From positions 1 through 64,000 of the forward strand of contig JAHRBS010000008.1 of the NCBI GenBank assembly GCA_024305745.1: 64,000 bases of DNA. Direction: 5' to 3'. Source of the DNA: Polyporus tsugae. Taxonomy: Eukaryota > Basidiomycota > Agaricomycetes > Polyporales > Polyporaceae. This document shows positions 1-64,000 of the stretch, in pieces. The translations under genes were made by a program, and so were the position numbers. The notes beneath the pieces were generated by a model. That model did not search any database. It was not told where the DNA came from and saw nothing but the letters and a program-made list of their open reading frames with translations. Every line of letters begins with the position of its first letter. Position 1 is the first letter of the stretch.

Positions 1-20
1 CCCCCTTCCCAACCCTATTA

Positions 21-158
21 CCCTAACCCTAACCCTAACCCTAACCCTAACCCTAACCCTAACCCTAACCCTAACCCTAACCCTAACCCTAACCCTAACC
101 CTAACCCTAACCCTAACCCTAACCCTAACCCTAACCCTAACCCTAACCCTAACCCTAA
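21..158. repeat. Telomeric repeat tract, 23 x CCCTAA
   Basis: 138 bp of perfect CCCTAA units, preceded by about 20 bp of degenerate C-rich sequence that could be an assembly edge. CCCTAA on the + strand at the left end means the G-rich TTAGGG strand runs outward, as expected for a true chromosome end. The tract ends at 158 and changes directly into non-repetitive subtelomeric DNA. Confidence 0.98.
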
Positions 159-1266
159 GAGCTAAGATGCCCTAGTGCCCTGCATGTACATGTTATCTAT
201 TTTTTGACGTTGGCTGACTGATTGAATGGTCTCATAGTCGCCTGTACACCTTCGTTACCCCGTCACGACTCCTCAATTACGTGTCCGTCCAGGACGAACA
301 CCGGGGGCCCCAGGCCAATTGCCGCCACGGGCACACTCACCGCCTTGTCCGTCCAGGACGGACACTCGGGGCATGTGCGCCGGAAAGGAAGATCACCGCA
401 TGGAAGGAACAAGCAAAGAGCGGCATCGAATTCCCATTCCCAGGGTGCGGACACCCCTTACAATGCGTTCGCGTTCTCGGGGTCAAACCACGCCGCGAAG
501 TCCCGCTCGAAGTTCAAGCTCGAGTCGTTCATGAGCGTTCAACCCAGGCTCCCTAATTCAGCGAGAACGTAGGCAGTGAAGGCGCCGGAGGGGGCAGAGG
601 AAGGGATGTTGAGAGGGCCGGAGGAGACGATAGGGGCAAGGTGAAGGAGTAAGTAGTAACTCAGGAGGTAGGGGCGGACACACCTACTCACTGAAACGAG
701 AACCATCCGTCCAGGACGGACGTTCGCTGCGCCCCACATGAATTGATCGGTCTCTCTTCGCTGTGTTGCCCAGTAGCCACCACTACCCAACCCGTAAAAT
801 CACCCGGTATTGCCTTGGCTTTCGGAACTTGCGACCGATGAGACGCTCAGCGTCTTCGAAGTTGCGAGGTCCCTGGGGATCCGGTTCTTGCCTGCAACGC
901 TGGAAGGTGACTGAGGTGGTGCAATTGCGTTGTTGATGTTGGTCTCGACACGTTGGCAAATATCGAATTTTCACATCTGCCCCAAAAGCTAGGTGGTATC
1001 CCGTCCATTCTCGTCCACGAGTGCACCCTCGAGTGCTGGCGGCACCAAGGGAATTCGGCAAGTATCATGGCATTGGACAGGACAAGGGGAGATGGCAGTA
1101 GCGAGGACGCTACCGTGTTTGTCTGCCCCACTAGATGAGTAATAATAATGCCCTTGTTCAACGTGTTTTTAGGCGAAGAGGAGTGTCATAAGCTCCCGCT
1201 GTCGTCAAGTTTCTAGGCTCCTCGGACTCTCATGTGTAACTGAGGGTCTGGCCCTGAGGCATATCT
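159..1266. other. Subtelomeric DNA without a supported gene
   Basis: Small open frames in this stretch have no recognisable domain and several only read through the 19-bp palindrome. It holds three copies of the palindrome family, at 282-300 (one arm mismatch), 346-364 (perfect) and 704-722. Confidence 0.7.
282..364. repeat. Two copies of the 19-bp palindrome nearest the telomere
   Basis: Copies at 282-300 and 346-364 match TGTCCGTCCAGGACGGACA; the first has a single arm mismatch. They start 124 bp from the last telomere unit and are the most distal members of the family described in the findings. Confidence 0.9.
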
Positions 1267-1651
1267 GTACAGTGTGGTGTACGTCCTGGACGGTAACATC
1301 GGGCACTGTCCCCGACTGTTGAACATTTATCCACCGTTGAGTATTGTCCTCGTGTGATAGATACCTCTAAGCTTATGTTCAACGCGGCAGACACGAGGCA
1401 AAGTGCGTGCGTCCCACCGCAGCTGTCCGTCCAGGACGGACACATCCGCCACCGCCCAGTACAGCGTGGTGTACGTCCTGGACGGTAACGTCGGGCACTG
1501 TCCCCGACTGTTGAACATTTATCCACCGTTGAGTATTGTCCTCGTATGATAGATACCTCTAAGCTTACGTTCAACGCGGCAGACACGAGGCAAAGTGCGT
1601 GCGTCCCACCGCAGCTGTCCGTCCTGGACGGACACATCCGCCACCGCCCAG
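1267..1651. repeat. 192-bp tandem duplication, each copy carrying palindromes
   Basis: Positions 1267-1458 and 1459-1651 are the same sequence with few changes. Each copy has a truncated palindrome core near its start (about 1281 and 1473) and a full 19-bp palindrome near its end (1424-1442 and 1616-1634). The central base of the full palindrome is A in the first copy and T in the second. Confidence 0.9.
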
Positions 1652-1872
1652 GGAGGTTCAACTGTTTCCCGCTCGCGGCCCATCGTCCTCATGTTGCACA
1701 TTGGTCCTGAATTCGACACATGTTGAGTCCTCGAGGCCGCCTTAGCAACGGACACTGTATTCCACCTATTGTATCACTCCAGTCGCAACGACGAGCCTCT
1801 CGTCACCGCGTGTCGGGGCCCAGCGGCCCAGCGGGCACCCACCCGCAAAGTCGACAGGTGTCCTGTCCTCCG

Positions 1873-1924
1873 TGTCCGTCCAGGACGGACAGGTCTGTAT
1901 CCCAGTGCAGGCCTCGGTATAAAA
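1873..1924 (+). promoter_or_regulatory. Perfect palindrome and TATA box upstream of the 1957 gene
   Basis: A perfect 19-bp palindrome lies at 1873-1891 and a TATAAAA box at 1918-1924, 33 bp before the chosen ATG. The TATA box supports a promoter here. The palindrome could be a regulatory site or simply one of the dispersed copies; the sequence alone cannot distinguish these. Confidence 0.55.
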
Positions 1925-1956
1925 TCACATCGCTCCGTGCAAGTCGATCTGCAACC

Positions 1957-4900
1957 ATGGCGCCACCGCTGTTCCCTGATGAGCCTCTCCCTCCTCGAAC
2001 CATCGGCCTTACGGAGTTCGTACAACTCGCTGAACAGTACTGTAACGACGAGAACATCGACCGTTTCGTCAACCTAGTCCTCGCGGGTCGCGCACCCATA
2101 ACCCGCCCCAATGCGAACACCAACCAACGCCGTCTTTTCATTAATCCCCGTTACGAATGCGAGTTTCCCGAATGTTACACCATTCTTGGCGACTTTGACT
2201 CTGTTATCGGTCTCACTCGTCTCCTTCCATTCAGCAAGTCTATCACCTGGCACTTGTTTCCCCCTTTCTCCGAGACCCTTACCACTTCCGTCCACATCAA
2301 GTGGCCTATCACCAGAAATGTAAGTAAATAACCTACATCAATCGTCACCACTCTCACCCACTCTGTTATTCAGAACGCCACCCTTCAGGTCCCGCTTCAC
2401 AAAATTCCGAACTGCCTTTGCTTCAAGTTCAGGACCCGCCACCAGGGTCGTCTCTTCTTCCCAAAGCGATACGACCCGCACGTCCCTCCCACGCTTAGTA
2501 ACGAGGTCTTGGCCTCCATCTACGATGATGCCATCCGTCCCGCCCTCGGGGCTGTCGCCCCCGAACTCGCAGTCCAGTGGCCGGTGAATTTCAGTCACGT
2601 CACTCGTCTCGTTCGGAGCCGCACTGGCCAGCTCGGCGCCCTTACCAAGGACATCACCCAGGTCTTTCTTGAGGCCTTCGCGCGCGAGCTCCTCGATCGC
2701 CTCGCCCAGCTCGACGAGAGCTTCGCGGATGCCTTCTTCGAGATCGAGGCCAAAGGCGTGAAGGCTTCCAGCGCTCACAACCCCCAGGATTGGTGGGCTC
2801 GCAGTGAGGCCCTTGCAGCGGTCTTGGACCCCATCGACCAGCAGCTTATTCCCGACGAGGAGTTGGAGTCACGTTGGTTTGTCGACGTCGCCCTGGAAGT
2901 TCACGCTGAGGGCCGGGTTATGCAATGGCTGACCGAAAGTCACACCCGGCTCATTCGACACATGCTTCCCTCTATCTCAGAGGACCAGGCCATCGCTTTG
3001 AAGCACAGCAAAGCTTTCAAGGAGGACCTCAGCGGACACCTCACAGCATTGTCCGGCTTCCGCCTCGAGACGGGGACGAAAGGGCGCGCTGACCATGTCT
3101 CCTATATCAACGTCTACACCACCGACAAGTCAGCGACCTATCAGCAGCACGCAGGGACCTATCGGCGTCGCACCGCGCAGGACCTCTTGCCCAACCCTTT
3201 CGAGAAGTTCCTTTCCGACGTCGACACCGTCGCAGAGACCTTCGCCGACTGCGCAGGGGGTTCCGGTGTCCTCCAGAACGGTGCAGCTCGTATGGAGGCC
3301 CGCGTCGGCCTCTTGTATGCCAAGCAGGCTCTCGCAGACATCCCCGACGACCTCGTCACGGAGTCGATTCTCGCCGTGGACTCCGCCATCTGGTGGTAAG
3401 TCCTCTGTCTATGGTTACCTGTAAGCTTTCTAATAGTTCATTTATAAAGGTACTTCAAGTTCTTCCGCGCATCGGCGCTCTACCGGCTCTTCAAAGAGTT
3501 GGCAAGCTCCCCTCCCGATGCTCGTTCTTGGACACCCAGCCTCATGTTGGGTGCTGTCTGCGTCTACATGTTCAACGCTGTCATCTACCGCCCTTCCGGG
3601 AAGAGGATCGAGGAGGAGCTTGGCAGGCAGTGCGCGTTTTGGACCCATCCCCACGTCCACCCCTACGAGGCAGACTATGCGGATGCCGAGTTCGAGAACG
3701 TCAACCTCGTCCCTTGCACCCTCGACCGTGGCCTCTACTTCATCGCCGGTCTCGTGCGCGACGAAACTCATGGCGTCTTCCGTCTCGCCGCTGTCCGTCA
3801 GTTAGAACGGGAGGAACTCGCTATCCTCTACAAGAAGCCCAACCTACACGACATCGCGAAGGCCTTCGGCGGGCATTCTTTTGGCCTCTCCATCTACAGT
3901 CGATCACACAAGGACCGGACCAACACCAGGCGGCCCACCGTCCCCATCCAGGCTGTCAGAGGTCAGCTTACCCTTCACAATTTCACCCTCACTCAACACG
4001 GCGTCGCGCGCATCCCCACCATGCAAATGACGGGCCCTGACATCGAGAACCTCGACGACCCGGAGGACGAAGAAGTTTCCTTGGATCGCGCCTTCTCTCT
4101 TCTCTGGGCCCAGTTCCCTTCCGACATCATCCAATGCTCCCCGAACCAGAAGAATCGGCACAAGCCTTCGTACATCAAGCTGAGCCAAGCCGCGCGCGAG
4201 GCTGTGACCCACGACTTCTTCCGAGCTGTCGAGCTTCCTTTCGAGGCCGCGTACCTGCGCCTTTGCAATGAGCAGCAATGGAGAGAACTCGTCTTCGACA
4301 AGTTCTTCCCGCCCAAAGGGACTGTTCTCTCCGATCGCCTTCAGAACTTCCGCAACGCCCGCTATTTCTCGAGCTACATTGGCGAGATAGGCCGCCTCTC
4401 AGACCACGACGCCACGGTTATCCGCGATGAGCTTTGGATTCTATTCCGAGGGCTGTCCTGGCTCCCGCATCCTTATTCGGATCGCATGTGGAAGAGCAAG
4501 GCCTGGCATCCGCTCCCTGCAGGCTGGAGGGCCCTTCCTCCCGGGCACGACGAACCAGCCGTTCATATCGTCGTCAACAGCGCCAAGTGCCCCGATCCTC
4601 GCGCCGTCTTTCTGCTCGGCGCGCCTAACCCGCGCGCTCGGGAGGCCGAGCCGGAAGACGAGGAAGACGCCGCGTGGGTCGAGCTAGCCCAACGCCTCCA
4701 AACGATCAACATGACCCACGGAGAGCCTCGCCTCGATCTCGCCCACAGCGTCGGTCCCCTCCTCGACAGCATTCGCAGCCTCCCAGGTGGTGGGCATGCC
4801 CGCGAGCGTGAACGTTCCCCGAGCATTGCGGGGAGTAGTGCCAGTCAGGCCGGAGGGGCGGGCCGCGGTAACGCTTATCGTCGCGAAGAAGAAGAGGAGT

Positions 4901-5151
4901 CTAGCAGTGGGGTCGAAGTGGGTCGGGCTCTGAGCGAGCCCCCGGTGGATGTCTTTTCCATCGGACTCACTCGCGGTCACGACGACTGGAGCCCGCCGCC
5001 CTCGCCCGTACTCATGTTCTCTTCTAGCCCGGAGCTCGTTGAGTGTGCCCTTTTCGACGGACTTGACGCGTCTGACGAGGAACGGGGCCCGAAGCGCCGC
5101 CGCGTGAACTCTGACCGTTTCGTAGATTTCGACGCGTACAGTGATGTTTAG
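1957..5151 (+). CDS. Subtelomeric protein of unknown function, 1028 aa, three exons
   Basis: I do not recognise the family. The model joins exons 1957-2319, 2374-3395 and 3450-5151; both introns are 54 bp with GTAAGT donors, and phases fit, giving 1029 codons including the stop. The start is the ATG 33 bp after a TATA box. The first roughly 860 residues look globular, with many conserved-looking aromatic and helical stretches. The last roughly 160 are low-complexity, rich in Glu, Ser and Pro, and contain a basic GPKRRRV motif near residue 1008 that suggests nuclear localisation. The gene is intact, is the first gene after the telomere, is transcribed away from it, and is followed in the same direction by an SNF2-type ATPase. 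That pairing suggests a subtelomere-specific module, but this is inference. Confidence 0.85.
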
Positions 5152-5249
5152 TGTTTCGTGAAAGTACACCGAACGTGTTTCATACAAATATATGCGTAGT
5201 TTGATTCTCAGCTGCGAGTGTTCGTTTCACGCGTGGCTCGGTCGAGACG
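5152..5249. other. Short 3' spacer after the 1957 gene
   Basis: A unique AT-richer spacer between the stop codon and the left end of the large inverted repeat. It probably holds the 3' UTR; no clear polyadenylation signal was identified. Confidence 0.4.
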
Positions 5250-5937
5250 CGTCCGTCCTGGATGGACACAGACAGAGGCGGGGATGTTCTGCCATAGTTC
5301 AACTGGCAAGACCGGCAAATGTGTCCGTCCTGGACGGACACATAGGGAGGGAGCCCTGCACTGTACTTTGCTCCAATGATCACATTTCAGGGAGCAGAAC
5401 TGTCCGTCCTGGACGGACACATGGGGTGTGGGAGCTGTTCGGGCGCTCTCAGGCCTCACCGACTCTTTATCCGTCCTGGACGGACAAACTGGGCTTATGG
5501 CCTGCACTATATTTGACATATCATTTGCATTTGTTAATCCTCAGTCGCTGGGCATTTGTTGATCCCCTGTCAATGGCTAAGCCACGGAGCAACCTCCTTG
5601 GCCGAGCCATTGACAGAGGATCAGCAGCCTCTGGGGCCCAGCACTTGACAGAGGATTAACAAATGATATGTCAAATATAGTGCAGGCCATAAGCCCAGTT
5701 TGTCCGTCCAGGACGGATAAAGAGTCGGTGAGGCCTGAGAGCGCCCGAACAGCTCCCACACCCCATGTGTCCGTCCAGGACGGACAGTTCTGCTCCCTGA
5801 AATGTGATCATTGGAGCAAAGTACAGTGCAGGGCTCCCTCCCTATGTGTCCGTCCAGGACGGACACATTTGCCGGTCTTGCCAGTTGAACTATGGCAGAA
5901 CATCCCCGCCTCTGTCTGTGTCCGTCCAGGACAGACT
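5250..5937. repeat. Long inverted repeat with four palindromes in each arm
   Basis: The left arm, about 5259-5542, is mirrored by about 5657-5928. Palindromes sit at 5250, 5322, 5401 and 5468 in the left arm and at 5701, 5768, 5847 and 5919 in the right, in mirror order. The outermost palindrome on each side marks the limit of the similarity, so the arms run roughly from one palindrome centre to another. The spacer near 5543-5656 contains partly self-complementary sequence around GTCAATGGC and GCCATTGAC. It lies between two genes and has no coding content of its own. Confidence 0.9.
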
Positions 5938-6502
5938 CATCTCGCCCCGCGGTGCGGCGCGGTGAGTGAAGCCATCAGTCAGCTGAGGTACGGTGACATG
6001 CACCAGCGAATGCCAGTTTCCACTGTGCGTGTCCGTCCAGGACGCGCTGTCTCAGCCCGGGAATGGATTGCCAGAGAGGTGCTTTTGCTTGACCTCCTAG
6101 AAGTAAATAACAAGCCCATCAACAAGTGCAGCCCCGCACCCGCGTTGGGTACAAAGAAACATACCGCCCAGAGTATCGTGGATCTCCGCGAGACTCGGAG
6201 TCCGAGGACGTGACAGGCAGGCCACGGAGCATGTGGTCGTTGTGTCCGCGGCCATCACGTCGAGGTTTCTATTTAGGAAGTCAATTGCAACCTCCACGAG
6301 GTTCTTTTCCCGAAAAGGCCATGCAACTTCCTCGAGGGATCGTTGAGGACACCGCGTGTTCAGGGTCGGGCCAGGGCTCATTGTGGTCGCCGCCGCCTCA
6401 TGTTGGGCGGTATATATCAGACAGAGTTCGATGCGCCCGCTCCCTCCAACCCCCTTTCTCCCCACCACCTTCAAGCTCACCAGCACCCACCAACTCGACA
6501 GC
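5938..6502. promoter_or_regulatory. Upstream region of the SNF2-type gene
   Basis: No gene is supported. There is a half-conserved palindrome at 6030-6048 and a TATATAT stretch near 6410, about 90 bp before the ATG at 6503, which is a plausible core promoter. A segment around 6172-6195 (AGTATCGTGGATCTCCGCGA) recurs near 9388 inside the palindrome-rich intron of the downstream gene, suggesting shared repeat ancestry. Confidence 0.45.
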
Positions 6503-9500
6503 ATGCCCTCCCTCGACAACGTCAGCCACCTCCTCACCATCTGCGCGGACACGCCGGAGTCGTTCACGTGGAACGTTTGGCAAGACCGTACCGGCCTCCT
6601 CGCGATGCCGTTCGGCCCAGAGGCGACTTACAAGACGGCCGGCATGAACAAAAAGGAATACAAATTAGCAAAGGTTTTTTATCGGCGCTGGTTGGAGGAA
6701 GTGGGGTCCGCCAAACGGTTGCAGTTTGTTCGCGGGCGGACCGACGCGCACCAGGAGGGGCGCGTGATCGTGAAGAAGTGGGCGGCTGACAAGTGGGCGG
6801 AATGGGAGATCTCGGAGTTGGTCGCTTCGACTCTCGATACCTGCAGCTTCAAGACGTTCGACGTCCCCAAGGCCCTCAAGCGCGACCAAGTAGTTTATTT
6901 AGTGTAGTTGTTTATTATACGGTTTACTGACTTATGTGCACAGTGGCCGAATGCGACGGACCTCGGTATCCGTGACGTAGTCGCCTCCAACCTCGCCCTT
7001 GCGATGTTCGGCCCCGACTGCGTCACGGGGGTGGGGTCGATCCAGGTCGTCCACATCCCCCTCATGCCGGTCGTTGGGGGTCTCATCGTTTCGGCGTGGG
7101 ACTCGAGGGGGCGGGCGTGGAAGCGGGCGCGTGCGGGCGCGGTCAAGAGCGAGGATAAGTTGGCGCGGGACGTTGCAGGTAAGCCCCAAGTCCCATTTCG
7201 CAGCTTGCAGGCTGACCTTTGTTTGTAGCACTCGAGTCCCCCGACGCAGTGCCCACCCCCTCCGAGATCGCTCGGATCATCCAGCGTATCAAGCGGACGG
7301 TCACCAAGTCGGAATTGTTCGGCGACGCGGCCATGGTGGAGCTCGTCGCTGCGTGGAAGACCAGGCTCGAGCAGATGTACGAGGTGGCGGCGAAAGTCAA
7401 GGAGGCGAAGCACGACCGTAAACACCTTTTGTTACTGTTCTTACATTTGTGTTACTGACGCGTTTGATTTACAGGCATTCCCGCCGGCCTCCTGAAGGCC
7501 CTCAAGGCCCTCGCGGACACGCCAACGGTGCACATCGTCCTGTGCGAGCTCGAGCAAGCGATGGACGACCTCCCCGAACACTACCTCGACGCGGTCGCCG
7601 AAGCTGCCGACGAGTTCGACTTCTCGGACTGGCTGACGGGCGTCGAGGACCTCCAGGACAAGGACCCGCAGGAGCTTTGGGCCGGCCTTGGGCTGAACAA
7701 CGAGCAGATCCCTGGGTTCAACGAGGTCGAGGATCCGCGTGGCGAGGTCAACCCCTGGGACCCGACGCAGTGGGCTAAGTTCGTCAACACCGACAAGGCG
7801 CTCGCTTTCGGTCCCCGGTGGCATCAGCTCGTCGGGATCACGAAGATGTGCGAGCTCATCATCAAGGGCAAACCCCTCCTCCTCATGGACCAAGTCGGCG
7901 TCGGCAAGACGCTCCAGATCGTCGGCGCCATAGTCATGTACCCGATGCTTCGCGGGTACTACCAGAGGAACAAAAGGTTCCCCCCGCAATTCAGTAAGTC
8001 TTTGCCTTTTCTGCTTGTTACTTGCATTTACTAACAGTGTGTATTACAGAGGGCCTGAAGTGCGACACGCCAGACGGGAACTTGCCCGACCGTCCCCACC
8101 TCATCATCGTCCCGGTCCCGCTATTCGACCAATGGATGTTCGAGTTCAAGCGGTACGTCAAGTTCGGCTCTGTCGACATCTACCCGTACAAGCACCAGTG
8201 GGCCCAGTCCGGGAGGATGGCGATCTGGGACGAAGTGTTCCACCTCAAGGACGACAAGCAGACGCTGAGCCACAAGGTTCTGCTCGTCGCGTACACGGTA
8301 AGCAGCCCAGCTTTGTTTATTAACTTCTGAATATGCATGCTAACGTCTGTAGGCCGCCGAGTCCGATTGTTCGCAGCGGTTCACGAACACGAAGAAGATC
8401 GCTCCCCAGCGGCCCGAACGTGACTCCGCGCTGCCCATGAGGTCGATGCTGTACGATTACCAGTTCGGCATCACCACCATCGACGAGGCGGCCAAGATGC
8501 GCAACCCCAGCCACCACTGGACGACGATGAACGAGCTCTCCCTCCTCTCCCACTGCACCATCGCGGCGACGGCGACGCCCATCACGAACTCGCCCTTGGT
8601 AAGTACGTTTCTTATGCTGGTTGTGGGACCATACTGACTGCCCTTTAACAGGACTTGGTGTACATCGGCCGGTGTATCGGGATCCCCGCCTGCGAGGAGG
8701 AAACACTCTTGGTCGACATGAAGAAGAAGCTCATGGCCGCCGCGCGCAAGTCCAACGTCGAGTTCCGCAACGCTCGCGAGGACGGCGACTTCGTACAGGG
8801 GATCCTCAACGGCGAGATTGACCTCCCGGCCAAGAAGGAGCAGGTCAAGCAAATGACCTCGTACACCGTCGCGCTTCGCAAGATGTTCAACGGCCACACC
8901 ATCCGCCGCACCCTGGACGCCGTCGACTGGGAGGGGCGTCCCATCTCGGGGCTGAGCCCTTACGTCGCCCAACAAATAATGCTCACGCCGTTGGACGAGG
9001 AGTCGGAGGTGTTGGAGGCGACAGCAGCCGCGATCGTCGCTGAGCACGACACCGCGCGCACTGCCGCGATGGTTGCGCAGGCTGAAGGACACGTAAGTCT
9101 TCTCGTTCTCGTTGATACTCAAGACACACAGGGCGGACGCTTCGAGACACGACCGGGTCTCGAAGTGTCCGTCCTGGACGGACACACAGGGGCACAGTGC
9201 CGCGTCCCAACATGCGGCAGGCTGGAGTGTCAGAGGTGTCCGTCCAGGACGGACACATAGCGCGCCGATGCCTGTTCACGGTTTCGCACTGGTGGCAATC
9301 GTGATGCAAGCACGGTGGCTGCAGGTGTCCGTCCGGGACGGACACTTCTGCGCTGACTCCTGTCTATGGGCCGGATGCCGCCAAGAGTGTCGTGGATCTC
9401 CGCGAGACCACTGGCAGGCGGGCCCCTCCCTCTCACCTGTCCGTCCCGGACGGACACCCGTGAGTGCCGCCACGGTTGCCACTCCGTCGTGGCCGCACTC

Positions 9501-11881
9501 ACGGGTGTCCGTCCGGGACGGATACCATTGGCGCGTGGGGAGACGAGAAGACATCGGGCAGGCCCCTCGCTCTCCTTGTCCGTCCTGGACGGATAGATTT
9601 CCACTGAGACCTCGTGAAATGCGGCGTGGTGGATTTCACGTCGATTTGTTATTGAACCGCAGGGGCCCATCCCCCGGTGTCCGTCCGGGACGGACACACT
9701 TTGTTCATCTCCACTGTTGCTCACACACTGTTCATCCAGGCTTTCTACGGTCGTTTCCGCCGCAGCCACCTCCACTACAAGCTCCTTGATGACCCGCTCT
9801 GGGCGCCGAAAGATATGGAGGAGTGGGAGGCCACCACCTCTACGAAGCTCCAGAACCTCATCGACATCCTCCTCCATCACCTCGCCGACGACAACGCCCC
9901 GCTCCTTCGCCGCCCCTCGCAAGACAGCAACGACTTGGAGGCGGATCCCGAATGGAAAATGCAGGAGCGCGACGACGAAACCGACTATCCCGACCGCATC
10001 ATCGTCTACATCGCCTTCCCTTCCAACAACCACCTCATCACGAAGGCAATTAACACTTTTCTTCTGTCGTTATCATTACTTATACACTTTGATTTCGCAG
10101 GTCTTGAGCTTCTACGGCATCAAGTACATCGAGGTCAACGGCTCCAAGCGCATGTCCGTGCGCTCAAAGGACATAGCCAAGTTCCGCAACTCCGACCGCG
10201 ACGGACCCCGTGTTTGCCTGTTGTCGAACGTTGGCACGATGGGCCTCAACCTCCCCCAGGCCAACATCCTCGTCGCCTTGGTAAGGTTCTATGTCTTACT
10301 GTTGTTATTTCTTACCTAACATCCAAACAGGATCAAATGTGGTCGCACCAGGACTTGCTTCAACTGATCGGTCGCATTTGGCGCCACCCCCAGAAGAAGC
10401 AGGTGTTGGTTTACCAGCCTTGCCTCGAGCACGCCACGGACATGTTCCTGAGTGTTCTCTCGTTCTCGAAGAACGCGCTCCTCGCTGCCTTCACCAAGTC
10501 GTCGAAGCAGACAAGTAAGTTTTTAATTATTATCTTTATAACTCTAACAGCTGTTTACTAATGTACTGTAGAATCCATCTTCCGTCATCTCCTTCCGGCC
10601 GGGCTCCGGGATGACAGTGACGAGGATGACGAGCCCGAGCCGGAGCCCGCGACGAAGACCAAGGCCAAGCCTGCGGCCAAGGCAGCCACCCGGGCATCCA
10701 CCCGTGCATCCACCCAGGCGTCCACCCGGGCGTCCACGTCCAAGGCCAAGGCCAAGTCGCCCGCCGTTGCTGACGAGGACAAGGAGAGCTCGGAGAGCGA
10801 GGACAAGGAGAGCGAGGACGAGGAGAGCGAGGACGAGCAGCCGAAAGGCAAGGCTAAGGGTAAGGCCAAGGCAGCCCCCCCCGCCTCCACCCGTGCATCC
10901 ACGCCCAAGCCCAAGCCCAAGCCCAAGCCCAAGCCCAAGCCCAAGTCGCCCGCCGTCGTCGCTGACGAGGGCGAGGAGGCCGAGCAACCGAGAGCCAAGG
11001 GCAAGAGCAAGGTCGCCGCCACCGCAAGGGTCGCTCCCGAGGATGACAACGACCAGCAGCCTGAGCCCGCCCCAACCCAGCCCTCCAAGCGCGACCGCAG
11101 GAAGCTCGTGCCAGAAGTGGTGCTCGAATCGCGCCAGTCCCAGTCTGCGCCGGCGGGGAAGAACAGCAAGAAGGACAAGAAGAAGCACCCCGCGCCCGAG
11201 CCCGTGCCCGAGCCCGTGCCCGAGCCAGCCCCCCAGCCCAAGGTGTCCAAGCCCAAGGTTAGGCCTACACCGAGGGCACCAGCGGCCTCATCGTCGGCGT
11301 GCACCGAGGACACACGCGCGGAGCCCGGGCCCTCGCGTCAGACCCGTCCCGACGCCCCCGCCACCCCCAACGCTCCCCCCTTGAAGCGCACGGCCAACGT
11401 GTCAGGGCATCGCGATGAAGAGGTGGACGACGAGCAGAAGGCCAAGCGGCAGAAGAAGAAGGAGAAGAAGGAGAGGCAGGCCCTAAAGCGCAAACGCGAG
11501 GAAGCCGAGAGAGAGCAACTGGCCCAGGCAGTCACCCTCCCCCAGAACTTTCATTTCGACTTCGACGTGGACCCGGCGCCCGAAGGTCGCAGCCCACCGG
11601 CGAAGAGGGTTGCAGGAGAGGGCGCGGGTGCCTCTGGGAGCGGCGCGGGTGCCTCTGGGAGCGGCGCGGGTGCCTCTGGGAGCGGCGCGGGTGCCTCTGG
11701 GAGCGGCGCGGGTGCCTCTGGCTCTTCTCCCGCCGGCGGTCGTGGTGGGGCTTCTGGCGGCCGCGCATCTAGGCGCGACGATAGCGACAGCGATCGGCCA
11801 ATGGAGGCCAAGGACATTTTTCTGAAGCGGGTCGCGGGGAGCGGCCGGCCTGGTAAGGCGAGTCAGCTCGGCCGCAAGTAG
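6503..11881 (+). CDS. Subtelomeric SNF2-family ATPase, 1414 aa, 11 exons
   Basis: Exons 6503-6889, 6944-7178, 7229-7417, 7475-7993, 8050-8297, 8353-8598, 8652-9092, 9740-10045, 10101-10280, 10331-10514 and 10572-11881 join in phase to 1415 codons. Helicase motifs are clear: Walker A (GVGKT, about residue 412), a DEAA Walker B (about 570), motif III (ATATPITNSP, about 597), a motif V-like SNVGTMGLNLP (about 895) and motif VI (QLIGRIWRHPQKK, about 927). These place it with SNF2-type DNA translocases rather than RecQ. The last 430 or so residues are a basic, acidic and proline-rich tail with KP runs and GAGASGS repeats, likely disordered and nuclear. All introns are 50-57 bp except the seventh, which is 647 bp and packed with palindromes. 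The donor of intron 8 is GC rather than GT. By position it resembles the telomere-linked helicases of other fungi, but it belongs to a different helicase family. Confidence 0.93.
9093..9739 (+). repeat. Enlarged intron carrying seven copies of the palindrome
   Basis: This intron of the SNF2-type gene has a GTAAGT donor and a CAG acceptor and is phase 0. It is more than ten times longer than its neighbours. Palindromes lie at 9166, 9237, 9326, 9438, 9506, 9577 and 9678 (19 bp each), with central bases T, A, G, C, G, T and G. A separate 9-bp stem (CTTCGAGAC paired with GTCTCGAAG) lies just before the first copy. The segment between the copies at 9438 and 9506 is itself a near-perfect foldback. 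Confidence 0.92.
11621..11722 (+). repeat. 21-bp coding minisatellite
   Basis: Four complete 21-bp units and one partial unit in the last exon of the SNF2-type gene, encoding repeats of GAGASGS. The unit length keeps the reading frame, so copy number can vary without breaking the protein. Confidence 0.9.
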
Positions 11882-12559
11882 ACTTGTTATTCTTCGCATA
11901 TCGCTCTTGTTTGACTCGGACAACTGTACTATAGCATTCTGGATACGACGCACGGCTGAGATTGTTTGTTGGACTGTCGATAGGACTGTATCTTCCCATA
12001 TGTTTACCTTATCCATACCTCTTAATCTCAATCTGTGACCCCCCCTTCAACAGAACAGCACGGGTTGAATTGCGCGGTACAATAAATGGATGTAGGGCTT
12101 ACCTGCCTTGTCCATGACGGATTCCAAACCTTTTGACGAACAGGCCTGACCAGATCCCCTCCCGACCAGCTCATCTACATTCCTCTCCCCGACGAACTGT
12201 CGCGTCTATCAATCCTCAAGGCTGTGCTCACGTGGAATATCACAGGTGTGTGCTGCTGGCGCTGTGCACCCAGAAGAGCCCGTCCTGGACGGACACGGCT
12301 GCACGGGCACCCACACACCCCTCGCACGACACCTGTCCGTCCAGGACGGACGGCCACGCACCCATGCCTGTCTGGCCCATGTCCAGCCACGTGTGAAAGC
12401 AGCCGTTCGTGCGTGTTCAAGTTCTATGGGTCGTTGTTCAGCGTGCCACTTGTTATTAGCGCAACTTCTCGTTATCCAATAACTATTACTTGCCGAATTT
12501 CATTATGACGAATCACACTCGCAATTGTACAGATGTAAATGGCAGCAGGTGACAGAGCA
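11882..12559. other. Spacer after the SNF2-type gene with two palindromes
   Basis: No gene is supported. Palindrome copies are at 12278-12296 (one end degraded) and 12334-12352. The first 200 bp probably include the 3' UTR of the SNF2-type gene. Confidence 0.6.
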
Positions 12560-12850
12560 GTGGTATCCGTCCTGCACATGCAGTGTGGCAGGTGTCCGTC
12601 CAGGACGGACGGCTGGGGATCGGGGGACGCACGCGCAGTGCGGCAGGTGTCCGTCCAGGATGGACAGGACGGGTGCTCACACCCCAGTGGTATCCGTCCT
12701 GCACATGCAGTGTAGCAGGTGTCCGTCCAGGACGGACGGCCGAGGATGGTGGGACGCACATGCAGTGCGGCAGGTGTCCATCCAGGATGGACGGCTGGGG
12801 ATCGGGGGGCGCACACGCAGTGCGGCAGGTGTCCGTCCAGGACGGACAGG
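12560..12850. repeat. Higher-order tandem array of palindromes
   Basis: Five palindromes at 12593, 12648, 12720, 12775 and 12830 are embedded in repeated flanks containing GCAGTGCGGCAGG and GGCTGGGGATCGGGGG. Spacings are 55, 72, 55 and 55 bp; the segment from 12561 recurs at 12688, so the larger period is about 127 bp. The copy at 12775-12793 has matching changes in both arms. Confidence 0.9.
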
Positions 12851-14049
12851 ACGGGTTCTCACACCACAATGCTATACCGACTGGCATTACTATGTATTGC
12901 TTTGTTCTCATTCAATGCTGCTATTAAACATTGCATCAATAGACGCATTAACATCAGGTCTTGACACCCTGTGTGTTATTATTGGTACACTGGTGTAGAG
13001 TGTATCTGCTCCGTCTTTATCTAGTAAAAAGTTGATGACTAACTCACTACTTCGCCATCAAGTTCTACGTCTACGTGGTGTTCACATAAGCAGCTCATTA
13101 GCTACAGCCACCTCAGGGTGTTAAGCTCCAGACAGATCATCACATTATACACAATATTCGCCTAACACAAATCAATGTAACTCCCAACTTGTAACCCACA
13201 GGCCGTCCTACTAATCCTCACAAGCCAAGATAAGCTGTAGCAGTTTTTGCCTACTGGAAACAGCATCCATCATACCAAGGTTTCTTATTCACTTCGCGCT
13301 TGAAAGAAATAGCCCTCGACGGTCCACCACTGTCAAAGCTAGATTTCGGTAAGCAAACGCCTCTAGAAACAGACAACTTGGGCTTACGGTGGGGTGCTTA
13401 CGTCCCTCAGGCGAGTAGTGGGGCGAACGGGACTGTAAGCCCTTGCAAGACGCCAGGGAGAAGAGTCGACAATGCCCATAGGCTGAGCAGGAGGTGGAGC
13501 CTCGCTGAAGCGCACAGGAGGCAGAGGCTGAATAGGAGGGGGTGGTAATGGGCCTAGAGGAGGAGGGCGGCACGGAGGGAGCTAGCAAACCATATTCATC
13601 AGAGGGGTTGGCATCCTGACAAACATGTGGATCTGACCTTTTCAAGTGAGCGTATTCTAACCCCACGATGCTGTGTTGCATTGTAGTTGGCGAGTTCAAT
13701 TTCGTCGTCAAGCTCCCGCCCAGATACCAAGCAATCGACCCCGAGGTTGTTGGTGAGAACAATGGAGCACTGCCCGGAGTCATTGGTGCCAGACTCCGTA
13801 GAAGTGAGACTCCCATCCTCTCCATGTTCGTCAGCATCCTCCGCAGAGAGCGGGTGAAGGCTCTGAGCATCCACGTCCCGCGGACGCACGGGGGGGCGGA
13901 CAGTCTCGTCGGTACTGGTGCTGGTGCGTGACGCTACGGGGAGGGGGCGCATCGTGACTCAATGCGGGGTCAGTGAGGTCGGGACTGGATTAAATATCCC
14001 GAAAGTGTGAGAGTCGTGCCTTCCTTACGGCAAGGGCTAGGACGACAAA
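12851..14049. other. Region with no convincing gene; possible degraded minus-strand coding remnant
   Basis: 12,851-13,280 is AT-rich with nothing recognisable. On the minus strand between about 13,952 and 13,290 two overlapping frames could encode a short acidic then Pro/Ser-rich protein starting MRPLPVASRTSTS. No domain is recognisable, and joining the frames needs either an unproven intron or a frameshift. I treat it as a possible pseudogene or spurious frame. Confidence 0.35.
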
Positions 14050-14196
14050 GTAAGGCCGAAGTCCGGAAGCTGGCCTAGGGGGAAAATAGTTAGCCCACAA
14101 GCAAAGGTATGCGAAGCTACCGTTTACGGTAAGGTTCCAGCCAAACCACAGCCGAGGAAAGGTCGATGTCAGCCAGTTCTCGGACTTCGACCTTAC
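14050..14196. mobile_element. MITE-like element, 147 bp
   Basis: Terminal inverted repeats of 15 bp match at 14 positions: GTAAGGCCGAAGTCC at 14050-14064 and GGACTTCGACCTTAC at 14182-14196. Complementarity continues inwards with mismatches (GCTGGC with GCCAG). No clear target-site duplication and no coding capacity are seen, so the assignment rests on structure only. Confidence 0.5.
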
Positions 14197-14562
14197 GTCA
14201 TTATATCACTGCCGCGGAGTGCACATGACGGAGTAGAGGTTCGAGATATCCGTCAAAGCTATACTGCGGTTCTGGGACTAAGTCCAACAGGGCAGGCCTC
14301 TCTCCATTGAGGAAGAACATTGACTACGGTTCAATGTCAGCACCTTCGTGCATGGTATCCGTACTTGAGGAATGTGTCGGCCACCACCGTCGTTCGCGCA
14401 GTGCCCGCAGACTCTTGCCCTATAAGTTGCTCATGACGCAATGTGATAACGAAATTGAAGCCTTGACAGCGAAGTACACCCTTAGTTTGTTGTTAATATT
14501 CACTCCAACTGCTGAGGTTAAGCCCCGCACGCATATGTGGTGGACAGGGCCAGTGCAGCAGG

Positions 14563-15119
14563 TGTCCGTCCAGGACGGACAGGTCGGATGTAAGGCCCTA
14601 TGCAAACTGGCCTGTAGAGTTATCATTCGACGCTACTATTAAGTGGTGGATTAATGAATGCATCAATGCCTTTACCTGGCCGAGTTATTAGCACACCAGT
14701 GCGCATTTATTGGGTTCTACTGGTGTTAGCTAATGATTAATAAAAGGTGAATGCGACACTACTCTAAGGCATTAACGGACGCCAGTCATTAGTTCACGAT
14801 CAGTGGTGGGAGCACAGTCAGGCGCCACGCTAGTGGTGTCTGTCCAGGACGGACACCTCTAGCATGGCGCCCGACCGTGTTCCCACCACTGACCGTGAAC
14901 TTACCACTGGCTTCCGTTAATGCCTTAGAGTAGTGTCGCATTCACCTTTTATTAATCATTAGCTAACACCAGTAGAACCCAATAAATGCGCACTGGTGTG
15001 CTAATAACTCGGCCAGGTAAAGGCATTGATGCATTCATTAATCCACCACTTAATAGTAGCGTCGAATGATAACCTTGCAGGCCAGTCTGCATAGGGCCTT
15101 ACATCCGACCTGTCCGTCC
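14563..15119. repeat. 557-bp foldback bounded and centred by palindromes
   Basis: Two arms of about 274 bp are almost perfect reverse complements around position 14846. The centre is itself a palindrome copy (14837-14855). The left end is a full palindrome (14563-14581) and the right end is exactly half of one (15111-15119). The palindrome centres at 14572 and 15120 are mirror images about 14846. No open frame of note lies within. Confidence 0.93.
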
Positions 15120-15355
15120 ACTTCATGCACTAGTCATCTCCAAGACAGGCCATGACATTATGTTACAAAACAATATGCGATATGACAACGTATCAACCAA
15201 CTCCATGCGCAAAATACAGACACCCCCGCCAAACATCGCTATCGCCGACCCAACCATCACGCATGCACCCTCCTCCCGCCTTCTCCGTCCTCTTCGCCTG
15301 CTTTCTCGCCCACTGGAGGGTATCGAGGACGGCCGCCGGAGGACGACATCAACGC

Positions 15356-16054
15356 TCACGGCGCGGCTGTCGAGCCCCAGAACACACCGTGCCTGACAAC
15401 GGTGGTCACTGCAGAGAAACAGTTAGCAACTCTACACCGCGAATAGATCGGGTAATACGCACGCTCGCGGAGACTGGTAACGTCTTGTTTGAGGTACACC
15501 AACAGTTGCACCCTCGCGTCCACGACCTCCGCATCCGCCATTTGCAGCGCGAACTCTGCCCCGTTGGTCACCTCCTGGGCATACTGAGCTGCGGCTTTCT
15601 CGGCCTTCCTGCGTGCTTGCAAGTACGAGTGCATCGCGTTGCTGAAGTTGTCTTGCGCCGCGTTCATCTGCCTCACCCGCGTAATGATGGAGTATTCTTC
15701 ACCAAACTCCCTCAGCGCCCGACTGCTAGGCCGCTCGTGATACGGCAGGCTGGCGAGGTGGCTGTACAGCGTGCTGAACTCGCTATCCACATTCACCAAC
15801 GGAGGCAGCGCGCGCACTAGCATTAGGAATGCTGACATCGCATACGACGCGCTGAACCTAACAGGCTGCGGCCTCGGGCCTGGGATGGGGGTCGATGGTG
15901 GGGATAGGTTACTGGTGACAATGCGGCCGACGAAGGCCTTGAGCTCATAGGACACAAACTGGTCGACAGAGTTCATAGCGGTGAGAATGACAGTGATGCG
16001 ATGGCTGCTCTCCCAACTTGCGGTCCCTTTATATTCATCGCCAGGTGGGCTCAT
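15356..16054 (-). CDS. Unknown subtelomeric protein, copy A, 214 aa, two exons
   Basis: Exons 16054-15463 and 15408-15356 join in phase, using a GTGCGT donor and a CAG acceptor preceded by a GCTAAC branch-type sequence. The start is the ATG of MSPPGDEYKG; an in-frame region continues upstream without a conserved ATG, so the true start could differ. The product is mostly helical, with an alanine- and charge-rich helix in its second half (QARRKAEKAAAQYAQ), and ends in WGSTAAP. I do not recognise the family. Compared with copies B and C, the block after TAMNS has diverged strongly while the segment MSAFLMLVRALPPLVNVDSE is unchanged, suggesting protein-level constraint. It lies in the left arm of the 3-kb inverted repeat. 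Confidence 0.6.
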   Translation of the reverse strand: MSPPGDEYKGTASWESSHRITVILTAMNSVDQFVSYELKAFVGRIVTSNLSPPSTPIPGPRPQPVRFSASYAMSAFLMLVRALPPLVNVDSEFSTLYSHLASLPYHERPSSRALREFGEEYSIITRVRQMNAAQDNFSNAMHSYLQARRKAEKAAAQYAQEVTNGAEFALQMADAEVVDARVQLLVYLKQDVTSLRERAYYPIYSRCRVANCFSAVTTVVRHGVFWGSTAAP

Positions 16055-16538
16055 CCATGCGGCCAGCACCTCCACGGCCTTCCTTTTCACTTCACCGTCC
16101 GTCCCATAAGTCCTCCCTTCTTGCCGGGGTCTCCATCAACACTCCTTAGTACATTCAAGTCCATCAGGTTCATTCTATACATAGACAGTCATGTTCCTCG
16201 GTACCGCGGAACATCCCTTCCCTTCCTTCCTTCTACAACAGAACACGTAATTCCTATATCAGGCCACTTCGTGTCCGCTTCAGAAGCCAATGTGGGCGTG
16301 AACCTACTATATTGTTAATTGACAGAATATGACGTCCTCCCACACTGTGCTATATGTTTTCTACTCTTTGTGTTTCACCTACACATATGTTCTCACTCAA
16401 TTGTAAATGGGATTGAACTCCTGTGAGAAGTGTGTGACGAGACGGTTGTCGAAGTCCTCACCAGCCGAGTGAGTGTCTCTAGCAGCAGTCCTCCAAACCT
16501 ATTCTCGGTTCTACCATCAGTGAAGTTTGCACTCGCAA

Positions 16539-16781
16539 GGGACAGTATCTATTAGTGGCAGTACGTCAGTTGGAGACGTTTGCTGTTTTGGCGGCTCAGC
16601 GAGTACCGCACTTGGTCCCAACCCGTGCAGAGTGTCCGTCCCGGATGGACACCGCTGTCATGACGCCTGACCATACTGCCCTTAGTCTTACAATCAGCTT
16701 CCTTTAATGCCGTAAAGTAGCGTCGCATTCACCTCTTTAATTGTTGGCTAAGACGGGTAGAACACAATAAATGTGCACCAG
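16539..16781. repeat. Central spacer of the 3-kb inverted repeat
   Basis: Contains a palindrome at 16633-16651 with one arm mismatch. The flanks resemble those of the degenerate copy near 18320 and of the copy centred at 14846 (for example, GCACTTGGTC upstream and GACGCCTGACC downstream), indicating an older shared repeat unit. Confidence 0.7.
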
Positions 16782-17265
16782 TTGCGAGTACAAACTTCAC
16801 TGATGGTAGAACCGAGAATAGGTTTGGAGGACTGCTGCTAGAGACACTCACTCGGCTGGTGAGGACTTCGACAACCGTCTCGTCACACACTTCTCACAGG
16901 AGTTCAATCCCATTTACAATTGAGTGAGAACATATGTGTAGGTGAAACACAAAGAGTAGAAAACATATAGCACAGTGTGGGAGGACGTCATATTCTGTCA
17001 ATTAACAATATAGTAGGTTCACGCCCACATTGGCTTCTGAAGCGGACACGAAGTGGCCTGATATAGGAATTACGTGTTCTGTTGTAGAAGGAAGGAAGGG
17101 AAGGGATGTTCCGCGGTACCGAGGAACATGACTGTCTATGTATAGAATGAACCTGATGGACTTGAATGTACTAAGGAGTGTTGATGGAGACCCCGGCAAG
17201 AAGGGAGGACTTATGGGATGGACGGTGAAGTGAAAAGGAAGGCCGTGGAGGTGCTGGCCGCATGG

Positions 17266-17972
17266 ATGAGCCCGCCTGGCGATGAATATAAAGGGACCGC
17301 AAGTTGGGAGAGCAGCCATCGCATCACTGTCATTCTCACCGCTATGAGCTTCATCGACGACTTTGTGCACCAGGAGGTCATCAACTACGTCACCCGGACT
17401 GTCTCCCGCCACCCATCCACACTTACACAATCGACCCCCATCACAGGCGCGACGCTGCAGCCTGCTAGTTTGAACGCGTCGTACACGATGTCGGCGTTCC
17501 TAATGCTAGTGCGCGCGCTGCCTCCGTTGGTGAATGTGGATAGCGAGTTCAGCACGCTGTACAGCCACCTCGCCAGCCTGCCGTATCACGAGCGGCCTGG
17601 CCTTCGGGATCTGCGGGAGTTTGGTGAGGAATACTCCATCATTACGCGGGTCAGGCGGATGAAGGCGATGCAAGACAACTTCTGCGCAGCGATGCACGCG
17701 TACTTGCAAGCACGCGGAAAGGCCGAGGAAGCCGCCGCTGAGTACGCCGAGGAGATGAACCAGAGGACGGAGGGCAAGCTGCACATGGCGGATGCGGAGG
17801 TCACGGAGGCGAAGGCGCGTCTTTTGGCGCACCTCAAAGAAGACATCACGAGTCGCAACGAGTGTGAGTATCAACCCGATCTGTTCGCGGTATAGAGTTA
17901 CTAACTGTTTTCTCTGCAGTGACCACTGTTGTCAGGCACGGTGTCTACTGGGACACAGCAGCGGCACCGTGA
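17266..17972 (+). CDS. Unknown subtelomeric protein, copy B, 216 aa, two exons
   Basis: Exons 17266-17863 and 17920-17972 join in phase (donor GTGAGT, acceptor TGCAG, branch-like TACTAAC). The product is homologous to copy A and ends in VRHGVYWDTAAAP. An upstream ATG at 17218 would add 16 residues, but it exists only in this copy: the matching positions in copies A and C read ACG, so the conserved ATG at 17266 is preferred. The sequence is mainly helical with a charged coiled-coil-like second half; no signal peptide or domain is recognised. It lies in the right arm of the inverted repeat and in the 2462-bp duplication. Confidence 0.6.
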
Positions 17973-18114
17973 GCGCCGATGTCTTGGGTGAGAAAGTAGG
18001 ACGGTGTCTGTACTGCGTGTATTGCTTAATATGTTGTCGCATTGCATATTGTAACTCAATGTCATGGCCTGTCTTGGTCTAGGAGATGGACTTAGTCAAT
18101 GAAGTGGACGGACA

Positions 18115-18519
18115 GCTCAGATGCTTGTCCTGCCTCCCGCTGCAAACTGGCTTGCAAGGTTATTATATCAGTATTGCTTCGTTCAATGCCACTATTAAGT
18201 GGTCAATTGATCAATGCATCAATGTCTTTACCCCGCCGTGTTATTAGCATACGGGACAGTATTCATTAGTAGCAGTATATCAGCTAAGTACTGCACTTGG
18301 TCGCACCCCATGCACAGTGTGTCCGTGCAGGATGGAGACCTATGGCCCGACGCCTGACCGCACACGCACTACCGATGGGCAGAACAACAAGATATGGGCA
18401 CTAGTCTACCAATAATTCAGCCGAATAAAGACTTAAAGATCAGTTAATGTTAATGCATCAATGCACCGCATAATAGGGGCATTGAACGAAACAAAAGAGA
18501 TAGGTGCTTTGTAATGACC
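18115..18519. other. Repeat-derived spacer
   Basis: No gene. Contains a degenerate palindrome at 18320-18338 with flanks like those of the 16633 copy. Present again at 23470-23874. Confidence 0.6.
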
Positions 18520-18900
18520 ATGCAGGCCAGTTGGCACATCATTGCAATATGAGCCAGGTCTAACACCGGACCTGTCCGTCCTGGACGGACACCTGCGGGA
18601 CTGCCCTTGCCCCACCACATGTGCGTGGTCCTATACTCGGCTGTCCGTCCAGGACGGATACCCCTGCTCTGCCCCCTGCTCTCCTTTATTCTCAATAGTG
18701 GCATTGAACGAAGCAAAAGGGATAAGTACTATGTAATGACCATGCAGGTTGGCACATCATTGCAATATGAGCCAGGTCTAACACCGGACCTGTCCGTCCT
18801 GGACGGACACCTGCGGGACTGCCCTTGCCCCACCACATGTGCATGGTCCTATACTCGGCTGTCCGTCCAGGACGGATACCCCTGCTCTGCCCCCCGCTCT
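18520..18900. repeat. Tandem pair of 218-bp units, each with two palindromes
   Basis: Palindromes at 18573, 18642, 18791 and 18860. The first pair recurs 218 bp later with the same 69-bp internal spacing and shared flanks (ATATGAGCCAGGTCTAACAC and CCCCACCACATGTGC). The same array recurs at 23928, 23997, 24146 and 24215 in the second copy of the 2462-bp duplication. Confidence 0.92.
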
Positions 18901-19059
18901 CCTCTATCTTCCCACCCTTATCCTCTTTATATCCTCCTTGCTCACTCCATCAATGTGGATGTAAGTCCACTTACCACTCCGATTCTCAGTTGCTAATACC
19001 GGACTCCTTACTCCCTTATCACATCCGACTTACTGTTCTCTTTGTACGGTGCTGGCGCT

Positions 19060-19207
19060 AATGGTCCCTCGCTTAGGAGCCAAGCGCTTAGCGCTGGCTA
19101 GGCAGGCGCTTAGTGCTGTTTAGCCGGTCGCTTAGGAGGGCTAAACCCTACCCTAGGGGTTATTTCATCCCTAGGGATAGAGGGCTGAGATGTTCCCATA
19201 ACCCTAA
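19060..19207. repeat. CGCTTAG-rich block and interstitial telomere-like end
   Basis: Several CGCTTAG/CTAAGCG-type repeats at about 19073-19138 are followed by ACCCTACCCTAGGGGTT, CCCTAGGG and a terminal ACCCTAA. The duplication ends exactly with this telomere-like heptamer, both here and at 24562. Confidence 0.7.
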
Positions 19208-19225
19208 CGCAAAGTAATCGTTAGC

Positions 19226-19466
19226 GGTCACATGACTAAACCCATGTGACCGATCAGGTGCGTGTTCAGCGCTTGTGTTTGTCTTCGGGTCACATGATGT
19301 TAGCGCTCGGCTTACGCCGAGCGCGTGCCTGCTTATCAGGTGACTAGTCAGGTGATGAACGCGTACACGCGCAAGTCACATGAGTAATAACGTGATTAGG
19401 ACTAAGCAGTCAACAGTCAGAGTGCGACTTCGTCGCACTCTTACTAGGCCGTGCTGACGCACGGCC
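19226..19466 (+). repeat. Cluster of four strong hairpins
   Basis: Perfect stems are: 19226-19234 with 19243-19251 (9 bp, loop 8); 19303-19311 with 19316-19324 (9 bp, loop 4); 19419-19428 with 19432-19441 (10 bp, loop 3); and 19447-19454 with 19459-19466 (8 bp, loop 4). A fifth 7-bp stem pairs 19523-19529 with 19548-19554. No open frame covers them, which is consistent with a structured RNA or foldback DNA directly upstream of the hammerhead ribozyme. Confidence 0.75.
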
Positions 19467-19567
19467 CGTCATCGTCATCACACTTAAGTAATTAAGTCCG
19501 ATCGGAATTAGTCACCCATAACGTGCTATGGCGCAATCGGTCTTATTATAGCACTTGCGTATTACTA

Positions 19568-19641
19568 AGGCAGTCCTGATGAGCCACTTATAAGGCGAAA
19601 CAGGCTGCGGTAGGGATCTCCCCACCGCCTGTCGGCTGCTT
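19568..19641 (+). ncRNA. Type I hammerhead self-cleaving ribozyme
   Basis: All core positions are present in order: CTGATGA (19576-19582), stem II GCC/GGC (19583-19585 with 19594-19596, 8-nt loop), GAAA (19597-19600), stem III, then the GTC cleavage triplet (19631-19633). Stem III pairs 19600-19605 with 19627-19632 without a mismatch and continues as an inner GGT/ACC and GGG/CCC helix. Stem I pairs 19568-19575 with 19634-19641 (8 bp including two G-U). The predicted cut is between 19633 and 19634. Both RNA ends leave through stem I, hence type I, the class known from Penelope-like elements and retrozymes. The A15.1-U16.1 pair and C17 are canonical. This is a sequence-based prediction; activity is untested. 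Confidence 0.9.
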
Positions 19642-20631
19642 CGTCCTAGTCGCGTTCGCGCTCCTCCCTAACCCTTCTTTCCTCTACAAAACATAGAGCA
19701 TACTCCTCTATGTATTCACCATTCTTTCCGACTACCACATGCAGTTTTCACCAACTACATTGTTGTGGTACTTCAAGCGGTTTGCAATTAACTTCTGGTC
19801 ATATGTTCCCCTCCTGCTTATTGTATGTCGCAATCTGTCATACAGTTCTTTTTTATTCAGCGTTGTTATCCATTGGTAGAGCACTCAACCATCGTCTTTT
19901 ATTTGTGTCAACATGAGGATATCTGCTATCACATACATATCATCTGTGTCACATAGTTTATAATAACATTGTATGGATTGCATACATGTATAACATATGA
20001 CCTATGTTTAATTCACTATGCAGTATATGCATTCTTCAGGTGTTCATTCCACATGACAATACATCCTGTCCTTTCATATACAATATACATCTTTATCCTA
20101 TACAATACTTATACCATATTCTGGCGCAAAGGCACACCCCTGTGCATTCACGCCAATCTGTAGATGGATACACCCATCTCCTAGGTTCATACAAAGGCAT
20201 CCTCCAGTTTCAGCAGCAGCGCACACGCACGTCAAGTGCCTGTGCGCGTTTTGCCTCCCCACACCAGCCATACCACATCGAAATTAAACATCCTTTTGTG
20301 TTGTCCTCAACCTCGTTCAGTATGTCCGCAAACGCACAGACACTGCCTCTGCGCTGTCAGTGACGTGTTTTGCACACTGTATAATCCTGCGCAGACGCAG
20401 TGCCTGTGCGTGCGCGCGGAAATTAGCCCTCAACCTATGCCAAACCTAAGGATAACCCGAAGGGTCACTACTTTGTACCTCTGTAATATTTCTGTAGATG
20501 CTCCGTGATAGCAGGTGCCCTGCGTTCTCGCAGATTTTCGGGATTTGTGTGGCCATAACCTGGGTCTAACCATAATCCCCCCCAACTTTGCACCCTTTAA
20601 ATCTAATAGTCAGTTAAATAAGCGATAACAG
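19642..20631. other. AT-rich region without a supported gene
   Basis: Contains CCCTAACCC at 19666-19674, then AT-rich sequence with only short frames and no recognisable product. Around 20,120-20,500 there are repeated TGTGCGTT- and GCACAGACAC-like stretches, but no clear repeat unit. No reverse transcriptase motifs were found in any frame. Confidence 0.5.
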
Positions 20632-21105
20632 TTAAGGAGATAATAAAGAACGTACTGGCTGCCCAGAAGCACTGGTCAATGGCTCAGAATCCATAGCCAT
20701 TTGGTCGACCGGAAGAGGAGGAGGCACCTCTTGTTCAGCAGCAAGGGCTGCAGCAAGTGCATCTGGAGCCTATAGCCAGTGTCAGCAAGGAGATGCATAT
20801 GTTCTGCTAAGTGCACTTACGACCCAGTAGGCGGGCTTGACTTTGCCCAAGTGCTTGTCCAGGGCGGTGCGGCTAATGCAGGTCCTAGTACAGACCTTAC
20901 CATTACTGGACACACACTTGCAAATGATGTCACCTTCACTGTTGCGAGTGACAGTGATCATGGGACCCTTTTGCTCTGCAAAAAGGTGAGGGATCTTCCA
21001 GGTGAAGCGACGGCAGGTGCGATAATGATGGGAGGGATGGCCAGTGAAGAGGTTGTCACAGAAGGTGCACTTCTTGCTGCCAGTAGAGGTTGAAGTAGAA
21101 GCCAT
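20632..21105 (-). CDS. Small Cys/His zinc-finger-like protein, about 140 aa
   Basis: Exons 21105-20821 and 20769-20632 join in phase (donor GTAAGT, acceptor ATAG). The N-terminal half has CTFCDNLF, a downstream HHYRTC, then a CKC, CTRTC and H series, arranged like two zinc-binding modules of the kind found at the start of transposase or transposon-associated proteins. The C-terminal 45 residues are Ala/Pro-rich. No catalytic domain follows. It could be a free-standing DNA-binding protein, the N-terminal remnant of a transposase gene, or a gene with a further unrecognised exon. It lies in the unique segment between the two 2462-bp copies. Confidence 0.5.
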
Positions 21106-21286
21106 GGTGATGAACAGAGAATAGGCAGGTAGGGTGATAACAGATAGATGGTGGTGGTTCAGGTTCAAGAGAGGGTGGGAAAAAATAGACACTGCCAGGA
21201 TTCCATAATAGGAATGCTTGTCTTATCTTATCAGGCTGTCAGCCACCAGTGATTGTAATGACTATGACTGATGCTGCACAGCCACT

Positions 21287-21380
21287 CAAAAAGTCGAATC
21301 GACTTTTTGGGCGCTTTTTTGAACATTATGTAAGCTCCCAATAGCCCAAAAAAGCGCCCAAAAAGTCGAAATGACTTTTT
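21287..21380. repeat. Nested foldback with 21-bp perfect arms
   Basis: 21301-21321 and 21347-21367 are perfect reverse complements (21 bp, 25-nt loop), built around TTTTTGGGCGCTTTTTT. Each arm is extended by its own smaller hairpin: 21287-21297 with 21299-21309 on the left, and CAAAAAGTC with GACTTTTTG on the right. The structure looks like the remains of a small inverted-repeat element. Confidence 0.8.
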
Positions 21381-21489
21381 GAAGACTCTATAGGTGGATG
21401 GACAGAAGCACCACTGGAGGTGCACTAAACAAAGATGATGGTGAAGTTCTCAGAAGAGCTCTAGAAGCATCTGATGTGTGACCTTATTC

Positions 21490-22100
21490 TAGCTCAGCCA
21501 ACTATGAAGTGGCCCCACTATACTTGCAACGCCCTTCCCGAGCACAGATACAGGGTACTTTGTTGGCGCAAGGTCGATTGTGAGGGAACAACAATAGCTG
21601 GCACCTTGAAACCACCTGGAGCGAGGAGGTATGGTCTTGGGGCATCTAGAAACCCACCTCGCCCCACCTCGCCCCACCTCAATCTTGCACAACGGACCTT
21701 GCGCCAACGGATTTGAGGCATATTACGCGGTAGTTGAGATTTTGACATCCGGCATGCAACAACGAAGAAGGCGATGACCTTCAAACTACCTACAGTGCGT
21801 AGCCATAGTCCTTGGGCACCCTACATACCGCCTCGCCCCACCTCGCCCCACCTGGTTGTGGCACAACGGACCTTGCGCCAACGAAAACTCCGAAAAAGGG
21901 TGGAAAATATTGGCGCAAGGGCCGTTGCTCAGCGACGAGCACATGTATGGACATGGAACTTATTGGAGGACGTAGACATAGTCCAGGGCTATCTAGAAAG
22001 TGCCTTGCGCCAGGCAGTTGTTAAGTAGAACGAGGCGTGAAAGCCCTTGCGCCAATTGGCGCAAGGCCCTAAGGGGCTTAGGGCCGGGATTATAGAGATA
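21490..22100. repeat. Repeats containing TTGCGCCA/TGGCGCAA
   Basis: The octamer TTGCGCCA or its complement occurs at about 21563, 21701, 21872, 21911, 22008, 22047 and 22057. Two of these lie in related units with CGCCCCACCTCGCCCCACCT followed by CAACGGACCTTGCGCCAACG. Near 22046-22067 the motif forms a perfect 22-bp palindrome. No gene is supported. This family is unrelated in sequence to the 19-bp palindrome. Confidence 0.7.
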
Positions 22101-24562
22101 GGCTAAGACGGGTAGAACACAATAAATGTGCACCAGTTGCGAGTACAAACTTCACTGATGGTAGAACCGAGAATAGGTTTGGAGGACTGCTGCTAGAGAC
22201 ACTCACTCGGCTGGTGAGGACTTCGACAACCGTCTCGTCACACACTTCTCACAGGAGTTCAATCCCATTTACAATTGAGTGAGAACATATGTGTAGGTGA
22301 AACACAAAGAGTAGAAAACATATAGCACAGTGTGGGAGGACGTCATATTCTGTCAATTAACAATATAGTAGGTTCACGCCCACATTGGCTTCTGAAGCGG
22401 ACACAAAGTGGCCTGATATAGGAATTACGTGTTCTGTTGTAGAAGGAAGGAAGGGAAGGGATGTTCCGCAGTACCGAGGAACATGACTGTCTATGTATAG
22501 AATGAACCTGATGGACTTGAATGTACTAAGGAGTGTTGATGGAGACCCCGGCAAGAAGGGAGGACTTATGGGACGGATGGTGAAGTGAAAAGGAAGGCCG
22601 TGGAGGTGCTGGCCGCATGGATGAGCCCGCCTGGCGATGAATATAAAGGGACTGCAAGTTGGGAGAGCAGCCATCGCATCACTGTCATTCTCACCGCTAT
22701 GAGCTTCATCGACGACTTTGTGCACCAGGAGGTCATCAACTACGTCACCCGGACTGTCTCCCGCCACCCATCCACACTTACACAATCGACCCCCATCACA
22801 GGCGCGACGCTGCAGCCTGCTAGTTTGAACGCGTCGTACACGATGTCGGCGTTCCTAATGCTAGTGCGCGCGCTGCCTCCGTTGGTGAATGTGGATAGCG
22901 AGTTCAGCACGCTGTACAGCCACCTCGCCAGCCTGCCGTATCACGAGCAGCCTGGCCTTCGGGATCTGCGGGAGTTTGGTGAGGAATACTCCATCATTAC
23001 GCGGGTCAGGCGGATGAAGGCGACGCAAGACAACTTCTGCGCAGCAATGCACGCGTACTTGCAAGCACGCGGAAAGGCCGAGGAAGCCGCCGCTGAGTAC
23101 GCCGAGGAGATGAACCAGAGGACGGAGGGCAAGCTGCACATGGCGGATGCGGAGGTCACGGAGGCGAAGGCGCGTCTTTTGGCGCACCTCAAAGAAGACA
23201 TCACGAGTCGCAACGAGTGTGAGTATCAACCCGATCTGTTCGCGGTATAGAGTTACTAACTGTTTTCTCTGCAGTGACCACTGTTGTCAGGCACGGTGTC
23301 TACTGGGACACAGCAGCGGCACCGTGAGCGCCGATGTCTTGGGTGAGAAAGTAGGACGGTGTCTGTACTGCGTGTATTGCTTAATATGTTGTCGCATTGC
23401 ATATTGTAACTCAATGTCATGGCCTGTCTTGGTCTAGGAGATGGACTTAGTCAATGAAGTGGACGGACAGCTCAGATGCTTGTCCTGCCTCCCGCTGCAA
23501 ACTGGCTTGCAAGGTTATTATATCAGTATTGCTTCGTTCAATGCCACTATTAAGTGGTCAATTGATCAATGCATCAATGTCTTTACCCCGCCGTGTTATT
23601 AGCATACGGGACAGTATTCATTAGTAGCAGTATATCAGCTAAGTACTGCACTTGGTCGCACCCCATGCACAGTGTGTCCGTGCAGGATGGAGACCTATGG
23701 CCCGACGCCTGACCGCACACGCACTACCGATGGGCAGAACAACAAGATATGGGCACTAGTCTACCAATAATTCAGCCGAATAAAGACTTAAAGATCAGTT
23801 AATGTTAATGCATCAATGCACCGCATAATAGGGGCATTGAACGAAACAAAAGAGATAGGTGCTTTGTAATGACCATGCAGGCCAGTTGGCACATCATTGC
23901 AATATGAGCCAGGTCTAACACCGGACCTGTCCGTCCTGGACGGACACCTGCGGGACTGCCCTTGCCCCACCACATGTGCGTGGTCCTATACTCGGCTGTC
24001 CGTCCAGGACGGATACCCCTGCTCTGCCCCCTGCTCTCCTTTATTCTCAATAGTGGCATTGAACGAAGCAAAAGGGATAAGTACTATGTAATGACCATGC
24101 AGGTTGGCACATCATTGCAATATGAGCCAGGTCTAACACCGGACCTGTCCGTCCTGGACGGACACCTGCGGGACTGCCCTTGCCCCACCACATGTGCGTG
24201 GTCCTATACTCGGCTGTCCGTCCAGGACGGATACCCCTGCTCTGCCCCCCGCTCTCCTCTATCTTCCCACCCTTATCCTCTTTATATCCTCCTTGCTCAC
24301 TCCATCAATGTGGATGTAAGTCCACTTACCACTCCGATTCTCAGTTGCTAATACCGGACTCCTTACTCCCTTATCACATCCGACTTACTGTTCTCTTTGT
24401 ACGGTGCTGGCGCTAATGGTCCCTCGCTTAGGAGCCAAGCGCTTAGCGCTGGCTAGGCAGGCGCTTAGTGCTGTTTAGCCGGTCGCTTAGGAGGGCTAAA
24501 CCCTACCCTAGGGGTTATTTCATCCCTAGGGATAGAGGGCTGAGATGTTCCCATAACCCTAA
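22101..24562. repeat. 2462-bp duplicated segment, copy 2
   Basis: Near-identical to 16746-19207. The left junction follows GATTATAGAGATA. The right junction is ACCCTAA followed by sequence resembling the end of a retroelement. It carries gene copy C and palindromes at 23928, 23997, 24146 and 24215. Confidence 0.95.
22621..23327 (+). CDS. Unknown subtelomeric protein, copy C, 216 aa, two exons
   Basis: Exons 22621-23218 and 23275-23327 correspond exactly to copy B plus 5355 bp. The two protein sequences differ at only a few residues (for example, R to Q in YHERPGL and M to T in RMKAMQD). Splice sites, branch sequence and stop are conserved. The upstream ATG available to copy B is absent because of two base changes, which supports starting at MSPPGDEYKG. 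Function unknown. Confidence 0.6.
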
Positions 24563-24771
24563 ATGAATTGACCGCGCACCTTGTGGCTCAACTCGCCGCG
24601 ATGTTCGGACGTGTAGCCGTCGACAATGACGATGCGGTGTCCTTGGGTTGGAGGTCTGAGAATGACGAAGAACACGACGTCGACTTGGAGAGGCCTGAAT
24701 ACCGCCCGGAGGACGAGGAGCCGCGCGCGCTCACACCAGATCCTGTGGACGAACCAATGGGATGTGCTTGA
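24563..24771 (+). pseudogene. Possible truncated 3' end of a retroelement polyprotein
   Basis: A frame open from the junction encodes about 67 residues rich in acidic and Pro residues (ending in DPVDEPMGCA), then stops just before an LTR-like sequence. The frame begins abruptly at the end of the duplicated segment, so any upstream coding part has been lost. There is no diagnostic domain in what remains. The assignment rests on position and composition and is tentative. Confidence 0.35.
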
Positions 24772-25365
24772 TTCGGACTTTTGTTTTCTTCGTTGGGTTG
24801 ATTCTGATTTTGTCTTGCCGTCTGCGTGGTTGGGTTAGCTGGGAGTAGGACTCCTTTACACGAGTCCTGGAGGGCGGGTATAAGGGACCAGCGCTTCTCC
24901 CTTCCGCATACGGCCTCATTTCCCTTTTCGGATACTCGTTATACGTATGCTCGCTTACTTACGATCGCACGTTCCTTTATCTCCTTATCTCTCATGTGTT
25001 TCTTTCGTTCACCCTCGTCTCTTGGTTACTGACACCCTCGGACTTCTCGGCAGTCCCTCGATACTCGTACCGCTATATACACTGGATGTATCCACCCTAG
25101 CAGGCTAGCTTTCGAGATACAACGACTCTTGCCTACTCACTTGTCTCGTCTCGATTCTCTCGTGTCATTCGACGACTTCGACTCAGCCTTCGCTTGCGCT
25201 CAAAGCCACCAGCTCGCCTATCGAAGACGCCGATAGCTCACAGTGCGCCAACCAACGTCTGTGTGATCGCAATCTTCTTGCTTCACGACGACAACCCTCG
25301 TTAACTCGAAAGCTATTCGCATTCTAGTTAATGACTGACTGAGACATTACCTGAGACTACAGGAG
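24765..25365 (+). mobile_element. Probable solo or 3' LTR of a retroelement
   Basis: About 600 bp starting near TGTGCTTGATTCGG and ending near GAGACTACA. It has a promoter-like GGGTATAAGGG at about 24876 followed by pyrimidine-rich CTCG-repeat sequence, the layout of many fungal Ty3-type LTRs. Only one copy is in the window, so the ends and any target-site duplication cannot be confirmed. Confidence 0.4.
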
Positions 25366-26695
25366 TAAGCTTCCCAGCTCGTGAGTCTTACACGTGAGAT
25401 CCTATCGCGCGTCTACAGCACAGCCCGTACCGCGCTTCTGCACGATACGGCCTTCACCCATACCACCGTGGTTCTACTGACTCACAACAGGTGTTGCGAG
25501 TTCCGTGAGGTAGAGCGAGTTCCGATGCAGACGCAGATGGTGAGGGGCGAGATGATGGCGAACGCGCGCGTGAAGTTCAGCGGGATGGAAACGAGGTTGT
25601 CCTTGCAGATCAGAGTGTTCTCGGCCACGCAAGTGCACTTGAAGATGGCAGTGTCGTAGCACATGTCTGGCAAGATGACCTACTCAGACGCTTTGATCAG
25701 TGCGTGGGCCGACGGATGCCTTATGCAGGTCAGGAAGGCAGAGACGTGATGCACTGCAAGAGGACGACCCCACTGTCCTATCTTCTGCCCATGGCTCCGC
25801 TCGGGATCGAAGAAGTCAGGTCCATCGCATAACATCTTGGCCGAGATCGTGTCTTCCCGTGCTGCATGCTTGATGATATGCTGTTTGAGGAAAAGGAATG
25901 TCTGCTCGGCGAGCACCCTCTGCTAGACCTGTACGAGAGCCGAAGTGTGACGATGTGAGGGACTTCGCGCTTCTCGAGGGAGATGACGAGGGGTTCGGTA
26001 GATTCAGGGAAACGCATCCACAACAGTACCTAGCAGGCAATGATACGAGGACGCACCTTCACTCGGGATATCCTCTGCAATATCTACCGTGTTCCTCAAG
26101 CATGGAACACGACACTTTGTGGTATTCGGAACCAGGCAGATCTGCAGTCGGCGCAGACTAGGTAACAACGCGGCGGGGACGAATTCGACCGCGGGCGTAA
26201 CCTTGAGCGGTTGGCTTTGAGGTGCGGCGGCGATCAACTGGCCGGGGTCTCCCCTTCCTTCTTCCCTTGGTGAGCGATAGCGAGAATAGAGGCAGTAGAT
26301 GTCCAAAGAGAGAGAAGCAGACGGGAGGGCCTGAGGATGGCAGGGAACGACTCATTCAGTCACGGTGGTAGAGTCGAAAGCGTTGACTCGGACTTGGATC
26401 CAGCCCAAAGTTATCTTATCTTATCTTTCGGACTTCAAGACTCACCTTCCGAGTCGCCTCGCACCCTTCTCTCAGCCATCTGCAGCTCACCCCACTGGCA
26501 TTAAATTACTTCTATCATGAAGACTAGGCAGAACTCAAACTCATCTTGCACAAACCCCCATCTGCAAAACTTAACATCCACACCGCCACACTGTCACCGC
26601 CCGTAGTGTCCGCGTCGCCGTCGGTCGTTCAACTTCAAGTACGACCGGTCTAGTGAATACGCTGATATACGTATGTACAGGGGCATACATACTCC
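25366..26695. other. No supported gene
   Basis: Short frames on both strands lack recognisable domains. A minus-strand frame at 25673-25482 is Cys-rich (CYDTAIFKCTCVAENTL) and could be the remnant of a small secreted protein, but no start, signal peptide or splicing model supports it. The last 200 bp probably include the 3' UTR of the helicase gene. Confidence 0.5.
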
Positions 26696-29600
26696 TCACG
26701 CTACAATGCATTTGTCTGTGAGTCCCGATGCTGCGTTGCTCAAGGGCTGACGCTTGACAGTGTCCTCCCGAGGCTTCGGAACCACAACTCGGTGCTCGAC
26801 GCCGGCCCTGTCCAAGAACAACGCCTCCAACTTGGTACACTCCCGCTCCAACGCATCTACCTTCGCGCGGCAGTTCTCGTCCAGCCAACGGCGCATCTCC
26901 GTCGAGCTCTCCGCGGTCTGCGATACCTGTGCGCGAATGTGCGACTGCTCAATGGACTTCAAGCTCTCGGCAAGGCCGCGCCTGTAGTCTGTCGCTCTGC
27001 GAAGGAGTCCCTCCCGCGCGACCTTGCCGAGGGCCCCGGTGCGTAAGAGCTCGGCACGTTCGCAAAGCAAACTCCACTTGAATCCTTCGAACCCGAACCA
27101 CAATTTGTGGACCTCCGCACGTGTAGCTTGTCGAGGCACGGAACAGTCTCTCGTCGCAAGGGTAATGGCCTTCACGGCATCGGACATGCAAGAGTCGTAG
27201 AGGAAGCTGACGAATTTCATCCACAGCCCGCGGTGGCGTGCAACATTTGGGTCGTTGGAGGTCTTGGATAAACCCTCGACGCGAGACTGCGCGATCTGCG
27301 CAAGGAGAGAGCGGAGCTCCAAGGAGAGGAAGTACGCTTCGATCCGGAACGGGACCTCCGCCTGAGGTCGCGTTTGTCCGATCTTGCGGTCGGCGATGGC
27401 CTGGGCTCCGGTGATCGGGTTAGAAGTATCGGTTGCGCCGATGTGATCTTTGTGTTGCATCTCGATGCGGAGGAGGATGGAGAGAGCGGCTTCGTACATC
27501 TTGATGTGCGGTCCGCGCGCGTTGGCCAACTTCAGGACGCGTCGATAAGTGTTCACGATGTCCTTGACGACTTGATACCAGGCACGAGCTTCCTCCGACG
27601 CAAGACCGTGTACCTTCTGCATGCCGTCTAGGTCGAACGCGGTCTCCGGGAGCGGCCCACTCTGCATGAACGAGACAGTCTGCTGGGCCGGGGTGTTCGC
27701 CTTGACAAAGCTCGTAGTATCAGCCGCGATCTTCCTTGCTTGTTCTCGATAGTCTGACAGCTTAGACATGTGGCTCGAGACCGAGGGGCTCAGTTCGTCA
27801 ATCGCGGCGGACCTCGTCCTCACAACGTTCTGCTCGAGAATGTCCAAGGCGGCGCGTTTCGTGATCCTGCCGTAACGGAGAGCATTGATAGGGCCATGAC
27901 ACGTAGGACAGGTCGGGGGTGCTCGGTAGCTGACGGGCGGCGACTTCGGAGCGAGGAAACGTCCCATCGGGTCAATGTCGTAGTATTCTTGCATACCGCA
28001 GTGTCGGTCGAGAGTTGGTATGGTGAATGTGTGTCTGCATGCCAGAGTAACAAGCCGGTCGCTGATGTCCGTCGATTCCAAGTCGATGTCCTTCAGGCGG
28101 CGCTGCTTGGTCAGATCCACGATATCTGTCTTGTTTACCGATGGCAAGCATACGGGACATTCCTGCTGGACACATGGTTCGCCGCAAACTATAGTCCGCA
28201 ACAGTCAGTTACTGTAATTCTAATCGAGCTATTTGCATCTCACCTGAAGGGCAAGGATGGCCGCATTCGAGCGACTTCGTACAGGGCTCGTCGCAAGGAA
28301 CCCGGGAGCAGATCTATTAGGTCGTTGATGAGTTTCAGCATAGCGGGCACAGAATAGCAAGCACGTACATAACCACAGGGGAGCGGACACGTGAAGTGCG
28401 CGCACGACCACTTGCATGGCTCCGTGCATGGAGCGCACGGTTCCGAGCAAGACTCGGGACACTCTTTGTGTGCGCAGCGCTGACGACACGGCTGACGGCA
28501 TACAGTGTTGCAAGCGTGACCTTTGACGCAATCGAGACCGCACACATGTTGACAGGGCAGCAATCGTTCGCATGGATGACCGACGTGGTGGGCACGAGAA
28601 ACTTTGCCGCCTAAACTCGAAGGCTGAGTGCGTTGGAGGGTGAGCGACCGGCAGCCGGAGCACGACGCTTTGCACATCGTCAAGCAGCACTGAAGTGTTC
28701 GTCCACACGGTTCCAAGCACGACACGAGGTTCGGATCTCTGAAGCAAGCTATGACGGCGGAATGCTCACAGCCAGGCAGCTCCTTTCGCACTTGTACGGA
28801 GCACTTGACCGAGGCGAGGTCTTCCAGCTGATAGCTACTCGACGTCAGCCAGGCATGGTGAACAGAAGGGCTACGACGTACCAGAATGCTTTGGAGGCCG
28901 TGTGGCCGCAAGGAAGCGCAACCGAATACACGGGGAACATGCATTTGCCGCAGTCGTCAGAGCATCGTTTTGAACAGGGGTGTTGACGTGGGCAAGGGGT
29001 ACGAGGGCATGGTTCCATGCACTTCATGCTGCGATGGTTGTCCAAGACTGCGTGACACTACCACAGGCTCCATCAGATACGCAACAATCACTAGTCAAAT
29101 TGGAGATACCAACCGCTGAAGGACAGATATGTCCACAAGCCAGCTGAGCGCCGCACGGCAACACGCATCCGCCAGCCGGAGCGTACAGTGGGAGCTCTCC
29201 TGGCTTAGACACCATGTGGGCTTCCTTCGGGTGGCGAGGGCAAATAATGGGAAGCGCTGAACCGATCTGTCCTCTGTTCTCCATGTCGTCCAAGATGGTC
29301 GACCACGTCGGGTTCTGACGGAGGTTAGCGACGTTGCCGAAGATGTAGAGCCCATGCTTGGCTCGTGAGAGAGCAACATTGATGCGGTTCGGGCTCTGAA
29401 TAGATATCCTATAAGCATCGTGTTCTTGTCCTCCGACGTCCTCATACAAACCTTTAGGAAGCCGATCGTACCCGCCTCAGGTTGGCCGGAGTTCCGTACC
29501 AAGGAAACGATGACGATCTTCGCTTCCTGCCCTTGAAAGATGTCGACGGTCCCAAGACGAACCTACGGCACCTATCAACGGATGAATCTGTCAAGTAATT

Positions 29601-32600
29601 TGAGGTCCTTACGTGTTTTGCGACGAGAACCTCCTCCATCTCGACTTCAGAATCCTCATCAAGGCCCTGTCGCGCCAGCTGCTCCGCATCCCGCTCGTCG
29701 ACAGCGACAGCGATCTTGAGATCCCGCAGAACTGCCCGGACCTTCTGCAACTGACCGAGGTACGCGCACAAAACAGCAATGTCGCCAGGCTCATTGTACG
29801 TTCCCTGACGCAGGAAGTATACGACAAGATCCCGTATCATGTCGACCTGTCAAAGCAACTGTCACCCGAGCCACTCCAGCACGCGTACGGACGCGCCTAC
29901 CTCATACATGTTGACCTTTGAGACGGAATCTTCCGTGCCGTTCTCCTTGTTGAGGTGGTTGAGGAAGAAGACGTCCGATTGCATACCTTGCACTGGTGGA
30001 TACTGAGTGACGACCTGATGGTCCTGCAGTTTGGGGTAGAGAATCGTCCTGCTGAAGGGTGAGCCGGTGAACGAAGCAACGAGGAACGGATCATGTCAGA
30101 CCTGATGAAGTGCGAGATGGTGGGACGCATGCGACGCTGTACGTTTATCTGTGACATTGGGTATCCTGCGTCGGACAGGCGCTCCATCAACGACCGATCA
30201 AACTTGTATAGGTCCTTCCCGATCCCGCTGTCCATTGAGAGAGCTGATTATTGCATTGATGAGCTTATTCCCTCCCCAAGTGCTTTCGAGAATGCTCACT
30301 GAACGTTGCCATCGTCGGCCGGAGTTGCTTAGGATCGCCAATACAAATTAGGTGTCGAACTAAGACGAGTGTTCAGAACCGCATGCGCAAATGAGCTTTC
30401 AAGCTGCGACTCACCGGACGACACGAGCGACGTCAGGATATGCGCCTCGAGAACTTGGCCCGCTTCTTCCACCATCAAAACCTTCGGAGCGATGCTCTAG
30501 TAAAATCATATATGCATCAAGCTCAAACCCAGAAAGTGGTGAACAAAAGAGCTTACGCTGAGGAGCGAAGTCAGGGATGCCGCGCCTACGTTGGATCGTG
30601 AGCAGAAACATTCCAGTCATACCCCGATGGAGTGCGAGAAGTCGCGGCTTACCGGTCGTCGTGCACGCGATCAAGTCCGTTTGGCTGAGAAGGCGGCGTC
30701 GGGCCTGGAAAGCATATTGAGTTAGCAGGAAACCCCTAGTATCAAAAGACAAACCTCGTCCCGCATGTCGTCATTTATCTGGCACTGTTCCTTGTATTCC
30801 TGCTTCATGTCCGTGTAGTGTCCCAGCTGAGATTCATACGCCTGTGCACGGATGTCTTCCTCCCACTCGTCGGCCAAACGAGCACGTTCCGCAAGCGACA
30901 TGGTCCAGACGTCGGAAGAGGTGAGGAGCTTGTCGAGCGGCCTGTTTGTTCTGGGAACCAACGGAATCCTGTCCTGGTAACCAAATTTGAGGGAGGCAAA
31001 GAACTTGTGGGGGTTGGCGAGCAGGAACCCGTTCCGAGAGCCATCATATCCGCCCTGATTCCCCTTCCGTGGCTTGGAGCTCGCGGGCGACGTCTGCTGC
31101 AGGAAGTGGATGTCGATGCCTTCCCTCCATATGCCATAAATCGTCCGGTGGCCGGGCTTATTTACGAACCACTTCTTCTTCCCCTTCCTCCTCACCTCTT
31201 CGAATTGGCCCTCGAGGTCCTCATCCTCCCACTTGAGACGGGCGAGCTCGGTGATCCAGAAAGGAGGGGTCTGAATAGAATCATAAAGATCTGCGTGGTA
31301 GGTGCCGATGAACTCCTCGATCTCCTCCCAGCTCGCGAGCGGAAGCCGGATGGACGCCATGGTATTCGTCAGGCGCTCCTCGCACTGCTTCATGATGGCA
31401 TACTGCTGTTTCATCGAGCGGTCGAACGTCGATACCGCCGTGAGCTTCTCTAGCTTGTCGAGCGTGTATTGTGCGATCCGCTCGTCCGAGGATCGTGTTC
31501 CAAGACGGACAACCTTCTCCGTTATACCAGCGTCGAGGACCGAGGTCAGCATGTGGTCGAGCGCATGGTTGGTGTATGCGATGAGAACTTGCAAGTACAC
31601 AGTCAGCGAAACATGATCGAATGCATAAATCAATTGGACGAGTTACCGATCGGCTTTATCTTGTTCGCGAACAGGACCCTAAGGATTTCTTTTGCGGTGA
31701 AGCTCTGGTCAGTCCAGGTTAGTTGCAGAACCCGACGACACGACAATAAATTCGCGCACTTTGCCAGTTCCCGGTGGCCTTCATAATAAGTTCTGTTCAG
31801 TCATCGACGCAAGGTGCAGGATAATGATCCGGAACACTTACCCTTGAATGAGGGAGACCTCTCTCGTCAACGTATCCACGACCGCGTCCGCCTGGCTCGG
31901 ATCCAGGATGCTCGACCTAGTGAGTTGCTCTCGCGCTCTCCGAACGGCAAGCGGATTCAAGACATCGAGGGGAGCGATTGATTCCCCTGGCTTCGCCAAG
32001 CACTGCAAGTCGAACCTGAACCCAGGCACAAGACCGTACTTCGGCGGCGGGACCTCCGCGCGCTCAAGCGAGCCTCCGGGCGCGATGTAGCGCGAGAACG
32101 GGATTTCGGTCGGCTCGATCGTCTGCAGCTTGTGCAGGAACGGCCGCACGGACTCGAACATGACGCCGTTGTCGACGAGCATAGCGAAGTTCGACTTGCC
32201 CGTGCACAGCCGTTCGCCGCGCATCGCCATGACCTCGACCTCGGCGTCGAAGAACGAGACACAGACCTGGATCCGGCCCTGCTCGTGCTTCGCGGACTCG
32301 GCGATGTCCTTGCTGTAGGAGGTGATGACGCCGAGATATACTTCAAGGGTTCCGTTGGCTACGATAAGGAGGGCAACAAGGCTCGCGCCTTGGAGGCGCT
32401 TGGAATGCTCCCAGTATTCGACGCGCTTCCACATGTCTTTATCGCGCGCCGCGCCGCCGGGGGGTGTGTCGATGGCGAGGGTAACGGAAACACCTTTGCG
32501 GCTAGCTTCAGGTGGAGAGAGCGGGGCGAACTCGGCATTTGCATAGAGCTGAAACAAGACGGAGTCGCGCCCACTGGTACGGTACGCGCCTCCATTCTTG

Positions 32601-34492
32601 TCTATGAGGTCCTCCAGTATGGTCTTGTCGTCCTTCTTCCGGCTTCCGGACCACATCTTCAGGAGGTCGTCATGGATGACTGCGAGAGACGCACGCGTGG
32701 TGGAACTTGAGAGAGATATGTCAATGAAAGACGTTGCCGAACTTGAAATTCAATAGAACGTACATAAGCTCTTCTCGGAGAAGACGGAACTGAATATCGA
32801 GGTGTCGCTGCATCGAGTCGGCCGGCCAGTGATGGGGTGCATCGCGACTGAACACAGGAAGGTATGGTGGAATGGAACAAAGCAGCTCGTCGTGGGTTGG
32901 AGCGATGCGAATGCGCTCAATCTCCATGCAGTCGTTGTCATGTCGGGGACCATCCTGACAGAGGTCGCCTGGAGGGTCATACGTTTGTGCAAGCTGCGCG
33001 ACGCGTGCTTGGCTGCGCTGGGCATCGGTGACACTGGAGATCACGGGTCCCTGTCGTAACCGCCGGACGACACCTGTCTCACGTTCGACCATTGAGACCA
33101 GACGGTCAATGTCGTCGCGAATATGATTGATTAGGAGCTTGCGATTGTTCGAGGGCACGGATGATATCGGGTCGTCGAAGCGCGGGGGAATGGCAGACAC
33201 GTCGTTAGCCCATGTCTTAAACCAGTCAGCGAATTGGTTGATGAACGCAGGTACATCCGTGTTGGTACGGATTGCGTCCTTGTATCGATTGAAGTATCTG
33301 TGAACGGCGTAAACACCCCGACGTGCCATGATGATTGAAAAAAGGACTGACTGCAGAAGCACTGTCGAAAGCGTCCTGAAGACCACGATGCCGCCGAGGT
33401 TGTTCTGATAGAAAGCTGCAAGACGCGGAGTGGGGTCCTGCCAAGAAGCATTCTTCATCATCTTCTGGAGGCTGTTCTGCAAGGTGGTGAAGACCGCGGC
33501 ATGGTTGTTCTTGATAACCGCATACAACAAGCTATACAATCATTAGCACGGAGACGGGAGGAACATAATCGGCCATACTTGATGTTCCTATGCAACGTCG
33601 ATTTGAGGACGAGATCTGAAGCAACGAACTGGAAAACGGGAAAATAGCCACGTTGAAACGAAAGGACCCCGGTGTTGGAGCCAATAGCTACGTCCACAAG
33701 CTCGAAGCGGAGAATGTCTGCGATACGAAGGAACGAGTTTCCCTGCATGGTCGTCAAGGGTGTGCTCGTTCAGCGGTGATGGTGGAGACGAACCTTTACG
33801 ACAGCCCCTAAAAACTCCTGCGCATTCTCCGTATTCTAGGGCGCGCACAAGATATGAGCATTAGAGTACACTGTTTACAGATCGAGATGGAAACGCACCC
33901 AAGCCTTGTTGCTATCGGTCACGCTCGCTAGGACTCGCACAAACCCCTGGACCTGTGCCGCGCTCTCGAACCGATAGTCATCCCTCAAAAAATCCTTCAG
34001 ATGGTTGTGAACCTCGCTCGGGGTCAGATTGTGGCGATCATCCAGTACGGAACCTGCGCCAGCGGCCAGGCCACCGGGTGAGAAAAAGTCGATTGGCCCC
34101 TCGCCTTCGTCTCCGTCGTCGTCGTCGTCTCCCCGCTGTGCTGCGGTAGCTTCTTGGGCGTCTGTGGTTGCGGTGCCCTTCACATGCCGGAAGGTGCACT
34201 CAAATCCCCGGTTGCACGACCCGTTCTCCCAATAGAACTTACACGTGTTGTTCGGGATACCTCTCGGTTTGAACCCACCGCGACTGCTGTATGACGTTGG
34301 GGATGATGGTGAAGCGGAGGCTCGCAATTGGCGACTGTGCCAGCCCCCCGAGGACGACGGGCCAGAGGGTGACGACGGCCCTCGCGCTGTTGTCCATTCT
34401 CTGAGATCGTGTGAATACCTGCATCTGTTCCCGTAGCGGCACCCGTTTGTAGTGCCATAGAACCGGCACACCCCTGGTCCGGGATGTGACAT
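26696..34492 (-). CDS. NFX1-finger and CCCH-finger SF1 RNA helicase, ZNFX1/Hrr1-like, 2228 aa
   Basis: Twenty-one exons join in phase to 2229 codons: 34492-33899, 33835-33794, 33742-33579, 33531-32764, 32705-31842, 31778-31760, 31704-31647, 31587-30755, 30704-30653, 30585-30557, 30496-30415, 30359-30300, 30243-30102, 30048-29901, 29846-29613, 29562-29452, 29395-29114, 29057-28882, 28834-28369, 28313-28244 and 28188-26696. Two CCCH fingers (C-x8-C-x5-C-x3-H) occupy residues 9-28 and 84-103. The SF1 core has GPPGTGKS (about 811, split over a 19-nt exon), VEEAGQVLEAH (about 1150), GDPKQLRP, an IFQGQEA motif (about 1372) and ALSRAKHG (about 1408). Cys-rich NFX1-type repeats with CGH and CPxPC patterns span about 1460-1760, followed by a helical C-terminus. 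Related proteins (ZNFX1, fission yeast Hrr1) act in RNA silencing with RNA-dependent RNA polymerase; a role in small-RNA silencing is inferred. The exon 14 acceptor could shift by 3 nt. Confidence 0.93.
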
Positions 34493-35258
34493 GGGGAGGG
34501 GAGGCTGAGTGTCAATTCGAGGGCGGGGTACGAGTAATAGGAGGAGGGATTTTGTTGGGTGATTGAGCTGGGGAAGGTAGTCGGGGGAGGATAACGTGAG
34601 GAGATGTGATAGCGCTGGTGTGGTTTAAAACCACAGGCATTAGCCTCGTGTTCCATCTCGAGGCACCTTGCGATTGAACCTTGTCGGCCGTCGGGCGCCA
34701 GTACCGCCGACATCGGGGAAGCATCCAACAGTCCTTTTCTGTACCTACGTCTTCCAATCACTGCGGAGAACAGTATGTGATAGGCATTGAATAACTATAC
34801 AGGTTAAATAGTCAATGGGATACCCGACTCCAGGCGGGATACAGGGGACGGGAAGACAACTTGAAACCTACATGATCGCTGGGATTGCTGGCGCAAAGCC
34901 AGTTGTACCGCAAACAGACAAGGCGACAGTCGGTAGTCAGTATCAAGGGGTAAGCGTCAGAATTGAATACGGTGTTTGCGTATTGCCAAAAAAATCAGTA
35001 TGTAGCTCTTGATGGGGATGACGTCGACAAACAACCGCTCACCTCGATTTGAACGCACGAATTAATATTCCTGGCCACCACAATCAGTATATTCACCTTC
35101 CGTCCGAGTCTGAGTTCCTGACGCCGGTCGACATCCTTCTCGCTGGTGCTGTTCGATGTGACAAGTCGAGCCTGAGGCGGTGTTGTCGTCGACGTCGGCC
35201 GCCTGCTGTTGCCAGGCAAGCGCCTAACGTGACTGCAGTGCTTTGTCAGCATCTCGGC
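34493..35258. promoter_or_regulatory. Intergenic region upstream of the helicase
   Basis: No gene is supported. It contains the presumed promoter of the minus-strand helicase. A TGGCGCAAAGCCA sequence near 34888 is a nearly symmetrical relative of the TTGCGCCA motif found at 21.5-22.1 kb. No TATA box stands out. Confidence 0.4.
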
Positions 35259-37323
35259 TTATAAGCGCGATGCCAACCGGGTCACGGTGACCCAGTTGGC
35301 ATAACCATCTTGCACCCTCCCGATGTCCTCAATATCAAGGACAATCCACGCAAAAATCCGTGCCATTTCCTCATGTATTAACATCCTATAGCTCGCACTC
35401 ATCGTTGGCTTGCAATTAGCGGCCCGTTCGTCAGGCTCCAATGGGGACACCACGGCCCACTGGGTGCGTCACGAATGCCGAGTCCCATTCCAAACATCTA
35501 CCGTCTGGATTGCCTCACTGATCCTCCCCGCCATGAGCGCTCCACCAGTCCCATTGCGATCTTTATACAGACACAGTTTCGACACTAGGTTCGGTCCTGA
35601 CGTCCCTGCGGCAATATCTGCTTGCACAAAACGAAGACGATGTTCATGATCAGCCTCAACACACGAAACGCTGAAAGGCCATACTGACCTGCTCCACATC
35701 AGATAGAAGCAATTCCTCCTCCCTTATGACTGTCTCCATAACCTCCTCATGCTCCACAAGTACAGGCCCTCCGTCTCGAATCCGGTCGCCGGAGGTCCCG
35801 CTCTCAAGCTCAGCGACGCACCAGCCCCGGGAGACACCCCAACAGCCAACGCATCGGTATCCTTGTCAAGGCTCACATGGTCCCCGCGCGCGGTGAGGAA
35901 TACATAACGCAGCGAGGGAGCGAGCGCACGAGCGCGGTCGAGGTCCCTGCAAAGTCGAACGCGGACCCGCAGACGATGCCCATGAACTCATCCGAGTCCA
36001 TCATGGCCAAATACAAACGGTCAAAGATATCGGACTGGAGGACAACCCGCTGGCAGGTGCGTAAGCTCGTGTAATGGCTGGACTGCTGATATCATCTTGT
36101 CCTGAGGAAGACCACAGAGATTGAGCCTCCCTCCGTGTTCACACAGAAATGTGGGGGCCCGAGGGAGGGACGTACCAGAAAGTGGATCCACGAGAGCCGC
36201 CCGACGATGTTCGCGCTCGCGTCTCGCTCCGCCGCCTGTCTCCACTGGCACCAGGGTACACCAACTGGAGCGTGAAGTGCGTCAACCTCCCGGCCAGCTC
36301 CTCGCCACATAGTTCATTGAGCCCGCGGAGACCGTCTCCCAGCAACAGCGACACCTTCAGGCGCGGAACGGGGTTCTCGCGCAGGGCGTCCGCCCCGTAG
36401 CGCAATGCATGGGCGGAACAGCGGCCAAGCCTGAGGAGCCGTACTGGACAGCGTAGCCCTAGAACGTAGAGCGTTGGCGCATTGCAGACGACGCGGTCGA
36501 CCTTCTTCCACGCGCGAGCACAGGCCGCCATCCTGAGCGCGCTGGTTCGCGGCACGTATGTCGGCATAGCTGTCCGCCCGTCGAGTCTTGCGATGAAAAG
36601 TACGTCGTTGATTGCAGTTGCAGATGGTCGAGCTGCAGCTTCCCCACGAAACAGCCCACGCAAAGCGAGCGCACGCCGGCGTCCTGCGTCCTGCCGGATA
36701 CAAATGGCGGAGAAATGTTTCCTGTGGCCTGTAGGCCATCTTAATCGACGGCGAAGTCACTGAACTTGAGTTCTTCGAGTATCGGGGGAAGGCGGCCGAG
36801 GAGAAATTCTTCGAGCGTGCTTGGGGACCAGAAGCGGCTCCTGTCTCTGGGGGGAAATTAGATGGCGAGCACGCGTAGGGAGGAACAGACCTCGCGTAAG
36901 AGAGCAAGACTCTCGGGAGGGCCATAGACAGAAAGCGAGCGGAGGCTTCGGAGAGAAACGATCGCGTGGACGATTTTCGGGCAGAGCAGGTCCATACCAC
37001 TGAGGTGTGTTGGAGACGTTGACATGAGGTGAGGATGTCGATAAGAATACAAGTGGGACTGGATTGGTTGGCGACGATGTTGAGCGTGCGAACATGGAGC
37101 GCGCGGGCAGGTGCGTCGGCGAAGAGGAAGAATGGAACTTGTGAACCTTGTCACTTGTTGTGAGATAAATTTGTGACATTCACATTCGGATCAACCACCT
37201 AGTTGCGATAGGGCGGAGAGAGGAGCAGACGAGGGCGAAGGAGAGGACGTCTGACGACTCGGAGTCAATAAGAAACCCGCAGACGACCATCAGGACATCC
37301 ACGTTCAACGCCGTGACCGTCAT
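35259..37323 (-). pseudogene. Decayed F-box/LRR-like gene
   Basis: The start MTVTALNVDVLMVVCGFL closely matches the N-terminus of the gene at 41934-43890 (MAAPRLNVDVLAIVCEFL), and later pieces still resemble it: FHSSSSPTH against FHSFLFADAP with a one-base deletion, CNAPTLYVLGLRCPVRLLRLG, and ALRENPVPRLK. The matching pieces fall in different frames and are separated by stops, so no simple intron model restores a full protein. It is best read as a pseudogene paralogue; intact family members are probably F-box adaptor proteins with leucine-rich-like repeats that pick substrates for ubiquitin ligases. Confidence 0.7.
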
Positions 37324-37880
37324 TCTATCTTCAGGAAGCTCGTTAGCACACACTGACAATATGAGCAAAGGTGCTTGCCTTGGACGTCGGAAGTAAGATT
37401 CAGGAGTCTTGAGTGAAAATTGACTGGCCGAGCTCGAGAGACTTGTACGTGTTCAAGGTGTTCCCTACTATTAGCGTCCGATCCACCGATGCGCACAGGC
37501 TTGGACCTAACCATTATCAACGCCACATCTCCCTACTCCGGCACTGATCTTGGTCCTGGGCCTGAACATCGATACATCAATGATTCACTATAATGGACGC
37601 ATACTCAGTCTGTCTCGACGGATAGTCAGAAGTCCGCTGTGCGGGTGCCCTACGACAACAACCTGCCTCCTCTCAGCGCCAGTAATGGCTCGGTGGAAAA
37701 TGTTGAAATTGAATCTAGAAACGCCATCGCCAGACGGGGTCGAATACAACAGTAAAAACAACAGCCGAACATTAGATGACCATATGTAGACACACCATAC
37801 AGAACGCAAGAGGTCATCCACGAGGACGCAGGATCAAAGCACAACGGGAATGCCACTATCGCAAACCAAAGTTTGCGGCT
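37324..37880. other. Intergenic, no supported gene
   Basis: Separates the F-box-like pseudogene from the 3' end of the coiled-coil gene. Only short frames without recognisable content. Confidence 0.5.
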
Positions 37881-39541
37881 TCAGGACAGCTCGAACTTGC
37901 CCTTCGCGTACAGCTCGAGCAAGTCGGCGAGCCGACTGTACACCTCTCGCGGACGGCGAAGCTTCTTCAAGAAACGCTGTTGCACAGCGTAATCGTTAGC
38001 AATGGTTGGAACCGCGTAAAGCTGCTGAGGACGGGGGAACTCACCCTGGTGACGTGCATGTCCGGATCGACCACAAGCGCGAGTTGCTCTTGCAACTGCT
38101 GCATGTCGCACTTGAGCTAGACGCGAGTCAGAACGCAAAGAAGACAGAAGGGGCGGGCGAAATGCCGACTCACTACTCTCCAGATTGCGGTGATCGTGTC
38201 GACTTTGTCCGCCAAGGCCGCGATTCGCTCCTTCGTCTGTGTCAGGGCCGCCTCGTGGCCGAGGAGCTCGCGGTGACGATCCCTCTTGTGAACGATGTCG
38301 ATACGACATTCCTCCATCTCCATCTCGCACTCTGTACGAGCGGGTGGGTGAGCAACGACGGGTGTCGATGGCAATGCCTCAAAGACTTACCGGTACTCTG
38401 CTGGTGCAGGAGCCAGCCTCGGATTCCACAGTACCCTGCACCCACAACGCCAATTTCCTTGACCGCATCCTGTCCAAGGGATCAGGTATTGCACGTTTTC
38501 ATAGCGATATACTAATAACTTACCAGTACGACCTTTCCGGCGCTCGGCGCCAGCACGAACATCGCGACAATAGCGCAAGATCCGCCGAGAAGGAGACCGC
38601 TGACTGCCAGGATGCCCAGCCTTGTTTTCTGTGTGCGGAGTGAGTCGTGGTATTCAGAAGCGCGACGTGTGTGCACGCACTTCGCCGTTGATACTGATGT
38701 GATCGTCAGCAAAGATAGCCTCACAACGTGTAGGGATGAAACACTGACGACTCGAGCTTCTTGTCTAGTTCCTTGAGGTGTCCCTTCGCTTCGTTGATGT
38801 CGCCGACGCATTTGTCTCCGGCCTTCCACAGGGTCTCGTCGATCACGGCCTTGAAGGACCGCACATCGTCCGCGAGCTTCTGCAGGTCTCCTTGGGTTTG
38901 TTGAGCAGTAGGTGCCTTATTTTCCAATTTCTAAAGATGTTCGCGATGAGATTAGCGAGAACGTGCGGTGCGATATGTCGACTCACCTTGAGGAAGCCTT
39001 GGAGCTCCTCTCGCAAGTCTTCGAACTCGCTCGGGTCCACATCGGTGAGGATCGCTTCGGTATATACTGTATGTCAACCCGGTTGTGAGCCATCGAGCAC
39101 GACAGGTATGTTCGGATGGGAAGACGCTCACGTCTGATCATGGACGATGCCGCAAGCGCATTTCGGTAGCTCGTCTCCAATATGTCATCAAACGTCTAGT
39201 GTTTATCCGCGTCGTCAGACATGGGCGAGAGGTAGACAAGCTATGCTACTGACCGTCTGGTATCCCAACCATCGAGGACGAAGCCGAAGCACCTCGCCAT
39301 CCTTATCCTTATACTCCTCATTATCGAACCCGACGAGGTCGTCCGCGACCGCGCGAAAGCCCTCCCGGATATCCTTGACGGTCTGGGCGAGATTGCGGAT
39401 ATCGGCGGTGACCTGCGCGGAGAACTCCGGCGACGACAGAGTGCGCTCAACGACCGCTTCGAAGGCTTCTGTGACCTTCGCCTCGGCCACAACGGCAGTA
39501 GACTGCTGGATGAGGTGCATGGTAGTGACGAGAGTTGACAT
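37881..39541 (-). CDS. Coiled-coil protein with central hydrophobic segment, about 400 aa, ten exons
   Basis: From MSTLVTTMHLIQQ, ten short exons can be joined in phase down to the stop at 37881, with donors GTCAGT, GTGAGC, GTGAGT, GTCAGT, GTGCGT, GTAAGT, GTAAGT, GTGAGT and GTGAGT. The N-terminal half is strongly helical (including KLADDVRSFKAVIDETLWKA). A hydrophobic stretch LGILAVSGLLLGGSCAIVAM and a second apolar segment (IGVVGAGYCG) follow, then a charged coiled coil and the C-terminus YAKGKFELS. No signal peptide is evident. This layout of helices, apolar hairpin and helices resembles alpha-helical pore-forming proteins of the ClyA/HBL type, but that is a topology argument and not a detected homology; a membrane-anchored coiled-coil scaffold is equally possible. 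It is arranged head-to-head with the gene at 40211. Confidence 0.75.
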
Positions 39542-40210
39542 CGTCAACGGTGTAGCCGCGAACAGGAACAGCGAACAACGGCCGCGCGCTCGCACCGCGT
39601 TTTGAGGGCAAGGGTTGCAGCCCACACGACAGCGATCGCCTACGGCCGGCGATGGGGAACCACGAGGCGATGGTACTTCTGGCCGATCTTCCCAGTACCC
39701 TCGAAGCAATGCAGGACTTCTTCCGGTTCCTGGACACAGAACCCATCAGACAAAACCACATGACGACCGCGGTACACGCACCTACCACGACTACAAGGGG
39801 CGATAGCCTCACGTCACGGTTGACCTATCCAATCATGTTTCTGGCTTGGACAGACCGGTGCCCGAGGTAGCCGTTCATGTCCTTAGGTTTGACCACAATG
39901 CCTCTCGACACCTGGGAGTCGGTGTCCTTCTGACTGGCGCAGAAGCTACATCGCAATGCTATGTAGGGTTCCGCAGGTTCGAGAAGTACCTGTATGAAGT
40001 CTAGTCAGTGCGTTAGGACCATACTGAGAGCACGACGGTCGTCCGAGTCCTGCAGAGCCGAAGCGAACCAGGAACCTTACCTTCACAAACCCATACTGGA
40101 CCGGCAACTCGGGACGTGCACGGACACACGGACAAAACCCTCGGAAAGTCCAGTGCACCGTATCTTGGTCTACACCTCCTGGAGCCATCGTCATAACCAG
40201 TTCTCCGACC
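39542..40210. promoter_or_regulatory. Shared divergent promoter region of the coiled-coil pair
   Basis: 669 bp between two divergent start codons. Nothing coding is supported and no clear TATA box was found. The head-to-head arrangement suggests possible co-regulation. Confidence 0.45.
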
Positions 40211-41593
40211 ATGACCACCGTCTTTCGAACCGTCACTACGTTCTCGACGAAGGTTACGGCCTTGAACGATACGACAACGGAGCTACGTCGCTCGCTATTC
40301 GATAATCAATCAAGGATCCGACGTATCGATGCCGTGGCACGTACTAGTTTCTTGGAGCAATGGGAAGGTTACAGGGCGGTGAGATCTTCATACGCCTCTC
40401 ATCCGCTCAATCCTCACGCTGGGGTGCAGGACTTCCAAAGAGTTCTGGAGATGTCAGAAGCAGCAGCCATCAAGTTTTCCGCAACAATCGACTGTCAGTG
40501 CACGATTCAGAATACGTAGATAGCCAAGTAGAGACTCACGACGCATACGCCGCCAGACTACCTGTCGTTGCAAGAAGAGACGAACGACCCGGCGGAGGTA
40601 GCCGAGACGATCCAAGAGCTCTCTGCATTCCACAAGGTAAGTCTTCAAACATATATTCATGCGGCATACAGGAACTCACCGGGAACGACAGAAATTGTCC
40701 CAGCTCGGCCTCAACCAAACGGCAGAGTTTGACTATCTGGACGCATGTCTTGATACACTGGAGAAAGGTATTGTTGCGGCCGTCGTCACGCAGCGGCACT
40801 TGGTTTGCGAAGAACTCGAGAATATGAAGGGTCGGATTCCGTCGCTGGAGAAAGAACTAGAACAGTGCGTTAGCATCGCTTCTCTCCCTTCCATCTTTGA
40901 CGTCTTAATGTCTCCTCGGCGCCGGAAGATTGTACGAGAAGGTGAATATCTCCGTCGCCTTCAAGTACCACTTCTCACCTGTCGCGTAAAGAGAAGGAGA
41001 GAACAATGCGAGGCAGCACTGGCAACTGCGCAGCACTTGTGGACCACGCATGGGTGCCACATGTTCAACGCCGATAGCACGCTGCAGTACACTGCACAGC
41101 TGACGCACACAGGCCCGACGCCTCAGATCAGGACACGGACGGAACAGTTGACAAGACAGCTTATTGGAGGATGGGATTTCCAGGAAGAGTCCCACATCGG
41201 TGCGCGCATGTCCCATGTCGCGTCTGCATCTGAGTCCACCGCCGACGCAAAATGACCTGCTGATTCAGAGAGAATCGAAGGTGAACTGAAGGACATGCGG
41301 GCGAGGTTGGCTCGAGCAGAATCGGCTCTCCAGGAGTACGAGAGCCTCAACGTCGACGAAGTGCGGGACGTGATACAAGACATCCGACAGAACCTGGCAA
41401 GGCAGTCCGCACTCCAGGACGACATCTTCTCGGATGTGAATACAAAGGTATGATGTCCACATCTACGTGGCAAGAGATGTTTGAGAACTCACCGAAGTCT
41501 CGCCTATATTGTCAGCTCACAAAGGAGTCGGAGAGCTACCTCGACGCCCTTCAAAAAGCCCGTGTTGATTCGTCTCCGGTAAGTCGAGGTTGA
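40211..41593 (+). CDS. Coiled-coil protein, partner of the 37881 gene
   Basis: From MTTVFRTVTTFSTKV, exons 40211-40378, 40430-40493 and 40557-40636, then one starting at 40692, join in phase (donors GTGAGA, GTCAGT, GTAAGT). The product is helical throughout (EKGIVAAVVTQRHLVCEELE; later RARLARAESALQEYESL). Splicing between about 40,860 and 41,270 is unresolved: one frame stays open to 41255, and coiled-coil coding resumes at about 41274 and continues after an intron (GTATGA donor) to a stop at 41591-41593. No hydrophobic hairpin like that of the neighbour is visible. The similar N-terminus and helical character suggest a distant paralogue or a functional partner. It could be partly decayed. 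Confidence 0.55.
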
Positions 41594-41933
41594 TACCGGG
41601 AGGCCGCCACATTGACATACGCGCACCGAAGGCGGGGCAGCTCGCGTATCGTAACCATAAGCAGCGCATCCTGTCGTCTTCAGTAGGGTGGGGGCGAAGG
41701 GCGCGAGTGTTGGTCGACGAGTATGCCAAGAAGATGAAGTAGCGTTTTCTGGCGCAATGGTTTCTGGCGTGTACCTCCGAGTCCGAATGAGAATTCGACG
41801 TGTATACTTCGAAAGCGAGAAACAAGGAGCGAGTTGTTTAAAGCAGCGTCGGATTGATTATATGGTGGAGGTCGGGAACCAAGATGGTCCGAACTTGAGG
41901 CCTGAGTCTCTGCGGTCGAGCATCTAATCTAAT

Positions 41934-43890
41934 CTACACCCTATTATCCAAATCTAACCTCGCACAGATGTCGCCGCAAACATCAGGATACAATTCCCCA
42001 TGCATGTCACAGCATGCAATATCCTCTCTGAGAAATCCTACACGCGCAAGGGTGGCGGAGAGGCGTGCCAGCCATAGTTCAAATGAAGCGCCACCTGCGT
42101 CCCGGAACATCATACTCAGCTTCGTCCCGCGAGCACCATACAAAACGACACTGACCTCGTCCAATTCCGACAGGACAAGCTCCTCCTTCCTGATGATCGT
42201 CTCCGAGACCTCATCATGCAGCTCCACAAGGCTCCGTTCTCCCTCTGGCACCCCGTCAGCCCCAGGCTTCGCGACGCGCCAGCCGTGGCTGATGTACCAA
42301 CGCTCATACGGCTTCCAACGACCATCTTTCTCCGGATCGGGCTCGTCCCAGTTCGAGAGGAACCCCCCAGACGTAATGAGTACGTGCTGCAAGGACGGGA
42401 GGGGACGGGTGAGCGCAGCAGCAGTCCCCTCGAAGTCGAAGCTAGACTCGCGGAAGGAGTGCGCGTACTCCTCCCACGGCGCGAACGGCCAGGACGCGTG
42501 TTTGTAGACGTACACGCTGGCGCCGATGACGACGCGAAGGTGGGTGAGCCTGTGCAGGAGACGATCATGTCCTGTGAAAGACGGCACGCGATGAGTGCAT
42601 ATACATAGCGTAGTCGCACGAAACCCGAGAGACGTAACGTACCAGGACATTGTCCCACCGGAGCTGTGGGGCGGTGTCTGCATCGGCGTGGCTCGGCGAC
42701 AACGAACTGTACCTATATTCATTGTGGTACAACAAGCATAGTGTAAGATGGGTCAGCGTCTCCGCGAGCTGTACCGAAAACAGCCCGCCGAGCGCGCTGA
42801 GGTCGTGGTTTAGCGTGAGCTTCAAGCGCGGAACGGGGTTCTCGCGCAGGGCATCAGCTGCATAACCGCCGTGTTTGTGCAGTAAGCCAAAGTCAATCAT
42901 GGCGAGTCGAATTGGACAGCGTAGTCCCAAAAGATAGAGCATTGGCGCATCGCAGACGATTCGGTCCAGCTTCTTCCACGTGCGCGAGGCTGAGCCGTCT
43001 CCGTCGCTTTCTTGTGTGTGTCGGTTCGCGGCGCGTATGTCGGCGTATGTGTCTTCTCCGGACCGTATGTCGAGCCCGCCAACGTGAAGGGTACCATCGA
43101 GTGCCGGGAAGAGGTGTTGCAAGTGGTCGAGCAGTGGCCTCCCTCTGAAGGAGCCCACCGAGAGCGAGCGCACGGCAGGGTACGGTGTCATGTCGAACAC
43201 AGACATGCCAAAGACAGATGGTAGTGGAAGGCTGGGCAGAACTTGTGGGTCATGTGAGTCAACGGCGAATTTGTCGAGCTCGAGCTTCTCCAAGGTCGGC
43301 ACGAGGATGCGAGGGAGAGACAGCTCGAGGGCGGAAGGGAACCGGGCGCTGGCATCCACGTTACCACAATGGATGCCGACCATGCGTAGGGGGGTGCAAA
43401 CCAAGCGAGGTAGGAGGCCGAGCGCGTTAATGGACAGGCTATGGAGGGAGAGCGAGCGGAGGTTGGGGATGGTGGTGATTGCGTGGATGAAACGCGGGTC
43501 CATGATGATGTGGAGCGAGGCCCGCTCGAAGGCAACTGTAAGGTGTTTGAGGTGTGTACATGAGGCGAAGATGTCAACCAGGAGAGAGCATTCATCGATC
43601 TGGGCTTGGGGTAGGGCCGGCCGCCGCAGGTCTATGTCGAGGGCGTAGACGTGAGGGGCACGGGCAGGTGCGTCGGCGAAAAGGAAGGAATGGAAACGAC
43701 GGATGGATGGACCGCCTTCGAGGTAGATAGGGCGCATCCGAAGCAGCCATCCGACCGCGACAAGGTGGACAGAGGAGCAGGTGAGCGCGATCGAGAGGAC
43801 ATCTGAGACGTCCGTAAGAAACTCGCAGACGATGGCTAGCACGTCCACATTCAGTCGCGGGGCCGCCATGGAATTTCTAAGGGAGCTCAT
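41934..43890 (-). CDS. F-box/LRR-like protein, about 630 aa, two exons
   Basis: Exon 1 runs from ATG 43890 to about 42643, and exon 2 from about 42571 to the stop at 41934. The N-terminus (LNVDVLAIVCEFLTDVSDVLSIALTCSSVHLVAVGWLLR) fits an F-box, and the body has leucine-rich-like segments (LRSLSLHSLSINALGLLPRL, LEKLELDKF). The family typically recruits substrates to SCF ubiquitin ligases. The obvious GTACGT donor and CAG acceptor give the wrong phase for the second exon, so either a nearby alternative donor is used or there is a frameshift at this junction. A second ATG at 43869 aligns with the start of the paralogous pseudogene at 35-37 kb and may be the real start. Confidence 0.7.
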
Positions 43891-44216
43891 TAGCGCATAC
43901 TAACGATCTAAAAACTAATGTGCTTGCCCTTGCAAGTGTTTAACATACAAGACTCTTGTCTGGACACGATGATGTGCCGGTGGTTCAGGTTGAAGGGAAG
44001 CGGCCTCGTTGGCCGCCCGCCAGCACTACTTATCTGATCCAATCCAATCTAATCTAATCTTGCGCTCCCTTGAAGTCGTGTCGACTCGAGTGCAACTTGA
44101 ACTCGACGGTGTATCACATATCCCACACGAGCTCCACCGTCTAGGCATGTTAATGCAAACATTTAAGATGTACGGGTCTACTTTATCCTCAAGTACGCAA
44201 TGGACGCTACGTGGCA
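43891..44216. other. Intergenic spacer
   Basis: Contains the upstream region of the F-box gene and the 3' region of the WD40 gene. A run of ATCCAATCCAATCTAATCTAATC near 44036-44058 is a small pentamer-like repeat, also seen as ATCTAATCTAATC at 41923-41935. Confidence 0.5.
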
Positions 44217-45287
44217 TCAGTACCTTAGGGAGTTCGGAAATCGACGAATAACCACTAACCCGTCGACATCTCCCGAAGCCAAGAATTCTCCGTTCGGTGA
44301 GAACACCACATGCGACACCTGCGCGCCCCTGTGCCCAATAAACTCAACAATGTACGAGGCGTTATCCGTACGCCAGAGCTGCACCGTGCTCGACGCCGTC
44401 GCCGCGACGTACTTCCCGTCGGGCGAAAAGCACGCCTTCCCGACCGGGTCCTCGTGCACGAGGAGCGAGGCCGTCTCTGCCCCAGACACCGCGTCCCAGA
44501 TCTTCGCCGAGCCGTCCAGCGAAGCGGACAGGATAGATTTGCCGTCTGGAGAGAACGAGACGTCCGTCACGGGCTGCGAGTGTCCTGCCAGGAGCGCGAG
44601 CATCGTGCCAGTCGCGGGGTCCCAGATCTGCACAACGCAGTCCGTCGTCGGGTCGCTGCCGTGGGCGGTAGCGATGCGTCTGCCCTCCGGATCGAACGAA
44701 AGCGCGTTGATCGGGACGTTCGAGGGAAGCCACCTTTCTCTCGCCAACGGCCTCCAGATGCTGCAGCCGTAACCGTCCATAGTACGCGACTGGGATATCC
44801 ACGCAAGGTACCGCGAATCCGGAGAGAACTGCAGATATCGGGGGTTGGGTGGCACTGACGCTACTTGATGCGGATCGCCGACCACATCGCGCTGCTGGAA
44901 CGTTACAGCGTCCCACACACGAACTGTTCCATTCACAGATGCCGACGCGATCAGTGCACCATCCGGGGACCATGCGCACGTGATGAAGACTTGGGTGTGC
45001 CCCGCAAGTGCGGCGGTTCTGCAGACACCATCCAAACCGACTCGGATGTGCCATACCGCGAGTCCTTCGCCACCAGCAGACACAATCCTTGGGCTGTCTG
45101 GAGAAATTGCGAGCGCGCGGACACCGTAGCCCCCATGCGCCAGCCATTCCTGCACGATCGTGCCGCCCTCCGCGTCCCATACGATGATCGTCCCGTCCTC
45201 GGAGGCGGTCGCTATCCACTTGCTGTTGTCAGAGGCGACCATAATCCCCACGCGCCCTTCGTGGCCGACGGGGTCTGGGGTGTCCAT
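44217..45287 (-). CDS. WD40-repeat protein, 356 aa, single exon
   Basis: A single open frame without introns. At least five WD40 blades are readable: GTIIVWD, GLAVWH, GTVRVWD, VVQIWD, SAKIWD and VQLWR, each preceded by SPDG-type turns (WSPDGALIASAS, FSPDGKSILSAS, FSPDGKYVAATA). It should form a beta-propeller scaffold for protein interaction; no N-terminal NACHT or other domain is attached, unlike many large fungal WD40 proteins. I start at MDTPDPVGHEGRVG (45287), because the longer in-frame extension to 45374 encodes sequence unlike a propeller. A degraded fragment of a close relative lies at about 58,820-59,110. Confidence 0.85.
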   Translation of the reverse strand: MDTPDPVGHEGRVGIMVASDNSKWIATASEDGTIIVWDAEGGTIVQEWLAHGGYGVRALAISPDSPRIVSAGGEGLAVWHIRVGLDGVCRTAALAGHTQVFITCAWSPDGALIASASVNGTVRVWDAVTFQQRDVVGDPHQVASVPPNPRYLQFSPDSRYLAWISQSRTMDGYGCSIWRPLARERWLPSNVPINALSFDPEGRRIATAHGSDPTTDCVVQIWDPATGTMLALLAGHSQPVTDVSFSPDGKSILSASLDGSAKIWDAVSGAETASLLVHEDPVGKACFSPDGKYVAATASSTVQLWRTDNASYIVEFIGHRGAQVSHVVFSPNGEFLASGDVDGLVVIRRFPNSLRY

Positions 45288-45309
45288 TTTGGCTGGATCG
45301 GGCGCGCAG

Positions 45310-46666
45310 TCAGCCGGATGTAACAACCATGAACGGAACCCACCAAAACGTACCACGCGCAGTGCCAAGGGCAAGCAGCCCGCCAGCGCTCAGCTTTGGG
45401 AACGCACGTTCAAAGGCGGGAGACCAGAACTCCGCTCTCCCCGCCCTGCGCTGGTCGACGGCACTATGGCAGAGAATACGACCGAGAGGGAAGGCGAGGA
45501 GGGACTCTTCCAATGCTCTGCATGCGGCTTCGACCGCGGCGCTCGCGCGAGACAGGCAGGCCCCGAGAAGGGCGATGCCACTAGAATGCAGCTTGAATTC
45601 TACCCGTACCCGTACGTCGCCGCGATGGGTGCTCTCGACGCGCTGCAACACCTTTATCGCGTAGTGGATGGATTGCGATAAAACCCGGTCGGGGTCGTGG
45701 TCCCTCTGAAAGTTGCCGTAATAAGGGATTACGAGTGTCAGTGACGACAGCCGTGAGAGCCGAATCCCATCCATCGCCTTCTCCACTTGTTCTGATAACG
45801 TGGTCAAGACGCTGCAGGGTGGGACAGCACCAGCATGATGCCTCACCAGAACTGTAGCCTGTCAGACTCGGAGTGCCGTCGCCATTCAGGTTCAGGACAA
45901 GGTTACTCAGCGTAGCCCCACTCGCGGCTAGCAAGTAACCAACCGCACGGAGGTCTACCAAGTCGCTAACCTGGAAGAACCGGCGTTCTCAGCGCCTCAT
46001 GTCATGCAGTGGTAAGGGATCGAAGACACGCACATGCAAACTCTTTAGCTTCAGTGACCGGGCAAGCATGCTTGGCCCGGAGCGATACCCGACAGGTTTG
46101 CGTTGTGCCTCGATCCGGAAGCGAACGTAGGAACATGTCACACTTTGGATGCCAGTGAACGCCGAGACGAGACCTGTAAAGTCCGATACGTCGTCAAAGG
46201 GGAGGCACGAGAGCTCGAGGTTCTGGACGCGGCTGCCGTATCTCCGGTAGCAGGACAGCGCAGAGCGGTGAAATGATAGCCAAGGCCCGCCAGTATTCAA
46301 TGGGCTCCCAACGAGTTTCAGCTTCCACGTACGCAGATTCTGAAGTCGGGAGAGGATATGCACAGGAGCGACATCGAGCAATGGGACGTTTTGGACACGG
46401 TACCAGTGATCGCCAGATAGAGGACCAGGGGAAAGGGAAACCTTCTGGACGAGAGGAGGAAGCCATGGATGTGCGTCGAGGAACTTGGGGGCGAAGCGCA
46501 TCTGTTCGACGCTCCGGATGCGAATGCTACTAAAGAGATGGTAGCGAGCACGAGGCTGGAATGTGCTACAGACGAGTGAGAGCTGACGGAGGGACGCGAC
46601 GTGATCGCTAGCTTGGTCGATAACCGCTTCGAATATGTCTATCGAGAGAACGGGGTGATGCGTCAT
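45310..46666 (-). CDS. F-box-like protein, 412 aa, three exons
   Basis: Exons 46666-46034, 45970-45847 and 45791-45310 join in phase to 413 codons (donors GTGCGT and GTGAGG, acceptors CAG). The start MTHHPVLSIDIFEAVIDQASDHVASLRQLSLVCSTFQPRAR is typical of basidiomycete F-box proteins, with leucine-rich beta-alpha segments after it (LRTWKLKLVGSPL, VQNLELSCLPF). Likely a substrate adaptor of an SCF-type ubiquitin ligase. It ends 23 bp before the WD40 start codon on the same strand, an unusually tight spacing, so either UTRs overlap or one transcript end is misplaced. Confidence 0.8.
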
Positions 46667-48957
46667 CGAGTGTTAGATGGATAGGTGACCGTTGTTGAGA
46701 GGGAGGGAGAGATGAAGTGCATCGGCCATCGATGAAGGGACTCTGGTCAAACCGATGCCGGCCCGATTCTTCCGGAGTCCAACTGATTCTTGGTCGCCCA
46801 CCGTATACCGTTAACGTCGACGTTGACTCGGCCAATACGTTGTGGTTGAGACGCCTCCGATCCACAAAACAGAAAGTTCGTGCATAACGACTCGGACACG
46901 CTCGTAGTCCAGGGCTCGACGGTAACGATACTCTTGGCTAAGGCCGGTGGATGGCGATAGTGTGGGCTGAAGTTGTGGGCAGTCCCAGCCTCCGTAAATC
47001 TAGATATTCAAAGGTGCTTCCAAGTTTTACGTACAAGCCTTACAGTGTGCACCTTGACCCCAGTCAGGTAATCCGAGACGTCTCCTACTCGAGGTGACAC
47101 TCCGAGTTTATCGAAACCGTGGAGCAGACCCCCAGGTACGTAGTAGAGTCGCTATCGGGTTACCACCTGTGCGACAGAGTCCGTCAGATTACATCTCAGT
47201 TCTATACATATATTACTCACCGGTGCCAGTGGTACGACCTGAGTTGTGCAGGGCTAGTACTTACTACCCCGCAGTCGAAAGAATCGCTTGGATGCAACCA
47301 ACTGCCAACCATAACTTGGAGTAGTACTCCAACGCAAAACGTATCGCGGCGTGATTCGTACTGCTATATTGTCTGGATTCCGTAGAATCCCGTACCACCA
47401 TAGGCCATAAGTACAGAACAACTGAAGAAATCTGAAATAGGTAAACGAGCATGCGACGGTCGCCCACAAACCGGGGACGACCTGGGACGACCTAGCAAAC
47501 CGGGGACGGCCTAGCAGGGTGCTCCGCTTCGCCTCCACCAGAAGCCACTGCTATTACTCCCCCCCCCCCCCCCCCCCCCACACACACACACAACAAGGCC
47601 GAGGCCGATGTCGAAGAAGAACACGCAAAACGCCTCCCCGAACCGCCAAGCCAGCCATCACGTTGCAAGCAAGTCAAGGACTCACCTTACAACCCTCCCC
47701 CTCCCCCCTTCCCCCGGCCCCAGGCCTCAGCTGTCGGCTGGCTCGCCGCGCCCACGCCTTGAAGGAAAACCCGCGAGACGAACAAGCTGTTGCAGCAGAT
47801 CGAGTTCGAAGCCTAGCCTCGACGAATGCTCCCGAGTTCCCGGCGATGTAGCTGATTCCTTCAAACCGTTATTGGAGGCATCTGCGGGTTCTCCACCCCC
47901 GCGCGTGCGCCTACTAGGAGCTTTGAGGACGTGCCCCGTCGTCGTCGAGATCGTCTCTCGGGTTGCAGGCGTGACCATTGACCGTCGGCCGAGCTGGGAG
48001 CGTGCAAGAAGATAGTACGTCGCCAGATCATGATGTGAGAGATGAGAGGTCGCTAGGACGAGCAAGCAAGACAAGCGTAGCGGCCGCGACCGTGGCCTTG
48101 GGCTGTCGAAGGGAGCCGATAGAGCAGGCATGCAGCTTGAAAACTGCTTGAGGTCGCCATAGCCTGGTCCTGGTGAAGTAATACAGGTGAAGAAAACGCA
48201 CCATAGGAGTGAGAACGACGCTGAACATGGCAGTCAACAGCCAGCACGACGAACCCAGCCGACACGCGCCCAGTCCGCTTAGAGTCGCCGTCGTCGAAAA
48301 CACGGACAGTGACAAGCCCAAGGACAGAGACGGAAAAGTTTAGTCAAGGCCGTCGACGTCGCCATGCAGAACGTCAGGAACGACCGCCACGTCACCTACA
48401 CACCGCTCAAACGACGATATCGATGCTGCATCTATGTTTGTTCTTTATTAATGCGTCTGTCTCGTAATGCTAGATACTCTGTAACTAAATATCGTCTGCA
48501 TCTCCCTACGCCTGGAAGAGTTGTGCGTGCGATGGACGAGGAACAAAACACGTCGTGAATCGTGATGAGAGCCAGAACGCAGATCGTGAACGGCGGCGCA
48601 GGGTGTGGGGGTGTGTATGGGCGGGATGCAGGGGGACATACATGATGACATCGTAGTAGGGGGTAGGTACGTAGGTAGGTAGGGCTGCAGAACATGAGGA
48701 CAGGACAGGGAAACGAACGTGCACAGGCCAAGCGGACGCTCGCGACAACAAAACGAGGGCAGGAGAAGCACACTGGTGAGTACGCTCTATACGGGATGTG
48801 ACATGCGAAAGAAAGGTGTGGGTCAAGGTGAGGGGGTATGGGCGTCGAAGAGAAAACGCGGGGGAGGGAATGGAATGACACCACAAGTTGCTTCGCTGCT
48901 GCCTTCGTCTGCTACACGTTACACCCCAGACCGTGCCACGCGCCCGTCCGTCTCCAT
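46667..48957. other. Gene-poor interval with a C21 tract
   Basis: No gene is supported. It holds a C21 run (47559-47579) followed by an AC dinucleotide run to 47592. Frames between 47,590 and 48,320 are Pro/Arg-rich and lack recognisable domains. The stretch 48,600-48,957 should contain the 3' UTR of the H+-ATPase gene. Confidence 0.5.
47559..47592. repeat. Poly-C tract of 21 bases followed by AC repeats
   Basis: Twenty-one consecutive C, then about six AC units. Length may be an assembly estimate, since such tracts sequence poorly. Confidence 0.85.
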
Positions 48958-51900
48958 CTATGAGGGGCGCGAAGGGTTGCGGGCGAGAACGTTGCCCGTG
49001 CGCGCCGCCTGGATCGAACTGAACCGCTGGAGCTCCTCGGGTTTCATCGAGATCTTTTGACCGAAGCCGACCTTGCGAGCGGCGCGACGGATAAACGACA
49101 CACGGTTCGAGTAGAGCGACTCGTGGATCGACGCGGCGCGCGAAGTCGTGCGCGTCATCGGGACGCCGGTCTCCTTGCTCTGCTGCTCCTGCGCGATGGC
49201 CGCGATGTGACGAGCACGGAGGGACTTGATGATCGTCGCCTTCATCGCGAACTTAATGAGGTCGAGAGGGAAGAACCAAACGATGTCCTACAAGTACAAC
49301 GTCAGCTTCGATCGCTTTAATGCCCCACGACGACAGCGACTCACCCAAATCCAAATGATACCGATCCAGGTGCCCGAGATAGCCTCGATCTGCGTGAAGC
49401 CCCAGTTGCCGTACGCCGCAATGATCGACGAGATGAGCTGGGCAATGCAGAACGCGCCCATGAGAGCGACCGACGGACGCTCCATGAAGAAGAAGCCGTG
49501 CGAACGGGTGATGAAAATGAGAGCCTGCGAGATAATGGCCACCTGGAGGTAAATGATCATGTGGAGCTGGCGGTCGTTGTGGTCAATCGCCTGGTGCGCG
49601 CCGCCAGAGAGTGTCGCGCCGAACGTGTCGAAGAACCAGGTCGTCCGGATGATGATCGCAACGAGCGCGACCGTCGAGAGGGTGAGGTACAGACCGTACG
49701 CGACGGCGTAGGCGAAGATCTCCGCAAGATCCCACGAGTCGGGGGAGTTCGAGGGCAGGACACGGTCGACCGAGAGCGTCATGATGGTACCGTCGTTGAG
49801 AAGGGCGATGATCAGGACCATGAACGGCGGGAAGTCGAATTTGAACGCAAACGCGAGGATGGAGAAACAGACGACGATACGGATCGTGACGGCGCAAGCG
49901 TAGATGGCGTAGTTCCTCATGCGCTGGAAGATAACACGCGAACCACGGATGGCGTGGACGATGGTTGAGAGACCGGGCTCCGTCAAGACGATATCAGCGG
50001 CAGAGCGCGCAGCGTCCGTGGCACCCTCGACAGCGATACCGACGTTAGCGCGCGAAAGTGCAGGGGCGTCGTTCGCACCGTCGCCGGTCATGGCGCACAG
50101 GTGGCCAAGAGCCTGGAGACGCTTGACGATCTCGTACTTGTGCTCGGGGAAGACACCGGCGAAACCGTCGGCGTCGAGGATCATCTCATCGAGGGAGCGG
50201 AAGCGGGAGCCGGGCTCGGGTCCATCCTTAAGCACCTTAGCTGGGTACATGTGATCGCCGAGACCGAGACGACGACCAGTCTCCTTCGCGATGGCGAGCT
50301 GGTCGCCGGTAACCATCTTGACCTTGACACCGAGAGCCATGGCATCGTCGATGGTCTGCTTGGTGTCCTCACGAGGGGGGTCGAAGATGGCAAGGAGACC
50401 GACGAGCTCGAATCCGTTACCCTCAGCCTCGAAGTCGTCCCCATCAACCTCCTCGTAGGCGACCGCGAGCGCACGGAGACCACGCTGGGCAAACTCCTCG
50501 ACGTCGGCCTCGAGACGGTTCTCGAGGTCGTCGGTCTTGTTGCGCGTGCAGAGCTCGATGATGATACCTGTCATACCCTTGGTGACACGCTTGAGCTTGC
50601 CTGAGGACTCCTCGCGGTACGTGATCTCGGTACGCTTGTCGACAGGGTTGAAGGGCTTGAAGTCGAGGAGCTTGATGCCAGCGCGAGCGCGAGCGGGATC
50701 ACCGATAGCGCCGACGACGCAGGTGTCGATAGCGTCCTGATTCTCGGTACGGGAGGCGTACGCGGCAAGGAGGACGACATCCTCACCAGAGAAGGGGCCG
50801 TACGTGCGGATCGTATCGCGGTCGATGGTGAGCTTGTTGGTGGTGAGCGTACCAGTCTTGTCAGAGCAGAGAATGGTGACGGCGGCAAGCTCCTCAATGG
50901 CGGTGATACGGGTGACGATGGCCTTGTACTTCGCGAGCTGCTGGGCACCGACGGCGAGAGTGACGGACAAGACCGTGGGCATGGCGATGGGGATACCACC
51001 GATCAAGAGGACCAGGATGTTGTCGAGACCGCGGCGGTAGGAGTAACGGAAACCAGCGTACAAGCAGAAAATCTCCGCGAGGACGAAGATACCGATGACG
51101 ACCAAACAGAAGGAACCGATCTGGGCGAGAATCTTCTGCAAGTGACCAGTGGTGTCATCGTCCTGTCCGACGAGGTTGGCGGCACGGCCGAAGAACGTGT
51201 TCGGACCGGTGGAGATAACAACACCCTCGGCTTCGCCCTGCTTGCAGGTCGAACCACTACAAACACATACGAAATTCAGAAACCCAGTCACGGAACGGGG
51301 CGGAAAAATAAAACGTACGAGAAGCACTGATCACCGGTCTTCTTGCTCTGGGGGAGCGACTCACCAGTGAGCGCGGCTTGGTCGATCGAGACGTTGATGG
51401 CCTCAGTGAGACGGCAGTCCGCGGGGACAATGTCACCGATCTTGAACGAAATCATGTCACCAGGAACGAGGTTGGCGGACTCGATTTCGCGCCATTGACC
51501 GGCGCGCTTGACCTTCGCCTTGGGAGCCAGGGAGTCCATGAGAGCCTTGACGGCATTACCAGCGTTCCGCTCCTCGTAGAAACCAATAGCCGAGTTGATG
51601 AGCAGGAGGGTGACGATACCGACGAAATCCTGCCAGTCCGGGGGACGGTGCTCGCCGTTGGAGAGGGCAATAGCGACGAGGGCAGCGGCTTCCATGACCC
51701 AGGAGAGCGGGTTCCACATGAAACTCAGGAACTAGGCGCGCGGATGGGGCCGATTAGACGCGGAAGGACGTCGGAAGGGTGCGTAGAGGGAACGCACCTG
51801 AAGGAAGGCGTTCTGCTCCTCGCTCTCGAGTCTGTTGGGACCGAAGAGCTCGAGACGACGGGTAGCCTCCTCATCGGTAAGACCGTTCTCATCGCACTGG

Positions 51901-52258
51901 AGGAGCTTGAAGACATCGTCGACAACGATGGTCTCTAGGTCGACCTTCTCCTTGTCGTAGAGGTCTTCGGCCTTGAGCTGGATCTGTAGACCGGAAGTAA
52001 GCATCTCTGCAACACACCAACCAAGACCAAGACAAAACTATTTACCTGAGACATGTCGACCTTGGCGTCTTTTTGAGGACGCGGTCAGGTCAGGTTGAGG
52101 GGAAGCGCAGAAAACGCGTCAAGACACGTACGGGTGGGCTTCTCATCCTCCTCGCCAAACTCCTTGTACTCTCTCTTCTTCTTTTCGGGTTGGGCGGTAG
52201 GGGTCTCCGCGGCCGGCGGGGTTGGGCCAGCCTCCTTCTCAACCTGGGGGTCGGACAT
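48958..52258 (-). CDS. PMA1: Plasma-membrane H+-ATPase (P3A type), 996 aa, six exons
   Basis: Exons 52258-52132, 52068-52046, 51983-51798, 51731-51319, 51256-49345 and 49287-48958 join in phase to 997 codons. It pumps protons out of the cell, using ATP to build the gradient that drives nutrient uptake. Signature motifs are present: TGES (about residue 234), CSDKTGTLT with the phosphorylated Asp at about 382, KGM in the nucleotide-binding domain, MVTGDQ and [12 protein letters not shown]. Hydrophobic segments fit the usual ten membrane helices. The highly charged N-terminus ([16 protein letters not shown]) and a Ser/Arg-rich C-terminal tail fit the cytosolic regulatory ends of fungal pumps. 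Length matches the family. The 23-nt second exon and exact acceptors near the N-terminus are the least certain part. Confidence 0.96.
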
Positions 52259-55200
52259 GGTGGCGAAGGTGGGGAGGACGGAAAACCGTAGGGCGGGGGG
52301 CGCAAACCCTAGACTAAGCTAGAAGCGGTCGCGAATGACGAGGACGGAGGGCGGGGCAGCGGAGGGAGAAGAAGAGTGGAGGAAGGATGGACACCCCCCA
52401 GCAGCCGCCAAGATTTAAATATCCTCCGTCTCTCCCATGCCCAGATCACGCCAAACACTGCCAAACACCCCTCCCAGCCCCCGCATTCGCCTTGATCCGG
52501 GCCAATTCCCGTCTTTCTCCTCCCCAGATCCCTATCGGCCGCCCTCGCCGACAAGCCGCCTCCATTTTTTCGCGCATTGCTACTGGCCGCCTCCCAACAG
52601 CCCGCTCGGAGGTCTTCGGGTCGATAACGTCTTAGACGTGGCCATCCCGTCCTGCGCGGGCTCGCGATGGAGACGTTACTCATGGCCTTCCTTCAACTGC
52701 GCAGCTCAGATCCGACACATTTCTACCAGCCATCGGCTCGATTTACCTTCGTCAGCCGCCGGGGTCCATTCTCCTTTCGCGATGCGTCCATTCTACTGTA
52801 AGTACTTACGGACGGCACTAGCTCTTGGCGCACTGCATGCGTCCCCGAGCCCGATCCCAGTCTCAATCCGGATGTGAGCGAGTCTCAGACCAAGCATGCA
52901 TAGAGAACAGCGGCGTGCAGGCGCGTCCAACAGACTTGGCGGTTGCTACCCGTCGCCCACATCAGCTTCTCCCTCGTCAACCGTGTCCAAACCCGCGTCG
53001 TGTGCACTCGTACTTCCCCCACGTCCGTCATCCCGCCCTCCCGCGCCGCCATTGGTCCCTGCACGACAAACCAATGGGCATTGGATATCGATATCCTCCG
53101 CTCCGGAGGCCTCATCAGTCAGTGCACTGATGCGCGCCGCATCGCGAATGATCTATCATCCCACTGCTTACTTAGGTTAAGGATCCGATCACCCGTTTGT
53201 AGCTTCCTTCTGCATAGCGGCCCACATCTTCGACGACGCGTTCTGCTTCCGTGGACTTGCTCTGCCCGTTCGAACCACGACCGATGCTCGACGCTCCTCA
53301 CGCGTACGCCGACGCCGTCTTCGTCTTGGCCCTCCTCACGCCTCTTAGACCATGGATGTCGTCCCCTTCACACAGCTTCGCACTGTGCATGCTTCTTGAA
53401 TTCGGGCTCAGATGCTTGAGAAACAGAGCGGACGCGGCCACGTGCACGCGGCACACCTCTCTCTCCGCAGGTGCGTCCGCTCGTCGGTAATTATGCGGCG
53501 ACTACATACAACAACACGCAGAACGCACCAGAATTTCTGCCCGGCTTCGCCAGTCCGCCTGTTTACACCCACCCGACATCCATCATCCATGGGACGTCAT
53601 AACCTCCCATCTCCGGCGGACGTAAGGGCGGCGACCAGGGGTGGCTTCCCGGAATTTGAGGTTGAGCTCTTCCTTCTCTTCCCCTTCCCCTTCCCCTTCC
53701 TCTCTTCACCAATCCAGAAACTGAGCTTCGATTTGACAGATTCAAACTCGAACCATTCGACGCCTGAATTCCCCGACTGATCCAGGGAAAAACTTTGGAC
53801 CTGAACGCGTTCGCAGCACAGCGCTAGCTCCTCCGTGGACAGGGTGCGCAAGGGACAGGGTTCGATATTATTATCTCAGTCTGAGCCCGACCCCATCATC
53901 ATCATCATCATCATCACCTCCTGATGGCGCTCTATCTCCGACACCCCGCACTTGCGCACTCTCAACGTTGTGCATATCTTCGCGATGCATGAATAACAGA
54001 TACGCAACACCCACACCAACAAGACATGAGTGTCGTTGTTCACCGGCACCCCCGTAAGTATGTAAGTAGGGTATCGCGTCCAGCTGGTGCGTCGATCACC
54101 ACAAGATCGCCAGGCTATTTTCCAGGGTGGCGCGCGGCGGTATCCGTGGACAGATATCCATACAAGTATGTATCCCCGCCCTGGCGAATTTGACCGCACA
54201 CGCGTGGCGCAGTCGCCAGATCGAGCGCAGCCCCCCCCCCCCCCCCCCCCCTCAGCTCAGGTCAAGGGTCGACTAAGTATCAACGTTGAGTAAGTAACGT
54301 CGTTGCGCACATTGGCCAAATGTTGGGCTGTCGTGGCGGCCGGTGGCGCAGAGCGTTCGTCCATCTCGCTAGCCCTGACTCAATATGACGTATAAGTATA
54401 TTCAATGCCAGAGCTAGAAGTTGGAACTCGTTTTCCCGGCCGGCGGCTTATCGTAGTTAACACGCCTTCTGCACGAACCTCCGTCGTCGATCATCGTGTT
54501 TGGGCGTGCGACGAGCCGCTGGGGTCGAGTAAGTTACCAGGAGTACTTACTTGCGTCATAAGGCACGCGCGCGCACACGCACATCGGACTGTCATCGGAT
54601 CGGAACAGGCAGACCTGCCCTTGCAAGGAGTTAACGACAATCCTCGCAGAAGCCTTCTTTGGTTTCCTTTCGGAGCGCGACGCTGCACAAGTGTTGATTA
54701 TCATGAGCCCAGACTCATGGCAGAGAGCTCACTACTTACCAGCTCAGCCTGAGCCGCGTTGCGGAGGGAAGGCATTGAAGCTGGAATCGGCGATGTACCT
54801 ATGTGTACTGGGCCTCTCGCTGTACAGGACATGCCGTCCATCTCAGCCTCTCTTCTTGTCCAAGACATACATACTACGATAGTTGCGACTCCCTGCTGGC
54901 CATGGCCATGGCGTCGAGCTCACGTTCGGAGTTCGAGCTCGCGAGACGACCGCGGCGCGCCGGCAAGATCCAAGTGTACTTATCACTCCAAACAGAAAAG
55001 GGAAAGATGCGGCGCGGGCAAAAATCCCCCAGCCAATCGCGGCTCGCCGAGCTCGCAAATGCGCTCTCCCCGCCGGCATCGGCACGCCCGCCCCGGCCCT
55101 GCTAATTTTGGAGGTCGACGCTCGATGAGGTCACCGCGACCTTCACGTCAACTTACGTTACGATAAGTACTTGGCCGATGACCAGGGATGTGATGCGGAG

Positions 55201-58200
55201 GGGAGGAGATTCCGATGTGCGCATGGGCAGCTGCAGATCTGGGTCTCGCGAGATGGGTATCGGGCGCAAATGGGAAGCCGATGATCTCTCAGCCTCACTC
55301 GCTTTCTGGCCAAGATCTAGAGACCAGCACAGTACATACGTACTTATTTAACCGACCGTGGCCAGTGCGCACTCGTTGTCGGTCTCCAAGCCGCTCTGAC
55401 ACGAACATATACTCACGTTCCAAGCATGTAAGTTAGCGACGAGCTGGAACGCTGCTGACGATGCGCAGCCGTCTTGGCCTCTCAGGCGTGTCCGACTTCC
55501 ATTTCGAGTTGGCAGGATGAGATGTGCGCACGTAAAGCTTGACATCTACCATCAGACATCTATCTCTCCTTACAGCGGCATCCTTACAGGCAGAAGTTGA
55601 ACACGAGCGTATAGCACCGCCTGCATTGCCGGGTCACTTCCCAGCGGAGATGGTTCAAACCACATCCATTCGCCCGCATCCGAGTTAAAGCTCCCTAGGA
55701 CGCCGTACGTCGTGCGAGCGCTGTACGGCACACAGCATGCAGACGGGCGTATTCGGATGCAAGAGCGGACATTGGACGTCTTACATCTGTCCACTGTGCA
55801 GTACATGCACCCTCGCCGGTGGATCCCCGCGCGCAGGCATAGCCCCACGTCATGTCTCCCGTCCGATGGCTCGAGAAACTCGGACGCCCAGGACACAGAC
55901 ACGCGCGCGGGCGCGATGGTGCCACCTACCTCGGTGGCAAGCTATACTCGTGTCAAGATAGCCACCCCATATGTCATCGGTCGTGCGACCTCGGGAACAC
56001 GAGGCGGTGAAGTCGAGGGCGATCCAAGGCTAAGGCTAATCACGACCACAGGCCTGAATGAACCGAACCACACAGCTTATGTCGCCGTCCTCTATCTTCA
56101 GGGCGTCCCTCACCCCAGTGGAAGGGTGTGTTTGCGTGAAAAGTTCGACACGAGCGCGGAGCGCCCAGGTCACCCAGGGGAACGTCCCACATTCCTATCG
56201 GTCCTTTCGGAGTCGCGCATCCAGGCATCATGTTATGTAGCACATACCGCACTGTAGAGTCTTCGCAGATTCCGCACGAAGTCCTTGTCCACCGGCGAGG
56301 CGACGGGCTGTTCAAAGCGAGTATCAGTATTCCTGCGTTCTCTGCGATCGTGCGCGCGTGTTGGCTTGCTGTTGCTATCTTTGGACGCGCTCCAGGTACC
56401 ACCATTTGACGGACTCCGGAGGTTCGACAAAAGGACGGGTGTCGGCCGGAAGCCCGACATGCCCCCCCCCCCACCATCCCACGGCTCGCGGCTCACTTAA
56501 GTTACGGCTCACTGGCCACGCGCCCCGCTCACGGGCCTCGAGGATGCAACGTTTCGAGGTTCTCATATTATCGCGAGCTCGAGCTCCGAGTGGTGCGCAG
56601 GCAACCCACTGACCAGTGGCCATTGTCAGATGTGTAGTAACCGCGACGCTAGCTGAGTTAATTCGGAATGCAGCGGAAGTGGGGGCGGCGAGGCGAGGCT
56701 AGAAGGTGTTCCACGAGATAAGTAAGTAAAATCCCGGGGGGGGGGGGGTGTCTGTGGAGCACATGCGAGGAGTGTCATCGGATTCGGCGTTGACGTACCC
56801 GACGTGCTCGCGAGGGCACGTCTTGATGCCAGCGCTAGGATGTTCGGCAGGCAACGATGGCATTCCTGGCGGAACGGTGGAGGGTGCGGAATGGCAAAAA
56901 GCTGACATACTCACAATCCGTAGAACGGCTCGCGCATCGGTCCCGATAGTAGGTCGGAAGATACGATTGACTTCGAATCCGAGTTAGTCCAAGCGAGTGT
57001 ACCGAGTTCATGCTAACGCGTTGCGGTTGTAAGTTCGGATTCGTCGGCTGGTCGGACGAGCCTGAAGACGCTGGACAGTTTTGTCAGACGTTTGCATCGG
57101 TATGACGAATGGCTAAATGCACTCACCTGGGGTAGGACGCGATACTATTCGGAATCTGTGGCAAAACAATCGCTCTCCACACGTATCCACAGACCCACTC
57201 TTCTTGTCCAGGCGCGGATGTTTTCTCAAAGAAAAACTTACTCTAGATAGACGGCCAGAAGGTAGGTAGTAGATCGCTCCGAGCTAGACCCATGCCTGGC
57301 ACAGACCCCTTTCTCCTGACTTCGATAACGCCGTTCTCTCGCAAATTCGCCGCATATATGTACAGCCATTGGCGGTAGTACAGCATGATGGCAGATGCCA
57401 AATCGCGGAGGCGTTGACCGTCGACGTTGAACGTTTGAACGTGAAGCCGGCCGATCGTGGAGGAGGAGAGCGAAGATGTCGGCTCGTTACCGAGCCCGAT
57501 TACGCACATCCAGCGCAGCCGGCCCCTCGGACCGAGCGCCGTGCGGGGGGGCTGAGCTCATCGCGTTGACCGCCGACTGCGATGTTCCGCGTTGTTCTCA
57601 CCTCCTATGCCTCGGCTTCTCCTGTCGTGCTGGATAACGAGCGACGGTCCAGCTTGCGGCGACCTCAAGCCTATACTTACGCCACCGGATCCCATCGACC
57701 GCCGCCGCTGCCACACTTGTCCTGCTTGGCCGTCCTGGCAACAGAGCCAAAGCGGCATCGACATCTCTCATACATACATGTCGTACCTGCCAGCCTCCTG
57801 CTTGTGACCGTCTTGCACGCTCGGGGCTCACCACTGTCGGCCAAAACTCGGACGACGATCTGCAGCCCCCATGGCGCCGACGGTGGCGCGACTCGGAAGG
57901 CGACGATCTCGACGATCGCCCGCGTCCTCGAAGCTCCGGGGCGCACGCATATACACACACACACACACCAGGCCTGAAGAACCCGCTCATAACCCCCTTC
58001 AGGAATTTGGATGCACCGCTGGCCCATGGGAGCACTCACCGTGGCTTCTTCGTCTTGACACTTCGCCGTCGCCGGTTGCCCGATGGCCCTCTTTCGTAGT
58101 CACAGTGCCAGAGAGCGGGCAAGCCGACAGCCGAGAAGGCTTGCGGGGAGGATTCGTAGGTGAGTACATTTCGCTCGTTGGTTGTTGCCTTGGCCATGGC

Positions 58201-58788
58201 GTGGCGGGGATCAGGCTCTTTCCGCCTCCTTCCACGTCGGGTTTGTTGGGCGTGTGTGTGGAATACTCCATGGTCGCTGCTGCGAGTCCGCCCGATATTG
58301 AACACCCCGTTGCCGTATCCGTATTCTCGTATTACGAGCGCGTGAGCGTGGAGGGGAAGCGCAGCATCCTGTTGGTTCGTCGCCTTCATTTGTTGGCGAG
58401 CGTCCCGAGATCTGTACGTTCTGTTCTGTCCTCCTTGTCTTGGCCTCTCCCTCCCTACACTTCTGCACCCCTACGTACGCACCCCTCCTACCAACTCCTA
58501 CACAAAATTCGCTCTTAACCAGCCACGATGACATGCATGTGCTCTTGCGTCGCACCCCAAACCGCAGCTATATTCATAACTCACGACGTGTCCGTGGTAC
58601 CGACTTATAATCTATCCCTTACGACGACAAATTTGTGGAGCCCGGTTCAGCGTCTGGTGCGCCAAACCGGGGGAGGGGCGGCTTCATCAGGCAGCGTCCG
58701 GCCAGCGTAAGTGTTTGGGTTCACAACGAGGTCGTTGACCAAGGCTTAGTCAATACCTGGCCCAAGTTCCGGTCCACAGGTACGTAGG
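52259..58788. other. About 6.5 kb with no supportable intact gene
   Basis: The first few hundred bases are the presumed H+-ATPase promoter, with GC-rich and pyrimidine-rich stretches. The rest has many short frames on both strands, none with a recognisable domain or plausible exon chain. It contains poly-C and poly-G tracts, an AC repeat near 57,953 and frequent GTAAGT/ACTTAC hexamers (for example 52,797, 54,052, 54,537 and 56,718) not associated with open exons. An unrecognised lncRNA or lineage-specific gene is possible. Confidence 0.5.
54231..54251. repeat. Poly-C tract of 21 bases
   Basis: Twenty-one consecutive C, the same length as the tract at 47559. Shorter relatives are C11 at 56462-56472 and G13 at 56736-56748. 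Confidence 0.85.
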
Positions 58789-58821
58789 TTGATGAAACCC
58801 GTTGAACATTATTACCATATA

Positions 58822-59110
58822 GTCGTTTATCACGACAGCAAATGGATCCTGACGGCCTCAAAGACGGCGCCGCCGTCATCTGGCACACACGGCGCGGGAA
58901 CGATTGCGCAAGGACGGTTGGCCTTGGCTGATCGGGGTCCGGTCTGTGTTCCCGCTGCTTCTCCGAATGGCTGACGACTCGAGCGACATCAACAAATTCG
59001 CAGAACCACTGCGTCTGCAGCGTACACCGACGCTGTCACCAGCTGCGCGTGGTCTCCCGACGATGGACTGATCGCGTCGGCATCAACGCTTGCAATTGCA
59101 TTGGTACGTC
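58822..59110 (+). pseudogene. WD40 gene fragment, relative of the 44217 gene
   Basis: Conceptual pieces DSKWILTAS and, one frame over, DGAAVIW match DNSKWIATASEDGTIIVW of the intact WD40 gene; further on, VTSCAWSPDDGLIASAS matches ITCAWSPDGALIASAS. A one-base deletion after the first block and loss of the rest of the propeller mark it as a pseudogene. It is in the opposite orientation to the intact gene, 14 kb away. Confidence 0.75.
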
Positions 59111-59964
59111 CAGATAGCAGAGTTTTGCGGGCCCGTCGGGCTATGTAAGTGCTTGTCAACAACAATCGCGTCTTCTCGCTGTAACGTCTCAGCATGGCAT
59201 ATTCAGCCGACGTGGGTGATGAGCGTTGGCCATCTGGATTAAGCACATCACAGTATCATACGTCCACATCATGTAGCATTCACATCGGTTAATTTGGTGT
59301 AACGCCATTTGGCCCAGCCACGCAGCGCAACCAGCCGGCCGGCGAGGAAGTCTTAAGCTTGGTATCTCTGCGTCATCTCAGGGAATGCATGTCTTGACCA
59401 CGGATGCTCGAAACGCTTGGCCCGCTAAATCTGACATTCCAGATATCGACGACGTTGTTTGGCGTCGGGGTGCGAACTCCGAACATTGCTTCCGCGGGAT
59501 AACGATTTCGAACATTCATACTAGCCAGAGGAGAGACACGACGGCATCTGTTCGCCGCAGCAAAAGAAGTGGATGAGATCCGGGGCACGCAAGCCACCCG
59601 CGCGCTGTCACTTCGGAGAGGTTTTGGCCTTGGATTTGCATTGCAGAAACGATGTTGCATTAGAGAGGTTATGCGCCGATGTAGTACAAGATGATCAGCA
59701 TTTCGTGTTCGTGATATCCTAACCGTTACGCAGAGAGGCGGCAAGACTAGAAGGTAGTAACCCATCGTCACATACGTTCACATGACATTGACAAGATGCG
59801 CACAAAACGCCACGACTGACACCGCCATTCACCGTTCAAACGTTCAACCTTGACGGTGATGCACACTAAAAAGTCAGAGTCAACAGCAGTCGAGAAAGAC
59901 ACTCGTGAAACGTACCCACACCTTGTTCGTACCCCGAGTGCCGAGAAGCGAGACATGGTTCCGT
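59111..59964. other. No supported gene
   Basis: Follows the WD40 remnant and may contain further unrecognisable decay products. No domain is seen in any frame. Confidence 0.5.
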
Positions 59965-62197
59965 CTACGTTTCTGTCTCCGAGTCGACAGTCAGGTCCAT
60001 GACATTCTCGGGATCCACATCCCAACCCCTCTTCATCCGCTTCAACGGAGGGAGATCCTTCCAGGGGCCATCGCCGCTCGCATCGTCCAGATCGGCGGCC
60101 CTCTTCAATGCGGTCTTCCCGTCGCTTAGTTTCTTCGAGGCTCCCGAGGGGGATGCCACGGGCCTGGTCTGCTGAGGAGTGGTGGGTGGCAGGCCCGCGG
60201 CCTTGGTCCTCGGGGCCGCAGCGGCGATCTGGCACTCCTTCACGTATCGGTCGATCACTTGGCAAGTTTGGGGGATTCAGCCAACGATCACGCTCGATAT
60301 ACATTTGCTGGCACGTACCGGCGGCATGCTTCGGGTCGCGCGTAATAGAGTACCAGGCCTCCCGTGATCGCTTGCGATTCTAGTAAGGAGATATGATATG
60401 ATATGACATCAGAATCACTCGCCATCCCACCGGTTCATGAACTCAGAACAGAACAGCACTGACCTCCAGACGGTCGGCAAACTCGTGCCAACGGGGTATT
60501 TTGGAGCGGAGGGTTTCCCAGTCACTACCCTTCCCGAACCTGTACCGCGCCATCGCGCGAAGGTCTTCATCCGTGACTGGCAGCCCGCCGGGAGGGCGAC
60601 TCATCGGTGCTGTCTTTGCTGGCACGGTGTTCGTCGTGGCACCGGGCCAGTGCGATGGCTTGCTCGCGGGCGGCGCGTGGTACGTCGATCCTCGGTCGTC
60701 GCCCGACTCCGATCCTGATTCCGACCTTTCTCTGGGCTCGCCGGGCGTTATGAGAGGCGTGAGCGGCGATGAGTCTTCTCGAGGCTCCTCCCTTTCGACT
60801 CGCTTCCTGGCCTCTATGTAGAGTCCGTCCGGGACTTCGCAGTGGTTTGTCCAATGTTTCTTCCACATTTCGGCGGCCCGATGCGGCAGCTGTGCATACC
60901 ATACCGTGGACATGATGAAGCATGAATAATCAACGCGGGAGAGACTTGGACGTTGTGGATGGGCCGGATCCGGAGACGTACGTACCTCTGCCTCGAGCTC
61001 CTCGAAGAGCGTCTCTTTCTCGGGGAGCGGCCCGTCTCGCAGACGCCAGCGCAGCCAATGGATGAAGAAGACTTTCTCGTCATGCGTTAGCTTGCTCCCG
61101 GCGTCGGTGGCCCCAGTGGGGGCGGATACGGTCCGCCGCGGGAGCAAAAGCTTCGTGGAACCCTCGGGCTGGGGAGGGGCGGGCTTTGTGGTACCGTTGG
61201 ACCAGGGGATGATGGTCTGGTCGTGAACGATCAGTACTGATCCTCCCCTCTTCGACCTGTTGGCCGAGTATGGCGTAGGCGCGGAGAACGAACTCTTCGG
61301 AGCAGGCTGAGGCTTATTAGTGGATGGTGTCTTGGTCGAGTTCAAGGTCGACGAGCCCTTGTTGGGGGCTGATGGTGCTGCTCGCGCAGCGGAACCCGGG
61401 TTCGGTTTCGCCTGCGCGCCACCAGTGGGCGGTTTGGGAGTCGCAATGAATACTTTCTGTGACCTGAATAGTGCGCTTAGCGACGACAGGTGCCTAGTGG
61501 TACAAAACTCGTCTTACCGACTCGGAGCTTGCGGCTGTTGTTGCACGAACGTGGAAGTTGAATTTGGCCGGTCGCTAGATAGTACCGAATGGGTGCTGGA
61601 TGCTGAACGATTGCTTGATCCAGAGGCTCGGGTGCCGCCGCCCCCCGACGCACGGTTGAAGCTGGCCTGGGGGAGGGTTTTGGGATACACCTTGTCGACG
61701 TTCGTCGCAAACCAGCTCTTCCATACTATCGCCACTGTCAGCCTGTCCGTGGAAATGCGGGGCACAGGATAGCACTCACCAATATCTGTATAGCCGTGTT
61801 TCTGGAGTCACGCATATGATCGTCAATCGGAACTCTGCCGAAGCATGCAAATACGTACTTGGCTGAGCTGCTCGAATATCCGCACCATTGGCATTTTGTC
61901 TTCTTTGCCTTTCTTGATAGCGTCGATGAGCTTCTTCTCGTCCTCGGGAGATAGGTCTGTGGGTGGTGCCTTCTGCTTGTCGACATCCTTCTTCACCTCC
62001 TTCGACACCGCGGCCACCAGCGCCTGGAACCAAGGCTGCTCCGCTGGCGGAGGGACCTGTGGTAAGGGCGGAGGCTGCGGTGGCATCGGGGCGATCGCGG
62101 GGTACTGGGGCGCCATGAAGGGGTTGAAGACGACCTGTGGCTGGAATGCCTGCAGGAACGCCTGCATAGGGAACCCGACCTGCGGTGGGGGTTGCAT
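59965..62197 (-). CDS. Protein with three Myb/SANT-like segments, 611 aa, seven exons
   Basis: Exons 62197-61859, 61801-61780, 61734-61518, 61463-60986, 60889-60464, 60379-60319 and 60257-59965 join in phase to 612 codons. After a Pro/Gln-rich start come three helical modules spaced like Myb/SANT domains: about 82-145 (SPEDEKKLIDAIKKG to VWKSWFATNVDKVYP), about 318-385 (THDEKVFFIHWLRWRL to MWKKHWTNHCEVP), and about 455-515 (TDEDLRAMARYRFGKGSDW to NRKRSREAWYSITRDP). Between them are Ser/Pro-rich linkers, and the tail has a KRMKRGW basic motif. This suggests a nuclear DNA-binding or chromatin protein. The modules recall the Rap1-type Myb fold, but no BRCT or RCT domain is seen, so I do not call it Rap1. 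An upstream coding exon cannot be excluded. Confidence 0.75.
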
Positions 62198-63621
62198 CTG
62201 CGGGACCTGCCTAGGGACGGGTCAGTCATTGTACGACCTCATCGCGCTGAGGAGGGATGGAGCTTACTCTTGGCTGGATCTGTCGTTGGTATAGAGGAGA
62301 GGGAAAACCAGGATCGCTGTGGGCGTCGAGGAGGAACACGGGGGAGGGGGGATCCGGTCTATATGGCCTTCAATACACACCCACGGAGATTGGTATCTGA
62401 CGTCTCACGATCTACTGCTAGCAATGAAGGCTTCATCGGGCAGTATCGTGCACCACCGAAGGTGATTTCCTCTAGATTCCTTACTTCAGGCGCCCAGAAG
62501 ACCAGCCATCCGGAGCCGTATGGAAAGTTATTGTGAGCGTTTTCCTACCGTTTGCGTCGCACCGTGAGGTCCTATTAAGCACCCTTTACCACTGTGTACT
62601 TAGCAGTATGCTCACCTATTCGCTGCCAAGTGGGTACTTGAGCAATAGTTTCACTGCTGCATTCGGCCGATGACGAGACGAAATCGATCCTGGCGAACAG
62701 TGGACACGAGAAGCACTCAGCAGTTCCCTACATGCTGAACAAAGTTTTGGGGACGCACCAGGCGAGATAATCGAAGGTCGACTCGGAAGGTAATGTGCAC
62801 GGGTCACCCGGACTCAGGCTGTCCCTCGCCTTCCTCCGCCGTTCTGAGAACGTTCGACCTCCAGCGCGGGCTTGCCAGCTTCCATCCAGGACGTCGGAAA
62901 TGGCACGTTCGTCGCAGATCCTTGGAGTCCTGGGCTCTCAGAAATACGGTCGTCGTGGACTGGACTGCCACCATTAACCTGGTTTAATCAGTATCGAACG
63001 GAAGCAGTCCACTTGATATTGACATCCTCAATTTGGGGGCGCTCAATCGATGAAACCCTCGGGCCCCAAAGCCGTGAGAAGCCCAACGAAATGAGATCTT
63101 CCTGTGTGGCCCGCTCCCCTTCGTCCTGTTGAGCTTATCAGGCCAACCGTTTACATCCACTTCTAGGAAGGCACTCACAAGCTTTCATTTATCCAAGAAA
63201 TTGCGCATCGCGCTCGAGGAGAGTTGGCTTAGAGCGAACTGCCGGTAAATGGGCGTCATCCAATTCCACGAAGCATTGAACGTATGGACAATAATCTGAG
63301 CTAATAAAAACATTGATGCGAACGAGACACTATACGGCTGTGGGCGAGAAGGATTGGCAGAGCAACGTGGTTCTACATATGCTTGGTATCGAGAAGCGCA
63401 GCATAGATATATGGTTCGACACCCACCGGAAGGACCGACGTGGAAAGTCAACGGCGCGGTTGGCGGCGGAGAAAGGGAGGGAGGAGAAGCATACATAGAC
63501 GCGAACCGGCCGTGCACGGAGCTACCAGGATACAAGTGTTAACAGTACGGTAGAAGCGGAAGCAAATAGAGGGAGCAACCGCGTGACGTCCGAGGTTCGC
63601 AGTAACATTAAAAGAGCGATA
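62198..63621. other. Intergenic, no supported gene
   Basis: Short frames only. The right end contains the probable 3' UTR of the minus-strand gene that enters from beyond the window. Confidence 0.5.
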
Positions 63622-63957
63622 CTACAGCGCCTCACCCATGTGCTGGCGTCCGCCGAACGTCGCATGGCTAGGTTCCCGCACTAGCCCAGGGCGCGAGGAA
63701 TCCCGCTCCTCGATGTGCGAGCTGCGCGCGCTGTTCCGGTAGTAGGCGTTGAGGATGGACATGTGGCTGGATGTGATTTGGGAGGGTGGCACTGGGAAAT
63801 CGGACAGACGCGACATGCCCGAGGTGTTCGTCATGAAGCTCGAACGCGTCGCGTCCGAAGCAGAGAAGGGGGCTCCCTGACTAGACTCTCCGGATACGAC
63901 ACGCGTGCCACCCGACCTGCTGTCGACGGGGCTGAGGAGCGTATCGTCGTAGTCCAT
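63622..63957 (-). CDS. C-terminal exon of a gene running off the window
   Basis: An open frame of 111 codons ending in a stop at 63622, rich in Ser, Arg and Thr (SHIEERDSSRPGLVREPSHATFGG). Its first codon ATG follows CACCTCACCCAG, a good acceptor, so it is more likely an internal or last exon than a complete gene. The disordered composition fits the cytoplasmic tail of a membrane or signalling protein; the identity cannot be judged from this fragment. Confidence 0.5.
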   Translation of the reverse strand: MDYDDTLLSPVDSRSGGTRVVSGESSQGAPFSASDATRSSFMTNTSGMSRLSDFPVPPSQITSSHMSILNAYYRNSARSSHIEERDSSRPGLVREPSHATFGGRQHMGEAL

Positions 63958-64000
63958 CTGGGTGAGGTGCGTTGAGAACCGTTGAGGTTGCGCATAAACG

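What the first reader, a model, noticed from the sequence alone, without database searches (positions are those of the whole stretch)
19568..19641. Complete type I hammerhead ribozyme in subtelomeric DNA
The invariant core (CTGATGA, GAAA, A15.1-U16.1 pair, GTC triplet) and three stems are all satisfied on the + strand, with an uninterrupted 6-bp stem III and an 8-bp stem I. Type I hammerheads are known from Penelope-like retroelements and retrozymes, and endonuclease-deficient Penelope-like elements (Coprina in basidiomycetes, Athena in rotifers) are telomere-associated. Here no reverse transcriptase is visible, so this may be a remnant, a non-autonomous relative, or an independent self-cleaving RNA.
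Basis: partly seen in the sequence, partly recalled or inferred. Interest (0 to 1): 0.92.

Follow-up and report, generated by a model that had tools for sequence, protein, structure and literature searches.

The report
Ribozyme-tipped retroelement at fungal telomeres
Near one chromosome end of a fungus (likely a Ganoderma relative) lies the tail of a truncated jumping gene that carries a complete hammerhead motif, predicted to cut its own RNA, followed by telomere-matching letters through which such elements likely attach to chromosome ends; eight copies in the genome share this tail, which likely makes it a new member of a known kind of system.

Summary
It is not chance: the core occurs at eight places in the 43-Mb genome, all inside one shared module, against none for the reversed pattern. 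The module is the 3' end of an endonuclease-less Penelope-like retroelement: on contig C14 two hammerheads 5,093 nt apart enclose a long ORF whose 75%-identical relative models best as a telomerase-type reverse transcriptase. All eight copies end past the hammerhead in CCCTAACCC, the complement of the telomere overhang; seven are cut short at their 5' side at varying points. The window copy is a protein-less remnant. No copy ends at the cleavage site, so the reverse-transcribed RNA was uncleaved or re-ligated. In the window the module is one link in a chain of repeats; of the families searched genome-wide, every copy assignable to a chromosome end but one points its 3' end inward. Hammerhead plus telomere complement is already described for rotifer Terminons; this is a fungal member with a full third helix. 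Cleavage is untested.

The parts
19568..19641 (+). type I hammerhead motif: stem I 19568-19575/19634-19641, core CTGATGA 19576-19582, stem II 19583-19585/19594-19596, GAAA 19597-19600, stem III 19600-19605/19627-19632; predicted cut between 19633 and 19634
   Evidence: eight genomic copies
19201..19674 (+). 3'-terminal module of the Penelope-like element (5'-truncated copy without any ORF of the element)
   Evidence: aligns to C14:949825-950290 at 92% and, with later 5' starts, to C3, C2, C1 and C7 and to the second C14 copy and C16
19666..19674 (+). CCCTAACCC, complement of the telomeric G overhang, 3' end of the element; present at the same place in 8 of 8 copies
16746..19207 (+). family B repeat whose fixed 3' end (GTTCCCATAACCC) abuts the 5'-truncated end of the module
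20486..20602 (+). family C repeat 3' end (...CACCCTTTAAAT), a fixed 3' end with a different flank at each of the eight places read
20603..22102 (+). family D repeat, 3' end GGGATTATAGAGATAGG
22101..24562 (+). second family B copy (99.6% identical to 16746-19207)
20..158 (.). terminal (CCCTAA)n telomere array of contig C8

Best explanation
The 74 bases form a complete hammerhead motif in the 3' end of a 5'-truncated, protein-less copy of what is likely a Penelope-like retroelement without an endonuclease; the motif is predicted to self-cleave in the element's RNA, and the CCCTAACCC behind it likely served as the annealing site by which that RNA was reverse-transcribed onto a chromosome end. SHOWN by sequence: eight copies share the module; all reach CCCTAACCC, with 0 to 7 further telomeric letters; seven are truncated 26 to about 380 nt before the core, the eighth continues into the element. 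That near-complete copy on C14 reads [147-bp partial module with hammerhead]-CCCTAACCC-42 nt-ORF-long 3' region-[module with hammerhead]-CCCTAACCCTAACCC, period 5,093 nt. INFERRED: (1) transcripts carry a hammerhead upstream of the ORF and another at the 3' end; (2) cleavage would give a 5,093-nt unit whose leader starts 105 nt before the start codon; (3) reverse transcription is primed by a G-rich telomeric 3' end paired to CCCTAACCC and not at the cut ends, because no copy begins or ends at the cut, so the template was uncleaved or re-ligated into a circle; (4) the cDNA end was then capped by telomere repeats or by further elements, which makes the chain seen in the window. The window copy itself most likely has no present function.
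Confidence: 0.72

Rival explanations
1. The copies were spread by recombination between chromosome ends (break-induced replication at interstitial telomere repeats), like other subtelomeric repeats, and not by fresh retrotransposition; the hammerhead is only carried along.
For: Families B and C, next to the module, lie near contig ends in one orientation (B 15 of 15 places by contig coordinate; C 17 of the 17 assignable among 20 that reach the 3' end); 15 of 15 B rows are 98-100% identical, one of them a 36-nt piece; 16 kb of the window's subtelomere is shared with C16 at 96-99%.
Against: The module copies are older and more varied: 85-93% identical to the window copy and 92.6-97.5% among C1, C2, C3, C7 and C14. 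Their 5' ends differ, except that C14 (upstream) and C16 share one, their 3' flanks differ, except for C1 and C14 (upstream), and they share an exact 3' end, as expected of separate reverse-transcription events.
Confidence: 0.2
2. The ~470-bp module is a non-autonomous element of its own (retrozyme- or SINE-like) that borrows the reverse transcriptase.
For: The two longest module stretches (window and C14) both begin at CCCTAA[C/T]GCAAAG, and five of eight copies (C2, C3, C7, C16 and the window) have no RT attached.
Against: On C14 the module is continuous with the RT unit, behind telomere-like repeats that can explain the shared breakpoint; the other truncated copies are shorter and staggered; the module holds one hammerhead, not a body between two.
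Confidence: 0.1
3. The linear RNA made by hammerhead self-cleavage is the direct template of reverse transcription.
For: The two hammerheads on C14 would excise a 5,093-nt unit.
Against: 0 of 8 copies has an end at the cut; all run through it on both sides. A search with the tail alone gave 7 hits, all among the 8 loci (it missed the window copy, whose tail lacks about 21 bp, so short diverged pieces could escape). A search with the upstream part alone gave 6 hits, all among the 8.
Confidence: 0.05
4. The window copy is a working self-cleaving element of a subtelomeric non-coding RNA, kept for the host's use.
For: The core is intact, and one stem I pair changed on both sides in this copy while its cut site is GUC.
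Against: One compensatory pair is within chance (95 of 500 shuffles); no transcript evidence was available.
Confidence: 0.04

Closest known systems
Terminons / Athena, telomere-attached Penelope-like elements of bdelloid rotifers
   Same: No EN domain in the RT protein; hammerhead directly followed by complement of the telomere repeat at the 3' end; 5'-truncated copies in head-to-tail or interspersed arrays (PMC6431247 section 8; the name Athena from recall).
   Different: Here the CCCTAACCC repeat of a fungus, a ~5.1-kb unit in which no second long ORF was noted (one search prints only the 60 longest ORFs of the fetched stretches), and a full helix III; PLE and Terminon hammerheads are described as minimal, lacking helix III or the loop contacts (PMC7761336 passages).
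[quoted passage not shown] Gladyshev and Arkhipova 2007 not held)
   Same: Fungal host, telomere association, no endonuclease found.
   Different: No sequence comparison with Coprina was possible; whether published Coprina elements carry this hammerhead could not be checked.
Penelope/Poseidon elements with endonuclease (Anolis PAc)
   Same: Pseudo-LTR arrangement with a hammerhead near the start of the ORF; reverse transcription starts inside the RNA and not at its end (PMC11167929, parts 1 and 2 of 4 read).
   Different: PAc has a GIY-YIG endonuclease and cuts AT-rich DNA; its hammerhead showed no activity without the protein.
Retrozymes
   Same: Hammerheads at both ends of a retroelement unit; circular RNA (PMC6155905 and PMC7761336 passages).
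   Different: Retrozymes are short (600-1000 nt), non-coding and non-autonomous; this unit is 5.1 kb and encodes an RT.
FoTeR and MoTeR telomere retrotransposons of ascomycetes
   Same: Fungal retroelements joined to telomere repeats; truncated FoTeRs outnumber full ones and sit with telomere-linked helicases (PMC12857005 passages; MoTeR from a search listing).
   Different: FoTeRs are described as non-LTR retrotransposons (listing); the words ribozyme and Penelope do not occur in that paper's main text.

Membership tests
Hammerhead ribozyme, type I | invariant core CUGANGA ... GAAA ... A15.1-U16.1 and an NUH cut triplet | tested here: met
   intact in 8 of 8 copies; GUC in the window, GUU in seven. 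Recognition by Rfam at gathering score, a detection criterion and not a defining trait, failed.
Hammerhead ribozyme, type I | three helices, strand open at stem I | tested here: met
   standard pairs at every position of stems I, II and III in all 6 distinct rows; two rows have one mismatch in the extra hairpin above stem III
Hammerhead ribozyme, type I | loop-loop or bulge tertiary contact between stems I and II | not testable with these tools
   secondary-structure tools only
Hammerhead ribozyme, type I | self-cleavage | not testable with these tools
   needs in vitro transcription
Penelope-like elements without endonuclease (telomere-associated) | telomerase-related reverse transcriptase | tested here: met
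Penelope-like elements without endonuclease (telomere-associated) | no GIY-YIG endonuclease | tested here: met
   no such Pfam match at E <= 1 in the C14 ORF or P0001; the last part of the C14 ORF is lost to a stop
Penelope-like elements without endonuclease (telomere-associated) | pseudo-LTR or partial tandem structure | tested here: met
   partial module joined to the element's 5' end on C14 and C1
Penelope-like elements without endonuclease (telomere-associated) | 3' end joined to telomere repeats | tested here: met
   8 of 8 copies reach CCCTAACCC
Penelope-like elements without endonuclease (telomere-associated) | location at chromosome ends | tested here: met
   5 of 8 within 39 kb of a contig end, 1 of 8 (C1) 2.4 kb from an internal telomere array, 2 of 8 (C14) 113.5 and 118.6 kb from the contig end
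Coprina clade | position in an RT tree with Coprina references | not tested
   no reference sequence at hand; the relatives of the RT that bear an organism name in the list are from Psilocybe cubensis
Retrozyme | short non-coding body between two hammerheads | tested here: not met
   hammerheads 5,093 nt apart around an RT ORF

The most novel reading that the evidence does not exclude
The hammerheads excise a 5,093-nt RNA that is re-ligated into a circle; a shortened telomere anneals to CCCTAACCC inside the circle and the telomerase-like enzyme copies past the starting point, rolling-circle fashion, which puts a partial hammerhead module of variable length exactly upstream of a full copy. The enzyme then jumps to the 3' ends of other RNAs and so builds mixed, one-directional chains on chromosome ends.
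Probability: 0.22. Interest if true: 0.8.

Novelty: new member of a known kind. Interest (0 to 1): 0.5.

Why it matters
[quoted passage not shown] This fungal family gives a small, clean data set: eight copies whose ends all miss the cleavage site while all share a telomere-complement 3' end. That separates 'the ribozyme makes the template ends' from 'telomere pairing sets the start', and makes the circular-RNA idea testable by one outward-facing RT-PCR. It also points to a fungus with ordinary TTAGGG telomere arrays whose chromosome ends carry a parasite with a telomerase-like enzyme.

Tried and rejected
Rfam at gathering score over the window: nothing. At relaxed score near the motif: a type III match of wrong topology and a weak FsrA match. 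Rfam over 16500-24800: only weak microRNA-like matches on palindromes; that scan did not list the hammerhead itself either, so it does not exclude ribozymes in families B-D. The descriptor scan finds no second hammerhead in the window. A loose hammerhead pattern over the genome gives 312 places against 180 for the reversed control, too unspecific to use, and only the first part of its list was shown. RVT_1 family search: 150 of 242 candidates scored; the RT loci are not among them. Relatives of P0001 in viral contigs: none confirmed. PDB by sequence: no RT match for the C14 ORF or the two-row profile, only unrelated weak ones, and one weak bacterial RT, E = 0.17, for the 61-row profile. Pfam on six relatives: one weak RVT_1, five nothing, although many relatives carry precomputed PF28514 and PF26215 labels whose names no call gave. 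Single-sequence fold of P0001: pLDDT 34.6, not used. The duplication 16746-19207 / 22101-24562 was first suspected to contain the hammerhead; it stops at the module's 5' edge. Family C in the window was first taken as 925 bp; only its last 117 bp are shared with the other copies examined, and 19675-20485 stays unassigned. In one search the row for the upstream C14 copy aligned to family C instead of the module, so its 5' end is read, and 3' ends are read. In one search the position labelled H17 for the upstream C14 copy is one base off (it is the base after it); corrected spacing 5,093. An earlier count said the hammerhead is the minimum-energy fold in 7 of 8; the exact result is within 0.1 kcal/mol in 8 of 8.

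Full report
OBSERVATION. The + strand at 19568-19641 reads as a complete hammerhead opening at stem I: 8 bp of stem I, CTGATGA, a 3-bp stem II with an 8-base loop, GAAA, a 6-bp stem III that continues into a further hairpin, and GTC with the cut expected after 19633. A scan for the whole descriptor finds this one place in the window and one hit in total in 500 dinucleotide-preserving shuffles. Rfam does not recognise it at its thresholds. I take that as a limit of the models, because the stricter evidence is genomic.

GENOMIC COPIES. The window is contig C8:1-64000 of a 43.2-Mb genome in 18 contigs. The host is likely a Ganoderma relative: the ORF at 42565-43890 is 83% identical to a G. leucocontextum protein, and the named matches are Ganoderma species apart from two of Dichomitus squalens. 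The core pattern has eight exact places (C1, C2, C3, C7, C8, C14 twice, C16) against none for the reversed pattern. A DNA search with 19540-19680 finds the same eight loci (13 matching pieces). The eight motifs are 97% alike per column, with six distinct rows; every pair of stems I-III is kept, one pair differs on both sides in the window copy, and the window has GUC where the other seven have GUU. Such few, similar copies can give only weak covariation; it neither proves nor excludes selection.

WHAT THE MODULE IS. All eight copies run past the motif to the same end, CTCCCTAACCC, followed by 0-7 more telomeric letters and then by other sequence. Upstream, seven break off at points from 26 to about 380 nt before the core; the eighth, on C14, continues into a longer element. 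Two copies are joined downstream to the same sequence, A[C/T]ATCGAG..., which on C14 leads after 42 nt into a long ORF: 1,043 codons between stops, 1,028 from the first ATG. On C1 it is a broken piece of the same ORF. On C14 the ORF is followed by a long 3' region with telomere-like repeats and then by a full module with a second hammerhead. The two predicted cuts are 5,093 nt apart. This is the pseudo-LTR layout of Penelope-like elements.

TELOMERE LINK. Five of eight copies lie 7.7-38.8 kb from a contig end (C7, C2, C3, C8, C16), one (C1) 2.4 kb from a right-facing telomere array inside C1, and two (C14) 113.5 and 118.6 kb from the contig end. In the five near-end copies the 3' end points to the chromosome interior; the C1 copy points the other way and is an inverted fragment between two copies of another repeat; C14 cannot be assigned. 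The orientation fits extension of the G-rich 3' overhang on an RNA that pairs through CCCTAACCC.

WHAT THE COPY ENDS SAY ABOUT THE RIBOZYME. The cut lies 58 nt after the first base of the core. The 5' ends lie before the core and the 3' ends all lie past the cut; 0 of 8 copies begins or ends at it. Searches with the tail alone, the upstream part alone and the middle of the element found no copy bounded at the cut and no internal fragment beyond a 50-nt match; the tail search missed the window copy, so very short or diverged pieces could have escaped. The RNA that was reverse-transcribed was therefore either not cleaved or had been re-ligated. In the Anolis element, too, reverse transcription starts inside the RNA, and unprocessed RNA is thought to be the dominant substrate in vitro (PMC11167929). 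The exact joint CCCTAACCC-A[C/T]ATCGAG behind two upstream modules of different length means that a unit-to-unit joint was present in the template, as in a tandem transcript or a circle; these data cannot tell the two apart.

THE CHAIN. The 5' edge of the window copy abuts the fixed 3' end of another repeat (family B, 16746-19207). Its 3' side leads, after an unassigned 0.8 kb, to families C, D and B again. The truncated module copies on C2, C3, C7, C14 and C16 likewise abut 3' ends of families E, D (a diverged form), C, C and B, in C2, C3 and C7 with 2-3 shared letters at the joint (my reading); on C16 three families follow each other, one as a 36-nt piece. Genome-wide, family B has 15 of 15 places with the 3' end inward by contig coordinate, and family C 17 of 17 assignable places (20 reach the 3' end; one on C10 and two on C14 are not assignable). 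D and E were seen only in the stretches fetched. Such order can come from serial end addition, template jumping or exchange between chromosome ends; the near-identity of family B favours exchange for that family. The descriptor scan finds no second hammerhead in the window, so not in its B, C and D copies.

KNOWN AND NEW. Hammerhead plus telomere complement at the 3' end of endonuclease-less Penelope-like elements is described for rotifer Terminons (PMC6431247 section 8). Penelope-like and Terminon hammerheads are described as minimal, lacking helix III or the loop contacts, with unknown role (PMC7761336 passages; also PMC6155905 passages). From recall, Cervera and de la Pena 2014 reported more stable monomeric variants in fungi; that paper, the Terminon paper and the Coprina paper are not held. 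I saw no paper on a fungal hammerhead-telomere element in the listings of searches (some capped, 57 at 20 of 182 and 73 at 12 of 30); given those gaps I claim no priority. I file it as a new member of a known kind, with a full helix III and an informative set of copy ends.

CERTAINTY. Presence of the motif and its place in the 3' end of this element family: about 0.95. Penelope-like, endonuclease-less: about 0.9. Telomere-primed addition: about 0.7. Self-cleavage of the family: about 0.7; of the window copy if transcribed: about 0.6. Circular template: about 0.2-0.25.

Noticed in passing
G000 C1:4980513, C5:2104668, C7:3990782, C9:3264468, C11:2437491: Right-facing internal telomere arrays on five contigs, each followed 5.86-5.88 kb further by a reverse-transcriptase match of identical score: one shared block beyond an interstitial telomere.
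   Followed up: no
window 159-16538: Subtelomere shared with C16:5526-21992 at 96-99% identity, with a weak SNF2-helicase match (7528-8034, E = 0.073); possibly a telomere-linked helicase gene.
   Followed up: partly
window 5240-5947, 14573-15119 and 21286-21382: Long palindromes (80-94% self-complementary), the last one hit by microRNA models.
   Followed up: no
window 16746-19207 and 22101-24562: Family B, 2.46 kb, 99.6% identical twice in the window; 15 places genome-wide, all 3' end inward, with a 225-aa ORF of unknown family.
   Followed up: partly
G000 C14:950290-950420: Degenerate telomere-like repeats inside the retroelement just before its 3' module; may be an older telomere cap taken into the element.
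   Followed up: no
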